Assembly (NCBI RefSeq): GCF_963675165.1
Contig: NC_087377.1
Span: 11,394,632 to 11,458,631 of the forward strand
Direction of reading: 5' to 3'
Source: Halichondria panicea
Taxonomy: Eukaryota; Porifera; Demospongiae; Suberitida; Halichondriidae
Length of the DNA: 64,000 nt
This document shows, in pieces, positions 1 through 64,000 of the stretch. Position 1 is the stretch's first letter, and each line of letters begins with the position of its first letter. Under the pieces are notes generated by a model. It did no database searches and was not told where the DNA came from. It was given only the letters and a program-made list of their open reading frames with translations. The translations under genes and the position numbers were made by a program.

Positions 1-763
1 ATATTACTAGAATCAACTTTACCCAAAACTTGTTGCATTTTATGCAGCAACATTACTATTAGACAACAACCAAGCTACACACAACCTCTCCATTAATTGA
101 TACACCCACCGCATTAGGTACGACCGAGTATACCGTATTATAATTATTATAGCTGGTATAATTAGCAAAGGCAAAACATTCATGGTTGCATGAGCAATAT
201 TTAGTCACTTTGTGGATAATATTTTTGTGAGGTTGCTGCTTGCACTGCAGGTAAAGGTAGGCAAGGTCGCTTCATTCATGGGTAAAAATTAAGAATTATA
301 TTCGTGCTGAGTTCCAACCACGAAAACCAAGAATATTTTGTTTCCCGGAAATGACCAGCAAAAATATACGGTACCTCTCTGAGGTGAACATTAGGTTTAT
401 TGGTTTCAAGCGCCAATGCATTGATTATAATAGCCTATAAGGATGAAAAAATGTATACTGTATAGAAGTGGTGCATGCATAGTTTTCATGCAAATGTCAC
501 CAAAAAATGATCATCTGAATCTATAGTCACACATTTTGCAATTGTGTAAAAACTATAGTCATCACTTTTACAGTACTTTTTTGCCAAATTGTGACGTGCC
601 TGCGTGCTAAGAACATAATAACAGGTATTTAGTTTTGATGTGATAGCAGAAATCGTTTAATGTATGAATGTATAGTGTGCCCTAGGGTTACATGGTGGCC
701 GCTAAATTCATATTGACACAAGGATTGTGAAGCAGGTGCAACGCTGCATGAAAAACACAACTA
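1..763. other. AT-rich non-coding stretch
   Basis: No exon with a recognisable domain, and no open frame flanked by convincing splice sites, was found on either strand. The stretch could be part of a long intron, because the exon at 1014-1282 needs upstream exons that may lie before the window start. Confidence 0.4.
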
Positions 764-943
764 CAGTGGAGCCCATCAGGCTATAACGGACACCTTTGGG
801 GAACAATGTTTTGGCCTTATACAGAGGTGGCCTTTGTTGAGGGGTTGTTTTATACACAAATTGTTCATTTGGGACCTGGGTGCCTGGCCGTTATATAGCA
901 GCTGGCCTTTATTTGGAGGTGGTTGTTAACAAAGGTTCCACTG
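764..943. repeat. MITE with CAGTGGA ends and TA target duplication
   Basis: The 180-bp unit begins CAGTGGAGCC and ends GGTTCCACTG, with TA on both sides. A second copy, nearly identical apart from small indels, is at 28947-29121 and also has flanking TA. CAG/CTG ends with a TA duplication resemble pogo/Tigger-type (Tc1-mariner) non-autonomous elements. The family name is inference; the paired copies and ends are directly visible. Confidence 0.75.
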
Positions 944-1013
944 TATTCATTATGCATTAATTCTCAAATGAAAAACATGTACAATTAATGTATATGCATG
1001 CACACACATGCAG

Positions 1014-1282
1014 AATCTGTGCGGTCCCTCTCTACTGGTGAAGCAATGGCAGTCAGTGTGGCAGCTACATTCACTATTTCCATAGCGATTGGACTCTTGT
1101 TGTGGATGTCTGTAATGTACTGCATTATGTATTACAGGAATAGGGGATGCTACGCAGTAAGACAGCGTCAGGAGGAAAGCATTCAACCCACTGTGCCAAG
1201 TGGTCTTGTTTATGAAGAAGTTACTCCTATCCAAGAACGAATTGAGCTGAAACTGAATGAAGCATACGGACCATTATCATAG
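1014..1282 (+). CDS. Orphan last exon: transmembrane helix plus two-tyrosine tail
   Basis: A CAG acceptor at 1011-1013 opens a 269-nt exon that reads in phase 1 to a TAG stop. This is the same length and phase as the last exon of gene B (43186-43454). It encodes a short stalk, a hydrophobic helix beginning near MAVSVAATF, a basic stop-transfer stretch (YYRNRG), then GLVYEEV and a terminal NEAYGPLS. No ectodomain exon of the family was found in the preceding 1 kb, so it is either the 3' end of a gene starting before the window or an isolated exon copy. Exon identity is well supported; expression is unknown. Confidence 0.65.
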
Positions 1283-3806
1283 CTTATTAAACTAAACTGT
1301 CTGAAGGCCTCAATTCTTTTATTGCAGTATGTTGTGGTGTGCAGTTGTAGTTGTAAGTGAAAAGATTCTTACCTGTGCATATTGAGTATCACTTGATATT
1401 GCAAGATAGTATACATATACAGAATTTAGATGATGTTTTGAGTTGTATAGAATGAAGAGCAATAACCTGTATGTATGTTTCTTTCTGTGCAGTCAGTATA
1501 ATTATAATGTTAAATAGCTCTCAAAACAGGGAGCTTTTGACCTCAATATAGAAGAATCTACAAGGATATATTATATAAGTTGCTGCATGTGTAAAGTGAA
1601 TAATTATTATTTTGTGACTATAAATTAGCATCATGCAATAGTCGCATAATTAGCTAATACACTATATTATATATATAGCTGTATTATAATACAGCTCTAG
1701 TATATAATTATAGTTGAAAGAAACGATGTTGAAGAATGAAACTCCCCACCCACACATGCACAGCAGTCCTTGCAGCAGTATATCTACCACTTATTCATCT
1801 ATATACCAGTCGCTGCTGCAACTGTTCCACATCAACCGTCAACAGAGCTTTCGGCTGGAGGAGCCCATGCATCATGTTCATCAGTAAAGTAATTACGAGT
1901 TTGTAGACTGTATAATAATAACAAGGCATTATCAACTCTCTTAGTTTTTACAAGCCCTGCCCTTTTAAAAAATAACCAGCCCTTGTTGCCTTTGACCTCT
2001 GAGATCATAGGAATAGCAGTGCCAGTATATAGCATGTTGCACTGGGGCAAAGTGACCTTTTTGAGACCAGAGCCCACCCTCCACCCAAATTAGTGGAACA
2101 TGAATGAGACAATTGTGGTTCCTGTGGTAAATGCATGCATGGTTTCAATGCACTAAAAATATTATTGTAAATCCAGCCACTAAAACATAGCAAAAACTAC
2201 CTTTTACCTATTTTTTCACATTTATGCAGCAAGTGGTTTCTATATTAGATTGTGGTCAAGGGCCTAAAAAGGCCCGAGATCATTACCTAATACAAGGGCC
2301 AATATAAACTGCTGGTGGCACGAATTGCCATAATAACTATTACATTGTCACTGATCATTTCCAATCCCTGTACTGTAGGACTACCTAGCAATATTAATAG
2401 CCTAACTTTACAGCACAACACAATCAATAACACAATCAACATTCAAACTATCACAACAATCACAAAACTCAACCAAAACACACCACGAGGCTCTCTTCTA
2501 TCACCTGACACACAGCCATTAAAAATCACCTGACACACAGCTCTATATACATAACACAAAATAAGCATACACATCCTACGCAATAATGTCCATGCAGTCT
2601 CTTATACACCCATTACAAGCCTTTACAAGTATACTTTGCAACTATAATACTTTACATATTTTGTAACCTTGTGAAAGAAGTTAGCAGTAGTTTTCAGGGG
2701 GAACTATTCGGCGTGCTTGTCGTTGTTAATTATCAATGTGCATGTGCTGATACCTGCAGCGTTCACATAGCTCCAACACAGCGTGTACAATGACTTTTAA
2801 ACTATATCAGTAGCCATGCCGACTATATGGTCGGCTAAAGCTGGGAAAGGATTAAATCCTGCGCACGATTATTTTAACACAACAAATGAAACGACCTTGA
2901 CCACTTTGACCTGCCGGTACAAGCAGCAACCAGATCACAAACTGACTAAATATTGCTCAACTACAAATATCCCCCCCTCCCCGCTAAGCCTAACTTTAGC
3001 CAAGTATAGTGATTGCTTTTGGATCGAATGTTCCATTATCGAAGAAAGCATAATTATACCCTCATATTATAACCTTGGTCCCAGGCCAATTTTTCTTTTT
3101 GATTTTTCTTTAAATTGAAAAATTTGCCTCAGTATTAAGTATAACTAGGGAAGCACAATTAACATAATAGGGATTGATCGAGGTAGATACAGTGCAACAA
3201 CCAAATAAAGTAGAGTATGAAGGTATTGAAAATTAAACTATTGGTGCATGCATATATAATTATACATAATACAGTATGTATATATAATATGGGGGGGGGG
3301 GGACAGAGCCTCCTGTTTTTCAGACTGTAACAGATTATTTGATTTATACAAGCAGATTATGTAATAGTTATTACATGGCTATGACTGTCACAATCTGTTT
3401 ATTATGCCTCGGTGCGCATGCGCAAGCGAGGTATACGGTAGTGTGTTTGTCTGTGTCTGTCTGTATCACCTATACCACTTTTTCTAGATCCGCCACTGGT
3501 TACACATATATACTGTGCAGGGTTGCAATTATTATCAAAGTGTCATTATAATTTTATTGCTTACGTATATATAGCAGATATATATTTCTAGGGTATAAAT
3601 GTTTGCAGAAGACCATAATAATTATATAGCTATAAGGAATTTTGCAGATTCAATAGTTTTTTGACACGCAAGCATGCATGCGATATTAGTATCTGCGAAA
3701 ACCGCTAATGTTTATCGCCGAAATATACTCGCTATAATTATAATACGGTGTGCGGTACTCAAATTTTTTATTTTGAGCTCTCAGCATATCATCTTACAGA
3801 TACATA
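1283..3806. other. Non-coding interval with short dispersed repeats
   Basis: No supported gene. Around 2250-2305 lies a GGTCAAGGGCCT / AGGCCCGAGAT hairpin-like repeat also seen near 6120-6170 and 51236-51290. A G run lies at about 3291-3301. At about 3404-3440 is a fragment beginning CCTCGGTGCGCATGCGC, which is one end of the high-copy repeat found complete at 19512-20095. A fragment reading GATCCGCCACTG near 3488-3500 matches the ends of the Mutator-like element at 25316. Open frames here lack domain features and good splice context. Confidence 0.4.
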
Positions 3807-4710
3807 TCAAATCGATTGCATTAATTGTGAGCTTTCAGTGATTGTGAGTGGTGTCACAGTCACTGTCTGAGTCTCACAGTAAGGGAGGCTCTCTCCAGCT
3901 AATGATAGAGATGTGTTGGTGGTATTGTACACTGTTCCATCCAGGTTGATAGTGTATCCAGTAACACATCTCTGGTATGGTGCATCCAGTGGGTCCCACT
4001 CCAGAACAGGGCATAAACTATTAGTTCTCAGATTTGCCACCCAGGCAGTTACAGGCAGTGCATTTATATCTGTATAGCAGTTCACACAAATAGGTAGGCT
4101 GCAGCTAGAAATTGTTACTCACCTATCACATTCAGTGTGGTGTTGCCAACTAGTGGCGACGAAAAAAGACCACCAGCAAAGCATTCAATCAGAGTACCGT
4201 TCAGTACCTCAGTGACAGATATTTGAATAGTTGAGCTCACTGTAGGGCCAGTGTTGTTGCTGACCATGCATGGTGATGGTGAATTGACCACACGTGTATT
4301 CTGCAAAACCAGTAGTGTGGCTCACTAAACCATTGCAAGACATGGCTCCACTAATTTCCCATCGACTTTGTTCGGCATTAACATTGTCATGGCTACAGGT
4401 TAGAGAGACCAACTCTCCAGGACAAACTGTTAGCATTTCTCTTTCATCAGTAATGTTTGACAGAATGCTGAGTTTCCATACACAGTATCTAGACAATAGT
4501 AAACAAAGCAACTCATTGTTCAGTATAATTATGCACCCTATATACTCATTGTCTATATCAACTTACCCAGTTGATTTGTGGCTAGCAGTATCCATGAAGC
4601 TAGGACCAACGGGATAATCTACAGAATTAGAAGAGAAGCATTCTTTTTTGTTACAACATATACAGGTATTCATAGATCTTGGATCTTACCTTGCAACTTG
4701 ACACACTCAT
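3807..4710 (-). pseudogene. Broken Ig-Fn3 receptor gene fragment
   Basis: An ATG at 4710 opens a 21-nt exon (4710-4690) that joins a 52-nt exon (4618-4567) in frame. Together they encode a clear signal peptide (KIIPLVLASWILLA). The next exon carries an Ig fold (VCPGELVSLTC as the first cysteine strand, IECFAGG as the second) and ends at a GTGAGT donor after 4123. An Fn3-like exon begins at 4069 in matching phase 1 and runs to a stop at 3807. Two joins fail: the signal exon ends in phase 1 but every acceptor I see before the Ig domain leaves a different phase, and the reading frame switches inside the Ig domain near 4270-4285. No transmembrane exon follows. A decayed or mis-sequenced paralogue of the Ig-Fn3 family fits best. 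Confidence 0.6.
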
Positions 4711-6275
4711 GATCTATATAGATCTCACTACAATTATCTCTGTTGTCTTTAAACACTGCCTGCATAATTGGACTAGATCTATCTTTGACAATCCGTACCC
4801 ATTCAACATATTCAGCACATTGAGAGCTTGACTGAGTGACCATTGATCAAAGCATATATAAAAGTGAGAATCTATAATTATGGTGAGACCAATCACAAAT
4901 GTCATGTAAACTTGCAGTTACTGCTCTTATAATCCATGTTAATTTCACTCCTGCAAACAGCTGAGTATATAAGTGTGCGTCTAGACTACATGCTAATTAT
5001 CTGCATAAAACTGCGTAACAATGATGCAATCTGAGCACACTAGCATGATTTTGAATTCATGCCTGCATGTATATGCCCTAGATGCTCTCCTGATGGAATG
5101 GATGGAGAGGCTATAATTATGCTAACATTGTGTCCTATTGGTTTCGCTATACAACCTGCAGCCATGACAATAGATTGATAGTGAACAACATTGATGGACA
5201 ATAATTATTAGTGGAAGTGTATTTTACAATCGTTTAGTGAGCCACACTCATTTCTGGGTTTCACAGAAGACACATGCATGCAAAATATTATTTGAATGGA
5301 CGTCTGTCAAGTTGTATATGCCCTGTCCATTATAGAACGCTCATTTGCGATAAAAGACGTGTGCATCCATAAATTATTGACGATTGCATGTGAATGGATT
5401 ACACGTGAACAATCTTCAACAATCTGATAATCAATTGATTTTATTATCAGAAAAATTGATTTGATCGATAATAAATTTTTTTATGATTTATAAATTGTTG
5501 TGGACCAGCTTTGATGCGATTGATGTAATAGCTAAGCCTCAATTACAGGCCATCCTCACAATTATAAGCGGCCTGGAATCGAGGGTCTTGATTAGCTATC
5601 TCATATGATAGGTTGATCAGTCATATGACTATAACGCAGAAGCGAGACACATCAAAAATTAAAGAGAAAGGCCCATTGTCACACCAAATTGTGGTGTTTT
5701 TCAGTGAAAGAATAATTATAGATCTACATGTATATAATTGCCTCGATTCCAGGCCGAGTTTTCGCTTTTATAACGGTTAGGTGAATGTTAACAACTAGTT
5801 ATAAAAACGAAAACTCGGCCTGGGATCGAGGCTATACATGTATAGCTTCTGTGGTAATAATTATGTCTATACGATCTCATTAAAATTAAGTCAGGTCCTT
5901 CAATTATTTTTTTATATATAGTTATTAGCCTAGCTAAGTTGTCATCGTTTAATCGGCTCCTTAATCTCGTCTTAATCAATTGACTGAATGAGCGTTTTAA
6001 GTTCCTTCACCATCTATAATATATACTGAAGCTGCAAATAATGGTCCATGCAGGTATGTATGTATTAGTTATTGCATGCATGCATGGCTATGAGTGCCAC
6101 AAACTGTTTATTGGCCCGTTAGTATGGTCAAGGGCCTTTAGCCCGAGATTATTATCTATAGCGTTATTTTAGAGACAAATCGGCCTGGGAACGAGGCTAC
6201 GTATGCTAAACCATGCATTGTCATTTTTCTAGGCAACATTGTAGGGTATATAATTAACAGAACTGCCAATTAAAA
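4711..6275. other. Non-coding interval with MITE fragments
   Basis: No gene is supported. At 5535-5584 a short sequence starts GCCTCAATTACAGGCC and ends GGCCTGGAATCGAGG. A larger fold-back with the same kind of ends lies at about 5741-5834. A single right end (GGCCTGGGAACGAGGCTA) lies near 6181-6199. These belong to the TAGCCTCGA-type family described under 44087-49647. Confidence 0.4.
5741..5834. repeat. Fold-back MITE with CCTCGATTCCAGGCC ends
   Basis: Inverted ends CCTCGATTCCAGGCCGAG and the matching CTCGGCCTGGGATCGAGG enclose about 60 bp that is itself self-complementary (CGCTTTTATAAC against GTTATAAAAACG). The right end is CTA, as in the other members. The left TAG is altered, and a TACATGTAT sequence lies near both sides but not in perfect register, so the target duplication is uncertain. 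Confidence 0.6.
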
Positions 6276-6817
6276 GTGAAAACTATCTTGTCAATTGTAG
6301 GGTATTTTGCTCTGACCTGCCTCAAATCGAAATTGAAAATGGTGTCTTGGAATATAATACGGAGGAAGATGCGTTTAATGCTACCAAGACCGAACGGAAC
6401 TGTTTCAACATACACATGCATATATATCCCAGTAGATACAGACTGGATGGAAATATATACCACAAGGATTTGTGACACTGGAAATTGGACGGGCACAGAA
6501 CCAGCATAATATGCATACATTTTATGCTATGTATACATGTATGATTGTATACGTATACATGTACATGTATAGTTATTATTGCGATCCTTCTGTATACTGG
6601 TGAAGCAATGGCAGTCAGTGTGGCAGCTACATTCACTATTTACATAGCGATTGGACTCTTGCTGGGGATATCTCTAATGTACTGCATTATGTGTTACAGG
6701 AATAGGGGACGCTATACAGTAAGACAGCGACAGGAAGAAAGCATTCAACCCACTGTTGTGCCAAGTGGTCCTGTTTATGAAGAAGTTACTCTACTCCAGT
6801 ACACGAGAATGAGATAA
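6276..6817 (+). pseudogene. Decayed CCP domain plus transmembrane/tail exon
   Basis: Between about 6305 and 6509 the sequence encodes pieces of a CCP (sushi) domain in two frames. The first half (PQIEIENGVLEY) and second half (GTVSTYTC ... RICDTGNWTG) need a frame change near 6370-6390. Downstream, a TATAG acceptor at 6571-6572 opens an exon (6573-6817) homologous to 1014-1282, with the same MAVSVAATFTI helix, the RNRGRYTVRQRQEES segment and GPVYEEV. It then diverges and stops after QYTRMR, losing the second NEAYGPL tyrosine motif. The order CCP then helix/tail matches gene B, so this looks like the 3' half of a dead third copy. Confidence 0.6.
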
Positions 6818-7576
6818 TAATACCTGTAATTCAATGTACGTGTAGTTACCATGCAGTGGGAAATTGTACAATTAATCATCGAGCAATTCCCTAGTATAGC
6901 TACATGCATGCAGGCAGGCTATACTAATAGCAATGTGAAAATTGGGGCCTGGAGATGCTTATACTATATTCTTGTTTCGTTCGCACTTGCAATCACATAA
7001 GCATATATAAGCATACTCCACTAGTATACATGCAGTGGTGCACGCATTTAACAATATAAGCATAATTATTGCACATCATGCAATGCAAAAAAATATGAAC
7101 ACCCTCAAAGCCCATCGCCCAGTCACAATGCATTTTTGTCATTACAGCATTCATTTCCTATACAATCTGGACAAGGGTGACCACATCTCAGCATCACACA
7201 CAATTACATTGCTAAACTAGTGATCCTTACCAAAAGCATAAAACCACACTTGCCCAAAGGCATTTGAGTAAATTCATAGCAATTAGTTGGAAGGCGGAAA
7301 GATTGACTTTTTCTCTTATGAATGTCATTATACTAATTTACTCCCCCTTTTACGGATCAATGAATACGTTTAAAGTGTTTACAGCTGCAACCATTAGTTG
7401 AAATGTTATTATAGCAACCGTTATCATTGAAAGATAAACTTACTTAGTACCACAAACAGGCGATCTATTCTCCTGAACTAACATACAGAGAAATGAAAAC
7501 AAAAATGCGCGGTTGTGTATACAATAGCTTCGATGTACCAGTGAACACTTACATGTACATATATACATGTACGTAC
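6818..7576. other. Non-coding interval
   Basis: No domain-bearing frame, RNA gene or convincing repeat ends were seen. The stretch is AT-rich and runs into the minisatellite at 7577. Confidence 0.35.
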
Positions 7577-7929
7577 AGCAATACCATCAATGTATTAGCA
7601 GTGCACACAGCAATACCATCAATGTATTAGCAGTGCACACAGCAATACCATCAATGTATTAGCAGTGCACACAGCAATACCATCAATGTATTAGCAGTGC
7701 ACACAGCAATACCATCAATGTATTAGCAGTGCACACAGCAATACCATCAATGTATTAGTAGTGCACACAGCAATACCATCAATGTATTAGTAGTGCACAC
7801 AGCAATACCATCAATGTATTAGCAGTGCACACAGCAATACCATCAATGTATTAGGAGTGCACACAGCAATACCATCAATGTATTAGCAGTGCACACAGCA
7901 ATACCATCAATGTATTAGTAGTGCACACA
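7577..7929. repeat. 32-bp minisatellite, about 11 units
   Basis: The unit CAGCAATACCATCAATGTAT followed by TAGCAGTGCACA repeats about 11 times in perfect register. The only variation is at one position (TAGCAG, TAGTAG or TAGGAG). The array ends at GTGCACACATATGC. Units are almost identical, which implies recent expansion or ongoing homogenisation. No unique spacers separate the units, so it is not a CRISPR array. Confidence 0.95.
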
Positions 7930-9508
7930 TATGCATGTACAGCAATACCTTTGTACTAATTGCATACATGTATACAGCTGTTGCTGTCATCACATGTTTA
8001 AGTCAACAGAGTTGGACTTCATAACCTTACATAGTCAAAACTGAAGGCAGGAAAACTTATCATGCGTTTTGTGTACCTATACAGAGATCGACACATACCA
8101 AACAGTAGCTACAGCTATGTATTGGGTATTGGCTATGCAGCTGTCAGTTGCCAGTTGCTGACTAAGTGTGTTGATGCAGCTGCACTAGATTGCAACACAG
8201 TTGCCAGGCACTACAATACCACAATTAACCAGAAGCTTTCAGCCTATAGAAGTAGTGATAATGAGATTTCATTCTGTTTGGCAATTCTCAGCGGGCAGCA
8301 GCAGTATATGCTAGTTGTACTGTGGTTTGCAGTTCACATTGAAGCTTAATTTTGGGGAGATTAGAGAGCTACTTGAGATAAGTGTACCAGTGTATACACA
8401 AGCACACCACAGCACACTCTAATCTACATGTAAGGTCTTATGCAAACAGTTTGTACCTCAAGCATTTTACTATCTGCCCAAAATAAAGTGAGCATCAACA
8501 CCAGGTCAGCCATGGCCATCTAGAATATTGGACAGCCATGTCAGGCCCTAAAAGTCTCTGTTTCAGGATTTTTAACTAAACCACATCTATAATACAGACA
8601 CTGTGATAATTATTGGTGTAATGCAATAGCAGGTGTTACTATAGGTGTCAAATGAAAAATATGCAGGTGCTAAATACAAAGTATGATTGTGTTTATAGCC
8701 CATGGCTATATTGAATAAACAATCATTGGTCTGCCTAAGGGTGTAGAGTTTTCACTGCACAAATCTACAACTAGATAGGTAGTGGGTCAACAGTTGGATG
8801 CTGACCTAAGTCACCTACATGTAACACATAATAATGGGAACAATACTAAAGACAGCTGGCATCTTGCAAAGTGTATTGACAGTCATGTGTCTGGAAGCTT
8901 TGTCATGAATGTGTACATAATAAAGCGGTAAAGTACAATCACAGACTATAAATAGTATTTCTATTCTTATCTTACGATTTTGGGTGTTTGTAATTCATTG
9001 ACGCATTACAGCAGCACTACAAGTACAACCATTATACATCAACAACATTCCATTCAACTTCCATTCCACATTCACAACTTTCCAGCCCAGGTTCAAAAGC
9101 TTAGTTCAGATACACAAAGGATATTCATGATCTGATGATGTCAAACTTTGCTATGGAAACACCAATCAGCTTGTAGTAACTGCTCCAAGGATTCTTGGGT
9201 GAATTCCAGACACACCCAAAAATAAGAGGAAATGACATAGGCAGAGGGGAAATGACAAGCCAATCTCAATGTGTGTTTTCTACTGGGACTGGCCAAGCAC
9301 ACATAACCATAGAAACAAGGGGATAGATATGCCAATGATAAGTCACATCATGTGGTACATAAGTGGTGTATTACTAGTATGTCCAGAAGCTATACAAACA
9401 CACTAACCACCTACACAATGTGCTTGGGCCTGAGGGTCAGTGAGGGAACAATCAACATAATAATAATTATGTGCTAACCACATCCTACGTACTGACAAAT
9501 TAAGCCTT
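7930..9508. other. Intergenic interval without supported genes
   Basis: The longest open frame (8062-8349, plus) has no recognisable domain, no signal peptide and no splice context, and I do not support it as a gene. No tRNA or rRNA features were recognised. Confidence 0.35.
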
Positions 9509-9733
9509 ACCAGGGTGTCATAAGGGATTTTGAAGTAGAGGGGGAAATAAGGCATGCTTTTGAAAAAATAATAACTTGCTAAAAAAAGTCAATTGTTATT
9601 TCGATTACCTACAGGTGTTAGCATATGTAACACTGCCAGCTATGGACATCAGTCATATAACTTGTACCTGAATGTAAAATTTTAGGAGGGGGGAAATTGG
9701 AGACAGAGGGGGGATATCCCCCCTGTATGACCC
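9509..9733. repeat. MITE with CAGGGTGTCATA ends
   Basis: The unit begins CAGGGTGTCATAAGGG and ends CTGTATGACCCTG. A related copy with the same ends is at about 21732-21948. Both contain G-rich or C-rich blocks just inside the ends. CTTAC flanks the element on both sides. CAG/CTG termini suggest a hAT-like non-autonomous element, which is inference. Confidence 0.6.
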
Positions 9734-9739
9734 TGCTTA

Positions 9740-9885
9740 CAGGATCTTTGCAACGTCAACAGAAGGCGTTGAGGATTGAGCGTTGAGCGTTCCTTATAAT
9801 GGAAGACTAGTGGTGCAAAGTGTTCCATACATAAAGGAACGCTCATGCAACCCTCAACGCTTATTGTTGATGTTGCAAAGATTCT
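9740..9885. repeat. Imperfect fold-back repeat
   Basis: ATCTTTGCAACGTCAACAGA and the downstream TGTTGATGTTGCAAAGAT, together with AAGGCGTTGAGG and CCTCAACGC, form a long imperfect hairpin around a short centre containing two copies of the GCGTTCCTT / AAGGAACGC pair. No coding potential. Confidence 0.6.
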
Positions 9886-10000
9886 GCAAAACCCTGTAGG
9901 GGCATACACATGTAGATACATTTAGGATCAGGATAATATGGTATAGGCCTAATGATGTGATCAAGGTGCTCTACATAATAGCATAATGTTATAACCACAT

Positions 10001-10936
10001 CCTTATGTAAGGGTACACAGAGCATTGGGGCTGTAACTAGGTGTCCAAACAGTGGGAGACAGACACGAGAGAGCTAGTGATTGTACAATAGAGAGCTGTA
10101 ATTATGTAAGGGTACACAGAGCGTTGAGGCTATAACTATCCTAATGTAAGGTGTCCAAACAGTGGGAGACAGACATGAGAGAGCTAGTGATTGTACAATA
10201 GAGAGCTGTACTTATGTAAGGGTACATAGAGCATTGAGGCTGTAACTAGGTGTCCAAACAGTGGGAGACAGACACGAGAGAGCTAGTGATTGTACAATAG
10301 AGAGCTGTACTTATGTAAGGGTACACAGAGCATTGAGGCTGTAACTAAGGTGTCCAAACAGTGAGAGACAGACCATGAGAGAGCTAGCTATAGTGATTGT
10401 ACAATAGAGAGCTGTAATTATGTAAGGGTACACAGAGCATTGGGCTGTAACTAGGTGTCCAAACAGTGGGAGACAGACACGAGAGAGCTAGTGATTGTAC
10501 AATAGAGAGCTGTAATTATATAAGGGTACACAGAGCATTGAGGCTGTATAACTAAGGTGTTCAAACAGTGAGAGACAGACATGAAAGAGCTAGTGATTAT
10601 ACAATAGAGAGCTGTAATTATGTAAGGGTACACAGAGCATTGAGGCTGTAACTAGGTGTCCAAACAGTGAGAGACAGACTATGAGAGAGCTAGTGATTGT
10701 ACAATAGAGAGCTGTAATTATGTAAGGGTACACAGAGCATTGAGGCTATAACTATCCTAATGTAAGGTGTCCAAACAGTGAGAGACAGACCATGAGAGAG
10801 CTAAGTGATTGTACAATAGAGAGCTGTACTTATGTAAGGGTACACAGAGCATTGGGGCTGTAACTAGGTGTCCAAACAGTGGGAGACAGACACGAGAGAG
10901 CTATAGTGATTGTACAATAGAGAGCTGTAATTAAAG
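10001..10936. repeat. Tandem array of about nine ~100-bp units
   Basis: Each unit contains TATGTAAGGGTACACAGAGC, then GGCTGTAACTAGGTGTCC, then AAACAGTGGGAGACAGAC, then GAGAGAGCTAGTGATTGTAC and AATAGAGAGCTGTAA. Unit starts are near 10003, 10103, 10213, 10313, 10420, 10519, 10620, 10718 and 10832. Length differences come from small insertions such as ATCCTAATGTAAG and a CTAGCTATAG variant. The units carry enough variation to order them by age. The array sits downstream of the 3' end of gene A. Confidence 0.9.
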
Positions 10937-11393
10937 CATGTGAACATCCTACTAAATATAAAGGTGTTAGGGGAAGCACAGACCAACTGTTGGGCCTCTA
11001 TATCCTGTTCAGTGTTTGTGTTTGTGTCTACACAATCAACACTACCAGGTGATACATAGCAATTCCCAATGGCCTATTTCTACAACCTGATAAACTGCAA
11101 TCCGAAAATTCTTGGCAAGAAAACAATGTGATCAACACAATATAAAATAAACAGCAAAAGTTAACAATAAACATATATAGAAGTTTCCCTGATTAAGGTA
11201 CATCAAAATAAACATGTAAATTGACACCTAAACAACCCGTTACATAGAAACAGGGACACACAAAACACCGACTGTGCACGCACAGGAAAATAAAACTAAA
11301 ATCATGTATTGAGTAAATACTCTCAAAAAATTACATAACGTGCAAATTAAACCACTCTTAGACTAATAGATAGTTCCATACCACCGCGGCGTC

Positions 11394-13258
11394 CTAATGC
11401 TTGGCGTAGTGTTTAGGAGGCCGTGGTGGTAACGGGGACTCGTCCTTAGGGACTGGTTTGGGGGGGCGGACTGGAGTCATCTCACTGTGAGGGGGAGATA
11501 GATAAAGGATTGTTAATGCATGTACGTATCCATTGTGTGTAGAATTAAGAGTGTTTAGAACATAACATGTATAGCACGAATTGTGTAATGCAATTGGTCA
11601 TTAAAGACTATACGTTATAATTATAGAGAAAGAGAGCGAGAGAGATCAAAAATAACGGTCCTGTCATTGTCTGAGCCATAAGCTTGAGCATGACTAGCGC
11701 TAGACAAACGTCTACACAGATGGAGAGTACGTTCAATATAGACTTACGCTTTAGGAGGACGTGACGGAGGCAGCGTCTTTGACTGTCCTGGACTGTCGTC
11801 CGTCATGGTGGGTGATCGAGAGGGGAGGGGAGGGGGAGGGGCTCGGTCGTACTTGTACACGGTACTTGGTACAGCCTTCATGTTCAATTCTACTGGGAGA
11901 CGACCTGTGAGTGTGAGTGTGTGTGTGTAGTATTGAGTCATTGTATTGTACATATTTTATACTGGTGGATTTGAGCACTCAAAAAAGCACAGAAGGAATA
12001 CTCTGGAGCCATTGTCAAGCTGTACACATTATGCATGACCGCATCTTCTCAGAGTGATAAGAGTGAACTGATTACACACATGTTAGTCCCTATTTAGTGA
12101 GCTGGGCCCCCCATTGTGTTCAGTATGTGAACCACATTGTCAGCCTATACACACACACACACAGTACACTGGGTGAGGTGACTACCTGAGCTTTAAGCGT
12201 GTGTCAGCATCTCCATGAACACACAGTGGACAGGTGTACACACTAATAACATGGTAATGTATACCATAACTACTTGGAGTTAACAGCTGTTAAACATACA
12301 AAGAGTCTCATTTTGGTAAACAGGGAAGCATGTTATATATACCACAGTTCTCAATGAATGGAGAGAAGAGCAAGAATGTGGCTTGTTGTAAAGTAAAGCA
12401 GTTGTTGTGTCTAGTAGTTGGGTAGTTAGGACACAACACAATACTGCCCACACAATCAAGGGAAGCCAGGTGTGGGCCCTTGGGGTAAGTGGATACGTGT
12501 GTACATACATGTACATGTACAAGTACATGATTATAATGATAATGACCTTTTGTGATGGCAGTTAGAGAGAGAAGGTAATTTGAGTACAAAATCGTGACTG
12601 TCAATTAGAAAGGCTATTAGGGTTGCTTAAACATCGGTATAGCAATAACAATAACATGTTTTTCCAACAACATACAGTCGATTGTGAGTATTAAACATGT
12701 ATACGGACACAATGACAGGCCACTATTACAGCAACACACATGAAACCACTACTCACCAGTATTATAGATATTCAGGAGTTCTTGCGACAGTTGCTCTTCC
12801 CCGATATTATGGAGATGACCAGCCAGCTCCCTCCAGGTTGGTCGCCCAGAACAGTTTCTCATCCACTGGTCGATCACCTCCGTTAGACATCCACTATGGT
12901 TGATTCCACATGAATCCTCGATCTAAAATGAGATATTTGAGTGAGTTACACCAACAATAGATTGGCACTTCTATTTGTACGATTAAGGTGTGACCAGACA
13001 ATGGGTTAATTATAGACTTTTAAGAGAGTTATTGTTATCAACTTTCATCATTAAAAAAAAACATTCCTTCACACCACGTACAGAACAATGATTGACCCTT
13101 GATAGATTTAAGATTAGTAAGTACCTGCTCAATCATTGTCTCTGGCAGCCTCACAGTCTCAGCCAGCTCCCTCCATTTGTGTTCCATTGACCTGATCTGG
13201 ACCAAGGCCTGGTCAATGTCCAGGAGCTTGTCCACATCAGGCAGGGCTGGGGCTGAGG

Positions 13259-13293
<35 letters not shown>

Positions 13294-14289
13294 AGTGTGA
13301 CCTCGCTAATGCAAAGAGGCCACCTAAAACATATTTCAGTAGGCTATGCTTCAGGGCAGCACTATAGTTAGGTCACCTGTCACTGGAGGAAGCAATGAAT
13401 GCTATACACTTTCTAACACTCAAGCCATTGAGGGGAGTCTATAGCAGCTATATCTTGCTGCCCAACTCATGATCAGTGTGTGAATCCACATAACAAGGTT
13501 AGCTCTCAATCACCCACTGCCTTAAAAGGTAAGGGTAAAACCAGAAGCTGAAAACTTGACAGCTTATCAAAGAACCACCACTGGTTCCTAATCAGCTAGT
13601 CAGGTGATGGGATTCTGCCATTTCGGCAGATTAAGAAGAAGTGTGCTGTAATGTTGTCTGTTCCTGTTAGGATGCTTCTATCTTGTCTTTCCAAGTGTTG
13701 TTTTGCCTGTCTACCAGGAACAGACAACAACACTATAATTATACAGCTTAATCATACGGAATGGGAAAAAATGGAGATCTCGCTAGATATCTCTAACTAC
13801 CAGGAACGGACGCACTATGATACATTCTGGTACACCTATCAAAATCATTGACAATGACTCAAAGCTTAATCCCACAAACAGACTCACCTGTTGGGCTGGT
13901 GGGGAGGGTGGCTGCTTTGGCCTGTTTCCGGCTGGTGGCAGCAACATCCACAGTGGCGTAGGTCACCTGGTGCTGGTCCACTGTGGCAGTCGTATTTTTG
14001 CCTTTCTTGTGGGGCTGGCTGGAGCTAAGGGCAGCATAGACCACTGGCTCCACTGTAGCCTGAGGTGTCGGGAAACAAACAGAGTTAAGATTATCTTTCA
14101 GTTACAGATCTGTACAATGAGAAGCAGGATATTGCGGTAAGGCATTGTATTGGTGTACATGCACCACAGGACACATCTACACAAACAAACAGTTTCTTTA
14201 TGAACCAAAGATGATTTGTTTAACTTTAAATTAGTAGTTATAATGCCAACCAAAACAGACACCCAATAGTCACAATACTCTCACTAATG

Positions 14290-14336
<47 letters not shown>

Positions 14337-16873
14337 CACATTGCCGAGCTGGCCATAGCCGGGTAGTCTCTGAGTCTGCAGGAAAATAGAGTGCAATGAA
14401 CAATTGTGTCTAGATGAAATTACCTGTCCAGTGTTCATTGTACTGTAGCCTTCAGAGTTGATTCCTATTTTCTGTAAGGAGGAAAAATCAAAAATCAATG
14501 CTTTGTTCAATAGCTCTAGGTAGTGTTACGTACATTGTCTGAGTTGAGGACCACCTCATCGTAAGTTAGTGCCCCAGCATCCTGTATATGAATAATTATA
14601 TAGAAAGTAAGTGCACTGCACATTTTTTCAAGAGTTCATATGCCATTTTTGCTGAATGTGAGGTATACTAGTAGTGTAAACTGACTGAGCACTTCTCACC
14701 GGACTACGATTGACTCTGCTGTAACCCTCAGAGTCAGGAGGAGGAGGTTGAGCCTGGGGAGAGAGAAAGCGAACAAGAGAGTGGGGGTGGTGAGAGAGAG
14801 AGAGAGAGAGAGAGATTATTATAGGCTCTAAGTCTTACCTTCATGATGTACAGCAAAAAAATGATCAACTCACTTTCTTTGATTCTTTCCTTGGGCCGTC
14901 ATGCCTCAGCTCACTGTAGTCTCCCTGAGCAGTGACACATAGATACACACTACACACAGAGTTTACGGTCTTACCTGAAGTCCTGACATCTCTACCACAT
15001 CTTCTCTGAACTCGTCTGATTTCTGTCTCTTCAGTAAGAACAGGGCAATCACCACGATGCCTATGAGACACACCACCACCAGTATTCCACCAACAACACC
15101 ACCTACTATAGGTCCAATGTCAGTACCTGGGGGTGATGTATGGATAGAGCAGTGTAAAACTAAAAGTTTATATAAGTCACCTTCGGTTGGTGACATACAC
15201 ATTATTTCTTCAGGTGCAGTGCTCCAGACTCCAGCATTAGTGCAAGTGATGGTGTTGGGTCCAGTCAGTGAGAGTCCATTGTCACACTGGTAAGTCAGCA
15301 CTGTTCCCTCCAACACTGTCTCGTTCAACAGCTCATAGTCCACTATAGTACCGTTGAATGGTATGACAGGCACAGTGCAGTTGACTGTGAATGGCAGATA
15401 CATAATACCAATTTAAAAACACATTAATATCTTACCTGGGCTCTCCCTGCACACCAAGCTCCCAGGATTCTCCACCCACTCTCCCCTACCCCCCACATCA
15501 GTGCATGTACTGGTCCTCACATCAAGGGGGAACAGTCCATCTTCACAGCGATAGGTGACCTCTGAACCCAGTGAGAAGGGTGGTGTCCCACCATTGACGT
15601 CCACACTGCCATTGGATGGTGCAGCAGGAGAGCCACAGGTGAGATCTGAGAGGAGGGGACTATAGCATACAATGCAGCCATGACAACTTACCTGAGAGAC
15701 ACATGTAAGTGGTGGGGTCAGGTGACCATCGTCCATCACTCTCACAGGTTGAAAGTACCATCTGTCTATTGCAAGTGAAGCTTAGTGTTGATCCTATTAG
15801 TACAGGCAGTGGTGGACGACCATTGATGGTCACTCGATCCGCAGGTGGTGGATTAGAGGGGCAGGTAACTGCATTGGAGAAACATAATATAAGGTGTAGG
15901 TTACTAATCCATAGAATGCATTCCTGCTATTGGTCACTTCTACTAACCAATAGCAGGAATCACCACCATTACAGCACTGCTATTGCCAGCACAGTTGACA
16001 GTTTTGATGGTCACAGTGTAGTGAGTGTCGTAGGAGATGGTTATCTGTGCCAAGGTGGTCTCCACGGTGACTGGTGACTCGGAGAGAGGTGTTGGGGAGA
16101 TGGTGAGGGCATAGCTGACAGACACACCGCCAGTAGAGGAGGGGGAGTCCCAGTCCAGAGTGATAATGGAAGAGAGAGTTTGATTTTGAATGGAGGAAAT
16201 TATTGGGTTGAGTGGAGAAGTTGGGGCACCTGCAAATTCATGATTAGCTGCATGGAGAATTTAAAAACTCACCAGCAACTGTGACAGTCTGTTGTGACTC
16301 TATTGCAACACCATTATTAATAGTAGCAACACAGGTGACATTGCTACCATCCAGTACAGACACTTCACTGAGGTTGATGAGAGTGGACGTCAGATTTCCA
16401 TCATCATTGCTCACAAAAACAGCCTCAAACATGATCACTCCAGATCCAAATGTGTCCCTTCGACCAACTTGTGAGAATATATTGAATGGATTAATTTGTA
16501 CTTCTGACATCAACATAGACTCTGCTGGAGGATCTACTCTCCATTGCAATGCAACACCACCAGGTACGAAGCATGTGAACAAAACTGTCTCTCCAGGACA
16601 CGCCACACTCGTGTTATACATCAGATCCAAAGTGGCCTCTGTTTTGGAAACAAAATGACAGAAGTATCTAATAGGGCAATAATATGGTACAGTTACATGT
16701 ACTTGAATACTGAATACACATGATACATCTGCTATCAGCCTATCTACCTTAAAACAGTTACATAGCTACGTACCGGTACCCAGGCTAGATCTAGTCTAGG
16801 CACGAACTTTACCTGCAACAACAAAAGATGATAGGAGATAGAACAGGAGACATATCTGGACAAGAAGATCCAT
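11394..16873 (-). CDS. Gene A: Ig-Fn3-CCP3 receptor with seven tyrosine motifs, death domain and proline-rich tail
   Basis: Single-pass receptor, 803 residues. Exons in order: 16873-16813, 16638-16273, 16229-15948, 15868-15692, 15645-15436, 15384-15181, 15126-14975, 14924-14874, 14753-14700, 14581-14534, 14471-14424, 14375-14337, 14059-13888, 13258-13125, 12922-12757, 11904-11748, 11484-11394. All have AG acceptors and GT donors, and every junction keeps phase. Residues 1-20 are a signal peptide, 21-142 Ig, 143-236 Fn3, then three CCP domains to 433, helix about 440-465. Cytoplasmic tyrosines are Y487 (YSEL), Y512 (YSRV), Y526 (LTYDEV), Y544 (YSTM), Y558 (YGQL), Y572 (VVYAAL) and Y598 (VTYATV). 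Residues 622-721 match a death domain (HKWRELAETVRLP, then GRPTWRELAGHL). The tail has SH3-ligand-like PPLPSR and PPRPPK. Predicted role, by inference: extracellular recognition coupled to phosphotyrosine and death-fold signalling. Ectodomain junctions are all phase 1. Confidence 0.87.
13261..13291. repeat. (TG)n microsatellite abutting a death-domain exon
   Basis: On the minus strand this is a CA run that ends directly in the AG acceptor of the exon starting at 13258, so it occupies the place of the polypyrimidine tract. Confidence 0.85.
14297..14333. repeat. (CA)n microsatellite next to a tyrosine-motif exon
   Basis: The dinucleotide run begins a few bases past the GTGAGT donor of the 39-nt exon at 14375-14337 (TG-rich on the transcribed strand). 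A GA run at about 14795-14814 lies just upstream of the acceptor for the exon at 14753. Confidence 0.85.
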
Positions 16874-19346
16874 CGCTACTGCATGAAAACAAATCCCAGC
16901 TAGCTAGACATAAACTGCACAGCCCCCTCATGCTCATCCGTGACAACAAGGCCACGCCTCCGGGGCAATTTACTGTAAGTCGGAACCTGGTTTGGGATTT
17001 CAGATTACCTTCATTTTTGTCATGCCGTGCCACTAAGCGTCTTTATATCCACGGTTCATTGAATTCGCCCGAAAATCATGGCTCTTTTCTTCGTCTTTTT
17101 TGTAAGTCAGCAATAATAATAATGTAGATGTATAATAAAATTATTATTGAATTAGATCTAGTTATGCTGTGTGAATGGTCAATGACTGTACTTGTGCATA
17201 TCTCCTATCCGTCTATTCTTGAAGTATGTACTCATAGTAAATGCTATCATTCTGTTGCTCTGTTAATTCTCAGACTGCTGTGATTGCCCACATGCTAGCA
17301 AGCAGTAACGGTAAGAATCCAGTGGTGTATAGGTACCGTATAAGCTCTTTTTAAGGCGCCCCTCTAAAGATGCGCCATAAAGCCTCCAAAGTAATTTTTG
17401 AAACTCTAAATGGAGCTCCACCACGTGTGAGTATGGCTGCGCGTTGGTAAATAGAGGTAAAATGAGCAAACAGATCACAGAATTCTTCCTTCCACATCTG
17501 GGCAGCCCTCAAGCCAAAAGTAACCACAGTACCTCTTTAACGTGTACAACCTAGCCTGTTGGAAGACCAAGAAAACTGCTGCAGGTGCCTGGCCCTGTGG
17601 CATCAAGCTAGCTGTTCTGAACTTCATGGAGTAACCAGGTAAGATAAGGGGGTGCTCCAGCACCTATGCTTCCTACGCTCCTGACATGCACAGTCCATTT
17701 GCAAAGCTATTTTTTACCTCCAATTAGAAGGCGCACCTCTAAAGACACGCCATCCAGTCTCGAAACTAATTTTTCAACCTCCTAATAGAGCCACCTTTAC
17801 CAGCGTAATTATTTTAATGTGGCGCCTTAAAAAGAGCTTATACCGTAGATGTTTTTACAAAGAGGGGCGATGATACACGCTCACGTCATACACATAATAA
17901 AAGTCCATATTAATTTCTGCGGCTTTCCCCTAGGGAGATTTTAATCCAGTGCAGGTGTATTGTAGTATATTAAAGTAGTGCTCGTGCAACTACAGTGCAT
18001 CCAGCTTAGAGAGTAGATTACCACAAATTTGTGAGTAGCTGTACTTAAATGTAAATATCTTTCGATTGGAACATTTCTAAGAAATTGTACTGATACTATT
18101 GTGTAGGTGAATGATAGCCTCCTTTGCAGCCTCTCCTTTTTCTGTTCTTTGTCACAATAAGAGAAGGGAGGAACAAAGAAAGAAAGAAAAGGAGACGCGT
18201 GATCCCCATACTGACGTAGACACATTTTAACGAGCGTAGGCGAGAGAAAACCTCAATAACTGTCCTCCCACACAGTACTTGGAACGCATTTATTATCTAG
18301 TGTATAATTAATTTTATGAACAGTAACATGAGTAGAGTAGGCCTTCGTGAGACCTTTAGTCAGTAGAGAAAGTATGAAAGACTAGAGTAGACTATACTGC
18401 TGTAGATCTAGTCAAGTGGGTCTGCTGAACTCAGGAAAAAAACTGAGCTAAATTTAGATGTAGATCTAGATCTTTAGTCTTCAGTCTTTACTAGGTAAGC
18501 CCTCGTCTACGATGTCTCCACACTTGATTCTGGCTTACTATCCATGATGCTTTTATGTTAGAGTTTGCAATGCGTAGGCATGCTGTAGCGTTTTGCTCTG
18601 TCAGGCTCCGCCCAGCTAATGATTGCCCACGCTCATTTTCACTTGTCTATACCACTTGTCCACTGTCACGCGACTTAGCAAGGCAGGCTCTCCTTTTTCT
18701 TTGTCTTTTCCTTCTTTCTTTCTTTGTTCCTCCAATTTGTCCCGTATTTTATCTTATTGAACTATTGTGACAAAGAACAGAAAAAGGAGAGGAGGCTAGG
18801 TGAATGACCAAACATACTCAAAATGTTTCCATGAAACATACGGTGGTGGGTTTGTGGTGATTAATAGAACAACAGCAAATTGTTATAGTGGGTAATCGGT
18901 TAGAGTAATAAAACAGCAATCTTGTACAGCTAAGGTCCTAGTCGTCTTCATCACATAATTGTTCAATGATTTAGATATCCTGACCATCCCTTTATGGGTC
19001 TTACATATGTTCACAGTGTTTATAATTCATGATTTACTTGTTTTTAGGTACACTTTTGGTTAGAGTAATAACTTCTAATAGCTTAGCTTTCAAATTGTAG
19101 TAAGTTTACAGATAAATGGGCTACATTTTGATACCAAGAACATCCTATATGCTTATTCCATTGCGGAGATAACACTGAAAAGCTACAGAATTTCTACTGT
19201 TTGATGACATCAGCAGCTACAAACCAATGACGCTTTAATCAACCGCAAGCTTAATTAAGAGTGGGCGTACAGTTATTGTATGCCCACTTACGTGGTTAAT
19301 TAGAGTGTCATCGATTTGTGGTTAGCAGCTTGTGATGTCATCAAAA
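15181..19346. repeat. Inverted segmental duplication, arm 1
   Basis: Reading this segment in reverse complement gives the segment 36609-43120 (arm 2), apart from a transposon insertion at 38883-40946. Matched blocks include exons 1-6 of genes A and B, the MITE at 17334-17847 (38204-38717), the repeats near 18100-18780 (37150-37900) and the first part of the fold-back element (36609-37120). Similarity is very high through exons 1-4 and lower in exons 5-6. The break at the 19346/36609 side is sharp. Confidence 0.85.
17334..17847. repeat. MITE with CGTATAAGCTCTTTTTAAGG ends
   Basis: Inverted ends (CCGTATAAGCTCTTTTTAAG on the left, the complement on the right with one mismatch) with flanking TA enclose about 510 bp. 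The interior carries repeated GCGCC-TCTAAAGA-GCGCC-type motifs. The inverted duplicate at 38204-38717 is nearly identical. Short open frames inside have no recognisable domain. Confidence 0.75.
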
Positions 19347-19511
19347 CAGTAGAGAATATGTAGTTTTTCAGTGGTATCTCAAAAGCATAGAGGATTTTCT
19401 TGGTATCAAAATGTAGTCCATTTATTTGTAAACTTACCAGAGAACTTTTAAAGCTAAGCTATACAATTTTCACTCTAACCGTAAGTGTACCTAAAAACCG
19501 GTAAATCATGA

Positions 19512-20095
19512 AAGCACCGCAGGTGCTGATGCCTCGGTGGAGATGCCAAAGCTACATAACATAAAGCTACTAAAAGCTTTTATACACTCATTAGCCTCGA
19601 TCCCAGGCTGCACTTCACTCAGGGAAAGGCCGGTGTAGGAGGCTATACACTCATATCTGCACTCATATGATTAACATTTTTGCATGCAAACTCGAAGAGT
19701 GGGATTGTTGTTAAAACGATCGATGCCAAAAGTTCAAGTCTAAAATTAATGGCTGCACCAGCAGAGCCTTACAGCTCTCTTCTCACTCTTGCAGCTACCA
19801 ATAGCTAGCGTTCTAGTGCAGAGCTAACTATTAAGTAGAGTAGCAACACTCGGTAAACAAGTTTGGCTACGTGCTCTTCTGAAAAGGCTGCAATGGCATT
19901 CCAAGTAGGCATAACTCGAGAACAAAGTATTATTTTGCAAATCCACGAATTAAAATCCAAGTAAACATAACTAGAAGCCTATAGAAACTCTTACTTGCAC
20001 TTGATTCATCCTTGAGCAGCTGTAGCAGTCTACACACACACACGCACACTAACACACTACCGTATACCTCACTTGCGCATGCGCACCGAGGCATA
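19512..20095. repeat. High-copy dispersed repeat inserted in the fold-back element
   Basis: It interrupts the palindrome's right arm between ATGA (19508-19511) and ATGA (20096-20099), a likely target duplication. One end reads CCTCGGTGCGCATGCGCAAG on the opposite strand. Fragments of the same sequence occur near 3404-3440 and 59600-59750. I recall this repeat as abundant in Amphimedon queenslandica, which supports the organism call. Type unknown; no coding capacity was recognised. Confidence 0.65.
19592..19645. repeat. 54-bp TAG...CTA mini-element with perfect 9-bp duplication
   Basis: The element starts TAGCCTCGATCCCAGGC and ends GGAGGCTA. TACACTCAT stands directly on both sides (19583-19591 and 19646-19654), an exact 9-bp target duplication. 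The left end matches the ends of the 5.6-kb element at 44087-49647 at most positions (TAGCCTCGA, CCAGGC). Confidence 0.85.
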
Positions 20096-20318
20096 ATGAA
20101 TTATAGACACTGTGAACATAATTATGTAAGCCCATAAAGGATGGTCAGGATATCGAACAATTATGTGATAAAGTCTAGGACCTTAGCTGTACAAGATTAC
20201 TGTTTTATTACTCTAACTGATTACCCACTATAACAATTTGCTATTGTTCTATTAATCACCACAAACCCACCACCTTATGTTTCCATGGAAACGTTTTTGG
20301 GTATATTGTAGCTTGGTC

Positions 20319-20566
20319 CAGAGGAGGTTGGACACGCGTCATAATGTTTTACGGAGGAAATGTGTGTGCATGGAGAGATATTGTTAAACTACTACGACTC
20401 ATTAACTAACAGGAGATATAATACAAGAGAGATAGACAAGCAAGAATGGGTAAAATGCTGACTCAGCAGGATCGAAAAGGATCGATTTTAAGCGTATTCA
20501 TGAGATTATTGATGACTATTAATGACTAACCGATGACTACGGATGACGCGTGTCCAGCCTCCTCTG
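20319..20566. repeat. MITE with 24-bp inverted ends and 9-bp duplication
   Basis: Ends CAGAGGAGGTTGGACACGCG and its complement (one mismatch) enclose 248 bp. AGCTTGGTC flanks both sides exactly (20310-20318, 20567-20575). A 9-bp duplication is typical of Mutator-like elements. No coding capacity. Confidence 0.85.
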
Positions 20567-20670
20567 AGCTTGGTCATTCACCTACACAATAGTATCAGCA
20601 CAAATGTTCCAATCGAAAGATATTTACATTTAAGTACAGCTACTCACATATTTTTGTTAATCTAAGCTGG

Positions 20671-22326
20671 ATGCACTGTTCTTATAAAACTCCAGGTCAA
20701 GTAGTCTCCCTAATGCCACCTCTTGAACAAGGTGACTTTTACTGTGATCAGGACAGAATAACCTGTATTGGAACTGGAGGAGTTATTTCATGGACAGCTC
20801 CACCATCAATCCCTGAAAACAATCCACGAGGTTTTAGTTCTTCTAGCAGTCTACAAACGCCTGTATCATTTGGTAATGTTGAAATAACATTGACTAACAT
20901 TGTGCCCGGTACTCCTCCTAATCTTACGTCGGTAATGACTCTGTCAAATATCTCTGAGGTAAACGTAACTTGTCAAACAGAAGTGTCTGGTTCTCTGCAA
21001 GCACTAAATTTAATTCGTTCAAGTGAGTTACCATAAATTATTGTGGTGTGTGTAATGCCGAGCTTTTAGTGCATTCCATTACAATTTGCAGTAACACCTT
21101 CAGCTGCTAGTAATCTTCAAGTTCTACATATAAGTTGCACGTCATTCAGAATTACTTGGACGGCTGCTACTGAAAACTATGATCTAATGCACTATGTTGC
21201 TCAAGTTTATGTTGATGACTCGGCAACGCAATATAATACCACGAACACCTCTATGGATTTGGACCTTCCACTATCTGGTGGAGAGAGAATCCGTGTAACT
21301 GTTGCTGTTGTGACCAGATGTGGTCAAGTTAGTATGCCAATCAATTCCGATGTCATTGTCTTCGTTTATACAAGTGTCTGTGAAAGTAAGCTAATTATTA
21401 TTGTCATGCCAACTGCTTATCAATGCACTTTTTATTTTAAGATTTGTGTAGACCATGTGACAATAGAGGTTTAATTGCTTCTGTGATTATCGGTGGTGTT
21501 TCACTTCTGCTTCTTGTTGGTACTTGGACAAGTATTTTGGTTATTTTGGTAAGTGAACAGTTATTGACACACGTATTTCATTTTGTGTCCAATTTTATAA
21601 TGAATGATGTTGTTTTAGTGGCGGAAGTGGCAGTGCCGAAAAAAGAGTGTTCATCAATCTCAATCGGTTAGTTATTGTTCATTGTACATGTGATAGGTGT
21701 ATTTGATGTGTACCACCCGAGGGAGTACATATCAGGGTGTCATACAAGGGGAAAGGGGGCTTTAATTCCACCCCCCCCTAAAATTTGCATTCTTGTACTA
21801 GTTGTATGACGGAATGTCCATAGCTAACGGAGTATTAGACAGAGATACAGTACAGAGAGAAATAACAGTTGACCTTTTTTTTAGTTGGTTACTTTTCTTA
21901 TTTCCCCCCTCTACTTCATAATCCTGTATGACATCCTGCATATACAACTGCACAAGGGTTCAAATTCTATGATAAACACATTTACAACTGAGTAGTGTCA
22001 ACACTCTTGATCTTCACTGTGTGCTTTCGTATTGTGCCAACCATAACTATAACTAGTTAAGAACTACCACTCTTATAAAGGCAATGCAGCATTTTTAGGT
22101 GATGCTTTAATTAGGTTTCAATTTTATATTCCTGGAGGGTTTATGGATGTCATACCCTGATATACCTTTTTGCTGTAGGCATCTGGCACTGAGCTTAAAA
22201 CGACAGACTCACAATCGGTTAGTTAGTGTGTACATATGTCATATGCATTCAACCATTGATTACGATTTATATTGTATGCTTGACGGTGCGTACATAATAG
22301 TCCTCGTTTCTTAGGAACCAAAATGA
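20671..22326 (+). CDS. Ig-Fn3 single-pass receptor, 5' end lost
   Basis: Exons: to 21022 (Ig domain, with ITCIGTGGVISW around the first cysteine and VNVTCQTEVSG around the second), 21092-21385 (98 codons, Fn3-like), 21442-21548 (helix, IASVIIGGVSLLLLVG), 21619-21666 (basic WRKWQCRKK), 22179-22217, and 22315-22326 ending EPK then TGA. Junction phases agree throughout. The first exon has no signal peptide. The bases CTAAGCTGGATGCACTGT just before it belong to the duplicated block also present near 18000, so the true 5' end was probably cut off by that rearrangement. The tail is short, basic and has no tyrosine motif, unlike the other receptors here. It could be a non-signalling partner or a dead copy. 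The stop in the last exon could be bypassed by other splicing. Confidence 0.6.
21732..21948. repeat. MITE in an intron, related to 9509-9733
   Basis: Starts CAGGGTGTCATACAAGGGG and ends CTGTATGACATCCTG. It lies in the intron between the 21619-21666 and 22179-22217 exons of the Ig-Fn3 gene. Confidence 0.55.
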
Positions 22327-22653
22327 TGTGGGAAATGAACGATTGTTCCTTTAATGAAGTAAGTGCAGGAACCTTTAATCCATTTGTGAATGCATTGATT
22401 GTTGATGACATCTGCCTTTGAAGCTGAATTGTGTAATTGCCTTTTATAATTATAAATAACAATGTTGTACCTTCTCTCTTTTGTAGGCTTCAAGAAAGAA
22501 AAAAACTATTGTAGCGTTATGCCCAGCTAGGATTGCGAGAGTATAAGTAGCTACAGTAAACTACTCTCTTTCAGTTCAACATGTGTTTAAGATGCAAGAT
22601 CACAATACTGCGCATGCTCAGTAGACATAAGAGCATGCATAACAAAATACATA

Positions 22654-23027
22654 CAGTAGACTCGGCTCTCTGAAGTACGGCCACCTCGATATACCGGCCA
22701 TTTGGCTATATGTTTACTGCACAAAACTCACCCTGAAGTACGGCCACTCGCTATTCCGTTTACCGGCCAGTACAGTGCTGGCTGTCCTAAACAAGGTTTT
22801 CAATGTAATTTTGTAGGTATATTACGGCCGGATATGACGTTTTGGGTGTGGTTTAGCAAATAAATTGGTTAAAAATAAGTGAACATTATCTTCTAGACAA
22901 GAACCGCAAAAGTAGTCATTAGGTAAGGTCGTTTTTAAGCCGCGGCTATTTCCTGAGCTGAGGCCACCTAGCTGTTCGGGCCAAGCTGCATGGTCCCAAG
23001 GGTGACCGGATTAACGAGAGTCTACTG
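22654..23027. repeat. MITE with CAGTAGACTC ends, TA duplication
   Basis: Begins CAGTAGACTCGGCTCTCTGA and ends ACGAGAGTCTACTG, with TA on both sides. The interior repeats AAGTACGGCCAC and CTCGATATACCGGCC motifs. A palindromic relative is at 32326-33030. End sequence and TA duplication resemble pogo/Tigger-type elements (inference). Confidence 0.8.
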
Positions 23028-23766
23028 TATTATGGAGGGTGATTAGTGCCAAAATGTTACTTTTTATTTGAACGGTGAATATTTAAATTTGGCCCTCAAG
23101 TTGTGTACCCAAATATCATTTATCACCACCCAGATATGCTTTTAATGCACAAAAATAGTTCCTTTAATAGACTAAATAGTATAATAATACCCAAATAATT
23201 ATCAATACCCAAAAATAATTATAGTACCCAAAATATACCCAAATTAATAATGTCAATCCCAAATGTAGTAGTAACCTAGCCTATGTCAGGATTTGTCTTT
23301 GCTGCAACTATAGTTGCAGCCCAATCAGATTGCAGCATTTCTACTGTGGTCTGTGTCACGTCCGGTTGCGCAACCTCAAGCAAGGTAAAATTGGTTAACA
23401 CCACTTCAGAATAATTAAATGATTATTCATATAAAGGGGGGACAGGTTTCAGCCCATCGAGCATTCGTTCTGCTGCAGAAAATCATGCAGCACCAATCAG
23501 ATTGTATAGTTCTTACGTAATGCATTCCTTGGCTTCCCAGCCTCTCCCCTTCTCTAGCTCTGCAGCAAGCTGAGCTCTGTGCCACAGACTGTGGTTAGAA
23601 GCGTGGCTAATATTAACTATATTCATAGTTAGTACGGGAACAGCAGAACGAATGCTAGATAGGGCTGAAACCCGTCCCCCCATTTTATGGCTGGGGACGG
23701 GCACGCCCATCTAGCTCGGGAGCTAATCTATCCATTTGATGCAACATTTGCGATAAGCCTCGATCC
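23028..23766. other. Interval containing a G-run-ended inverted repeat
   Basis: At 23431-23688 a unit starts ATAAAGGGGGGACAGGTTTC and ends GAAACCCGTCCCCCCATTTT, with a second inverted pair inside (GAGCATTCGTTCTGCTG against CAGCAGAACGAATGC). It is probably a MITE. No gene is supported in the rest. Confidence 0.5.
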
Positions 23767-24567
23767 TAGACTCGCCAGCCAGCCCTTCCTCGGGGTAAGG
23801 GACTGGTGGATTGCCTATCTGAGAGTTGTGCCGGTGGAATTTTAATGAGTTGCATGACATCATGTATGACATCATCATGTGGTTTGTAATGTCTGATATG
23901 CGTGGGTTGCAAATAGCTACACAATTACAAATAAGCTCCCCTTGCTTAGTTTGTTGCAGAGAAACCAAGAAACATTGAGACTGGTGGTAGAAGGCTACTG
24001 TCAAGCCCTTTCCATCCCCAGACTGGAAAGATTTTCTCCAATGTAAGACAAGTGGTGCAAATCAACTAAAGTCACTGGAGGATTTGTTTCAATTGCAGCT
24101 TGATTGATAAGCTCTGCTTGGTCGCTTAATCTTGCACTAGCACAGTCTTGCCCATCCATTATTTTGTTATTACCGTATAGCGCGAAATTTTCGAGGGGCT
24201 TAATTTTCGCGGATTTCGTGGGTTAGAATCCTACACGAAAATTAAGTCCACGAAAATTGAATTACCTGCTATAGCATGCATAGATTTAAAGGCGTGGCTT
24301 CCGGTAAGCAGTCATTCCGCGAACATTGTGCAACGAAATAGCTTTTAGAGGCTAATCCACGAAATATAAGTGCCTCGAAAATTTCGCGCTATACGGTATC
24401 ATGCATTCTACCACAAACAAATTAGCTAAGCATACTGTGGGCGTAAGAATGTCACATGACATTGATACTGCACCCTGATTGGTCATTACCAGATTCAGAT
24501 AACGGCACAACTCTCAGATAGGCAATCCACCAGTCCCTACCCCGAGGAAGGGCTGGCTGGCGAGCTA
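23767..24567. mobile_element. 801-bp TAG...CTA element with perfect 9-bp duplication, nested in a relative
   Basis: The left end reads TAGACTCGCCAGCCAGCCC and the right end complements it (GGCTGGCGAGCTA), with about 65 bp of inverted repeat. CCTCGATCC flanks it exactly at 23758-23766 and 24568-24576. Those flanks are themselves the start of a TAGCCTCGATCCCAGGC-type element, so one family member jumped into another. A further MITE (24173-24396) lies inside. No coding frame, so it is non-autonomous. Confidence 0.85.
24173..24396. repeat. MITE with CCGTATAGCG ends, TA duplication
   Basis: Inverted ends CCGTATAGCGCGAAATTTTC with flanking TA. The interior contains several self-complementary CGCGGATTTCG / AAATTTCGTG-type blocks. 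A relative is at 62890-63094. Confidence 0.8.
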
Positions 24568-25195
24568 CCTCGATCCCAGGCTGATCCGTCTCCAATTGAA
24601 CGCTAGGTCGCCTCCTCGGCCTGGTATTGATTGTATCTGGGCGTGACCGGAAACTGGTAAGTATCAAGAGGAATGCTTGTAAAATCTTCATTTCATCACA
24701 GTTGGCTAAAAATAATAATATTAATGACACTAGAAATTAATACTCTGTAGAGTGCACAGCAGTACTGCGTCTATAATAAATGCAGATGTTTAGAAGCGAA
24801 GATCTCAAACAGGAGCTTCCAGAAAGACTTAATAAATACTGCGTTGGATATGCCTGCTAGGCCTTCAGGTGGCATAACAAAGATTGTGTGTTCACAGTGC
24901 ATCAAGAGACAGTAGAATCCTGACGTCACTGGTCAGGATAGCAACCACAAGTGTTGAAAGAGCCATTCCATGTCAGTAGTTTTAGTGCAGGTAGTTCTAT
25001 AAGATCGGCCCCATGGGAAGGACACGAGTGGCACTGGGCATCCTCTTTCAATGTGTTCGCACCCATCAGCTAGGAGGAGTACGACAGGGGTTGGAGGGGA
25101 AGGTTCCATTTTGCTCCTGTATACAAATTAGTATGAACTTAAATTCACCATTCCACTATACATTTTATAACTCACAGTGATGGTCCACACAAAAC

Positions 25196-25244
25196 TAGCC
25201 TCGATCCCAGGCCGCACTTCCTTGAAGGCCGGTGAAGGAGGCTA
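25196..25244. repeat. 49-bp TAG...CTA mini-element
   Basis: Starts TAGCCTCGATCCCAGGCCGC and ends GGAGGCTA. The flanking 9-mers ACACAAAAC and ACACAACAC differ at one position, consistent with an aged 9-bp target duplication. Confidence 0.75.
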
Positions 25245-25372
25245 ACACAACACCAGTGCCAGTGCCGTAATGTCATATCTTGATACAGATACCAAGGATT
25301 GGACTATAGGCTATACAGTGGCGGATCCAGAGGAGGGTCCATGGAGTCCCTTGACCCCCCGTTTTGAAGTTA

Positions 25373-25896
25373 TGCACCTATCAATGTAAATCCCCACCCA
25401 CCCCCTCACGGGAGAGGGTGGGGATTTGTAAGTCATTTGCAAAATAACTTCCTACTTGGGGGCAGGGCTTTTGTCAATCCGTATATTCAAGGATACAAGA
25501 ATCAGTATACTACAATATGTGTTTCTTCTTTTTCTTTGTGACCTCCAATGCCACATGGACTATAGCAGGTATATAGAGCTAGTGTGTATACGCATATGCA
25601 TATGCTAGTCATTGTTCTTGGATATAGGCCCTAGTTTGTGCTTAATAGTATGGAGAAGAAGGTGGTTGTGTCTACTAGTGGTAGTATAGAAGTGCACATT
25701 GTGAACCATTCTTTTTATTAATACTTTTTATTAATATTGTTGAATCCCCTGTGTGGGGGGAGAGTCGTTTGTAGTGCTATGGACATGCATTTGTACAAAG
25801 AGGTGTTCCCTGGGGGAGTGTCTTTGTAACTCCCCTATTGACAAATCCCCACCCTATCCCGTGAGGGGGGGGTGGGGATTTGCATTGATAGGTGCA
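25373..25896. repeat. MITE with TGCACCTATCAATG ends, TTA duplication
   Basis: Inverted ends beginning TGCACCTATCAATGTAAATC continue into a C-rich block ending CTCACGG, then the complement. TTA flanks both sides. A three-base TTA duplication is typical of PIF/Harbinger-type elements. No coding frame. Confidence 0.75.
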
Positions 25897-26340
25897 TTAA
25901 TTAACCAGCTAGCTATTTATCAGTTTTTGTAGCTATTGTAATTTGATTCAATGATTGTACCTGTTGTTTTGATGTATCAAATGCCAAAGGAGTGTTCAGG
26001 TTAGCCTAGGCTAGCGCTAGCTAGTTGACTGTTCGTGGCAGCTAGCTCTATGCAAGTCTATTATGGAACTTCCCCTGGCTGAGTATGGGATTTTCCCTAG
26101 TCACGTGTGACCGGAAGTGGGCGTAACCCTAAAAATTCGCGCTGCGCGCGACTTTCACTAGGGATTGACTAAGTTCACCCAAGTTGATGAGGATCTAGTG
26201 GGTGGGTTGGCTCCACCCAACTAGTTTTTAATTACAAATATTATGCAAGGAATGACATCAGTATAAACAAAGGAGGCTCAGCTAGCTTGGTTCTTGCAGA
26301 GATAGAGTAATTACTTTACCTCTGGTTCTTGGTACATAGT

Positions 26341-27119
26341 CTAATAAGTTAAATCTACAGTTGATGTTGCTGACTGAAGCTCAGGAGCACTGTCCATTGA
26401 GGTGAGCAAGAGGTTAGAAGGGGTTACCCTATCAAAATGGCATTCCAAAGTATGAATGAGCTCTATGTGGTAGCCCTTTGGTTGTGAAAGCTGAAGGATC
26501 TTATTAAGTACTAAGTCTGAACATTTTTCTTGTTGATGAAAGTGCTCGTTTGGTCGATAGCAAATCCAATGGTAACGTTGGCTGTCTGGTTGCTTACAGA
26601 AAATGTAGATTTCTGTCTTCAACAAGTTAGCTGCTGCATAGATTTCAACTTGCGTACCCCAGTAGCCAATAGCTTCCATTTTCTTGCAGTGAGCCTCAAG
26701 GGTACCATCAAATACATATCTTTGAAATAAATGGCTGCTTTCTCGTGTGTGTCGGATAAGCATTTGTCGGACTGTATGGTGAAATTTGTCATGGCCCAAG
26801 ATCTCTTTGGAAAGTGCTCTAAACAGACAATTTCCATCAGCTTGAATGTAGTCAATTCTCCGTTGTTTTCCCAGCATATTCTGAAATAGTTTATATCCTT
26901 CTGTGTTCGGTGCAGGATTAATAATGCATCTTGTTTCGTGTATATGATCTGCTGTCTTTTCACTTCCCAACAGAGACAGTGAAAGCTGGCGTCTGTAACT
27001 CCGTACCATTACCTCATGTGTTGAGTAAAGCCCACCTGAACTTGGAACATATTGCGGAGGGACAGGAATATCTGCAAAATCTGCATTGGGTAGCTTCACA
27101 AATCCCGGGCAAGACCTGA
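26341..27119 (-). CDS. OTU-family cysteine protease domain of the Mutator-like element
   Basis: A 252-residue open frame, extended slightly upstream by a TTTCAG acceptor before the codons for SCPGFVKLPN. It carries the OTU signature: DYIQADGNCLFRAL with the catalytic cysteine near residue 91 and aspartate at 88, GYWGTQVEIYAAANLL in the middle, and a C-terminal CHFDRV with the probable catalytic histidine near residue 221. OTU domains cleave ubiquitin-type conjugates. The frame is intact and is the best preserved part of the element. It lies at the 3' end of the minus-strand gene string and may have been the C-terminal part of the transposon protein or a separate product. Protease capture by transposons is known (for example ULP1-like in plant MULEs). 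The role here is unknown. Confidence 0.8.
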
Positions 27120-27289
27120 AATAACCCTATTGAAGGTATATAAGAGTGCGACAACAGAATCAGTGCTATACGTACATCACAAAATTCCTTTTCTGATACT
27201 TTCCCCTTTTCTTGCACTTCAAGTTGTGGTGTTGAAGCTGCACCTGTATAAATAATTATTGTCTCTATGCGATTACAAATGTGGTATAT

Positions 27290-28100
27290 GATTATATGGT
27301 ACCCCCCCTTACCACTAAAATGGTGTATAGTCTTGAAATAACATTTGCCACATCAGCTTCTGCTTTTGCAGTACGAATGCACTTGCGTTTGATGCAGCAC
27401 TGTTTCTTAATTCCTGCATGGTCCACCATTCTTAGGCTTGTCCAAACAAAACTTACATTGATTGCAGTCTGTACTAATGCATCCTGGACACTGTTCACAC
27501 CGTCTTTGCCTCTTCCGACCTGCCATATAAAGTGTAAAGTTGTGTGGTGTAAAGTAGTCAGGTGTACTTTTTGAATCACTATGAATGGTTTGTGTTTTAC
27601 TGGATAGTTGTTCTGGCACTTGCTTTGTCTTTACCCTCTGCATGAACTCATTTCGTGACTCTGACACTTCTTGTGCAATCTTAAAGTATATGACACACAT
27701 ATATAATTATGGCCTTGTAAAATAATTATAATAGTCCTCACCTTTTTGTACCTTAGTGCTTTGTTCCCTACACGGCTTTTAAAATGCCAGTCCTTTTTTT
27801 TGTGGTGGGTCTTTGAATGCACGGATAGAGAGGAATATTTAAGGGATTTTTGGTGCAGTTTTTTGGTGCAGTTTCTTGTACTTTTGTGATATCTTCTTTG
27901 CTGAATGGGTAACGAGGGCAGGTCTTAAAAGTAAACCTCCTTCATGTGGCAACATTCCTCTGAACTTAGCCTCCACATCTTTAAGCATTTGATCAAGGTG
28001 CCGTAGCTTTGTGCTGTCAGTGCAGCTGTATGACAGAGACTCTACCACTTTTAGTGTAGTCAGAACTTGTTGTCGTGTTTTTTGAGTAGAAACAGAATGC
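27290..28100 (-). pseudogene. CXXC zinc-finger segment of the Mutator-like element
   Basis: Reading the minus strand from about 27530, RKRQRRCEQCPGC then DCNQCKFCLDKPKNGG matches the CXXC zinc finger that binds unmethylated CpG DNA in DNMT1, MBD1 and KMT2-type proteins. Its last cysteines (QCCIKRKC) follow in another frame after a one-base shift near 27420. Upstream on the same strand (28048-27839) is a charged, helical segment without a recognised domain. This is an unusual DNA-binding module for a transposon and could have guided targeting, which is inference. The frameshift marks this copy as broken. Confidence 0.65.
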
Positions 28101-28152
28101 TATATATAATATAAGCATGAAGTATATAATTATACATATACATGATTTGTAG

Positions 28153-30834
28153 TTAAATCAAAATACTCACCTCATGTTGGGGAATGTCATCTGTAATCGT
28201 TTTTTCTTCTTCACTCAGGTAAGCAGATGCAATGCTAACTGGAGCGTCACTATTGGATAGAGGAGCTGAGTCAGCAGTAATATATTCATTCTTAAGGTAG
28301 TCCTTTGGTAAGCTCATCCATCCCCAGTTTGGAAATTTTTCAAACACTGCAAAAAAGTGTTTGCAAGGTATGTGCCAGCGTGTCCAATCTTTGCAAGAGC
28401 ACTGTGGCATGTTTTCGTCGTTTGTGAACTCAAGTGTATGTTGCTTTCCCGAGGTAGTCTTAACTGTGAATTGACCTTTCGTACCATTTTGTTCAATTGA
28501 CGCTTTAGGGAATTTTTCAGCTTTTCTGATTCGGGTCAAACAGTGCAGAATTACTGACCTAGGCCGGCCTCTCAAATACTCAGGAACAAACTCGTTGTAT
28601 GATCTGTACGAATCTGACATAGCAAAGTTGTCTTTCTGATACTTCTGTAGCATGCATGCTGGGCAAAAACTCTTCTACCAAAATTGTTACTAGATGTGAT
28701 AGCGTTGTATTTTTTCCCTTTGGTAAATAGTTGTATTTCAATGTTTTGTTCATTAATTGCTTCAACCCCATTGTTGGTGTTTACAGCGGCATGGTAACAA
28801 TCATCCCTATAAACTCTGGCCCATAGCTGTAATGGGATCAAAAGTACAGTCACATCATAATAATCATAATACAACCGTTTTTATTTTCTCGTACCACTCA
28901 GAATAATTATATGCAATAATTATTATGTGACAGACGTACAATATTACAGTGGAACCCCTCTATAACGGACACCTTTGGGGAACAATGTTTTGGCCTTTAT
29001 ACAGAGGTGGCCTTTGTTGAGAGGTTGTTTTACACAAACTGTTCATTTGGGACCTGGGTGCCTGGCCGTTATATAGCAACTGGCCTTTATTCAGAGGTGG
29101 TTGTTAAAGGAGGTTCCACTGTAGACGATGCTTACCTTTGGGATACTTAACCATTTTGTATTGAGCCAATCCCTCATGGTGTTTCCAGATGTTGGATGGT
29201 CATCTATCGCTTTTTGATAGTAGAATTCTGAGGGTAACCCTGACACGTTTTCAGTTGGTGGAGCATTAGCACATTCCCTTAACATAGATAGAAGACATTC
29301 CTTTTCATCATTACTGAGACTATGTTTGTGATTATTTGTCCACCTCTCCCATGCTTGTTCGCGATGAAAATCACATAAATATATTTGTACACCTGGAAAG
29401 GTCTGTTTAAGAGCCAGAAGTTCAGCCTCCAAATAATCGGTCATGAAAAATTTGGGGTTCCACTTAGGATTCCATTTATGTAACAGTTGTAAGGCCTCAG
29501 ATACATGTTGAGCCGTTTCAGACTGAGTAATAAACTCACCAACCACACTGTACCCTACATTCGTTTTGACACAAATAAAAAATAAGGCCAAGTCGTAACG
29601 TGTGGTTTTATACGTTGCATCTTTATATTGTTCCCATAACGTTCCAGTAACTTTTTGCCATTGTGTTTGGTGTACATACAGGAAACTTTGAGAGCATTGC
29701 TTGTGAGATCCTAAAACCTCACACCAGTCATCATCACCTCCAGAGTTTCCTTGAAACCCTTTGGTTAATGTGTCTTCCTTTTTGTTTTCCTCTTTAGGTA
29801 CTTCTTCTGATGATTGATGGTGCGTTTCAGAATCTTCAGACGAGATGTAAGGGCGAAAGAAAAAGGTACTTTCCCTGTCATGTTCTTCCCATTCTTTAAT
29901 TTTGAGTCTCAAGTTTTCTTGATCAAATTTTGAGAGCTCTAGTGCTCTCTTTGCTCGATACACATGATTTTTGATATCAACATTGTTAGGATAAAATGCT
30001 CTGTCATGGGCTTGTGGTTTGAATCCAAGCTCTCTACTAATTTGGTTGTCTGTGTAGTACTTCAAGAGCTTTTTTACCTCGTGTACATCAGTAATATTAG
30101 CTGACACTAGCTTTGAAATTTTTGATAGTAGCAAGGGGTGTACTTTCTGTGCAAATGCAATATCTGCTCCAATCAGGTGGCTGCTGTGTGCTTCATTCGT
30201 AGGAAGCGATACGAAGTATTTTGTTTGTTTTTTCGGGGTACCTGTAGCCAATTCATTCCTTAATTTTCCCAATTTACCTTCACGTAGTAGCCGTAACTTC
30301 CATGGACTGAGCCCTTCTTTTTCCTGCTTTGTGATCTGATAGTCGGGATACAGTGTATATTTAATAGTTTGAATGTGTGCACAACACCCAATTTTTCTTG
30401 TGCCTTGTAGTCGTAGCCGAGCATGTTTGCACTCTTTCTTTCGAAAGTAGTGTTGACCATATTGGCAATCTAAAGTTGTTGTTTGTCAACAGAAAAAGGC
30501 GTATCTTTAAAGTTGACTGCATTTTTCTTCTCCCAGAAAATCTTCGCCGCCTGACTGCTACAAGCAGGGACCTCCTGCAGAGTGAAAGACTCTTACATTA
30601 ATTATACTACTCTGTTTATTGTCTCAAGTTTGTTTATTGTATTATTACCTTATTTTCCTTTTCTTGTGTTTTTTGAGCAGTGCTAGTGGACCGTCGAATA
30701 CCAAATGTTGATACTGTGTATGCTTGGTGCTGCTGTCTCAACACGTCCAAGACTGTGTCATCAACGTAACCTTCATAGTATAGGCCAACTCTCCTCAGGT
30801 TGTGTTCTCCAACCCACTGTGGTGCTGCATCCAT
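28153..30834 (-). pseudogene. MULE-type transposase with SWIM zinc finger, frameshifted
   Basis: From 5' to 3' on the minus strand: an exon at 30834-30634 (MDAAPQWVGEHNLRR...). A cysteine-containing FLYWCH/FAR1-like segment follows (CKHARLRLQGTRKIGC, LYPDYQI), which needs a frame change near 30480. Next is the long frame to 29091 with the MULE core: DLALFFICVKTNVGY, PKFFMTDYLEAELLALKQ and QIYLCDFHREQAWERW. Finally comes a SWIM zinc finger at 28480-28330 (CSCKDWTRWHIPCKHFFAVF). More frame changes lie near 28745 and 28655. A TA-flanked MITE (28947-29121) sits between the core and SWIM parts. The order transposase core then SWIM is standard for Mutator/FAR1 proteins. Inactive copy. Confidence 0.75.
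28947..29121. repeat. MITE with CAGTGGA ends inside the MULE gene
   Basis: Same family as 764-943: starts CAGTGGAACCCC, ends GGTTCCACTG, flanked by TA. It lies between the transposase core and SWIM segments, so it either interrupts the gene or sits in an intron. Confidence 0.8.
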
Positions 30835-31039
30835 AGCTAGCTAGCATGCAGTAATGATAGATCTACACGTACACACGTGTACCATGTGCATTTATTAAAT
30901 CAAGTTTCCCTCGCAAATACCGCGGTAAATGACATTAGGATCACGTGCTCCTCATCAACTTAGGTGAACTTAGTCTATCCCACTTTCACTACTCGCGCTG
31001 CTGGAACCCCCCCTTTCATTTTTCCTGGATCCGCCACTG

Positions 31040-32325
31040 CTATAGTGTACAATTTCCAATGATGAAAGGGTATTATCGCTCACCTTGACAATACATCCCA
31101 GGCCCAGCCACTTGTGGACACCCCTGAGCATAGTATATACAAGATATCGATGGCCAGAGTCTGAGGATAGACTCTACCAAGTGTATTTGGCAATCAATGG
31201 TCTAATCAAGCGCTTGTATTAAATTGTGTAGTCAATCAAAGGTAGCCAACTGATAGCAGAAACTTGAGAACCTAGGTCTGTTCTTTCACAAGAGTGATGC
31301 TCCTTCTTCCTTCGCACAAGACAGCTCCTCACACTCTAGCTAAGCCTATATCTATGACAAACTAAACTTGCAAAGAATAGACCTCCTATGACACGGAGTT
31401 CTTTGTGATTTAACGGTGATTTTACGGAGTAAGTATGCTTACATACACTATTAGTGTTTCTATTCGCTCCACCTTGCTCAGGTATTCGCTCTTTTCGAGC
31501 GAATATCTGAGCAACCACAGCACATGCCCAGATACACGCCCAGATACAATCAATAACAGGCCGAGGAAGCGACCTAGCGTTCAATTGGAGACGAATCGAG
31601 GCTACATTTGCGATAGACCAGTGGGTGCAGTCTTGTCTAGTGATGACTTTTGTCAGTAATTTTCCATGACACTGATGTAGAACCATAGCAATCTATCTAG
31701 ACGTATCATGTATGTCTATGCAATTCTTATGGATCATGTAATCAATCATGTAATCATCAGTAAAGAAGGTGAGAAGTAATAAATTCAGTTGATAAATGAT
31801 ACACATGCAGGCTACAATATACATGTCTACGTTGTTCTACCAGAGATTATCTCTGTTTCTACTATAGATTTTAGTTCTATACATTAGTAATATGTACATG
31901 CAGCATCTGAGATCTTGAGTGAAAATTTAGTTTAGTGTACGAGTGTCTGATGATTTTGATAAAATTAATTGGCTTCCTTCCAGTTTTGTAGCATCTTGCA
32001 GTATATACATGTTCCTGTGGCGAACCATCCTTTGCATGCAGATAAAACAAGTGGTGCTCTTTGGACATTGCACATACAATGTGCTTAAACCTTCCCAACC
32101 ACACAAAAGTCTGCTCTCCAGCTTGGGTGTTTGCAGCTGGAAATTTTTCTTTAAGAATTTTGGGGGGATACTTTTCTTTGCACTCTGGGTTGACATGATT
32201 GGGCAGGTGAAAAGAATCGATGATCTTGTAACTACGCTTCGTTCACCGGAGGTGGTAAGGGGAAAGTATTTTTGCCACATTTAATCGTGAACATTGCATG
32301 CACATGCATATTGTCATACAAGATA
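31040..32325. other. Interval without a supported gene
   Basis: At about 31527-31608 is an inverted relative of the sequence at about 24575-24650 (shared CGTTCAATTGGAGAC and CCTAGCG), ending CGAATCGAGGCTA, so it is a fragment of the TAGCCTCGA-type family. A minus-strand open frame at 31927-32280 looks moderately coding-like but shows no domain and shifts frame near 31980. Confidence 0.4.
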
Positions 32326-33030
32326 CAGTAGTCTAGACTCTCGCTATTCCGGCTCCCTGAAGTACGGCCACCTCGATATACCGGCCATTTGGCTTGGCAC
32401 GGAATGCTAGCTATATGTTTACTGCACAAAACTCACCCTGAAGTACGGCCACTCGCTATTCCGGTTACCGGCCAGTGCTGGCTGTCCCAAACAGGGTTTT
32501 CAATGTAATTTTATACGTGTATTACGGCCGGATATGACGTTTTGGGTGTGGTTTAGCAAATAAAATTGCTTAAATAGGGAACATCATTATCCTACATTAT
32601 CCTCGAGACAAGAACCGCAAAAAGTAGTCATTAGATTCGAGGTAAGGTCGTTTTTAAGCCGCGGCTATTTCCTGAGCTGCAGCCACCTCGCTATTCCGGC
32701 CAAGCTGCATGGTCCCAAGGGTGACCAGATTAAGTAGACTCTCGTTAATCCGGTCACCCTTGGGACCATGCAGCTTGGCCGGAATAGCGAGGTGGCTGCA
32801 GCTCAGGAAATAGCCGCGACTTAAAAACGACCTTACCTCGAATCTAATGACTTTACATTGAAAACCCTGTTTGGGACAGCCAGCACTGGCCGGTAAACGG
32901 AATAGCGAGTGGCCGTACTTCAGGGTGAGTTTTGTGCAGTAAACATATAGCTAGCATTCCGTGCCAAGCCAAATGGCCGGTATATCGAGGTGGCCGTACT
33001 TCAGGGAGCCGGAATAGCGAGAGTCTACTG
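32326..33030. repeat. Palindromic double copy of the CAGTAGACTC MITE
   Basis: The first half (to about 32735) reads like 22654-23027. The second half (about 32735-33030) is its inverted copy, so the whole 705-bp unit folds on itself. Outer ends are CAGTAG and CTACTG with flanking TA. The internal junction retains a GTAGACTCTCGTTAATCCGG end. Confidence 0.8.
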
Positions 33031-33059
33031 TACTATCAAAAGCTGAGTAAGGCAATACT

Positions 33060-34169
33060 AACATTTTTGGATGTTTTTTAGATGCCAGCAAAGCTTTTGC
33101 TAGAGTTAACCATACTACATGTACCCTGTTTAAGATGCTTATTGATAGGAACATTCCTCCCACAGTACTGCGATTTCTCTTCTCATGGTACAGGGACCAA
33201 GAACTAGTTGTTCGCTGGAATGCAGATATTTCAGCATCTTTTAATGTTTCGAATGGTGTACGTCAGGGTACATGACGTGGTGTTCTCTCTCCAATCCTTT
33301 TCACGGTTTATATTGACGAGCTCCTGCAAAGACTATCTCGACTTGGAATTGGTTACCAACTTGGTGGGCACTCTGTCTGTGCACTTGGTTATGCTGACGA
33401 TATAGCCCTTCTGGCCCCCTCACCATCTGCCATGCGTATCTTATTGAAAGAATGTGAAGCATTTGCCTCTGAATTCGATATAACTTTTAATGCCAGCAAA
33501 ACTCAGCTTATTTGTTTCAGCAATCGTTCGATGACACTACCTAACGGAGTTTTCAGGTTCAATGGAGTTGCTCTTCAGTTTACAGACATAGTGACCCACC
33601 TTGGCCACACCCTTCATCGCAAGTTGGATGACGAAGTTGATATTGCACAAGTAACTTCCGTTATGTGCAGGAAAGCTAACTACCTGCTCCATACATTTAG
33701 TGGGTGTGATATGAGAGTGAAAACTAAGCTAATTGTGACCCACTGCCTTTCACTATATGGTTGTGTTTTGTGGAGACTTGACAGTAAGAAAATTCGTGCT
33801 CTTGAAACCGCTTTTAACAATATTTTGAGGAAAATTTGGAGATTGCCTCGTCAATGTCACACAAGAATTCTCCACTGTGTTGCTGGAGTTCAGAGTTTGT
33901 TTAATAGAATACCAGATATTTTTTCGAACTTCATGTCACGTGCTTTAGCATCTAAATCCACCCTCATTAGATCAGTTTTCTCATGGGCGTCTAGCCATGC
34001 ATTCACAGCAGTCGGGGCTAACAACCTGATCAAAAGGAATTTTATTAAAGTTTATAGCAGTGACGACATGGTTTGTGCGGACTTTGTTCGGGATGTCAGG
34101 CTAGGCCGCATTTCATTCAACTCGCGTGAAGATACATCAATGATAATTAACTCTATCTGCTGCAATTGA
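33060..34169 (+). pseudogene. 5'-truncated non-LTR (LINE) reverse transcriptase
   Basis: The reading starts at DASKAFARVNH (fingers/palm), continues through NGVRQG, has an in-frame stop near 33270 before GVLSPILFTVYIDELL, then LGYADDIALLAPS, which is the catalytic YADD box. It finishes with the C-terminal part (FSNRSMTLPNG ... YGCVLWRLDS ... ILRKIWRLP) to a stop at 34169. There is no endonuclease domain, so the copy is 5'-truncated as is usual for LINEs. The 3' end is followed by an ATT microsatellite (34262-34291). The YADD box with SKTQLICFS resembles Jockey/CR1-type elements; the clade is uncertain. Confidence 0.85.
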
Positions 34170-34261
34170 CTTTAAGTTGGACTAACTATCTTGCACTATA
34201 GTTCTATACTATTACTATATACATGTAATATAATATGTACACCTATTCCTGGTGTGTTCAA

Positions 34262-34291
34262 TGATAATTATTATTATTATTATTATTATAT
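34262..34291. repeat. (ATT)n microsatellite
   Basis: About ten ATT units directly between the LINE 3' region and the transposase relic. It could be the LINE tail. Confidence 0.8.
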
Positions 34292-35199
34292 CAGTTGGGT
34301 TGGTGACAATTTGCAGTAGGTTATCGTGTTTCCTTAAGTAGTTTTTTACAAAACTAAACATTTCTTCTGCCGGATTGAGATCAGGACTATACGGTGGAAG
34401 AAATAGTAAAAGTATGCCCATTTGTCTGAATAGATCTGTGATATCTTGAGTGTGCACAGACAAATTGTCCATTATAACAATTGAACAAGGATTATATCCG
34501 TTGAATGGTAGCTGTTCGGTATGAGGGATCGTCTTGCATATATATAGTCAAAGAAACTTCCGCATCAACATTATAGACTTAGTAACTTCAACAGCTACTA
34601 CACCATCAGTGCTCATGCCAGCAATATAGCATTAACTCTTTGCCCACGACTCAACAGGCGTTTATTCTGTGCAGGTGCCAATGCATATCCATACTTTCTG
34701 ATATGATCTCTGGCATCTGAACCCGTTTCATCAATAAATACAAACTGGTCTGGATTAAATAGTAAACACTGAGCCATAAATGCTCCACGGAGTGTATAGC
34801 ACCTTTGGAGAGCTACTTGTTGAATCTTCTTTTGAGTGATTCCATATCTTCTAAGTAGCCGACAAATAGTTGGGGGAGTCACCACAACCCCCATTGCTTC
34901 CTCCAATTCGTGGCACACCTCAGAGAGATACATGGATGGATCCTCGAGCACCATCCCAACTGTATATATTTCTTCATGTACACTTAGCTTTCTCAGCTCT
35001 CTCCTTTGTTCGCTCAGTACAGGGTCTACTTTTCCTGTTTGCTGAAACCTCGTAAATATACTGTATGCTGTGCTTGCTGCAGTATTTAAGTTAGTAGCTA
35101 TCTTGTCATAGGTAAGATTCATACCAATTCTTTGATAGACTATACTCTCCAGCGTAGATATGTGCCATAGGCTTTCTTTCTTCCCGGTTCAGCTGACAT
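34290..35199 (-). pseudogene. IS630/Tc1-type DDE transposase relic
   Basis: The minus strand from an ATG at 35199 reads MSAEPGRKKAYGTYLRWRV, then shifts frame near 35145 into a helix-turn-helix region (YDKIATNLNTAASTAYSIF) and a winged second half (TPPTICRLLRRYGIT). The catalytic core has FVFIDETGSD (first aspartate), IVIMDNLSVH (second) and LPPYSPDLNPAEEMF (glutamate), the DDE triad of the IS630/Tc1/mariner superfamily. Between the first and second aspartate the frame is broken near 34550 and 34520. Terminal repeats were not identified, so element ends are unknown. Confidence 0.8.
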
Positions 35200-36608
35200 T
35201 TTGATCTGTAGTATTACATTTGAATTTCCCGCAGTTTTCCTCTTGTAAGCACAACACAGAAGTCCGTACGTCAACGCAAATTCGAACGCAACTGAAATCC
35301 ACTGTAGCTGTTTAGGCCCTCAAAAGATAGATTATGTTGTTATGATTATGTTTCCTTGATGGGAAGTAAAAATGTCCAAAACTTTCTTAGCTATGCTAGC
35401 TTCTTTAGCTCTGACAGCCACCCTAGTAAACTAATTCATGTAAGTTGCTTCTTAAAACACAATATCTAAGTCAACACACAAATCTTTCAGACAGCTGTTC
35501 AGGTAGTAACACAGCTCAATGTACAACATTATCAGTGGATGTAATCACTCTGTAATGGATGTAATGCCAGTAATCACTCCCTTTTTACAATGATTACTGC
35601 AACCAAACAGTGATAATTATAAATATTCATCCATTACATGCACCCGTTGATTTGCATTACTCATTAGACAATGACATTGAATCATTAGACTTCTTACTTG
35701 GCTATGGGTCAAGTGTTAGGTAAAGATCATTAATGCCAAAAAAATTGTGGTGGCGGCACAGTGTGACATTACATACCAAGTAAGGCAGAAATTAAAGCTG
35801 TACGCTCACACGCATGCACTTGATGATCCGCCAGCTCCAACAACTCTTCATCCATTGGTCAATATCACTTCAGTCAAGCAGCTGAGACAAAACAGACGGT
35901 AAAGACCCACTACACAATAAACATCGAGTGAGACAAGGGTACTAGTCTGATAAAGGGTCATGCAATCTATTTGATGGACATAAATATTAAATGATCAAAA
36001 TAATGATGACAGTAGAAAAAGACCTAGCTTGCAGGTATAGTCTACTGCTTTTCAAGGTCACCGTCACTCCAGCTAGCCTCGATTCCAGGCAAGATATTTA
36101 CTTTTGTATAATCAATTTCTAGTAGAAGTTGATTTGGTTCACTTGAACTTAGCAATGGCAAAAACATATGCATGAATAAATCGAGTGACCAATCTTAGAA
36201 TTAGGCTGCTAATAACTATTACCACAAGCGTAAAACCACACATGATAATTGAGTAATTCGTTAAAAAGGAGTACAAGCTACTCCCCACTAATGAAAATGC
36301 CTATAAGCGTACAGCCAGAGGTTAGCTAATTATTAAAGAAAACATCATTAAGGCTATGCTGGCCAATTTTCCTTTAATAGAACGGAAGGTCTAAGAGAAT
36401 AGGCTTGCATTTGGCATGCATAGATCAGATCCAATGACCACTCTACTACTAAAGGCCATCCCAGTGTATATAAACCCCTCTCCTTTTGCAAATAATGATC
36501 GGAATGTGCTGAGGATCCTTGATGGTTTTCGACAGCCTCAAAGTACTCGTGCAACTTCGGGACGACACCTTCTATATCAGAACATGATAAGGTTGGTCTA
36601 CCGTTTTG
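35200..36608. other. Intergenic interval with a death-domain relic
   Basis: Apart from the short relic at 35826-35890 and a single TAGCCTCGATTCCAGGC end near 36075, nothing was recognised. Confidence 0.4.
35826..35890 (-). pseudogene. Fragment of a death-domain exon
   Basis: The minus strand reads CLTEVI, then after a two-base shift DQWMKSC, then a deletion, then a SWR-like stretch. It parallels CLTEVIDQWMRNC...TWRELAGH of gene A exon 15 (12922-12757). At DNA level CTGAAGTGATATTGACCAAT aligns with CGGAGGTGATCGACCAGT. It has lost about 20 bases and cannot be functional. The match is short, so confidence is moderate. Confidence 0.45.
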
Positions 36609-39039
36609 ATGACATCACAAGCTGCTAACCACAAATCGATGACACTCTAATAACCACGTAAGTGGGCGTACAATAACTGTACGCCCACTCTTAATTAAGC
36701 TTGCGGTTGATTAAAGCGTCATTGGTTTGTAGCTGCTGATGTCATCAAACAGTAGAAATTATGTAGCTTTTCAGTGTTATCTCCGCAATGGAATAGGATG
36801 TTCTTGGTATCAAAATGTAGCCCATTTATCTGTAAACTTAGTACAATTTGAAAGCTAAGCTATTAGAAGTTATTACTCTAACCAAAAGTGTACCTAAAAA
36901 CAAGTAAATCATGAATTATAAACACTGTGAACATAATTATGTAAGACCCATAAAGGGATGGTCAGGATATCTAAATCATTGAACAATTATGTGATGAAGA
37001 CGACTAGGACCTTAGCTGTAAAAGATTGCTGTTTTATTACTCTAACCGATTATATGTACCCACTATAACAATTTGCTGTTGTTCTATTAATCACTACAAA
37101 CCCACCACCGTATGTTTCATGGAAGTGAGTATGTTTGGTCATTCACCTAGCCTCCTTCGCAGCCTCTCCTTTTTCTGTTCTTTGTCACAATAGTTCAATA
37201 AGATAAAATACGGGACAAATTGGAGGAACAAAAAAAGAAAGAAGGAAGAGACAAAGAAAAAGGAGAGCCTGCCTTGCTAAGTCGTGTGACAGTAGACAAG
37301 TGGTATAGACAAGTGAAAATGAGCGTGGGCAATCATTAGCTGGGCGGAGCCTGACAGAGCAAAACGCTACAGCATGCCTACGCATTGCAAACTCTAACAT
37401 AAAAGCTGTTAGCATCATAGATAGTAAGCCAGAATCAAGTGTGGAGACATCGTAGACGAGGGCTTACCTAGTAAAGACTGAAGACTAAAGATCTAGATCT
37501 ACATCTAAATTTAGCTCAGTTTTTTTCCTGAGTTCAGCAGACCCACTTGACTAGTATAGATATAATTATTAGATCTACAGCAGTATATAGTCTACTCTAG
37601 TCTTTCATACTTTCTCTACTGACTAAAGGTCTCACGAAGGCCTACTCTACTCATGCTACTGTTCATAAAATTAATTATACACTCCAGTACAGGTTGTGTT
37701 CCTAATAAATGCGTTCCAAGTACTGTGTGGGAGGACAGTTATTGAGGTTTTCTCTCGCCTACGCTCGTTAAAATGTGTCTACGTCAGTATGGGGATCACG
37801 CGTCTCCTTTTCTTTGTCGCTTCCTTCTTTCTTTCTTTCTTTCTTTCTTTGTTCCTCCAATTTTCTCTTCTCTTATTGTGACAAAGAACAGAAAAAGGAG
37901 AGGCTGCAAAGGAGGCTATCATTCACCTACACAATAGTATCAGTACAATTTCTTAGAAATGTTCCAATCGAAAGATATTTACATTTAAGTACAGCTACTC
38001 ACAAATTTGTGGTAATCTACTCTCTAAGCTGGATGCACTGTAGTTGCACAAGCACTACTGTAATACACTACAATACACCTGCACAGGATTAAAATCTCCA
38101 TCAATCTCAAACCTTTCCTAGGGGAGAGCCGCAGAAATTAATATGGACTTTTATTATGTGTATGATGTGAGCGTGTATCAGCGCCCCTCTTTGTAAAAAC
38201 ATCTACGGTATAAGCTCTTTTTAAGGCGCCACATTAAAATAATTACGCTGGTAAAGGTGGCTCTATTAGGAGGTTGAAAAATTAGTTTCGAGACTGGATG
38301 GCGTGTCTTTAGAGGTGCGCCTTCTAATTGGAGGTAAAAAATAGCTTTGCAAATGGACTGTGCATGTCAGGAGCGTAGGAAGCATAGGTGCTGGAGCACC
38401 CCCTTATCTTACCTGGTTACTCCATGAAGTTCAGAACAGCTAGCTTGATGCCACAGGGCCAGGCACCTGCAGCAGTTTTCTTGGTCTTCCAACAGGCTAG
38501 GTTGTACACGTTAAAGAGGTACTGTGGTTACTTTTGGCTTGAGGGCTGCCCAGATGTGGAAGGAAGAATTCTGTGATCTGTTTGCTCATTTTACCTCTAT
38601 TTACCAACGCGCAGCCATACTCACACGTGGTGGAGCTCCATTTAGAGTTTCAAAAATTACTTTGGAGGCTTTATGGCGCATCTTTAGAGGGGCGCCTTAA
38701 AAAGAGCTTATACGGTACCTATACACCACTGGATTCTTACCGTTACTGCTTGCTAGCATGTGGGCAATCACAGCAGTCTGAGAATTAACAGAGCAACAGA
38801 ATGATAGCATTTACTATGAGTACATACTTCAAGAATAGACGGATAGGAGATATGCACAAGTACAGTCATTGACCATTCACACTAGCTGGGCGGAGCCCGG
38901 CACCCGTTCCCAACGGGTGGCCGGGTGACACGCTTATATAGGATTTGTACTGCTGCACTGAGGAGTGCAGCCCAATCAGATTGCAGTATTGCAAGTGGTT
39001 GGTTAATACCCACTTAGCTAGGTGGGTGTGCAGCTGGGC

Positions 39040-40470
39040 GGAGCTGCCTTGAGCAAAATACACAAGCTGTCACAGAAGCTGCTAACGAGCTTGGAAGTAG
39101 TCACTTCTTTTCTGAGAGGCAGAGATGTCTTTGCTGTATTGCCTACTGGATTTGGAAAGAGCCTTTGCTATGCTTGTTTGCCTGCAGCATTTGACAAAAT
39201 ATTGGAGAAGGAGAAAGGTCATTCTTGTAGTAGTAGTCACTCCTCTGCTGGCCATCATTCATGATCAGGTATGTAAGGCTAGATAGAACATACATATAAT
39301 TATACGTACATGTGCATATGAGCTGTTTACACATAACTAGATCATTCTAAGCTGGATGCTTTTATTCTATATATAGGTAGCCATCTATTGTTCTAAAGGC
39401 ATCTCTAGCACATATGTCTCGGGCGAGATGTCTGATGCAGCTACAATGGATGCGATCTTCCACGGAAAGTATCAGCTAGTATTCTTTACACCTGAAATGA
39501 TCATCAGCAAAAAGCATTGGAGAAGACTTCTGGGGGGAGATGTGTATGCTAATAGACTCAAGGCTTTGATAATCGATGAAGCTCATTGTGTGAAGAAATG
39601 GTATGTATTTGACTCATCGTTTTTTATTAACATGTGTACCAATAATATTATTGCAGGGGTGAGACTTTCAGGCAAATGCTGTTGAGAATTAGAGAAGTGC
39701 GCAGCCTCATTCCAACATCAGTTCATGTGATGGCACTAACAGCAACAGCTACCCGAAGTGACATTTCATTCATTTCTCGTATTGTTGGCCTAAGAAACCC
39801 ATTTGTCATTACGAGAGTCCCAGTAATCCCAAATTTGATTTATGCTGTTGGATTATTCAAAAGTATACCAGAGACATTCCAAAACTTGGCCCAGAAATTG
39901 GTAATCGAGAGAAACAAGTTTCCCAAAACAATCATATATGGACGTTCTTTTGGAGTGTGTGGTGACATGTACCTCTTCTTTAAGGATTACCTTGGAGCTG
40001 CATTCACAAATCCTGATGATGCACCTGATCTTTCTGAATTTCGCCTCGTGGACATGTTTACAAGTGTCACTGATCCAGCCCATAAATCTGAAATCATTCG
40101 TTTATTTAAGGGTGATGGCAATCTTCGCATTGTTGTAGCTACTATGGCATTTGGTATGGGTGTTGATTGTCCCAACATTCGATAAATCATTCATGTTGGC
40201 CTGTCAGACGATATCAGTAGCTATGTACAAGAGACTGGTAGAGCAGGTCGAGATGGTAAACCATCACGTGTAACCCTTTTGAAGGCAAGAATTTACCATC
40301 AAGTTGATAATGAGATTAAAGAACATGCTTCAAACTTCAACACTACAGATTGTAGAAGGGGTGGTCTTTTCCGAAATATTGACAATTACAAACATGTTGA
40401 TCTCGGTTTCAATTGCTTGTGCTGTGATATTTGTTCTAAGTCATGTTTATGTGGACAGTGTGACCTAAGA
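39040..40470 (+). pseudogene. RecQ-family helicase of the 2.06-kb transposon
   Basis: Exon 1 has FAVLPTGFGKSLCY (Walker A). After a one-base shift near 39215 come VVVTPLLAIIHDQ (motif Ia) and a GTATGT donor. Exon 2 (from 39378) has VFFTPEMI and IIDEAHCVKKW (DEAH box). Exon 3 (from 39660) has VMALTATATRS, TIIYGRSFGVCG, IVVATMAFGMGVDCPNIR, then an in-frame TAA at about 40183, then VQETGRAGRDGKPSR (motif VI). A cysteine-rich end (CLCCDICSKSCLCGQC) matches the RecQ zinc region. RecQ proteins unwind DNA 3' to 5'. It is probably needed for the transposon's own mobility, which is inference. The frameshift and stop suggest an inactive copy. Confidence 0.8.
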
Positions 40471-40484
40471 CTTAGTTACTTCTT

Positions 40485-40734
40485 TCAGCTAATTACACAT
40501 TTTATTTTCATTATTACCTGTGCTTCAAGAAAGCTGCTATATCTACCGAAACATTTCCTGCACATTTTGGGCAATCTGTTTTTATCACTGCCATTTATAA
40601 TACTGTTAATGTGGACATCAGCACACATCTGTTCTTCCTCATTCTCCAGTAGCATTGTCCACAGGTCCAACACTTCCTTTACCAGGCCTTGATAGCTCAT
40701 CCCCACATCCAAAACATTGTAACACTTGGGCCAT
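40485..40734 (-). pseudogene. CxxC zinc-finger exon at the right end of the RecQ transposon
   Basis: An ATG at 40734 reads MAQVLQCFGCGDEL. After a frame change the strand reads LPKMCRKCFGRYSSF. The pair of CxxC motifs with that spacing resembles the first gene of 44087-49647 (CRLCSS ... LPQYICRKCKEAF) and looks ZAD-like. Both genes begin just inside one terminal repeat and point inward toward the helicase. The body of the gene downstream is missing. Confidence 0.5.
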
Positions 40735-41250
40735 TCTTGCTCAGTACTTTATTTTAATTTAGTAGCAAAGTCATGTTGTTCAGTGCCAGCCAGTGTGGTA
40801 CAGTGCGGTGCATATTGCGTTTAACACCCACTTAAAATAATTATATTCATGATGCTCCAAGCAATATTACATAACACACAAGTACAAATCTTATATAAGC
40901 GTGTCCCCCGACCTCCCGTCAGGGACGGTCGGGCTCCGCCCAACTACATTCACACAGCATAACTAGATCTAATTCAATAATAATTTTATTATACATCTAC
41001 ATTATTATTATTGCTGACTTACAAAAAAGACGAAGAAAAGAGCCATGATTTTCGGGCGAATTCAATGAACCGTGGATATAAAGACGCTTAGTGGCACGGC
41101 ATGACAAAAATGAAGGTAATCTGAAATCCCAAACCAGGTTCCGACTTACAGTAAATTGCCCCGGAGGCGTGGCCTTGTTGTCACGGATGAGCATGAGGGG
41201 GCTGTGCAGTTTATGTCTAGCTAGCTGGGATTTGTTTTCATGCAGTAGCG

Positions 41251-43454
41251 ATGGATCTTCTTGTCCAGATATGTCTCCTGTTCTATCTCCTATCATCTTT
41301 TGTTGTTGCAGGTAAAGTTCGTGCCTAGACTAGATCTAGCCTGGGTACCGGTACGTACGTAGCTATGTAACTGTTTTAAGGTAGATAGGCTGATAGCAGA
41401 TGTATCATGTGTATTCAGTATTCAAGTACATGTAACTGTACCATATTATTGCCCTATTAGATACTTCTGTCATTTTGTTTCCAAAACAGAGGCCACTTTG
41501 GATCTGATGTATAACACGAGTGTGGCGTGTCCTGGAGAGACAGTTTTGTTCACATGCTTCGTACCTGGTGGTGTTGCATTGCAATGGAGAGTAGATCCTC
41601 CAGCAGAGTCTATGTTGATGTCAGAAGTACAAATTAATCCATTCAATATATTCTCACAAGTTGGTCGAAGGGACACATTTGGATCTGGAGTGATCATGTT
41701 TGAGGCTGTTTTTGTGAGCAATGATGATGGAAATCTGACGTCCACTCTCATCAACCTCAGTGAAGTGTCTGTACTGGATGGTAGCAATGTCACCTATACT
41801 GCTACTATTGATAATGGTGTTGTAATAGAGTCACAACAGACTGTCACAGTTGCTGGTGAGTTTTTAAATTCTCCATGCAGCTAATCATGAATTTGCAGGT
41901 GCCCCAACTTCTCCACTCAACCCAATAATTTCCTCCATTCAAAATCAAACTCTCTCTTCCATTATCACTCTGGACTGGGACTCCCCCTCCTCTACTGGTG
42001 GTGTGTCTGTCAGCTATGCCCTCACCATCTCCCCAACACCTCTCTCCGAGTCACCAGTCACCGTGGAGACCACCTCGGCACAGATAACCATCTCCTACGA
42101 CACTCACTACACTGTGACCATCAAAACTGTCAACTGTGCTGGCAATAGCAGTGCTGTAATGGTGGTGATTCCTGCTATTGGTTAGTAGAAGTGACCAATA
42201 GAAGGAATGTAGTGTCCTTTTTTCTATGGATTAGTAACCTACACCTTATATTATGTTTCTCCAATGCAGTTACCTGCCCCTCTAATCCACCACCTGCGGA
42301 TCGAGTGACCATCAATGGTGCTCCACCACTGCCTGTACTAATAGGATCAACACTAAGCTTCACTTGCAATAGACAGATGGTACCATCAACCTGTGAGAGT
42401 GATGGACGATGGTCACCTGACCCCACCACTTACATGTGTCTCTCAGGTAAGTTGTAATTAATATCATGGCTGCATTGTACGCTATAGCTATAGTCCCCTC
42501 CTCTCAGTTGCCACCTGTGGTTCTCCTGCTGCACCATCTAGAGGTAGTGTGGACATCAGTGGTGGGACACCACCCTTCTCACTGGGTTCAGAGGTCACCT
42601 TCCACTGTGATGAGGGACTGTTCCCCCCTAATGTGAGGACCAGCACATGCGCTGATGTGGGGGGTAGGGGAGAGTGGGTGGAGAATCCCGGGAGCTTGGT
42701 GTGCAGGGAGAGGCCAGGTGAAATGTAGTTGTTTAGAAGCTTGATTTTTCTGTCAAAAAATTTGTTTAACTGCATGTGTACAATTGTACCGCCTTTGTTC
42801 CACATTTCTTAGTATTCTGCAATGGCAGGTCATTAATGGGTGCTCATGTTGAGCTGATGAGATACAAAGATGTATACTCACAGTTATTTTCTGACCGTCC
42901 CTATATATATATATAGTCAACTGCACTGTGCCTGCTGAGCCGTGCAACGGTGCTATAATGGACTATGAGAGGTTGAACGAGACAGTGTCGGAGGGAACAG
43001 TGCTGACTTACCGGTGTGACAATGGATTCTCACTGACTGGACCCAACACCATCACTTGCACTAATGCTAGAGTCTGGAGTACTGAGCCTGAGGCAATCGT
43101 GTGTGTACTTATGACTGAAGGTGATGAGCTTTGTAATAATATATAATTATTGTATACTATCTACTATCTCATTTCACATGTACAGTTTCTACTATCGCTC
43201 CCTTGTTCTCCACTTCTGCAACTGTCGCTATCAGTGTGGTCATCACTTTCATTGTCACTCTAGTCATTGGATTCCTCACTGGACTCCTAGTGATGCATCT
43301 TTTCTCTCGTAAGAAGGCAGTATACTTCCCGGCAACTGAAGGACAAGCTAACGCAGCGTCCACTGCACCAGTTGGTCCTGTTTATGAGGAGGTGTCACCC
43401 AAAGAGGACATTGAACTCAACACAAACCAGGCGTACGGACCATTAGGACTGTGA
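41251..43454 (+). CDS. Gene B: Ig-Fn3-CCP3 receptor with short two-tyrosine tail
   Basis: Single-pass receptor, 522 residues. Exons: 41251-41311, 41490-41855, 41899-42180, 42270-42446, 42508-42717, 42917-43120, 43186-43454. The first six have the same lengths (61, 366, 282, 177, 210, 204 nt) and phases as gene A and are nearly identical through exon 4. Residues 1-20 are a signal peptide, then Ig, Fn3 and three CCP domains to 433, helix about 447-470. The tail has VYEEV (Y500) and NQAYGPLG (Y517). It has no death domain or proline tail. In the Ig domain the second disulphide cysteine (VTCVA in gene A) is VTYTA here, so the fold probably lacks its canonical bond. An AATAAA lies at 43709-43714, about 255 bases after the stop. 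The last exon belongs to the type also found at 1014-1282 and 6573-6817. Likely an alternative-signalling partner of gene A, by inference. Confidence 0.87.
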
Positions 43455-44086
43455 CAGTTGTTCACTCTTAATTTTAATACAATAAGTTAATTACGATCAT
43501 TCTGGCATTTCGTTTGTTTATGGACCTATATTATATAGACTCGCTATAGTTTAATATAGATAGTGTTGATTAATGCCTAATACTAATCATAGATTGTCTC
43601 ATGCAATTACATTTATATATCCCTATAATTATACAGGTTATTTTTTGCTGTAAAACCTGTTATTATTATAATGTGGTTTTTCTGACTTCCTCAATCAGAC
43701 TGAAATAGAATAAAGTGATGTGTTTCTTTATGCCTATGAACCAAAACTCGACAGTTATTATAATATACCTCGGTGTGTGGTAGTATGTACATTACACCTA
43801 GCTTTCAGTATATTCAGCTTTGCAACTTTCATTATTATGCATTGAGACAATGTAAACAATACATGTAGCACTGAATCTGTTCGCATAATTATTTAACAAT
43901 TAAGGTACATTACTTATACAACAGTTACTGCATGTTACTGTTCTGTCAGACTTGTCCAGATTCCTAGCAAATATAAATCACAGTACATTGTAAGAAAAAC
44001 AATTATAGTAACGAGTGCATGGTGTAAGCTGTGCTGTGCTATAATGCCTCTCGCCATGTTTTGCTTTGCTCAAGTAGGGTACACGT
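43455..44086. other. 3' flank of gene B
   Basis: AT-rich sequence with a possible polyadenylation signal (AATAAA at 43709-43714). Nothing else was recognised. Confidence 0.4.
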
Positions 44087-44193
44087 TAGCCTCGAACCAG
44101 GCCCAACGTAAAATTGGGCCTGGAAGGGATTGCATGCGCATGAAGCTAATAATTGGTCAACACGTGTGGTGAAAACTGGAGCTAGCTCACAGA

Positions 44194-44935
44194 ATGGCTT
44201 CTGGCAGAAGTTCTACTTGTAGACTTTGTTCCTCAACTACATCTAGGAAGTATTTATTTGGTTTGTTTACACCTTTAGGAGAGAAAGAGAAGTTGAGTGA
44301 CCGCTTAAGCACTTTATTGCTGGTGCATGCCAATCACCAAGAACGATATGTTGCCTCAGTACATTTGTAGGAAATGCAAGGAAGCCTTTCTTGTAGTGGA
44401 AAGAAAGTTGAAGTCCCTACGCATCCAAGCCAAAGAGAGTTTTGACAAGTTTCAACAAACAGTCCCTATGCACACACAAACACATTTCAATGCACCTACA
44501 TGTACACCAGAGTCCCGAAAGCGACCTAAACACACTAGTAGCTTAACGGGAGTGTCACCATTTATAGCTAGGTCTCGTCCGCCATCTAAAAAGGCATCAA
44601 GAAGATTGTTTGAAGGAAACCAGCTTTGTAAGTAGCATTACATGTATACAAAGTATGTACACACACACACACATTAATTTATGACAACCATGCAAATTTA
44701 ATGTGCATGTGTTCTTGCTGTAATTTTCTTTTCTTTAGCTCCAGAGAGACCAATTCCACCTGCTCCTTGTTTGGCATTGAGCAGCAATTCATCTGTAATA
44801 GATATGGACAATGTCACGAGAGTACACCAGATTAACATACATGTTGCAATTTTCTTTTGTAGCTCCAGAGAGACCTCCTCCTTGTCCAAGTGAGAATCTC
44901 TCACCCACACATGGTATGCACAATGTCATGTACAA
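44194..44935 (+). pseudogene. CxxC zinc-finger (ZAD-like) gene of the 5.6-kb transposon
   Basis: ATG at 44194 reads MASGRSSTCRLCSS ... LFGLFTPLGEKEKL. After a one-base shift near 44326 it reads LPQYICRKCKEAFLVVERKL, then a basic, proline-rich stretch (ESRKRPKHTS, RPPSKKASRRLF) to about 44631. Two small duplicated exons follow, both starting TCCAGAGAGACC after a TAG acceptor (from about 44739 and 44863). Two CxxC pairs separated by about 50 residues resemble the ZAD or related N-terminal zinc domains of DNA-binding proteins. It probably supplies DNA binding for the downstream DUF6589-like product and may be its first exons. Confidence 0.6.
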
Positions 44936-45127
44936 AGAACTTAATTATTATAATTATTATGACGCAATTAGATAAAAAACATGGGTTTTTAATCTTGCCT
45001 CATACATGCATTAGGGGTAACTGTAACTAGCATGGCAAATCGATATGTTAATTACTGATGAAACGGTTTCGACATCTGTTAAGGTAAGAACACTTTCGAA
45101 CCCTAACCCTTGTAGCTAAATATAATA

Positions 45128-47951
45128 TTGCAGGTAACAGTTACCACCCCAAGTCACTCTGGTGGAATAATTAAGCAGCTAGATACCAAGTTGGAAAAAG
45201 TTGGAAGGGCATTAGCAGGAGGTCACATTCCTACAATTGCAAAGGCCGTGTACGCCAATCCTGACCTTAAAAAGCAACTGAAAAGTAAATTCTTATCGGA
45301 AGTAGGTACTGAGTGTTCTACCATGTGCAGGATAGAATTACCAATAAAATATTAACGCACCATCAATGTTCCAGAAGATACCAGTCGATGCCATATCAGC
45401 ATTTTCTTGGAGAAAGTGCATCCGAGAGCTCGAGTTACATGCTCCAACCCTTCTTCAGATGCTCTTGGTAATTTCGACTCACACCGACCACAGAAACTCA
45501 AAAAAAAAGACGACTCTCACTTTCCAGGAATATGCATGGCAGTAGCATGTATCATAAAGGAGAGGAACAAACATAATTATGTGTGGAATTCAGAGCATAA
45601 TATCATTGATCCTATTCAGGTCTTGTACCGAGAAAAAGGTACGTATACTTTGATGTCACAAATATGGAACTGACATATCTTTTTCTTTACGTTTCAGGTA
45701 TACACACGTCTGAACCAAGTAGGTGTTGCCGTCAGCTATGATACAACCATCTCCACCATCGGCAAAATCGCCAAGCTTCATCAAGTTCCGATCAAAGACT
45801 GGCTAAGTACGGGCACTGACATCAAGTTAGTTGGCGACAATGTCGATAAGAACGTTAGGGTACGTGACATTAGATCAGACCATAGAGGTGAGATGGTACA
45901 CATGTACAGTATGCTTGTGGTCAAAAGCTGAGTTCAATCAGCTGGTCTTTCAACAGCGAGTAGAGCGAGTAATCTCACAGACTGCTCAGCATTGCATTTT
46001 TTACCATCCAAACATGATCTGGATGAAATTAGGGGAGACCTGGTAATTCTTGTCAGTCGTATTCTGTGCAAGTACATCAAACCATTGAAACCTCTATTGT
46101 CATCATGATCAGTCGACAAACACATTACACACCAATATTCCACTGAAATGGCCTTACCATCTGATGTACATGTCGTTGATGTTTTGATGAAAAATGAGAA
46201 CAGTAGTGCTGATATGATTGAGATAATGCAACATCAACAGAGCTTCATTCCAGAAAACTTTCCCAAGGGACATCGGATCATGTCTGGAGGAGACCACCTG
46301 ACTTGTGAGAGGCAAATAGCAGCTCAGCACCACCTTAGTGATGGGGACACACAGAGGGAACACCTGGAGCTAATAGAGCCTCAAGTTGAGGATTGGCACG
46401 CATTAATGAATTTCATGTTGGTAAGAATATGTACATGTATATGTCAGGGTTTCATCTAGGATAAAAAATTTGGGAGGGAAGGTTTGTTATGCGCGCCACA
46501 AATTTTGGGTCATGCCCACTTTTGTTTACCACACTCCCTATTACATGCTAGTGCAGACTTGTACAAATGTGATGATGTCATTATTCTCAAAATTTGGGGG
46601 GGAAGCTCAGCATTTTGGGGGGGGAAGGTTCACCCCTGCCTCCCCACTACATGAAACCCTGTATGCATGTATACCTCTGCCTCCCCACTACATAAAACCC
46701 TGTATGCATGTATGTATATGTACTACGTACATGTATAGTTATTGCATTCCAATTTGACCCACCAATAAAGTCATTATTATTAATTTTTTATGGCCATCCT
46801 TTTTACTTGTAAGTAGCATCCTTTTTACTTGTAAGTAGCATACGTGTGCTGTACACTGTACATAGGCATAACAAAGTTTAACGCTATCAAGTAGACGATT
46901 AAATTATAAACATTTTACCTGCTATATAGGGTATTTGGAAGAAATTGTTCAAAGACTCAGCACGAGACCATGGCACCCTGAGACAGCTCTGTGGTCTTCT
47001 TGGCCGGCACCCAGCAGCGAAGGACCCTAAAAAGGATATGAATGCCTGTGTTGATTTCCTGATGGCTGTGGTGAAGGGTCACTATATTGCTGCGGCTTGT
47101 CTGATTCTTGGAATCGAAGCCCCAGTCAGAGATTGCCAATATACCAAACCCCAAGTGTACTTCAGTTGAGGAGAGACGTGAATTTGTGTACAGTGTAAGA
47201 GCGTGGTGGACAAGTGTGGACTAGTTGATAATGCACTCCTTTTAAAAGATGACGCAACCGAAGATGAACATAAGGATGGTATACACAGTTATAATTGTCT
47301 ATGCCATTTTGCATCTTTGGTGATCGAATTTCTAGATGCATGGTCAGAAGGTGATGGCGACCGAATATGCAGATGTTGGAAGATCTTTATGCTCCATTTT
47401 CATGAAGGAAAGCAGACGAAGTACGCATTACAAGCGTTGCGTATTCAGTTTCAACTGGTTGAACTTTCACCTTCATTAGCACATCAACTTAAATGGAATC
47501 GTTTCGTAAATTACAAAGGAGGTAGAGGAACAAACATACCGTGTGATCTGCACAATGAACACATAAATAGAAGCGTGAAAGGTATTATTAACCATATGGG
47601 TGCACCTAAGTGAGAGTGCTGTTAGACGAGCTGGTCACAATGATTGAAGATATTATTAATAACTTTGACAAGTGTACTAATGTTCCATACCAGAGTAGTA
47701 CTCACTCAACACGAAGCGATGAAAAAGATGTTATGAAAATAGTAGGTGTTGTGAAACGAAACAAGCTGCTTCATTTCATTCCAGGTCGTGCTCATGCTGC
47801 ATACCCATCAATGACCTCAAATCCTCTGTCCCACTTGAAAAAACAACATATGCTGCATTGGATAGTAAACAAACAATGTGCAAGGATTAATTGGGAATGT
47901 GTATTTGGAGCAGAAAATGTAGAAGAAGAAGATAACGATAATGACACATAA
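45128..47951 (+). pseudogene. Large DUF6589-like protein, candidate transposase
   Basis: Exon-like blocks in order: GGIIKQLDTKLEKVGRALAGG (from 45128); AFSWRKCIRELELHAPTLLQ (about 45397) in another frame; VYTRLNQVGVAVSYDTTIST with DIKLVGDNVDKNVRVRDIRS (from 45699); LHFLPSKHDLDEIRGDLV; KNENSSADMIEIMQHQQSFI, GGDHLTCERQIAAQH and VEDWHALMNF (46148-46415); a block from 46930 (LRQLCGLLG, DFLMAVVKGHYIAAACL); and 47203-47951 (LCHFASLVIEFLDAW, RGTNIPCDLHNEHINRSVKG). The pattern of GDN, GGDQLTCER-like and DWH motifs fits DUF6589 as I remember it. A MITE lies in the intron at 46444-46671. At least three frame changes are required. The conserved acidic residues could form an RNase H-fold active site, which is inference. 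Confidence 0.6.
46444..46671. repeat. MITE with CAGGGTTTCAT ends in a transposon intron
   Basis: Starts CAGGGTTTCATCTAGG and ends CTACATGAAACCCTG, with G-rich blocks inside. A partial second end (ACATAAAACCCTG) follows at about 46690-46702. Flanks are ambiguous, so the duplication length is not determined. It resembles hAT-type non-autonomous elements. Confidence 0.5.
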
Positions 47952-48058
47952 TTATTAACTCGTGTATTTGTAATTACAGACCATTAAATTTTCTATTAAC
48001 AATTCAACACACCAACTGTTCACAATGTCTTCACCATTCAACATCAAATCCTACAGGG

Positions 48059-49499
48059 TCAATCTTGTGCTAGAACTAGAATTAATTGCGCACACACATT
48101 GCAACAGAGTAGCAGGTCTACAGATTTTGGGGTTGAGCTCATACCAAAGTAACCGACAAGTTGAGAACGCCTGCATTCCTTGTCATTTTCGAGATAGGAT
48201 CGAACAGCCAATGTCTCAACATGGCGAGGATTACTCAAGTCCTTTCTCGAAGGAGCATCTATTGGCTTCCAGTAGATAACAGATGTAGCATGATCACCTG
48301 AACGTCCTGAGCGGCCACTTTCTTGAAAGTAATCGTCAATACTACTTGGTGCTCCATAGTGTACAATATGGTTCAAGTTCACAAAGTTCACTCCCATGCC
48401 TAAAGCAACAGTGGCAAATACAACTCGAACAGTACCACAAGCTTGCGACATACTTGATATTATATGATCCTTGATGTGATCAGTAGTTTGAGCATGGAAC
48501 ATACCAAACAGTCGATTCATACTAATTTTGGGAGCATCAGGGGGGTAATAACTATCGTCTCCAAGTGTTCTATGAAAATACTGGTATAAATCAGCACACA
48601 CGTTCTTTGTACGGCAATATACAATAGTTCGAGTTGCTTTGATTTTGGCAGTTTTTTGTAATGAGACAATGGAGGCAAAATCAGACTCAATAGTGTTGCT
48701 CCTTCTTACTTTATAATATATGTTATCACGATTTGGAGAAACTGACACTTCCTTGCATCCACCAAGTTCCAACTTTGCTATAACATCAGCCTTGACTGAC
48801 CTAGTAGCAGTAGCAGTAAGGGCAACCATAGGGACACCAGGAGGGATTAAGGCTCTGATGTCATTGAGACGAGCGTATGAAGGTCGAAATGTCGAACTCC
48901 TGTACAATAAACATTATTTTGGTAAAGATAATACCATCTGCATGGACAAACAACATTTATTACACCATGGTATATGATACTGATACAAGTTAAGCATACC
49001 ATTTTGACACACAGTGTGCTTCATCCACTGCAACGGTCACTATATACGGTCAGAAAATGTAGGTGTACTCAATAGACTTCTCCATCTTTCAACTCCAATG
49101 ACAGCTTCAGGAGAAGTAAATACTATTTATATTTATCAATGTCCTTCTCAGAGAAGAGGAAGCTCTTATCGACAACACTGCGATCACTCATTATGGCACA
49201 ACACACTCCTCTCTTTGCCAGACTCTTCGTTTGGTCCAACATTAGCGAAAAATCAGGGGAGAAACTACCAACACCACACTATTAGAAACATTCTTTAGCC
49301 GGTCAAACACAAAGGGCAAGCTCTCATAAATAATCGATTTTCCAAAACCAGTAGGCAGCCACACAAACACATCATTACCTTCCACTACATACTTAATGCT
49401 TTCTAACTGTTGAGATCTTAACTTGAATGTAACTCTATCTAAGGACTCAAGGGCGTAAGTAACTAAATCTTCGAACGATGGTGGACTCGAAACTGCCAT
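48059..49499 (-). pseudogene. RecQ-family helicase of the 5.6-kb transposon
   Basis: From ATG at 49499: QLESIKYVVEGNDVFVWLPT then GFGKS (Walker A) and VVLVVSPLIF. The next segment (49250-49000) has LDQTKSLAKRG, a frame change, VFTSPEAVIGVERW and VAVDEAHCVSKW (DEAH box). After an intron, the frame 48907-48059 carries VPMVALTATATRS, TIVYCRTKNVC, VVFATVALGMGVNFVN, FQESGRSGRSGDHAT (motif VI) and a CRRSQLVGYFG ... CCNVC zinc region. Motif order and the C-terminal cysteines identify the RecQ family. The middle segment has two frame breaks, so this copy is probably inactive. It converges with the DUF6589-like gene. Confidence 0.82.
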
Positions 49500-49750
49500 T
49501 ATATTTTTTGTCTACTAAGCACTTTTTATACGGACCTATAGTACATTTACAAACAGTATCCAAATTCCCAAGTTTTCTGGGAATTTTGATGCATGCGCAT
49601 GCAATCCCTTCCAGGCCCAATTTTACGTTGGGCCTGGTTCGAGGCTATATTTCACTAGGCTGTTTTTTCAGCAACACACCTAATGCACATGCGCAAACCA
49701 CACCCACTCACTTTAGGTTGAGTGGGTGTTATAATAAATACGTACAGTAC

Positions 49751-49785
49751 TAGCCTCGATTCCAGGCCGCTTGGAATCGAGGCTA
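49751..49785. repeat. 35-bp TAG...CTA palindromic mini-element
   Basis: TAGCCTCGATTCCAGGCC runs into GCTTGGAATCGAGGCTA, almost only two terminal repeats. Flanking 9-mers GTACAGTAC and GTACAGCAC differ at one base. It lies about 100 bp from the right end of the 5.6-kb element. Confidence 0.75.
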
Positions 49786-49806
49786 GTACAGCACCTACAA
49801 CACCAC

Positions 49807-52800
49807 TTAACGCTTAAGCACAATAACAAAACCATTTGCAGACACTGCTAATGCTTCCTTGTATTCAGACTGAGTTACGTTAGCTTTAGCTAGCACATCG
49901 TCAATTGTGAAGTCATCACAATCGCCTTCTGTTAGTACTTTATGCACACTTTTCAAAGTTTCTACATAATCAGTTCGATCTTCGTGCTTCTTCTCTGCTA
50001 TCAAAGTTTCATCATTAGGAGGGTGTGGGAAATTAAAGCGACAGGTTTGGTTTCTCTTGCAATATGAGGAATGCCTATGCTGCTGTAGCTGCAACACCAA
50101 GTCTCTTAGTTTACCACTATCAGGTATGGACACAGAAACATACTGATCAATGAAGTCACACACTTCAGACATAGGGGCTTCTTCAAATTTGGGGGCATCT
50201 TTTACCCAAAGCACACAGTGTGCGTGAGGAGAACCTCTAGCTTGAAACTCAATCCTAACTGCATAGTCTACAATTTCACCGAGAGGCTTAGCTGGGGACT
50301 TTAAAAATTCATTAAAGAATGTGTTTAAACGATATTGAAAGTGCCTAGCTGCAGTAACTGGGTTACGCCATAGATGTAGGAGAGAGGGATTGGAAACGGA
50401 AGTGGGCCTCGGAAAACATCCGCGCCTCGCTTTCTTGTCTTCTTTTCTTGCCTCAAATGAGGAAAACTCATTGCATAAGCGGTGAAAGAATAGGGAAAGA
50501 GACACAATCAACAGTGCATTGGTACATGGTAATAGTAAGGAGAATGTGCAGAGCTAGTGGTATTGGATACTTGTTTCACAGTAGATATAAAATCATCAGA
50601 GGATGCTTAGTTCCCTGAAATTGTGAATGTATTTGTGACTGTCAGAGGCTTCTCTTTTGCTGCCAACTTAATTAAATGAAAAAAAAAACCATCAAGAAGT
50701 CCACTAGTTTGAGGCAATAACCATGATCATTCATACGACAAGATACATAATACACCATGTAATTTTCTTAATAATTGTTTTCACTTTTTGATGAATCAAT
50801 TGTACGAAGTTTCTATATAATAATACTAGGCTGGTGAGCGTACATTTCAATTTCCAATTCATTAAGTATAATTACATACACTTGGAGACAGCAAAACACT
50901 CCACAGCACTGCCAGTTGCTTTCTAAGTGTAAAACGAGTGGGATCAAACCAAACAACATTAACAAAAACTTACACGATAAAAATGATTATTACAGCTATA
51001 ATTATGATTAGTTTAGCACTCTAATCAGACAGTCTTAGATGGAGAGAAGCTGGTGAGGTATACAAGGGTGTATATATAGCCGGAACAGCCGATAACATTT
51101 ACGAGGGCGGTGACGTATAGGGTGTAGAGAGGAGGGGTATTCTTCTGTCTTCTTTTCTTCAGCGTACTCAGTAAGTTTTGGCTTGCGAGGTATTGCTATA
51201 TAAAATATAGATGAAACAGCATTTGTAGTAGTTAAATATCTCGGGCCTACAGGCCCTTCACCACAATCTAACTACCGGGCCAATAACAATTATGAGGTAA
51301 AAATAGGTGACTACACATTCATGCACACAAAAGCTATACATCCACCTGATCCAAAACTAATGCTCTTGTGGTGATCACCAATCATAAGGGAATGTATGCC
51401 TAAAATTAAAATTTCTGTAACGCTTAGCGTATTCCCAAAAAAGGGATCTTTAGTGGTGCTCTTTAATTCAACTTTTTTCTAGCACTAAATTCTACCAGCT
51501 GATGTATGACTAATTTTCTTTGGCTTGGGGTGATACCACATGATTTACCAACAAGCAATTGAAGTATACGACCTAAACATTAATCATTTCAGAGAAAAAG
51601 GGATAAATGTGTACAATACAAGATTAAACTTACCTAAATTCAATGAAGAAGATAGTTGCAACGGTAAATAGAGCTTGAATAATGGTTATTCACTATCTAT
51701 ATAAAGCACAGTTGCACTGGATACTGGAAAACTTGACAGAATACTAGTGACAACTCATAAAATCCTAGATTTGCAATAATCTCAGTTACCCGCAAAGTTC
51801 CTGGGGAATAGATTAGCCCTCATTAAGCGAGGCGCGGATGTTTATCGAGGTCATATGTGAAGTACATTGAAATCTACTTCCGTTTCCAATCCCTCTCTCC
51901 TACATCTATGGTTACGCCTAATCCATTTTGACTTTTCATCAAATGAAAGGGCAGCTACCTCATCATCCGTGTAATTTTTACCATACTGTCGGGCTATGGT
52001 TTGAATGATATCAGGCCACTTCATATCTGCTGCTGTTAATGTAAAAAACCACGTAGGTGTACCTAGCTGCCGAATCATAGCCAACATTTCAAAGAAGGTT
52101 TTCTGGTAATAGGGGGGAGATCCTTGTATGTTTTTCATGAAACGATACGCTTTATCTCTACGTAGACATTGGCTCACAAACGAGTCATCTCTAGCTTGAC
52201 TAGCTGTAAGGCTACCAGGCTTTTGTCTAAAAATGAAATGATTACAGTCACCTTGTATTTTTTTGGCTTCTACTATGTACTGGGCAGTAAACAAGTAGTC
52301 AGTATCACTAGCAAACCTACCGTCTACATTTAACAGTCTTTGGTTAAAGTATTTTTGATAAGTCAACTTTTTAGGTCTTTCGGCACTAAAACACCCAGTC
52401 CCATATGGAAACTTGTCAGGATTACTCATAGCCTCAAAATTAGTGTCAGACATTATGTACAATGGTTTTTGGTTTTCACCCGGTGCTAGGCAGACAATCT
52501 CAGCAAATGCTTCAGGGTTTTCAATGGACATCATACTAGCTGTAGGACCACCTGTGATTTGTCTGGTATGCTCATCTCCCTCATCAAATGTTTTATCATC
52601 AATTTCAAATTCAGGAGATACAGTATCATCATCGCTACTAGTAGTATCAACTGTACTGGTAGATATACCCGGTGCAGTACTTGCAGATGACTCTAAGCTG
52701 ATAGTAGGCTCATTAAGCACATCAAGGCCTACAAAATGCCATTGTAATATAAGTCCAATATTAACCTCAAATAAAGTAGACCCATTTTGAGGCTTCAACG

Positions 52801-53301
52801 TTACATCTTTGTTCATTCGCAGCATACACATTGATGGTTACCGAAAAGATGTCAGCTATTGCTGCTATACATAGGTTATCTCCCCAGGCACCGTGTCTAA
52901 GCCTTTCAAGATATCTAGTCCACCTGGCTAGTAACTGCAAATTAGGATCAGCAATATACTATCAATGAAAGAATCTTCAATAGTGGGAGCCTCTGTATCA
53001 TTGTCATACGGGTTACTAGAGGGTTGAAATCCAGCTAAAAAGCTGCTGAAATGGTCACTATGGTTTCCATGTAAGAGGCTACCATCTGTCTCAGTTCAGG
53101 GGCACTAGTACTGCACATAGTCTTGGCATTTAGCTGGTAAGCTACTGACCAAAATAAACAATTGCCATCTCCTGGCACATTATAAATAGTCAAATTACAG
53201 CCAGAGGCAAACTGCTCTAAACATTTAGAAGCAACTGTTAGGCAGGGAGTATACTGCCCTTTGCAGCTCACAAGGAAGTTAGGGAAAATAGTAAATTGCA
53301 A
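49807..53301 (-). pseudogene. Helitron Rep gene with OTU domain, interrupted
   Basis: Minus strand, 5' to 3'. An OTU-like segment at 53301-53035 (TIYNVPGDGNCLFWSVAYQL) comes first. Then 52831-51910 has the Helitron N-terminal region (PPYYQKTFFEMLAMIRQLGT, PTWFFTLTAADMKWPDII). Then 50369-49807 has NPVTAARHFQYRL, FFNEFLKS and the Rep histidine motif EFQARGSPHAHCVLWV. The two Rep parts are separated by a 1540-bp insertion with a 9-bp duplication at 50370-51909; removing it rejoins SKWIRRN directly to PVTAARHF. No helicase domain follows, so the copy is truncated downstream. OTU domains are known in some Helitrons (Helentron types). Confidence 0.78.
50370..51909. mobile_element. 1540-bp non-autonomous element with perfect 9-bp duplication
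   Basis: Ends start ATAGATGTAGGAGAGAGGGA and are identical for about 34 bp, then resume similarity at AAACATCCGCGCCTCGCTT after a short gap. GGTTACGCC is duplicated exactly (50361-50369, 51910-51918). It interrupts the Helitron Rep gene. No domain-bearing frame was seen. A 9-bp duplication suggests a Mutator-type element. It includes the GGGCCTACAGGCCC hairpin repeat at about 51240. Confidence 0.88.
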
Positions 53302-54489
53302 AAAACCACTTGAGATAAGTGTAACAGTTTACATAAGTAAACCACAATACTATAGAGCCCTTATTAAGGGCTCTAACTTCTAAGGGACCAAGTTTAAATT
53401 TTGGAATAGACCAGATCTTTATGTTTTGTTGTTGTAGTTTTTCACGCTATTTGTTGTAGCTCACATAAGCTCACGTGAAGTTTTGGCAAATAGTATTACT
53501 GTAAATGCAAAAAACCACTGTGTAACAGTTTACAGCTAAACCACAACTTGGCCAAATCTCAGTACTAAGTTTGGGCTGTAGGAGTAGCTTGATTACGACA
53601 TAACTGCCTGTTCGTCTAGCTATTTTTTTGTTGACTGAGAAACAGCCTGCTGCTGAACCAGTCTTCAATTCTCTGCCACAATGACATAGTACGCCACTTA
53701 ACTCCTCTTGATAAGGATTAGTTTTTCATGGTTACCCAACTATAGGGGTAACTATAGTAGTTTATGCTGAAAACTGTACTAAGGTATATACTATATATAT
53801 ATATCTGAATCTTCTGTTCCAAAATTTATACTTTGTCCCTTAATTTTTGTTCTATAGTATTGTGGTTTACTTGTGTAAACTGTTACACTTATCTCAAGTG
53901 GTTTTTTGCAATTTACTATTTGCTCCAAACTTCCAAGTGAGCTGCAAAGGGCAGTAGCAAACTTCAAAGGAACCAAATTACTATGTTGGTGAGCACTGTG
54001 GAATGCTGAGGCCACTCTATCTTCAGGCAAGGAGGTGCTAACACCCTTTAAAGAGGTTTCATCTGGGATAGTAGTACTAGCAACATCACCCTTACAAACA
54101 GGTTTAACCAGTTTATTACCAGAAAGGTCACCTGCAGCAGCAGAATCACTAACAGTATTTTTCATTAAGCCATCAAATAAATCTAGGTCTAGCTCTTCAG
54201 AGTTTTTGGACCATTCATGCAGCATTAATCTTAATGCTAGCATAATTGGGGTGGTTTGCTTTAAGCCAGTCTATAGGGCACTGAAAATCTTTTCTGGAGT
54301 AATTATTCATACATATAATGGCCTTTGTATTCTAATTTTCTTTTAAATTTTAATGGGACAAGCTGACTTTGATCAGGTAACCTAGGCAATATTTGAACAA
54401 CACTGTCCAACCTTATTGGAACATTTACAGCGGGACCATGGATACACCTAAATTACTCTTATTCAGCTACAATAGTTAACCATGAACGC
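52832..54489. other. Decayed Helitron 5' region with an inverted repeat
   Basis: An inverted repeat of roughly 100 bp links 53249-53352 and 53858-53965 (shared CTGCCCTTTGCAGCTCAC, ATAGTAAATTGCAAAAAACC, GTGTAACAGTTTAC and AAGTAAACCACAATACTATA). A third partial copy lies near 53495-53540. A minus-strand frame at 53791-54243 is rich in serine and acidic residues and has no recognised domain; it may be upstream Helitron coding sequence. Confidence 0.45.
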
Positions 54490-57400
54490 ATGTTAACTAG
54501 CAGCCGAGGTCAGTTACCCCCACCCCTACAGGCTCCTATCCCTACAGGGACTAACTACTCGCTATGTCGCAGCTCCGACCAGCGTCGTCGTGCAGTCTCC
54601 CTCCCCAGTCTCCCTCCCCATCTCTGCGACATAGTGACACCTCTCAAACGGGAGGAATGGGCGCGGAACATGCTCTCCCACCCAGACACTATTTTTACCG
54701 GTATTATTCTCGCAGGGCTCACCGGCGGCTTCAGGATCGGCTTTAACCACCGCTCAACGCAACTACAGAGTGCACCTTCCAACATGCGCTCAGCAGTAGA
54801 CCACCCAGACATCGTGAACAACTACCTTTTGCTAGAGAAAACGGCAGGCCGCATTGGCGTTCTCTCAACATCACTCGAGGACTCTATTTCCCCTCAAACC
54901 AGCCCCTTTGGAGTCATCCACAAAAAATCGAAGCCAGGCAAATGGAGGCTGATCATCGACCTGTCTGCACCAGAGGACCACAGCGTCAACGATGGCATTG
55001 ACAAAGCACTATGCTCAATATCCTACGTCAAGATTGACGAGGTAGCCAACTACGTGCTGTCCTTTCCCCCAGGAGCTCTCATGGCAAAAATTGACATCAA
55101 ACATGCATACCGCAACATTCCGGTTCACCCAGATGACCGCCACTTACTAGCCATGCGATGGCAAGATGAAATCCTCGTGGATAAAGTGCTCCCCTTTGGT
55201 CTAAGATTAGCCCCTATCATATTTACAGCAGTCGCTGACGCCCTGCAATGGATCATTCAAAATAAAGGGGCATCGTCACTGTTCCACTACCTGGATGACT
55301 ACATTACAGTTGGTCCCCCAAATTCACCTCAATGAAGCCACAACCTCGAAATTATTAAACAGACCTGCCAGGAACTGGGAGTTCCCTTAGAGGAATCGAA
55401 ATCAGAAGGACCCATGGCCTGCCTCACCTTCCTCGGTCTTGAGCTCGACTCAGCAACTCGCATCATTCGCCTCCCTCAGGATAAACTGGCCCGCCTACGC
55501 CAATCTTTATCGGACTGGGGCAGTCGCAAAGCTGTTCGGAAACGCGAACTGCTATCCCTAATAGCTGCAAAGGTGGTACGCCAAGGGAGATCCTTCCTTC
55601 GCCGACTCATAGACCTGGCCACGGTAGTCAACCACTTAGAGCAGTTCGTCCGCCTGAACATTGGCGCTCGATCCGACATTACCTGGTGGAGGACCTTTGC
55701 ACACCAATGGAATGGCACTTCCATGCTATACGCCTATAGCCTCCAGCGCGCACAGCTACATGTATACTCGGACGCTTCGGGTTCATGGGGATGCGCAGCT
55801 TTGACAGGCCCAGCATGGTTCCAGCTCCAATGGCCCCCAGCCACAGGGGAATGCCACATTTCAGCCAAAGAAATGATTCCGATTGTCATCGCCGCAATAC
55901 TATGGGGAAAAAATTGGCAGGGCCGATCGGTGCGGTTTCACTCCGACAATTCAGCAGTCGTAGCGCTACTCAATTCGGGCTCTGTTCGCGACGATTCAAA
56001 TGCATCTAATGTGGTGCTTAACATTTGTGGCTGCATCTTTCAACTTCATTTTCTCGTCGGCACATATTCCGGGGGCAGAGAACGTTCTGGCAGACGCTCT
56101 CTCTCGGAACAAGGCTCAATTATTTCTCTCTCTCTCCCCTCAGGCACGGAGACTACCCTCATCAGTACCCAAAGCAGTCCTGGAGCTTCTTCTCGGGGAG
56201 AAACCGGACTGGACATCACAGGCCTGGATAAGGCTGTGGAATTCTATTTTCACCACGCCCTAGCCCCCTCTACACAACGCACCTACACCTCAGCACAAGC
56301 ACGGTACCTCTCCTTTTGCGCACAATTCGACATCACCCCCTTACCACTCCAAGAAACACATCTCTGCCGATACGTATCTTGGTTGGCCAAAGACAACATT
56401 GCACATACCACAGTTAAATCTTATCTCTCGGCACTAAGGCACTTGCAAATAGCTCGCAATCTCCCAGACCCCATGATCTCCACTTTTCCCAAGTTGGAAG
56501 GTGTCATCCGGGGCATTAAAATGCAGCAGGCACGCCATAAGACATCCTCCCCAAAACGGCTCCCAATTACCCTAGCCCATCTTCACAAACTACGTTCCTT
56601 TTTCGCATCAAAAGGGAACGAGGCAGACTCGTTCATGCTGTGGGCAGCCATATGCACTTGCTTCTTTGGCTTCATGCGATCGGGTGAAATGACCATCCCA
56701 TCGGAGTCTGCATTCGACCCATCCTCCCACCTATGTTTCAATGACGTGTCAGTGGACAATATTGCTGATCCCCAAGTGGTCAAGGTTTGCCTGAAAGCAT
56801 CTAAAAACAGATCCGTTTCGCCAAGGGGTCCTTGGCCGAACCAATAATCCTCTGTGCCCAGTGACAGCGTTGCTGTCATACCTCGCGCTTCGAGGTAACC
56901 GTCAGGGTTTTCTATTTTTATTTGCGGACGGACGTCCTCTCACCAAGTCTAGATTTGTGTCCCAAGTCCGAGACGCTCTTTCGCGCCTGGGCGTGGACTC
57001 CTCTAGGTACGCTGGCCACTCATTTCGGCCGCCACTGCTGCCGGGGCCCACGGTCTCAGCGAACCTGTCATCCAAATGCTGGGCAGACGGAAAAGCTCAG
57101 CATACCAACTCTATATTCGCACCCCAAGGGACAAACTCGCTAGCTATTCCAGGGGCGTAGGCAGGAATTTGAGGAAGGGGGGGCGCTGAGCTGTTCGCGC
57201 CAGAAACTACTTGGCGCGGAGCGCCGAAAATTCCGGTTACCAGGAGCCACACCCCCTAATTAATGACTCATTGCGCATGTGCAAGAAATAGCCACACCTT
57301 GCTTCAATTAATAATACTGCTAAAGCTAGCTAGCTAGCTAGCCGTAGCTAGCTAGCTTAGTTCTGTTGCACTAAAGAATCAAAGTTACTAGTATAGTATA

Positions 57401-57590
57401 GCTAGCTCTTGGACATGCTGTTTGTCTGCCACTAATCTATACCAGTAATTCCCTGGCTGAAGACTCATCAGAGAAGGTGGGGCTTTTAGTGTAGTTTTTG
57501 CAGAGAAAGGGGGGGCTCCAGCCCCCAAAGCCCTCCCCCTCCCTACGCCCCTGCTATTCAGCAGTTATTAGTACAGAACCCGCACCTTAA
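54490..57590 (+). pseudogene. DIRS-type retrotransposon: RT, RNase H, tyrosine recombinase
   Basis: Reverse transcriptase: SPFGVIHKKSKPGKWRLIID, AKIDIKHAYRNIPVHPDD, LPFGLRLAP and HYLDDYI. One in-frame TGA follows near 55333. RNase H: LHVYSDASGSWG, CHISAKEMIPI and HSDNSAVVALL, then after a frame change near 55995 HIPGAENVLADALSR, ending at 56263. Tyrosine recombinase overlaps in another frame: LAPSTQRTYTSAQARYLSFC, VKSYLSALRHLQ, FGFMRSGEM. It continues after shifts near 56808 and 57025 with YAGHSFR (HxxR) and SAYQLYIRTPR (catalytic tyrosine). The end is split by a MITE at 57150-57553; beyond it the frame resumes and stops at 57588-57590. The RT-RH-YR order with an overlapping recombinase frame defines DIRS elements. 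GC content and codon use differ visibly from the neighbours. Confidence 0.87.
57150..57553. repeat. MITE with CAGGGGCGTAGG ends inserted in the recombinase
   Basis: Starts CAGGGGCGTAGGCAGGAATT and ends CTCCCTACGCCCCTG. CTATTC flanks both sides (57144-57149, 57554-57559). Excising it restores the recombinase 3' reading (TDKLASYS-type end, then EPAP and stop). Termini resemble hAT-type elements, though the duplication found is six bases. Confidence 0.8.
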
Positions 57591-57685
57591 TTGATGTAAC
57601 TATGTTTATGTGACGTACCTATATATAATTACTATACTTGTGTATTCGTAAATACTCTGTGGACTCAGATAAATTGATTCTCTTT

Positions 57686-57894
57686 GGAGGGGGCTCGTAA
57701 CCTAGCTACTCACCTAATTTATTCCCTCGTCCTGGGATTAATGATATTCATTGACCTAAAATTAACCGCAGGGAATTCGCAGCTCATAGACGGCCTCCTC
57801 CTCCTACGCTGCTCCACCCCTCCAACTCCCCAAGGCTGATGGGTAGTTGAGGGTATTACCGCTGATTGACGCTTCGGAGCGTAGCCAACATTAA
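57686..57894. repeat. Direct repeat, copy 1
   Basis: Starts GGAGGGGGCTCGTAACCTAG and ends GCTTCGGAGCGTAGCCAACA. Copy 2 is at 58175-58394. Lying just downstream of the DIRS element, the pair may be its split direct repeat or 3' structure. No matching copy was seen at the element's 5' side, so this is unresolved. Confidence 0.8.
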
Positions 57895-58174
57895 ATGGAG
57901 TTTAAGGAAGTTAAACGGAGTTAATGGGGCGGAGCGTAGCCTCCACGCCACACACGCCTCCTAGCAAACATTATCTCGTGCTGGGCCTTATCACTCCAGC
58001 GCATGACTAGTAAGCACTGCCTCGTGGTGAGATTGGCTGAGCAATATAAAATTTGGACTGCTGTCTTTGCTGTTTCCCTCCCACCCATTTTCCCCATTTT
58101 ATTTTATTTTTTATTTTTTATTGTAGTTACTTCTAATTTTCTCCGGTATGTCCATACCGTGATGGGGCACCGTA

Positions 58175-58394
58175 GGAGGGGGCTCGTAACCTAGCTACTC
58201 ACCTAATTTATTCCCTCGTCCTGGGATTAATGATATTCATTGACCCAAAATTAACCGCAGGGAATTTGCAGCTAATCATATTCATAGACGGCCTCCTCCT
58301 CCTACGCTGCTCCACCCTCCAACTCCCCATAAGGCTGATGGGTAGTTGAGGGTATTACCGCTGATTGACGCTTCGGAGCGTAGCCAACATTAAA
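58175..58394. repeat. Direct repeat, copy 2
   Basis: Near-identical to 57686-57894 in the same orientation, with about 12 extra bases (around AATCATATTC) and a few substitutions. The 280 bp between the copies contains no recognised feature. Confidence 0.8.
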
Positions 58395-59057
58395 GCTTCG
58401 TTGTCTAATAAAAGCGAGCAAAATGTAGCTTGAACAGAACTTGCACATGCGTTACTTATAACTGAAGTGATCCTGTACCAAGAAGGATGGAACAGGGTCA
58501 CTAAAGTAGAAAGCTGTATATACCAAGAACAATGGAACAGGGTCACTAAAGCAGAAAGCTTGAATTATAGCTCCTGCTTTTAGCTCTGGGATCTAGGACC
58601 TGGAGCCATACTTCTCTGAGACTCCAGGCTTCCACAGTGCATATAGTACCACTACCTGTTCTCAAATGTTTTAGCATGCCTCCAGTCTGGTTTAGTTTTA
58701 TTGTTCCTGAGTTGCTGTGCAAGTCATGCATGATGATGATAACAACATCACTATATGCACTGCATTATATTTCTAGTTTCTTTATAATCATGTCACCAGC
58801 AGAGGGTTTGCACTTTAGTGCTCTACTTTTGTGTGGTTTTGAAGACACACCTTCATAAGATCAGCAATGATCACCCTCACTGACAGAAAATTGATGGTGG
58901 ATCAAGTGAAGAGTGTGAGCTACACGACTTGCATGGTGCTACCATCATCAGCTCAAACAGAGAGGGATCGACAATGACACTATATAAACCTGTTTAATAC
59001 GAGAAATGTAATATGTATACGTATTATAGAATGTCTATACTTCTCTGCACAGGAGCA
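58395..59057. other. Interval with a short tandem duplication
   Basis: CCAAGAA(C/G)AATGGAACAGGG, TCACTAAAG and (C/T)AGAAAGCT occur twice in tandem at about 58478-58560. No gene is supported. The 59058 exon begins at the end of this stretch. Confidence 0.4.
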
Positions 59058-59381
59058 ATGGCTATTATCCATACAACAGTGCTCCTCTTGGCTATACTAA
59101 CGGACGAGACTGGACAGTGTGAGGTAAGGGCTTAATTGTCTTTGGTTTCTTTTTAATCTTGTCCTATACTCATAGAACTGGAGTGTATATCTGCTCGTTC
59201 GAGCGTTGTTTAGAGGCATCAAGAGAATCTACGTTTCTCAAGCAAGATTTAACTGAGTTATAAACAGGGGCCTAAATCAGAGAGGTCCAGCAGCCTGCTA
59301 AACCTTCTTGAAAAGAAATTTGGGGCATTCAATCATCCTGAAGTTTCCCTGGGTCACTATAATCGTGCTGCAGCACAACCG
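59058..59381 (+). CDS. Two 5' exons of an unidentified secreted or membrane protein
   Basis: ATG at 59058 opens a 66-nt exon (59058-59123) encoding a signal peptide (TTVLLLAILTDETGQCE), then a GTAAGG donor. A second exon (59268-59381, 114 nt) follows a CAG acceptor in matching phase 0 and reads GPKSERSSSLLNLLEKK, FGAFNHPEVSLGHYNRAAAQ and P before a GTAACT donor. No third exon was identified, and repeat sequence begins near 59540. I do not recognise the family. The in-phase pair argues for a real gene whose 3' part is missing or too diverged to see. Confidence 0.45.
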
Positions 59382-59756
59382 GTAACTCCCCTTGTGAAGC
59401 ATCTTCCTATTATGTGCATCTTTTTGTATACTCCACTCAAGTGAAATTTCTACGTATAAATTTCAATTATCGAAATATTTTTACCGACTACAAATTAAAT
59501 ACATGAAAATTGTTCGCATGCGCAGACAACTTGTACCAGGCCTAGTTGTTCGCCTATCCATTATAAAAGCGAAAAACTCGACCTGGGATCGAGGCTAGTG
59601 CAGAGCTATTATAACTACTAAGTAGAGTATAGCAACACTCCATGGACAAGTTTTTCTACGCACTCAGTGACTACTCTAGAAACCTATAAAAACTCTTACT
59701 TGACACACACACACACAACTGTATATCTCGCTTGCGCATGTGCACTGCATGGGTTT

Positions 59757-59862
59757 TTAACTTACTAAATTCCTCAGTTGTACATCTATATGCTCGTCAG
59801 AGCCCCAATATGATAATTGGCAGTGATCTTTGTGTTGATAAGATCCAATATATTATAGTTTT
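59757..59862 (-). pseudogene. Relic of gene C exon 2
   Basis: The minus strand (LDLINTKITA ... GALTS, then stops, then a TTTAGTAAGTT donor-like end) aligns with the end of gene C exon 2 (WDLVNTKITAMYWLGALTSV, 61909-62000) at about three quarters identity. No other exon of that copy was recognised. Confidence 0.6.
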
Positions 59863-60140
59863 TCCACATTACCAATATTAATACAAGTGCGTAATTACCT
59901 CAATTACATTTAAGTGCCAAATTTTCTGCTGATTTGACTAATTGTTTTTAATGTTTTCAGTTGCAGTAATCAATAATTATGGTAGTTGCTTTTCACCATC
60001 TACTTCCACTAAACAACATAATAATTATTATAGTCATTGCTTTGTTATTGATAAAAATAAAACTATAGAAAGCAATGCAAGTTGCAATACTGAAGTACAA
60101 TGTTAGTACCTGCAGTTATTGGGAATTGTCTTGTAATGAT

Positions 60141-62496
60141 CTACTGACTTAAAGGATCCACGTAGTCGTACTCGTGTAGTAGTTCACATCCCCCTCCTAT
60201 CTGACCCACAACACCTGTTAGCTGACCATACGACTGGTTAGACTTCAGCAATATCTGCTCCTGCTCAATATTTATTAGCTCAGGATGCTCACTCCTTCTC
60301 TTTGCTTTCGGTTTCACTTTGATTTTGCTGTACTGGTGACTCAATGATAAATCTTTTTGGCTGTTGCATTCTGGAGTAGCATATGTTGGGCAAGCAGTCG
60401 TAATACTCTTGTCTGTGTGCCCGTAAGACTCGTTAGCTTTTAACTCAACTTCTATCATATCCGAGACATTGCCTTTGACTTTTGCTAGATCAACCTCATC
60501 GTACAAAACACTGTTGGAATGCTGACCTGATTTACTTTGTTTGGGAAGTGTGGAGGGTGGACTTTTTCTGCTAGGTGTTGTAACTATGCTGTTGAGGAAA
60601 GCCTTGTGATTTAATTATTCAAATGACCAATTAACATATTGTATGAAAGAAGTAAATCTATGCATAATGTATCACATAGGGCTTACCAAGTATCTTTGTT
60701 TTCAAATCGCAATGTGAATTCTGAACAACACATGTACAAAGTGTAGTGTTCAAGACAAAGTTGCAACATAATAATTAATGAAGCTTTAATGAAAGTGAAA
60801 CTTACTACGATGGTTGTACACTCCGTGTCCGATAAAGCTCCAAATAGTAATCAAAATTGTTATTCCCAAACATGAAATGACTAACATTGTATCAAGCATA
60901 CTGTCGCGAAGTGTCATCCTAACTGGACTGCATTGTGTACCTATGGGGATTTTTTAAGAATAACTTTACTATATAGTACTTAATGAAAACATTGTTTACC
61001 ATAGAAAATGATCCCAAAGACAAATAGTGAAGAAATGCAAATGAAAAGCAGTACGAGTAGGATCACCATAGAAACAACAAGAGATTTCTTTCTAGAGACA
61101 AACACCTTCACCTTACAAAAAGCTGCATTTCCAATTTTCAAAGTTATTATTTTTAGCTAATGGTAACTCACCTCCGATAAGTAGTAATAAGAAATGAATG
61201 ACCGTCAAGAAAAGGTACAGTGAAGTTGTGCTAAGAATGGCAGTTGATTTAAACTCAACAGGGATTCCATCTGTATAAAATTAATACAACACTATATTAT
61301 AGAGGCATTATTGACTGAAAACCTAACCTTTAACAGACATATTTTCTTTGATAAATAAATTGTTATTTGCCTCCATTGAAAACGCAAATGTGTGGACTGT
61401 ACCAGGACTTGAATGTGGAATTTTCAACACTTCCATGCCATTAATAGGCTGATTACTCAGTGTTGTGTGTTGTATAGTACAAGTAGAGTCGTTTTGAATG
61501 ACTGCACAACTGACCGAATAGAGACAGTTAGTTGAATTAACTTAAGTACGAAAGTAATCTGCACTTTTGAGCCCTATAATTATATAGAATTAATAATAAT
61601 AGCTGCATTATATAATTATAAGGGAGTACGATGTAATAATAATTCGTGTCTCACCTATTAGAAATGCGTACACTTTTGTATTATTCCTGGACGATCTAGT
61701 AGTAAACAAACTCAGTTCAATGTTATACTCTCCCATAATGGTTCTTATGGAGAAAAATCTGGCCTCACAGAACGGACCGACACAACGTTTCACAATTTTG
61801 ATCTTATCTGATCCATTAATCGACATGGTGTACACAAGAACTGAAGAACACATTAACTAAAGAGATTACATAAATTGTATGCATTCAGTAGGTTTATGCA
61901 CAACTTACTAAACTCCTCAGATGTACTTCTACACTAGTCAAAGCCCCTAGCCAGTACATGGCAGTAATCTTCGTATTAACAAGATCCCACACTATAATAT
62001 CAGATACCAGCTTTTTGTCATAAGTACTAACATCACCACACAGTATGCTAGTAATTTCTTGATTTTCTAGTTTCAACAGATCAACAAAAAGAAGGGATGA
62101 AAAATTTGCAAGTGATTGATCAGCATATTTGGAAACAGTGACTAGTTGAACTGCCAAAACAGCAGGATTATTGATAGCCTCAACAGCAGTAATATTAGCA
62201 CGATAATCAGGAAGGAACGAAGTACCAAGTTTAATTATTTTAGGAGAATTAGAGCTCCTATAGCTCCATTGCAATTGTGCGAGATTCACTCCTTCACAAA
62301 TCAGCATCACACTGACATTAACCGAACAAGCCATGTTCACTTTATTGTTGACAAATAGGCTCACGTTAGCCCCTGCAAATAACTAGCTATACATAAGCAT
62401 GTCTGTATAGAGCCTCATAGAAAAATTACACAACTTACCTTTAACAGGAAGACTGTAAACAGCAGAACAAATGAAGAAGAGACAGATAAGAATCAT
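60141..62496 (-). CDS. Gene C: Ig-like receptor with three helices and tyrosine-rich tail
   Basis: Nine exons whose lengths sum to 592 codons including the stop: 62496-62439, 62372-61909, 61856-61655, 61540-61328, 61270-61172, 61122-61000, 60940-60806, 60720-60687, 60588-60141. All junction phases agree. Exon 1 is a signal peptide (MILICLFFICSAVYSLP). Exon 2 has an Ig fold (VMLICEG ... LQWSY ... ILCGDVS) and begins an Fn3-like region continued in exons 3-4. Exons 5, 6 and 7 each hold one hydrophobic helix (SLYLFLTVIHFLLLLIG; LVVSMVILLVLLFICISSLF; TMLVISCLGITILITIWSF). The tail has VLYDEV, NESYGH, PTYATP, HQYSKI, NQSYGQL and HEYDYVDPL. An odd number of helices places the tail inside the cell. 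The YDEV and NxxYGxL motifs are shared with genes A and B although the ectodomain differs. Ligand and pathway unknown. Confidence 0.8.
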
Positions 62497-64000
62497 AGCT
62501 ATAATTATAATTATATTAGTATTTTGCAGGCTGCTTTTTTCCTTTGCAATATTTTTAACAACATGCAGACAGTTATAATTATGTATTGCTGATCATGTGA
62601 GCTACGTACAGTCAATCAATCATCAAAATTAATGCATGCAGTTACTTGAATTCAGTACTTTAAATAAAAATAAAACTGGTATAAACTCCCACGCATGCAC
62701 CGGTATTTCACATGCAATTATTGGTGGGTGTGGTTTCCTGGAATTGAAACGCGAATATTAAAACCACGAACATTTCTGCTGAGGGCTATAGAGCCAAATA
62801 GCAAAAATGTTCACCGCGAAAAGTGAGTTGCAGCTATATAGCCGTCAGTTTGTAGAGAGATCCAGCGAGTTTGTAGGTACTTACCTATACCGTATAGCGG
62901 GTAATTTTCGTGGGGTAAAATATTCGTTATTTTCATGGGCAAGCTGATCTCCACGAAATTTTAACGTAGGTGTGACTTACCGGAACGTAGGAATGCAGGC
63001 AGGCAATGAGACTAAACGAAATTTTTACTCACGAAAACCACAGTTTCTCGAGTTGAACGAAATTTTTACCCCACGAAAATTACCTGCTATACGGTAGTCT
63101 AGTTCTATAGCTTTAGCTCTTCCGTATGAAGTTTTATAAGCCGTTTCTCATCGTCTCCCTCTATTTATCTACATCTCCAAGCCTATATATAAAGAGAGCT
63201 GCAAGACTCACACAAAATATCGACTAAAAATAATAGTGTTATACTATGGGAAATTTTTGCTATTTCTCTTTGTGTCACCCTGCCCATTCATTCGTATAAA
63301 CAGATAAAAACTTCAGTTCAATATTTCCTGGTCCACTGACGCTAAAATTTGCCGACAGGTCTAGCTTTGTGATTTTTAACTGTACACAATATACACAAAA
63401 TAATGATATTCATGCATGAGCGTTTAATGAGTGGGTAGAAACACTATACCGTAACCATAAAACACTTGTAGCTAGCGTGAGTGTTTATAATTATGCAGCA
63501 ATTAAGATGGATACAGCAAATTAAACACTTATTTATGGCAATAACAAATAAAAATAGGTCATTCGATATAGGTATTTTCTTTTTTACGTCTATAGGGGAA
63601 AATTAACTTATTAAAAATGCATGCAGGCAACGTAAGTTTTGCGGTTCATCTGCTGATCTAACAACATTGCCAAACTTAACATTCTCAGACTGTCAAAATG
63701 TATGTAACAACAGGAACAAGTAATACATGCATATCCATGTATCTGTAATACCTGAGGCTTATCAGTTCCTTTAATTACTTTGTTTCTGTTGACTGTTTCA
63801 CGTCTTTATATCAGGTGTTTCAATTTTAACCAGAGAGTATATTCTGTGAAGATAGCAAATAACGTTTATAATTAGTACAGACATTCGGTTTTTGATCGGT
63901 ACATTGTCAAGTGGAAACAACCAGAAGCAAAGCTACATATTTAATTTACCTTCAGTACCATAATTACAGCAGATTGCAGTTAACTTGCCTGTAGACTTTG
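62497..64000. other. Upstream flank of gene C, AT-rich
   Basis: It contains the MITE at 62890-63094 and a possible repeat at 62700-62830. No coding region or RNA gene was recognised up to the window end. Any promoter of gene C would lie in the first few hundred bases, but no specific element can be assigned. Confidence 0.35.
62890..63094. repeat. MITE with CCGTATAGCGGG ends, TA duplication
   Basis: Starts CCGTATAGCGGGTAATTTTC and ends GAAAATTACCTGCTATACGG, flanked by TA. Same family as 24173-24396. Interior hairpin blocks include GGGGTAAA / TTTACCCC. Confidence 0.8.

Follow-up and report, generated by a model that had tools for sequence, protein, structure and literature searches.

The UNC5 netrin receptors carry Ig domains outside the cell and combine tyrosine phosphorylation with a C-terminal death domain inside it, and vertebrate paired receptors such as Siglec-11/Siglec-16 are not known to carry a death domain. 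In Fas, it is the phosphorylation of tyrosines within the death domain itself, controlled by Src-family kinases and SHP-1, that determines the outcome of signaling (PMC4778973), a counter-example that makes too strong the premise of a preliminary description of the present locus, namely that ITIM/ITAM-type tails and death domains normally lie on different vertebrate receptors. Recognition receptors with ITIM/ITAM-type tails have been reported in tunicates and cnidarians, and some loci of the Botryllus schlosseri fester co-receptors (FcoR) exchange motifs by splicing (PMC12065747). In the sponge Amphimedon, many NCOA6-clade TRADD-N proteins are reported to carry Death-family domains (PMC8195603).

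Here we describe two genes, A and B, that lie in one window, the whole 64,000-nucleotide stretch of DNA analyzed. By analogy, their layout has the anatomy of vertebrate paired receptors. Our favored reading, held with slightly more confidence than doubt, is that gene A encodes a type I membrane receptor in a local cluster, that its head is shared with gene B and that the two act as paired receptors.

Gene model and ectodomain of gene A

Gene A runs along the minus strand from 16873 to 11394 in 17 exons with GT-AG borders, which splice into one uninterrupted reading frame of 803 codons and a stop (Table 1). The encoded protein looks like a signal-peptide-like start followed by a weak Ig-like domain, an Fn3 domain, three CCPs, one transmembrane (TM) segment and a 338-residue tail. 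Codon log-odds, for which tail exons 8-17 were left out of training, gave those exons +96 bits in frame versus +4 and +5 bits in the other two frames, which contain 16 and 20 stops. The codon signal is weaker in single short exons, where exon 9 scored better out of frame and exon 1 fell below zero. Taken together, the borders, the open frame and the codon signal bear out the 17 in-phase exons of the preliminary description.

The Ig/Fn3/CCP recognition head proposed at the same time stands in part. Pfam matched Sushi in three stretches of the gene A protein at 63.4 bits (cut-off 20.7), which identifies these as CCP/Sushi domains, and exon 3 alone gave an fn3 match of 23.3 bits, near but below the cut-off of 25. 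A true Ig fold is less certain. The Ig_2 match on exon 2 reached just 15.1 bits against a cut-off of 27, a PDB sequence search with the Ig exon against solved structures returned nothing significant, and exon 2 folded alone gave a poor model of seven strands (pLDDT 43). Cysteines of the Ig-like domain lie at positions 34, 43 and 123 in A.

Table 1 Positions of gene A, gene B and the near-identical tract in the window
Feature	Position	Strand	Basis or remark
Gene A exon 1, start codon and signal-peptide-like stretch (MDLLVQICLLFYLLSSFVVA)	16813..16873	-	hydropathy
Gene A exon 2, Ig-like domain	16273..16638	-	weak Pfam match, 15.1 bits
Gene A exon 3, Fn3 domain	15948..16229	-	fn3 23.3 bits, cut-off 25
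Gene A exon 4, CCP/Sushi 1	15692..15868	-	Pfam Sushi
Gene A exon 5, CCP/Sushi 2	15436..15645	-	Pfam Sushi
Gene A exon 6, CCP/Sushi 3	15181..15384	-	Pfam Sushi
Gene A exon 7, transmembrane segment and tail start	14975..15126	-	hydropathy peak 3.38, residue 447
Gene A exon 8, YSEL motif, phase 0-0	14874..14924	-	
Gene A exon 9, YSRV motif, phase 0-0, SEGYS core common to exons 9 and 11	14700..14753	-	
Gene A exon 10, ITIM-form LTYDEV, phase 0-0	14534..14581	-	
Gene A exon 11, YSTM motif, phase 0-0	14424..14471	-	
Gene A exon 12, YGQL motif, phase 0-0	14337..14375	-	
Gene A exon 13, ITIM-forms VVYAAL and VTYATV	13888..14059	-	
Gene A exon 14, probable death domain, half 1	13125..13258	-	Pfam
Gene A exon 15, probable death domain, half 2	12757..12922	-	Pfam; lone-exon fold model
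Gene A exon 16, proline-rich, SH3-ligand-like sites	11748..11904	-	
Gene A exon 17, proline-rich C-terminal end and stop codon	11394..11484	-	
Near-identical inverted tract, A side (upstream region to CCP1)	15693..19350		
Near-identical inverted tract, B side	36597..42446		2060-bp insertion at 38887-40946
Gene B, paralogue, 7 exons, 522 aa	41251..43454	+	exons 1-6 equal in length to those of gene A
Gene B exon 7, own TM and short tail with YEEV, YGPL	43186..43454	+	not alignable with A

The gene A tail combines tyrosine motifs with a probable death domain

All the short motifs listed in the preliminary description were located in the gene A tail, and each class is enriched over shuffled sequence. 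Seven Yxx[LIVM] sites (Y487, 512, 526, 544, 558, 572 and 598) account for 7/11 tail tyrosines, against a shuffle mean of 2.1-2.2 (P 0.0012-0.0019, three runs). Three of these, LTYDEV, VVYAAL and VTYATV, have the strict ITIM form [ILVS]xYxx[LIV], where ~0.45 would be expected (P 0.007-0.009). The last 83 residues hold four class II SH3-ligand forms P..P.[RK] versus a shuffle mean of 1.0 (P 0.01). Classic ITAM and ITSM readings of the tail were rejected at 0 sites each; the classic ITAM form, YxxL/I-x6-8-YxxL/I, likewise has 0 sites in B. One YxxL-x10-YxxL in A, formed by exons 12 and 13, fits the broad x6-12 form only (P 0.02-0.03).

The two-exon death-domain match of the preliminary description was reproduced on joined exons 14-15, where residues 622-721 taken as a fragment matched Pfam PF00531 at 22.2 bits (E 1.6e-4), 0.4 bits short of the cut-off of 22.6, with profile positions 13-83 of 86 covered. 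In the whole gene A protein the match is 16.1 bits (E 0.013), 6.5 bits under the cut-off. It is seen only with both exons joined, each half alone giving none and shuffles giving 0/7. Compared with solved structures, the death segment found nothing significant, with FADD at E 0.24; matches to glutathione transferase (E 0.1) and riboflavin synthase (E 0.19) were treated as chance, though they rank above FADD.

Exon 15 folded alone, that is to say half 2 of the death segment only, forms three helices (pLDDT 69). A fold search with this lone-exon model returned 63 matches, none at E <= 0.001; death domains are not among the best 50 of the 63, and the matches listed comprise LexA, cyclin, sigma-factor and other helical fragments, all at E > 1. 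This search speaks neither for nor against a death domain.

The earlier proposal of an immune-type receptor that passes one signal to both phosphotyrosine and death-fold adaptors thus finds its anatomy in the motif array and the probable death domain; the routing itself, and with it ITIM-type or death signaling by gene A, is something we infer from sequence.

Searches with exon 15, exon 2, the B tail exon and exon 13 found no relative in a viral contig collection, and neither the spliced exon 13-15 peptide nor a three-tail alignment found one in a genome contig collection; these collections are viral and prokaryotic, and their silence says little about animals. The 64-kb window contains no tRNA genes and no Rfam families at gathering score. 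Judged by title or start of abstract, no ITIM plus death-domain receptor in a sponge appears among the open-access literature matches listed.

Gene A shares its head with gene B

The head of gene B is closely similar to that of gene A, a relationship that the preliminary description missed and that is new here. The two heads are identical at 397/433 residues; the Ig-like, Fn3 and CCP1 domains are nearly so, and CCP2 and CCP3 reach 83% and 76%. CCP2-3 contain 29 of the 36 differences, and four of the remaining seven cluster in a single patch of the Ig-like domain, where B loses cysteine 123. Because of these differences, the patch without Cys 123 included, the A and B heads may not bind alike.

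At the DNA level, A and B mostly share 98-100% identity between the upstream DNA and CCP1; identity falls to 81-91% in CCP2-3 and stands at chance level in the TM exon and beyond. An identical run of 1,538 bp spans the start of both genes, the first 304 bp upstream of the ATG are identical (304/304), and the tract as a whole has 41 substitutions in 3654 aligned bases (19360-15693). dS is 0, 0, 0.014 and 0.023 for exons 1-4, compared with 0.126 for exon 5 and 0.258 for exon 6, and substitutions number 11/886 bases in exons 1-4 versus 52/414 in exons 5-6 (Fisher P 2e-17). Divergence in exons 5-6 therefore lies at an older level, which implies that the paralogy of A and B in these exons is older than the recent event.

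The gene B tail contains no strict ITIM. Its exon 7 is 40% identical to a TM-tail frame at 1016-1279, and since the TM-tail type of B is found at two further places in the window, the tail of gene A is the unusual one. Genes A and B together display the structural features of paired receptors, closely similar ectodomains and unlike tails at one locus. This head sharing is the stronger reason for calling the locus an immune-type system.

Alternative explanations

The tail admits a more ordinary account. A Yxx-hydrophobic sequence is also the AP-2 endocytosis signal (YxxPhi), which all seven gene A motifs match, and four of the seven are not strict ITIMs. Ordinary domain shuffling in a marine invertebrate might thus have brought together endocytic YxxPhi or generic SH2 sites and a lineage-specific death-domain combination without ITIM-type logic, an account we find plausible without expecting it to be correct. 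The 357 NCOA6-clade TRADD-N proteins reported from Amphimedon, up to half with unique architectures, would fit such shuffling (PMC8195603). However, the strict ITIM forms are enriched too (P ~0.008), and shuffling leaves head sharing with B unexplained. It is improbable that the model fuses a receptor ending near exon 7 with a separate death-domain gene. Introns 13 and 15 of gene A, at 629 and 852 bp, are longer than the others, and Met 547 in exon 11 is a possible start of a separate protein, but the frame is unbroken through exons 8-17, with phases of 0,0,0,0,0,0,1,0,1,2 for the ten introns after exons 7-16. Further, there is no Met in exon 13 or in exon 14 ahead of the death match, and AATAAA and ATTAAA are absent on the gene A strand across 16873-10801. 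The absence of both signals within ~590 bp 3' of the stop also counts against the favored reading, in that it makes the 3' end of gene A tentative.

The likeness of the heads could also be a recent inverted segmental duplication or conversion that arose as a neutral by-product of a transposon-rich region, with no functional pairing. Upstream of gene A the tract continues for ~2.5 kb and enters repeat-containing sequence, its outer edge falls in a palindrome (19026-19512) and many transposon-type frames surround it. We consider neutrality plausible but less likely than not, as the 522-residue frame of gene B is intact with GT-AG borders throughout and the paralogy in exons 5-6 predates the recent event. 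A near-identical inverted tract inside a single contig might even reflect an assembly artefact, either two haplotypes or a fold-back, which is very improbable given the unlike tails, the diverged exons 5-6 and the 2060-bp insertion with flanking repeats on the B side only.

Proposed mechanism

If A and B act as paired receptors, both would recognize one kind of ligand. Src-type kinases, which may dock at its proline sites, would phosphorylate the short tyrosine exons of A, and the phosphorylated tail would recruit SH2 phosphatases or adaptors. Clustering would bring A death domains together, leading to nucleation of FADD- or IRAK-type adaptors, while the same binding on B would give a different, simpler phosphotyrosine signal. 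The likeness of the heads may be maintained by a recent inverted event, either gene conversion or duplication, as is the case for vertebrate paired receptors, and the five symmetric phase 0-0 motif exons (8-12) could let splicing tune the set of motifs.

More tentatively, we suggest paired receptors in a probably early-branching animal, in which inverted gene conversion recently homogenized the head, an ITIM-form/death/SH3 tail stands opposite a short YEEV/YGPL tail and NK-like logic has gained a death branch. Phosphotyrosine restraint would then be balanced against death-fold output within one pathway, if the paired reading is true. Genes A and B offer two concrete test cases for one ligand with two outputs in such animals, and gene A offers a test of a death domain wired directly to a tyrosine-motif recognition receptor.

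Comparison with known systems

UNC5 differs from A in having TSP1, ZU5 and UPA domains, which Pfam did not detect in the gene A protein, and in having no known CCP. In Fas (CD95), regulatory tyrosines occur on the same receptor as a death domain, much as tyrosine motifs and a probable death domain do in A, and phosphorylation decides between death and survival (PMC4778973). In contrast to A, Fas has a TNFR-type ectodomain, and its tyrosines lie inside the death domain rather than in a separate array. Like A with its Ig-like domain and probable death domain, the Ig-TIR receptors of sponges and the Ig-CARD gene of Dysidea avara link an Ig ectodomain to TIR or to a death-fold domain, but they hold TIR or CARD where A has its probable death domain, and a tyrosine array goes unmentioned in the parts of these sources on which we draw (PMC12909245, PMC6208332).

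FcoR proteins are clustered like A and similarly combine Ig and sushi modules with a single TM and a tyrosine-motif tail, the motifs being of ITIM, hemITAM and core Y-x-x-I/L/V type (PMC12065747). The term 'death domain' is absent from the main text of that report, and FcoR pair with fester proteins as presumed heterodimers, whereas A and B share a head. Siglec-11/Siglec-16 have another ectodomain type, and their inhibitory and activating properties are described, whereas such opposition between A and B would be hypothetical; like the heads of A and B, their extracellular coding regions are extremely similar, a likeness ascribed to gene conversion on receptors of unlike function (PMC5701461). 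If the host is a sponge, receptors with tyrosine-motif tails, and with them the sharing of heads seen in paired receptors, would extend to a deeper animal branch.

Anatomy and coding signal of gene A

Gene A, a receptor gene with an extracellular head and a long cytoplasmic tail, was rebuilt by hand from the sequence and then tested by script. The 17 exons are joined by GT-AG introns in a single frame with one stop, at the end, in line with the consistent phase claimed in the preliminary description. Exon 12 has two possible donors, 3 bases apart, giving 803 or 802 residues; the former was preferred because it is nearer the usual donor consensus, as judged by eye, and it matches earlier numbering. 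Each of exons 2-6 is phase 1 at both ends and encodes a single extracellular module. Exons 8-12 measure 39 to 54 bp, are phase 0-0 and carry exactly one Yxx[LIVM] site apiece; exon 13 has two. A codon model was trained on exons 1-7 together with eight of the window's transposon-type ORFs. It scores tail exons 8-17, taken together, at +96 bits in frame, against +4 and +5 for the alternative frames, where 16 and 20 stops occur. The signal is less clear for individual short exons than for the tail as a whole; exon 9 scores higher out of frame (5.5 versus 2.8 bits), exon 1 is negative in all frames, and exon 12, with its 39 bp, has no stop in any of the three.

Inspection of the tail reveals Yxx[LIVM] motifs at seven of 11 tyrosines, all N-terminal to the death segment (residues 622-721, spliced from exons 14 and 15), and at none of the other four. 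Both this count (2.1-2.2 expected, P 0.0012-0.0019) and that of strict ITIM forms (three versus about 0.45 expected, P 0.007-0.009) exceed expectation, as do the class II SH3-ligand forms, of which the final 83 residues contain four (1.0 expected, P 0.01), which bears out the seven motifs, three ITIM-form, and the SH3-ligand-like proline motifs described earlier. The exon 12-13 join creates YGQL-x10-YAAL, a broad ITAM-like pair (P 0.02-0.03) whose signal is weak because this pattern was one of six tried on the tail. Exons 9 and 11 have a common SEGYS core (19/27 nt, equalled in 0 of 3000 shuffles), where the other nine pairs among exons 8-12 match at 12-15 nt; the likeness suggests exon duplication, for a pair chosen after it was seen. 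The tyrosine array may be phosphorylated and could recruit SH2 proteins.

A probable death domain

Pfam analysis of the whole protein (802-aa version) gave Sushi at 63.4 bits over three stretches, with fn3 (17.7 bits) and Death (16.1 bits) both under cut-off. The single module raised fn3 to 23.3 bits (cut-off 25), and the Ig-like exon alone gave Ig_2 at 15.1 bits (cut-off 27). The spliced 100-aa death segment reached 22.2 bits (E 1.6e-4, cut-off 22.6). This match depends on the exon 14-15 splice, since neither exon frame alone nor any of seven shuffles of the segment gave a Death match. Single-sequence structure prediction of exon 15 alone yielded three helices (pLDDT 69), which is what the second half of a death domain should show. 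A fold search with this model was uninformative as to fold, however, and a solved-structure sequence search with the segment gave nothing significant. For these reasons the two-exon death domain put forward earlier keeps its match on the joined exons but, lying under cut-off, is termed probable; it would recruit death-fold adaptors.

A head common to two receptor genes

A search of the gene A receptor against the window found a second receptor gene, gene B, whose exons 1-6 are exactly as long as those of gene A. Between positions 19350 and about 15700 on the gene A side, most 100-bp bins match the gene B side at 98-100%; two drop to 95%, and the edge at 19300-19399 is ragged. In 3654 aligned bases (19360-15693) there are 41 substitutions, and an identical run of 1,538 bases spans the start of both genes. 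Identity is 81-91% per bin over CCP2 and CCP3 (Sushi modules) and 45-48%, the level of chance alignment, from the transmembrane (TM) exon onward. Across exons 1 to 6, dS is 0, 0, 0.014, 0.023, 0.126 and 0.258, with 11/886 bases substituted in exons 1-4 versus 52/414 in exons 5-6 (Fisher P 2e-17). Judged from sequence, either of two histories would explain this pattern: the genes may be old paralogues whose 5' part was homogenised recently, or a recent inverted copy may have become attached to an older relative.

The two heads do differ, at 36 of 433 residues, and CCP2-3 accounts for 29 of these. C123Y, V124T, N128D and A132V form a single patch in the Ig-like domain that removes a possible disulphide cysteine in gene B. 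The underlying 28 bp hold five substitutions in an otherwise identical exon 2, all amino-acid-changing by the exon 2 count, with the Ig-like cysteine lost in B, and may be a short tract converted from a third copy. The common head, through which both receptors may bind a common ligand, is the new point most open to test.

Tails of the cluster

Because TM-tail frames like that of gene B recur in the window, the YEEV-type tail is the recurrent type here and the long tail of gene A the exception. The shorter frame ends differently and so has no second tyrosine motif (AYGPL); it is possibly a decayed copy. With the tyrosine-free tail of a gene-like chain, at least three tail types occur on related kinds of receptor in 64 kb.

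Features of the window
Feature	Position	Strand	Details
TM-tail frame	1016-1282		1016-1279 is 40% identical to TM-tail exon of gene B
Shorter TM-tail frame	6593-6817		6593-6814 is 33% identical to TM-tail exon of gene B
Minisatellite	10149-10933		99 bp, 7.7 copies, past 3' end of gene A
Gene A	16873-11394	minus	
Substitution cluster	16305-16332 (A), about 41796-41823 (B)		
Gene-like chain	20696-22546		exons downstream of the first; sub-cut-off Fn3 match, hydrophobic stretch
Transposon-type frames	26341-35188 and 48059-56844		OTU, SWIM, MULE, reverse transcriptase, RecQ-like helicase, Helitron_like_N, phage-integrase SAM-like domain; HTH_33 just below cut-off
Insertion upstream of gene B	38887-40946		2060 bp; inverted ends TGGGCGGAGCCCG / CGGGCTCCGCCCA, repeated flank CATTCACAC; uninterrupted site beside gene A; frame with Helicase_C 20.9 bits, below cut-off 23.5
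Gene B	41251-43454	plus	seven exons, 522 aa
Gene-like region	60141-62502	minus	signal-like start, several hydrophobic stretches; frame with YDEV, SYG, YGQL words; two frames tested against Pfam, neither matching at E of 1 or less

Comparison with known receptors

The observation on 11394-16873 as a whole is confirmed. Its interpretation holds in part, for receptor anatomy, coding frame and motif enrichment. The premise that ITIM/ITAM-type tails and death domains normally sit on different vertebrate receptors is too strong, as Fas combines a death domain with tyrosine control (PMC4778973). No example of gene A's combination of features occurs among the matches listed in open-access literature. 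Sponge Ig-TIR and Ig-CARD genes place Ig heads on TIR or death-fold tails (PMC12909245, PMC6208332). The genomic pattern of the A and B heads appears to be that of Siglec-11/16, in which conversion affects the extracellular part of receptors of unlike function (PMC5701461). The most similar way of working, by analogy, would be that of the Botryllus FcoRs, which carry Ig, sushi, TM and ITIM/hemITAM/core motifs, with splicing reported to exchange the motifs at some loci (PMC12065747).
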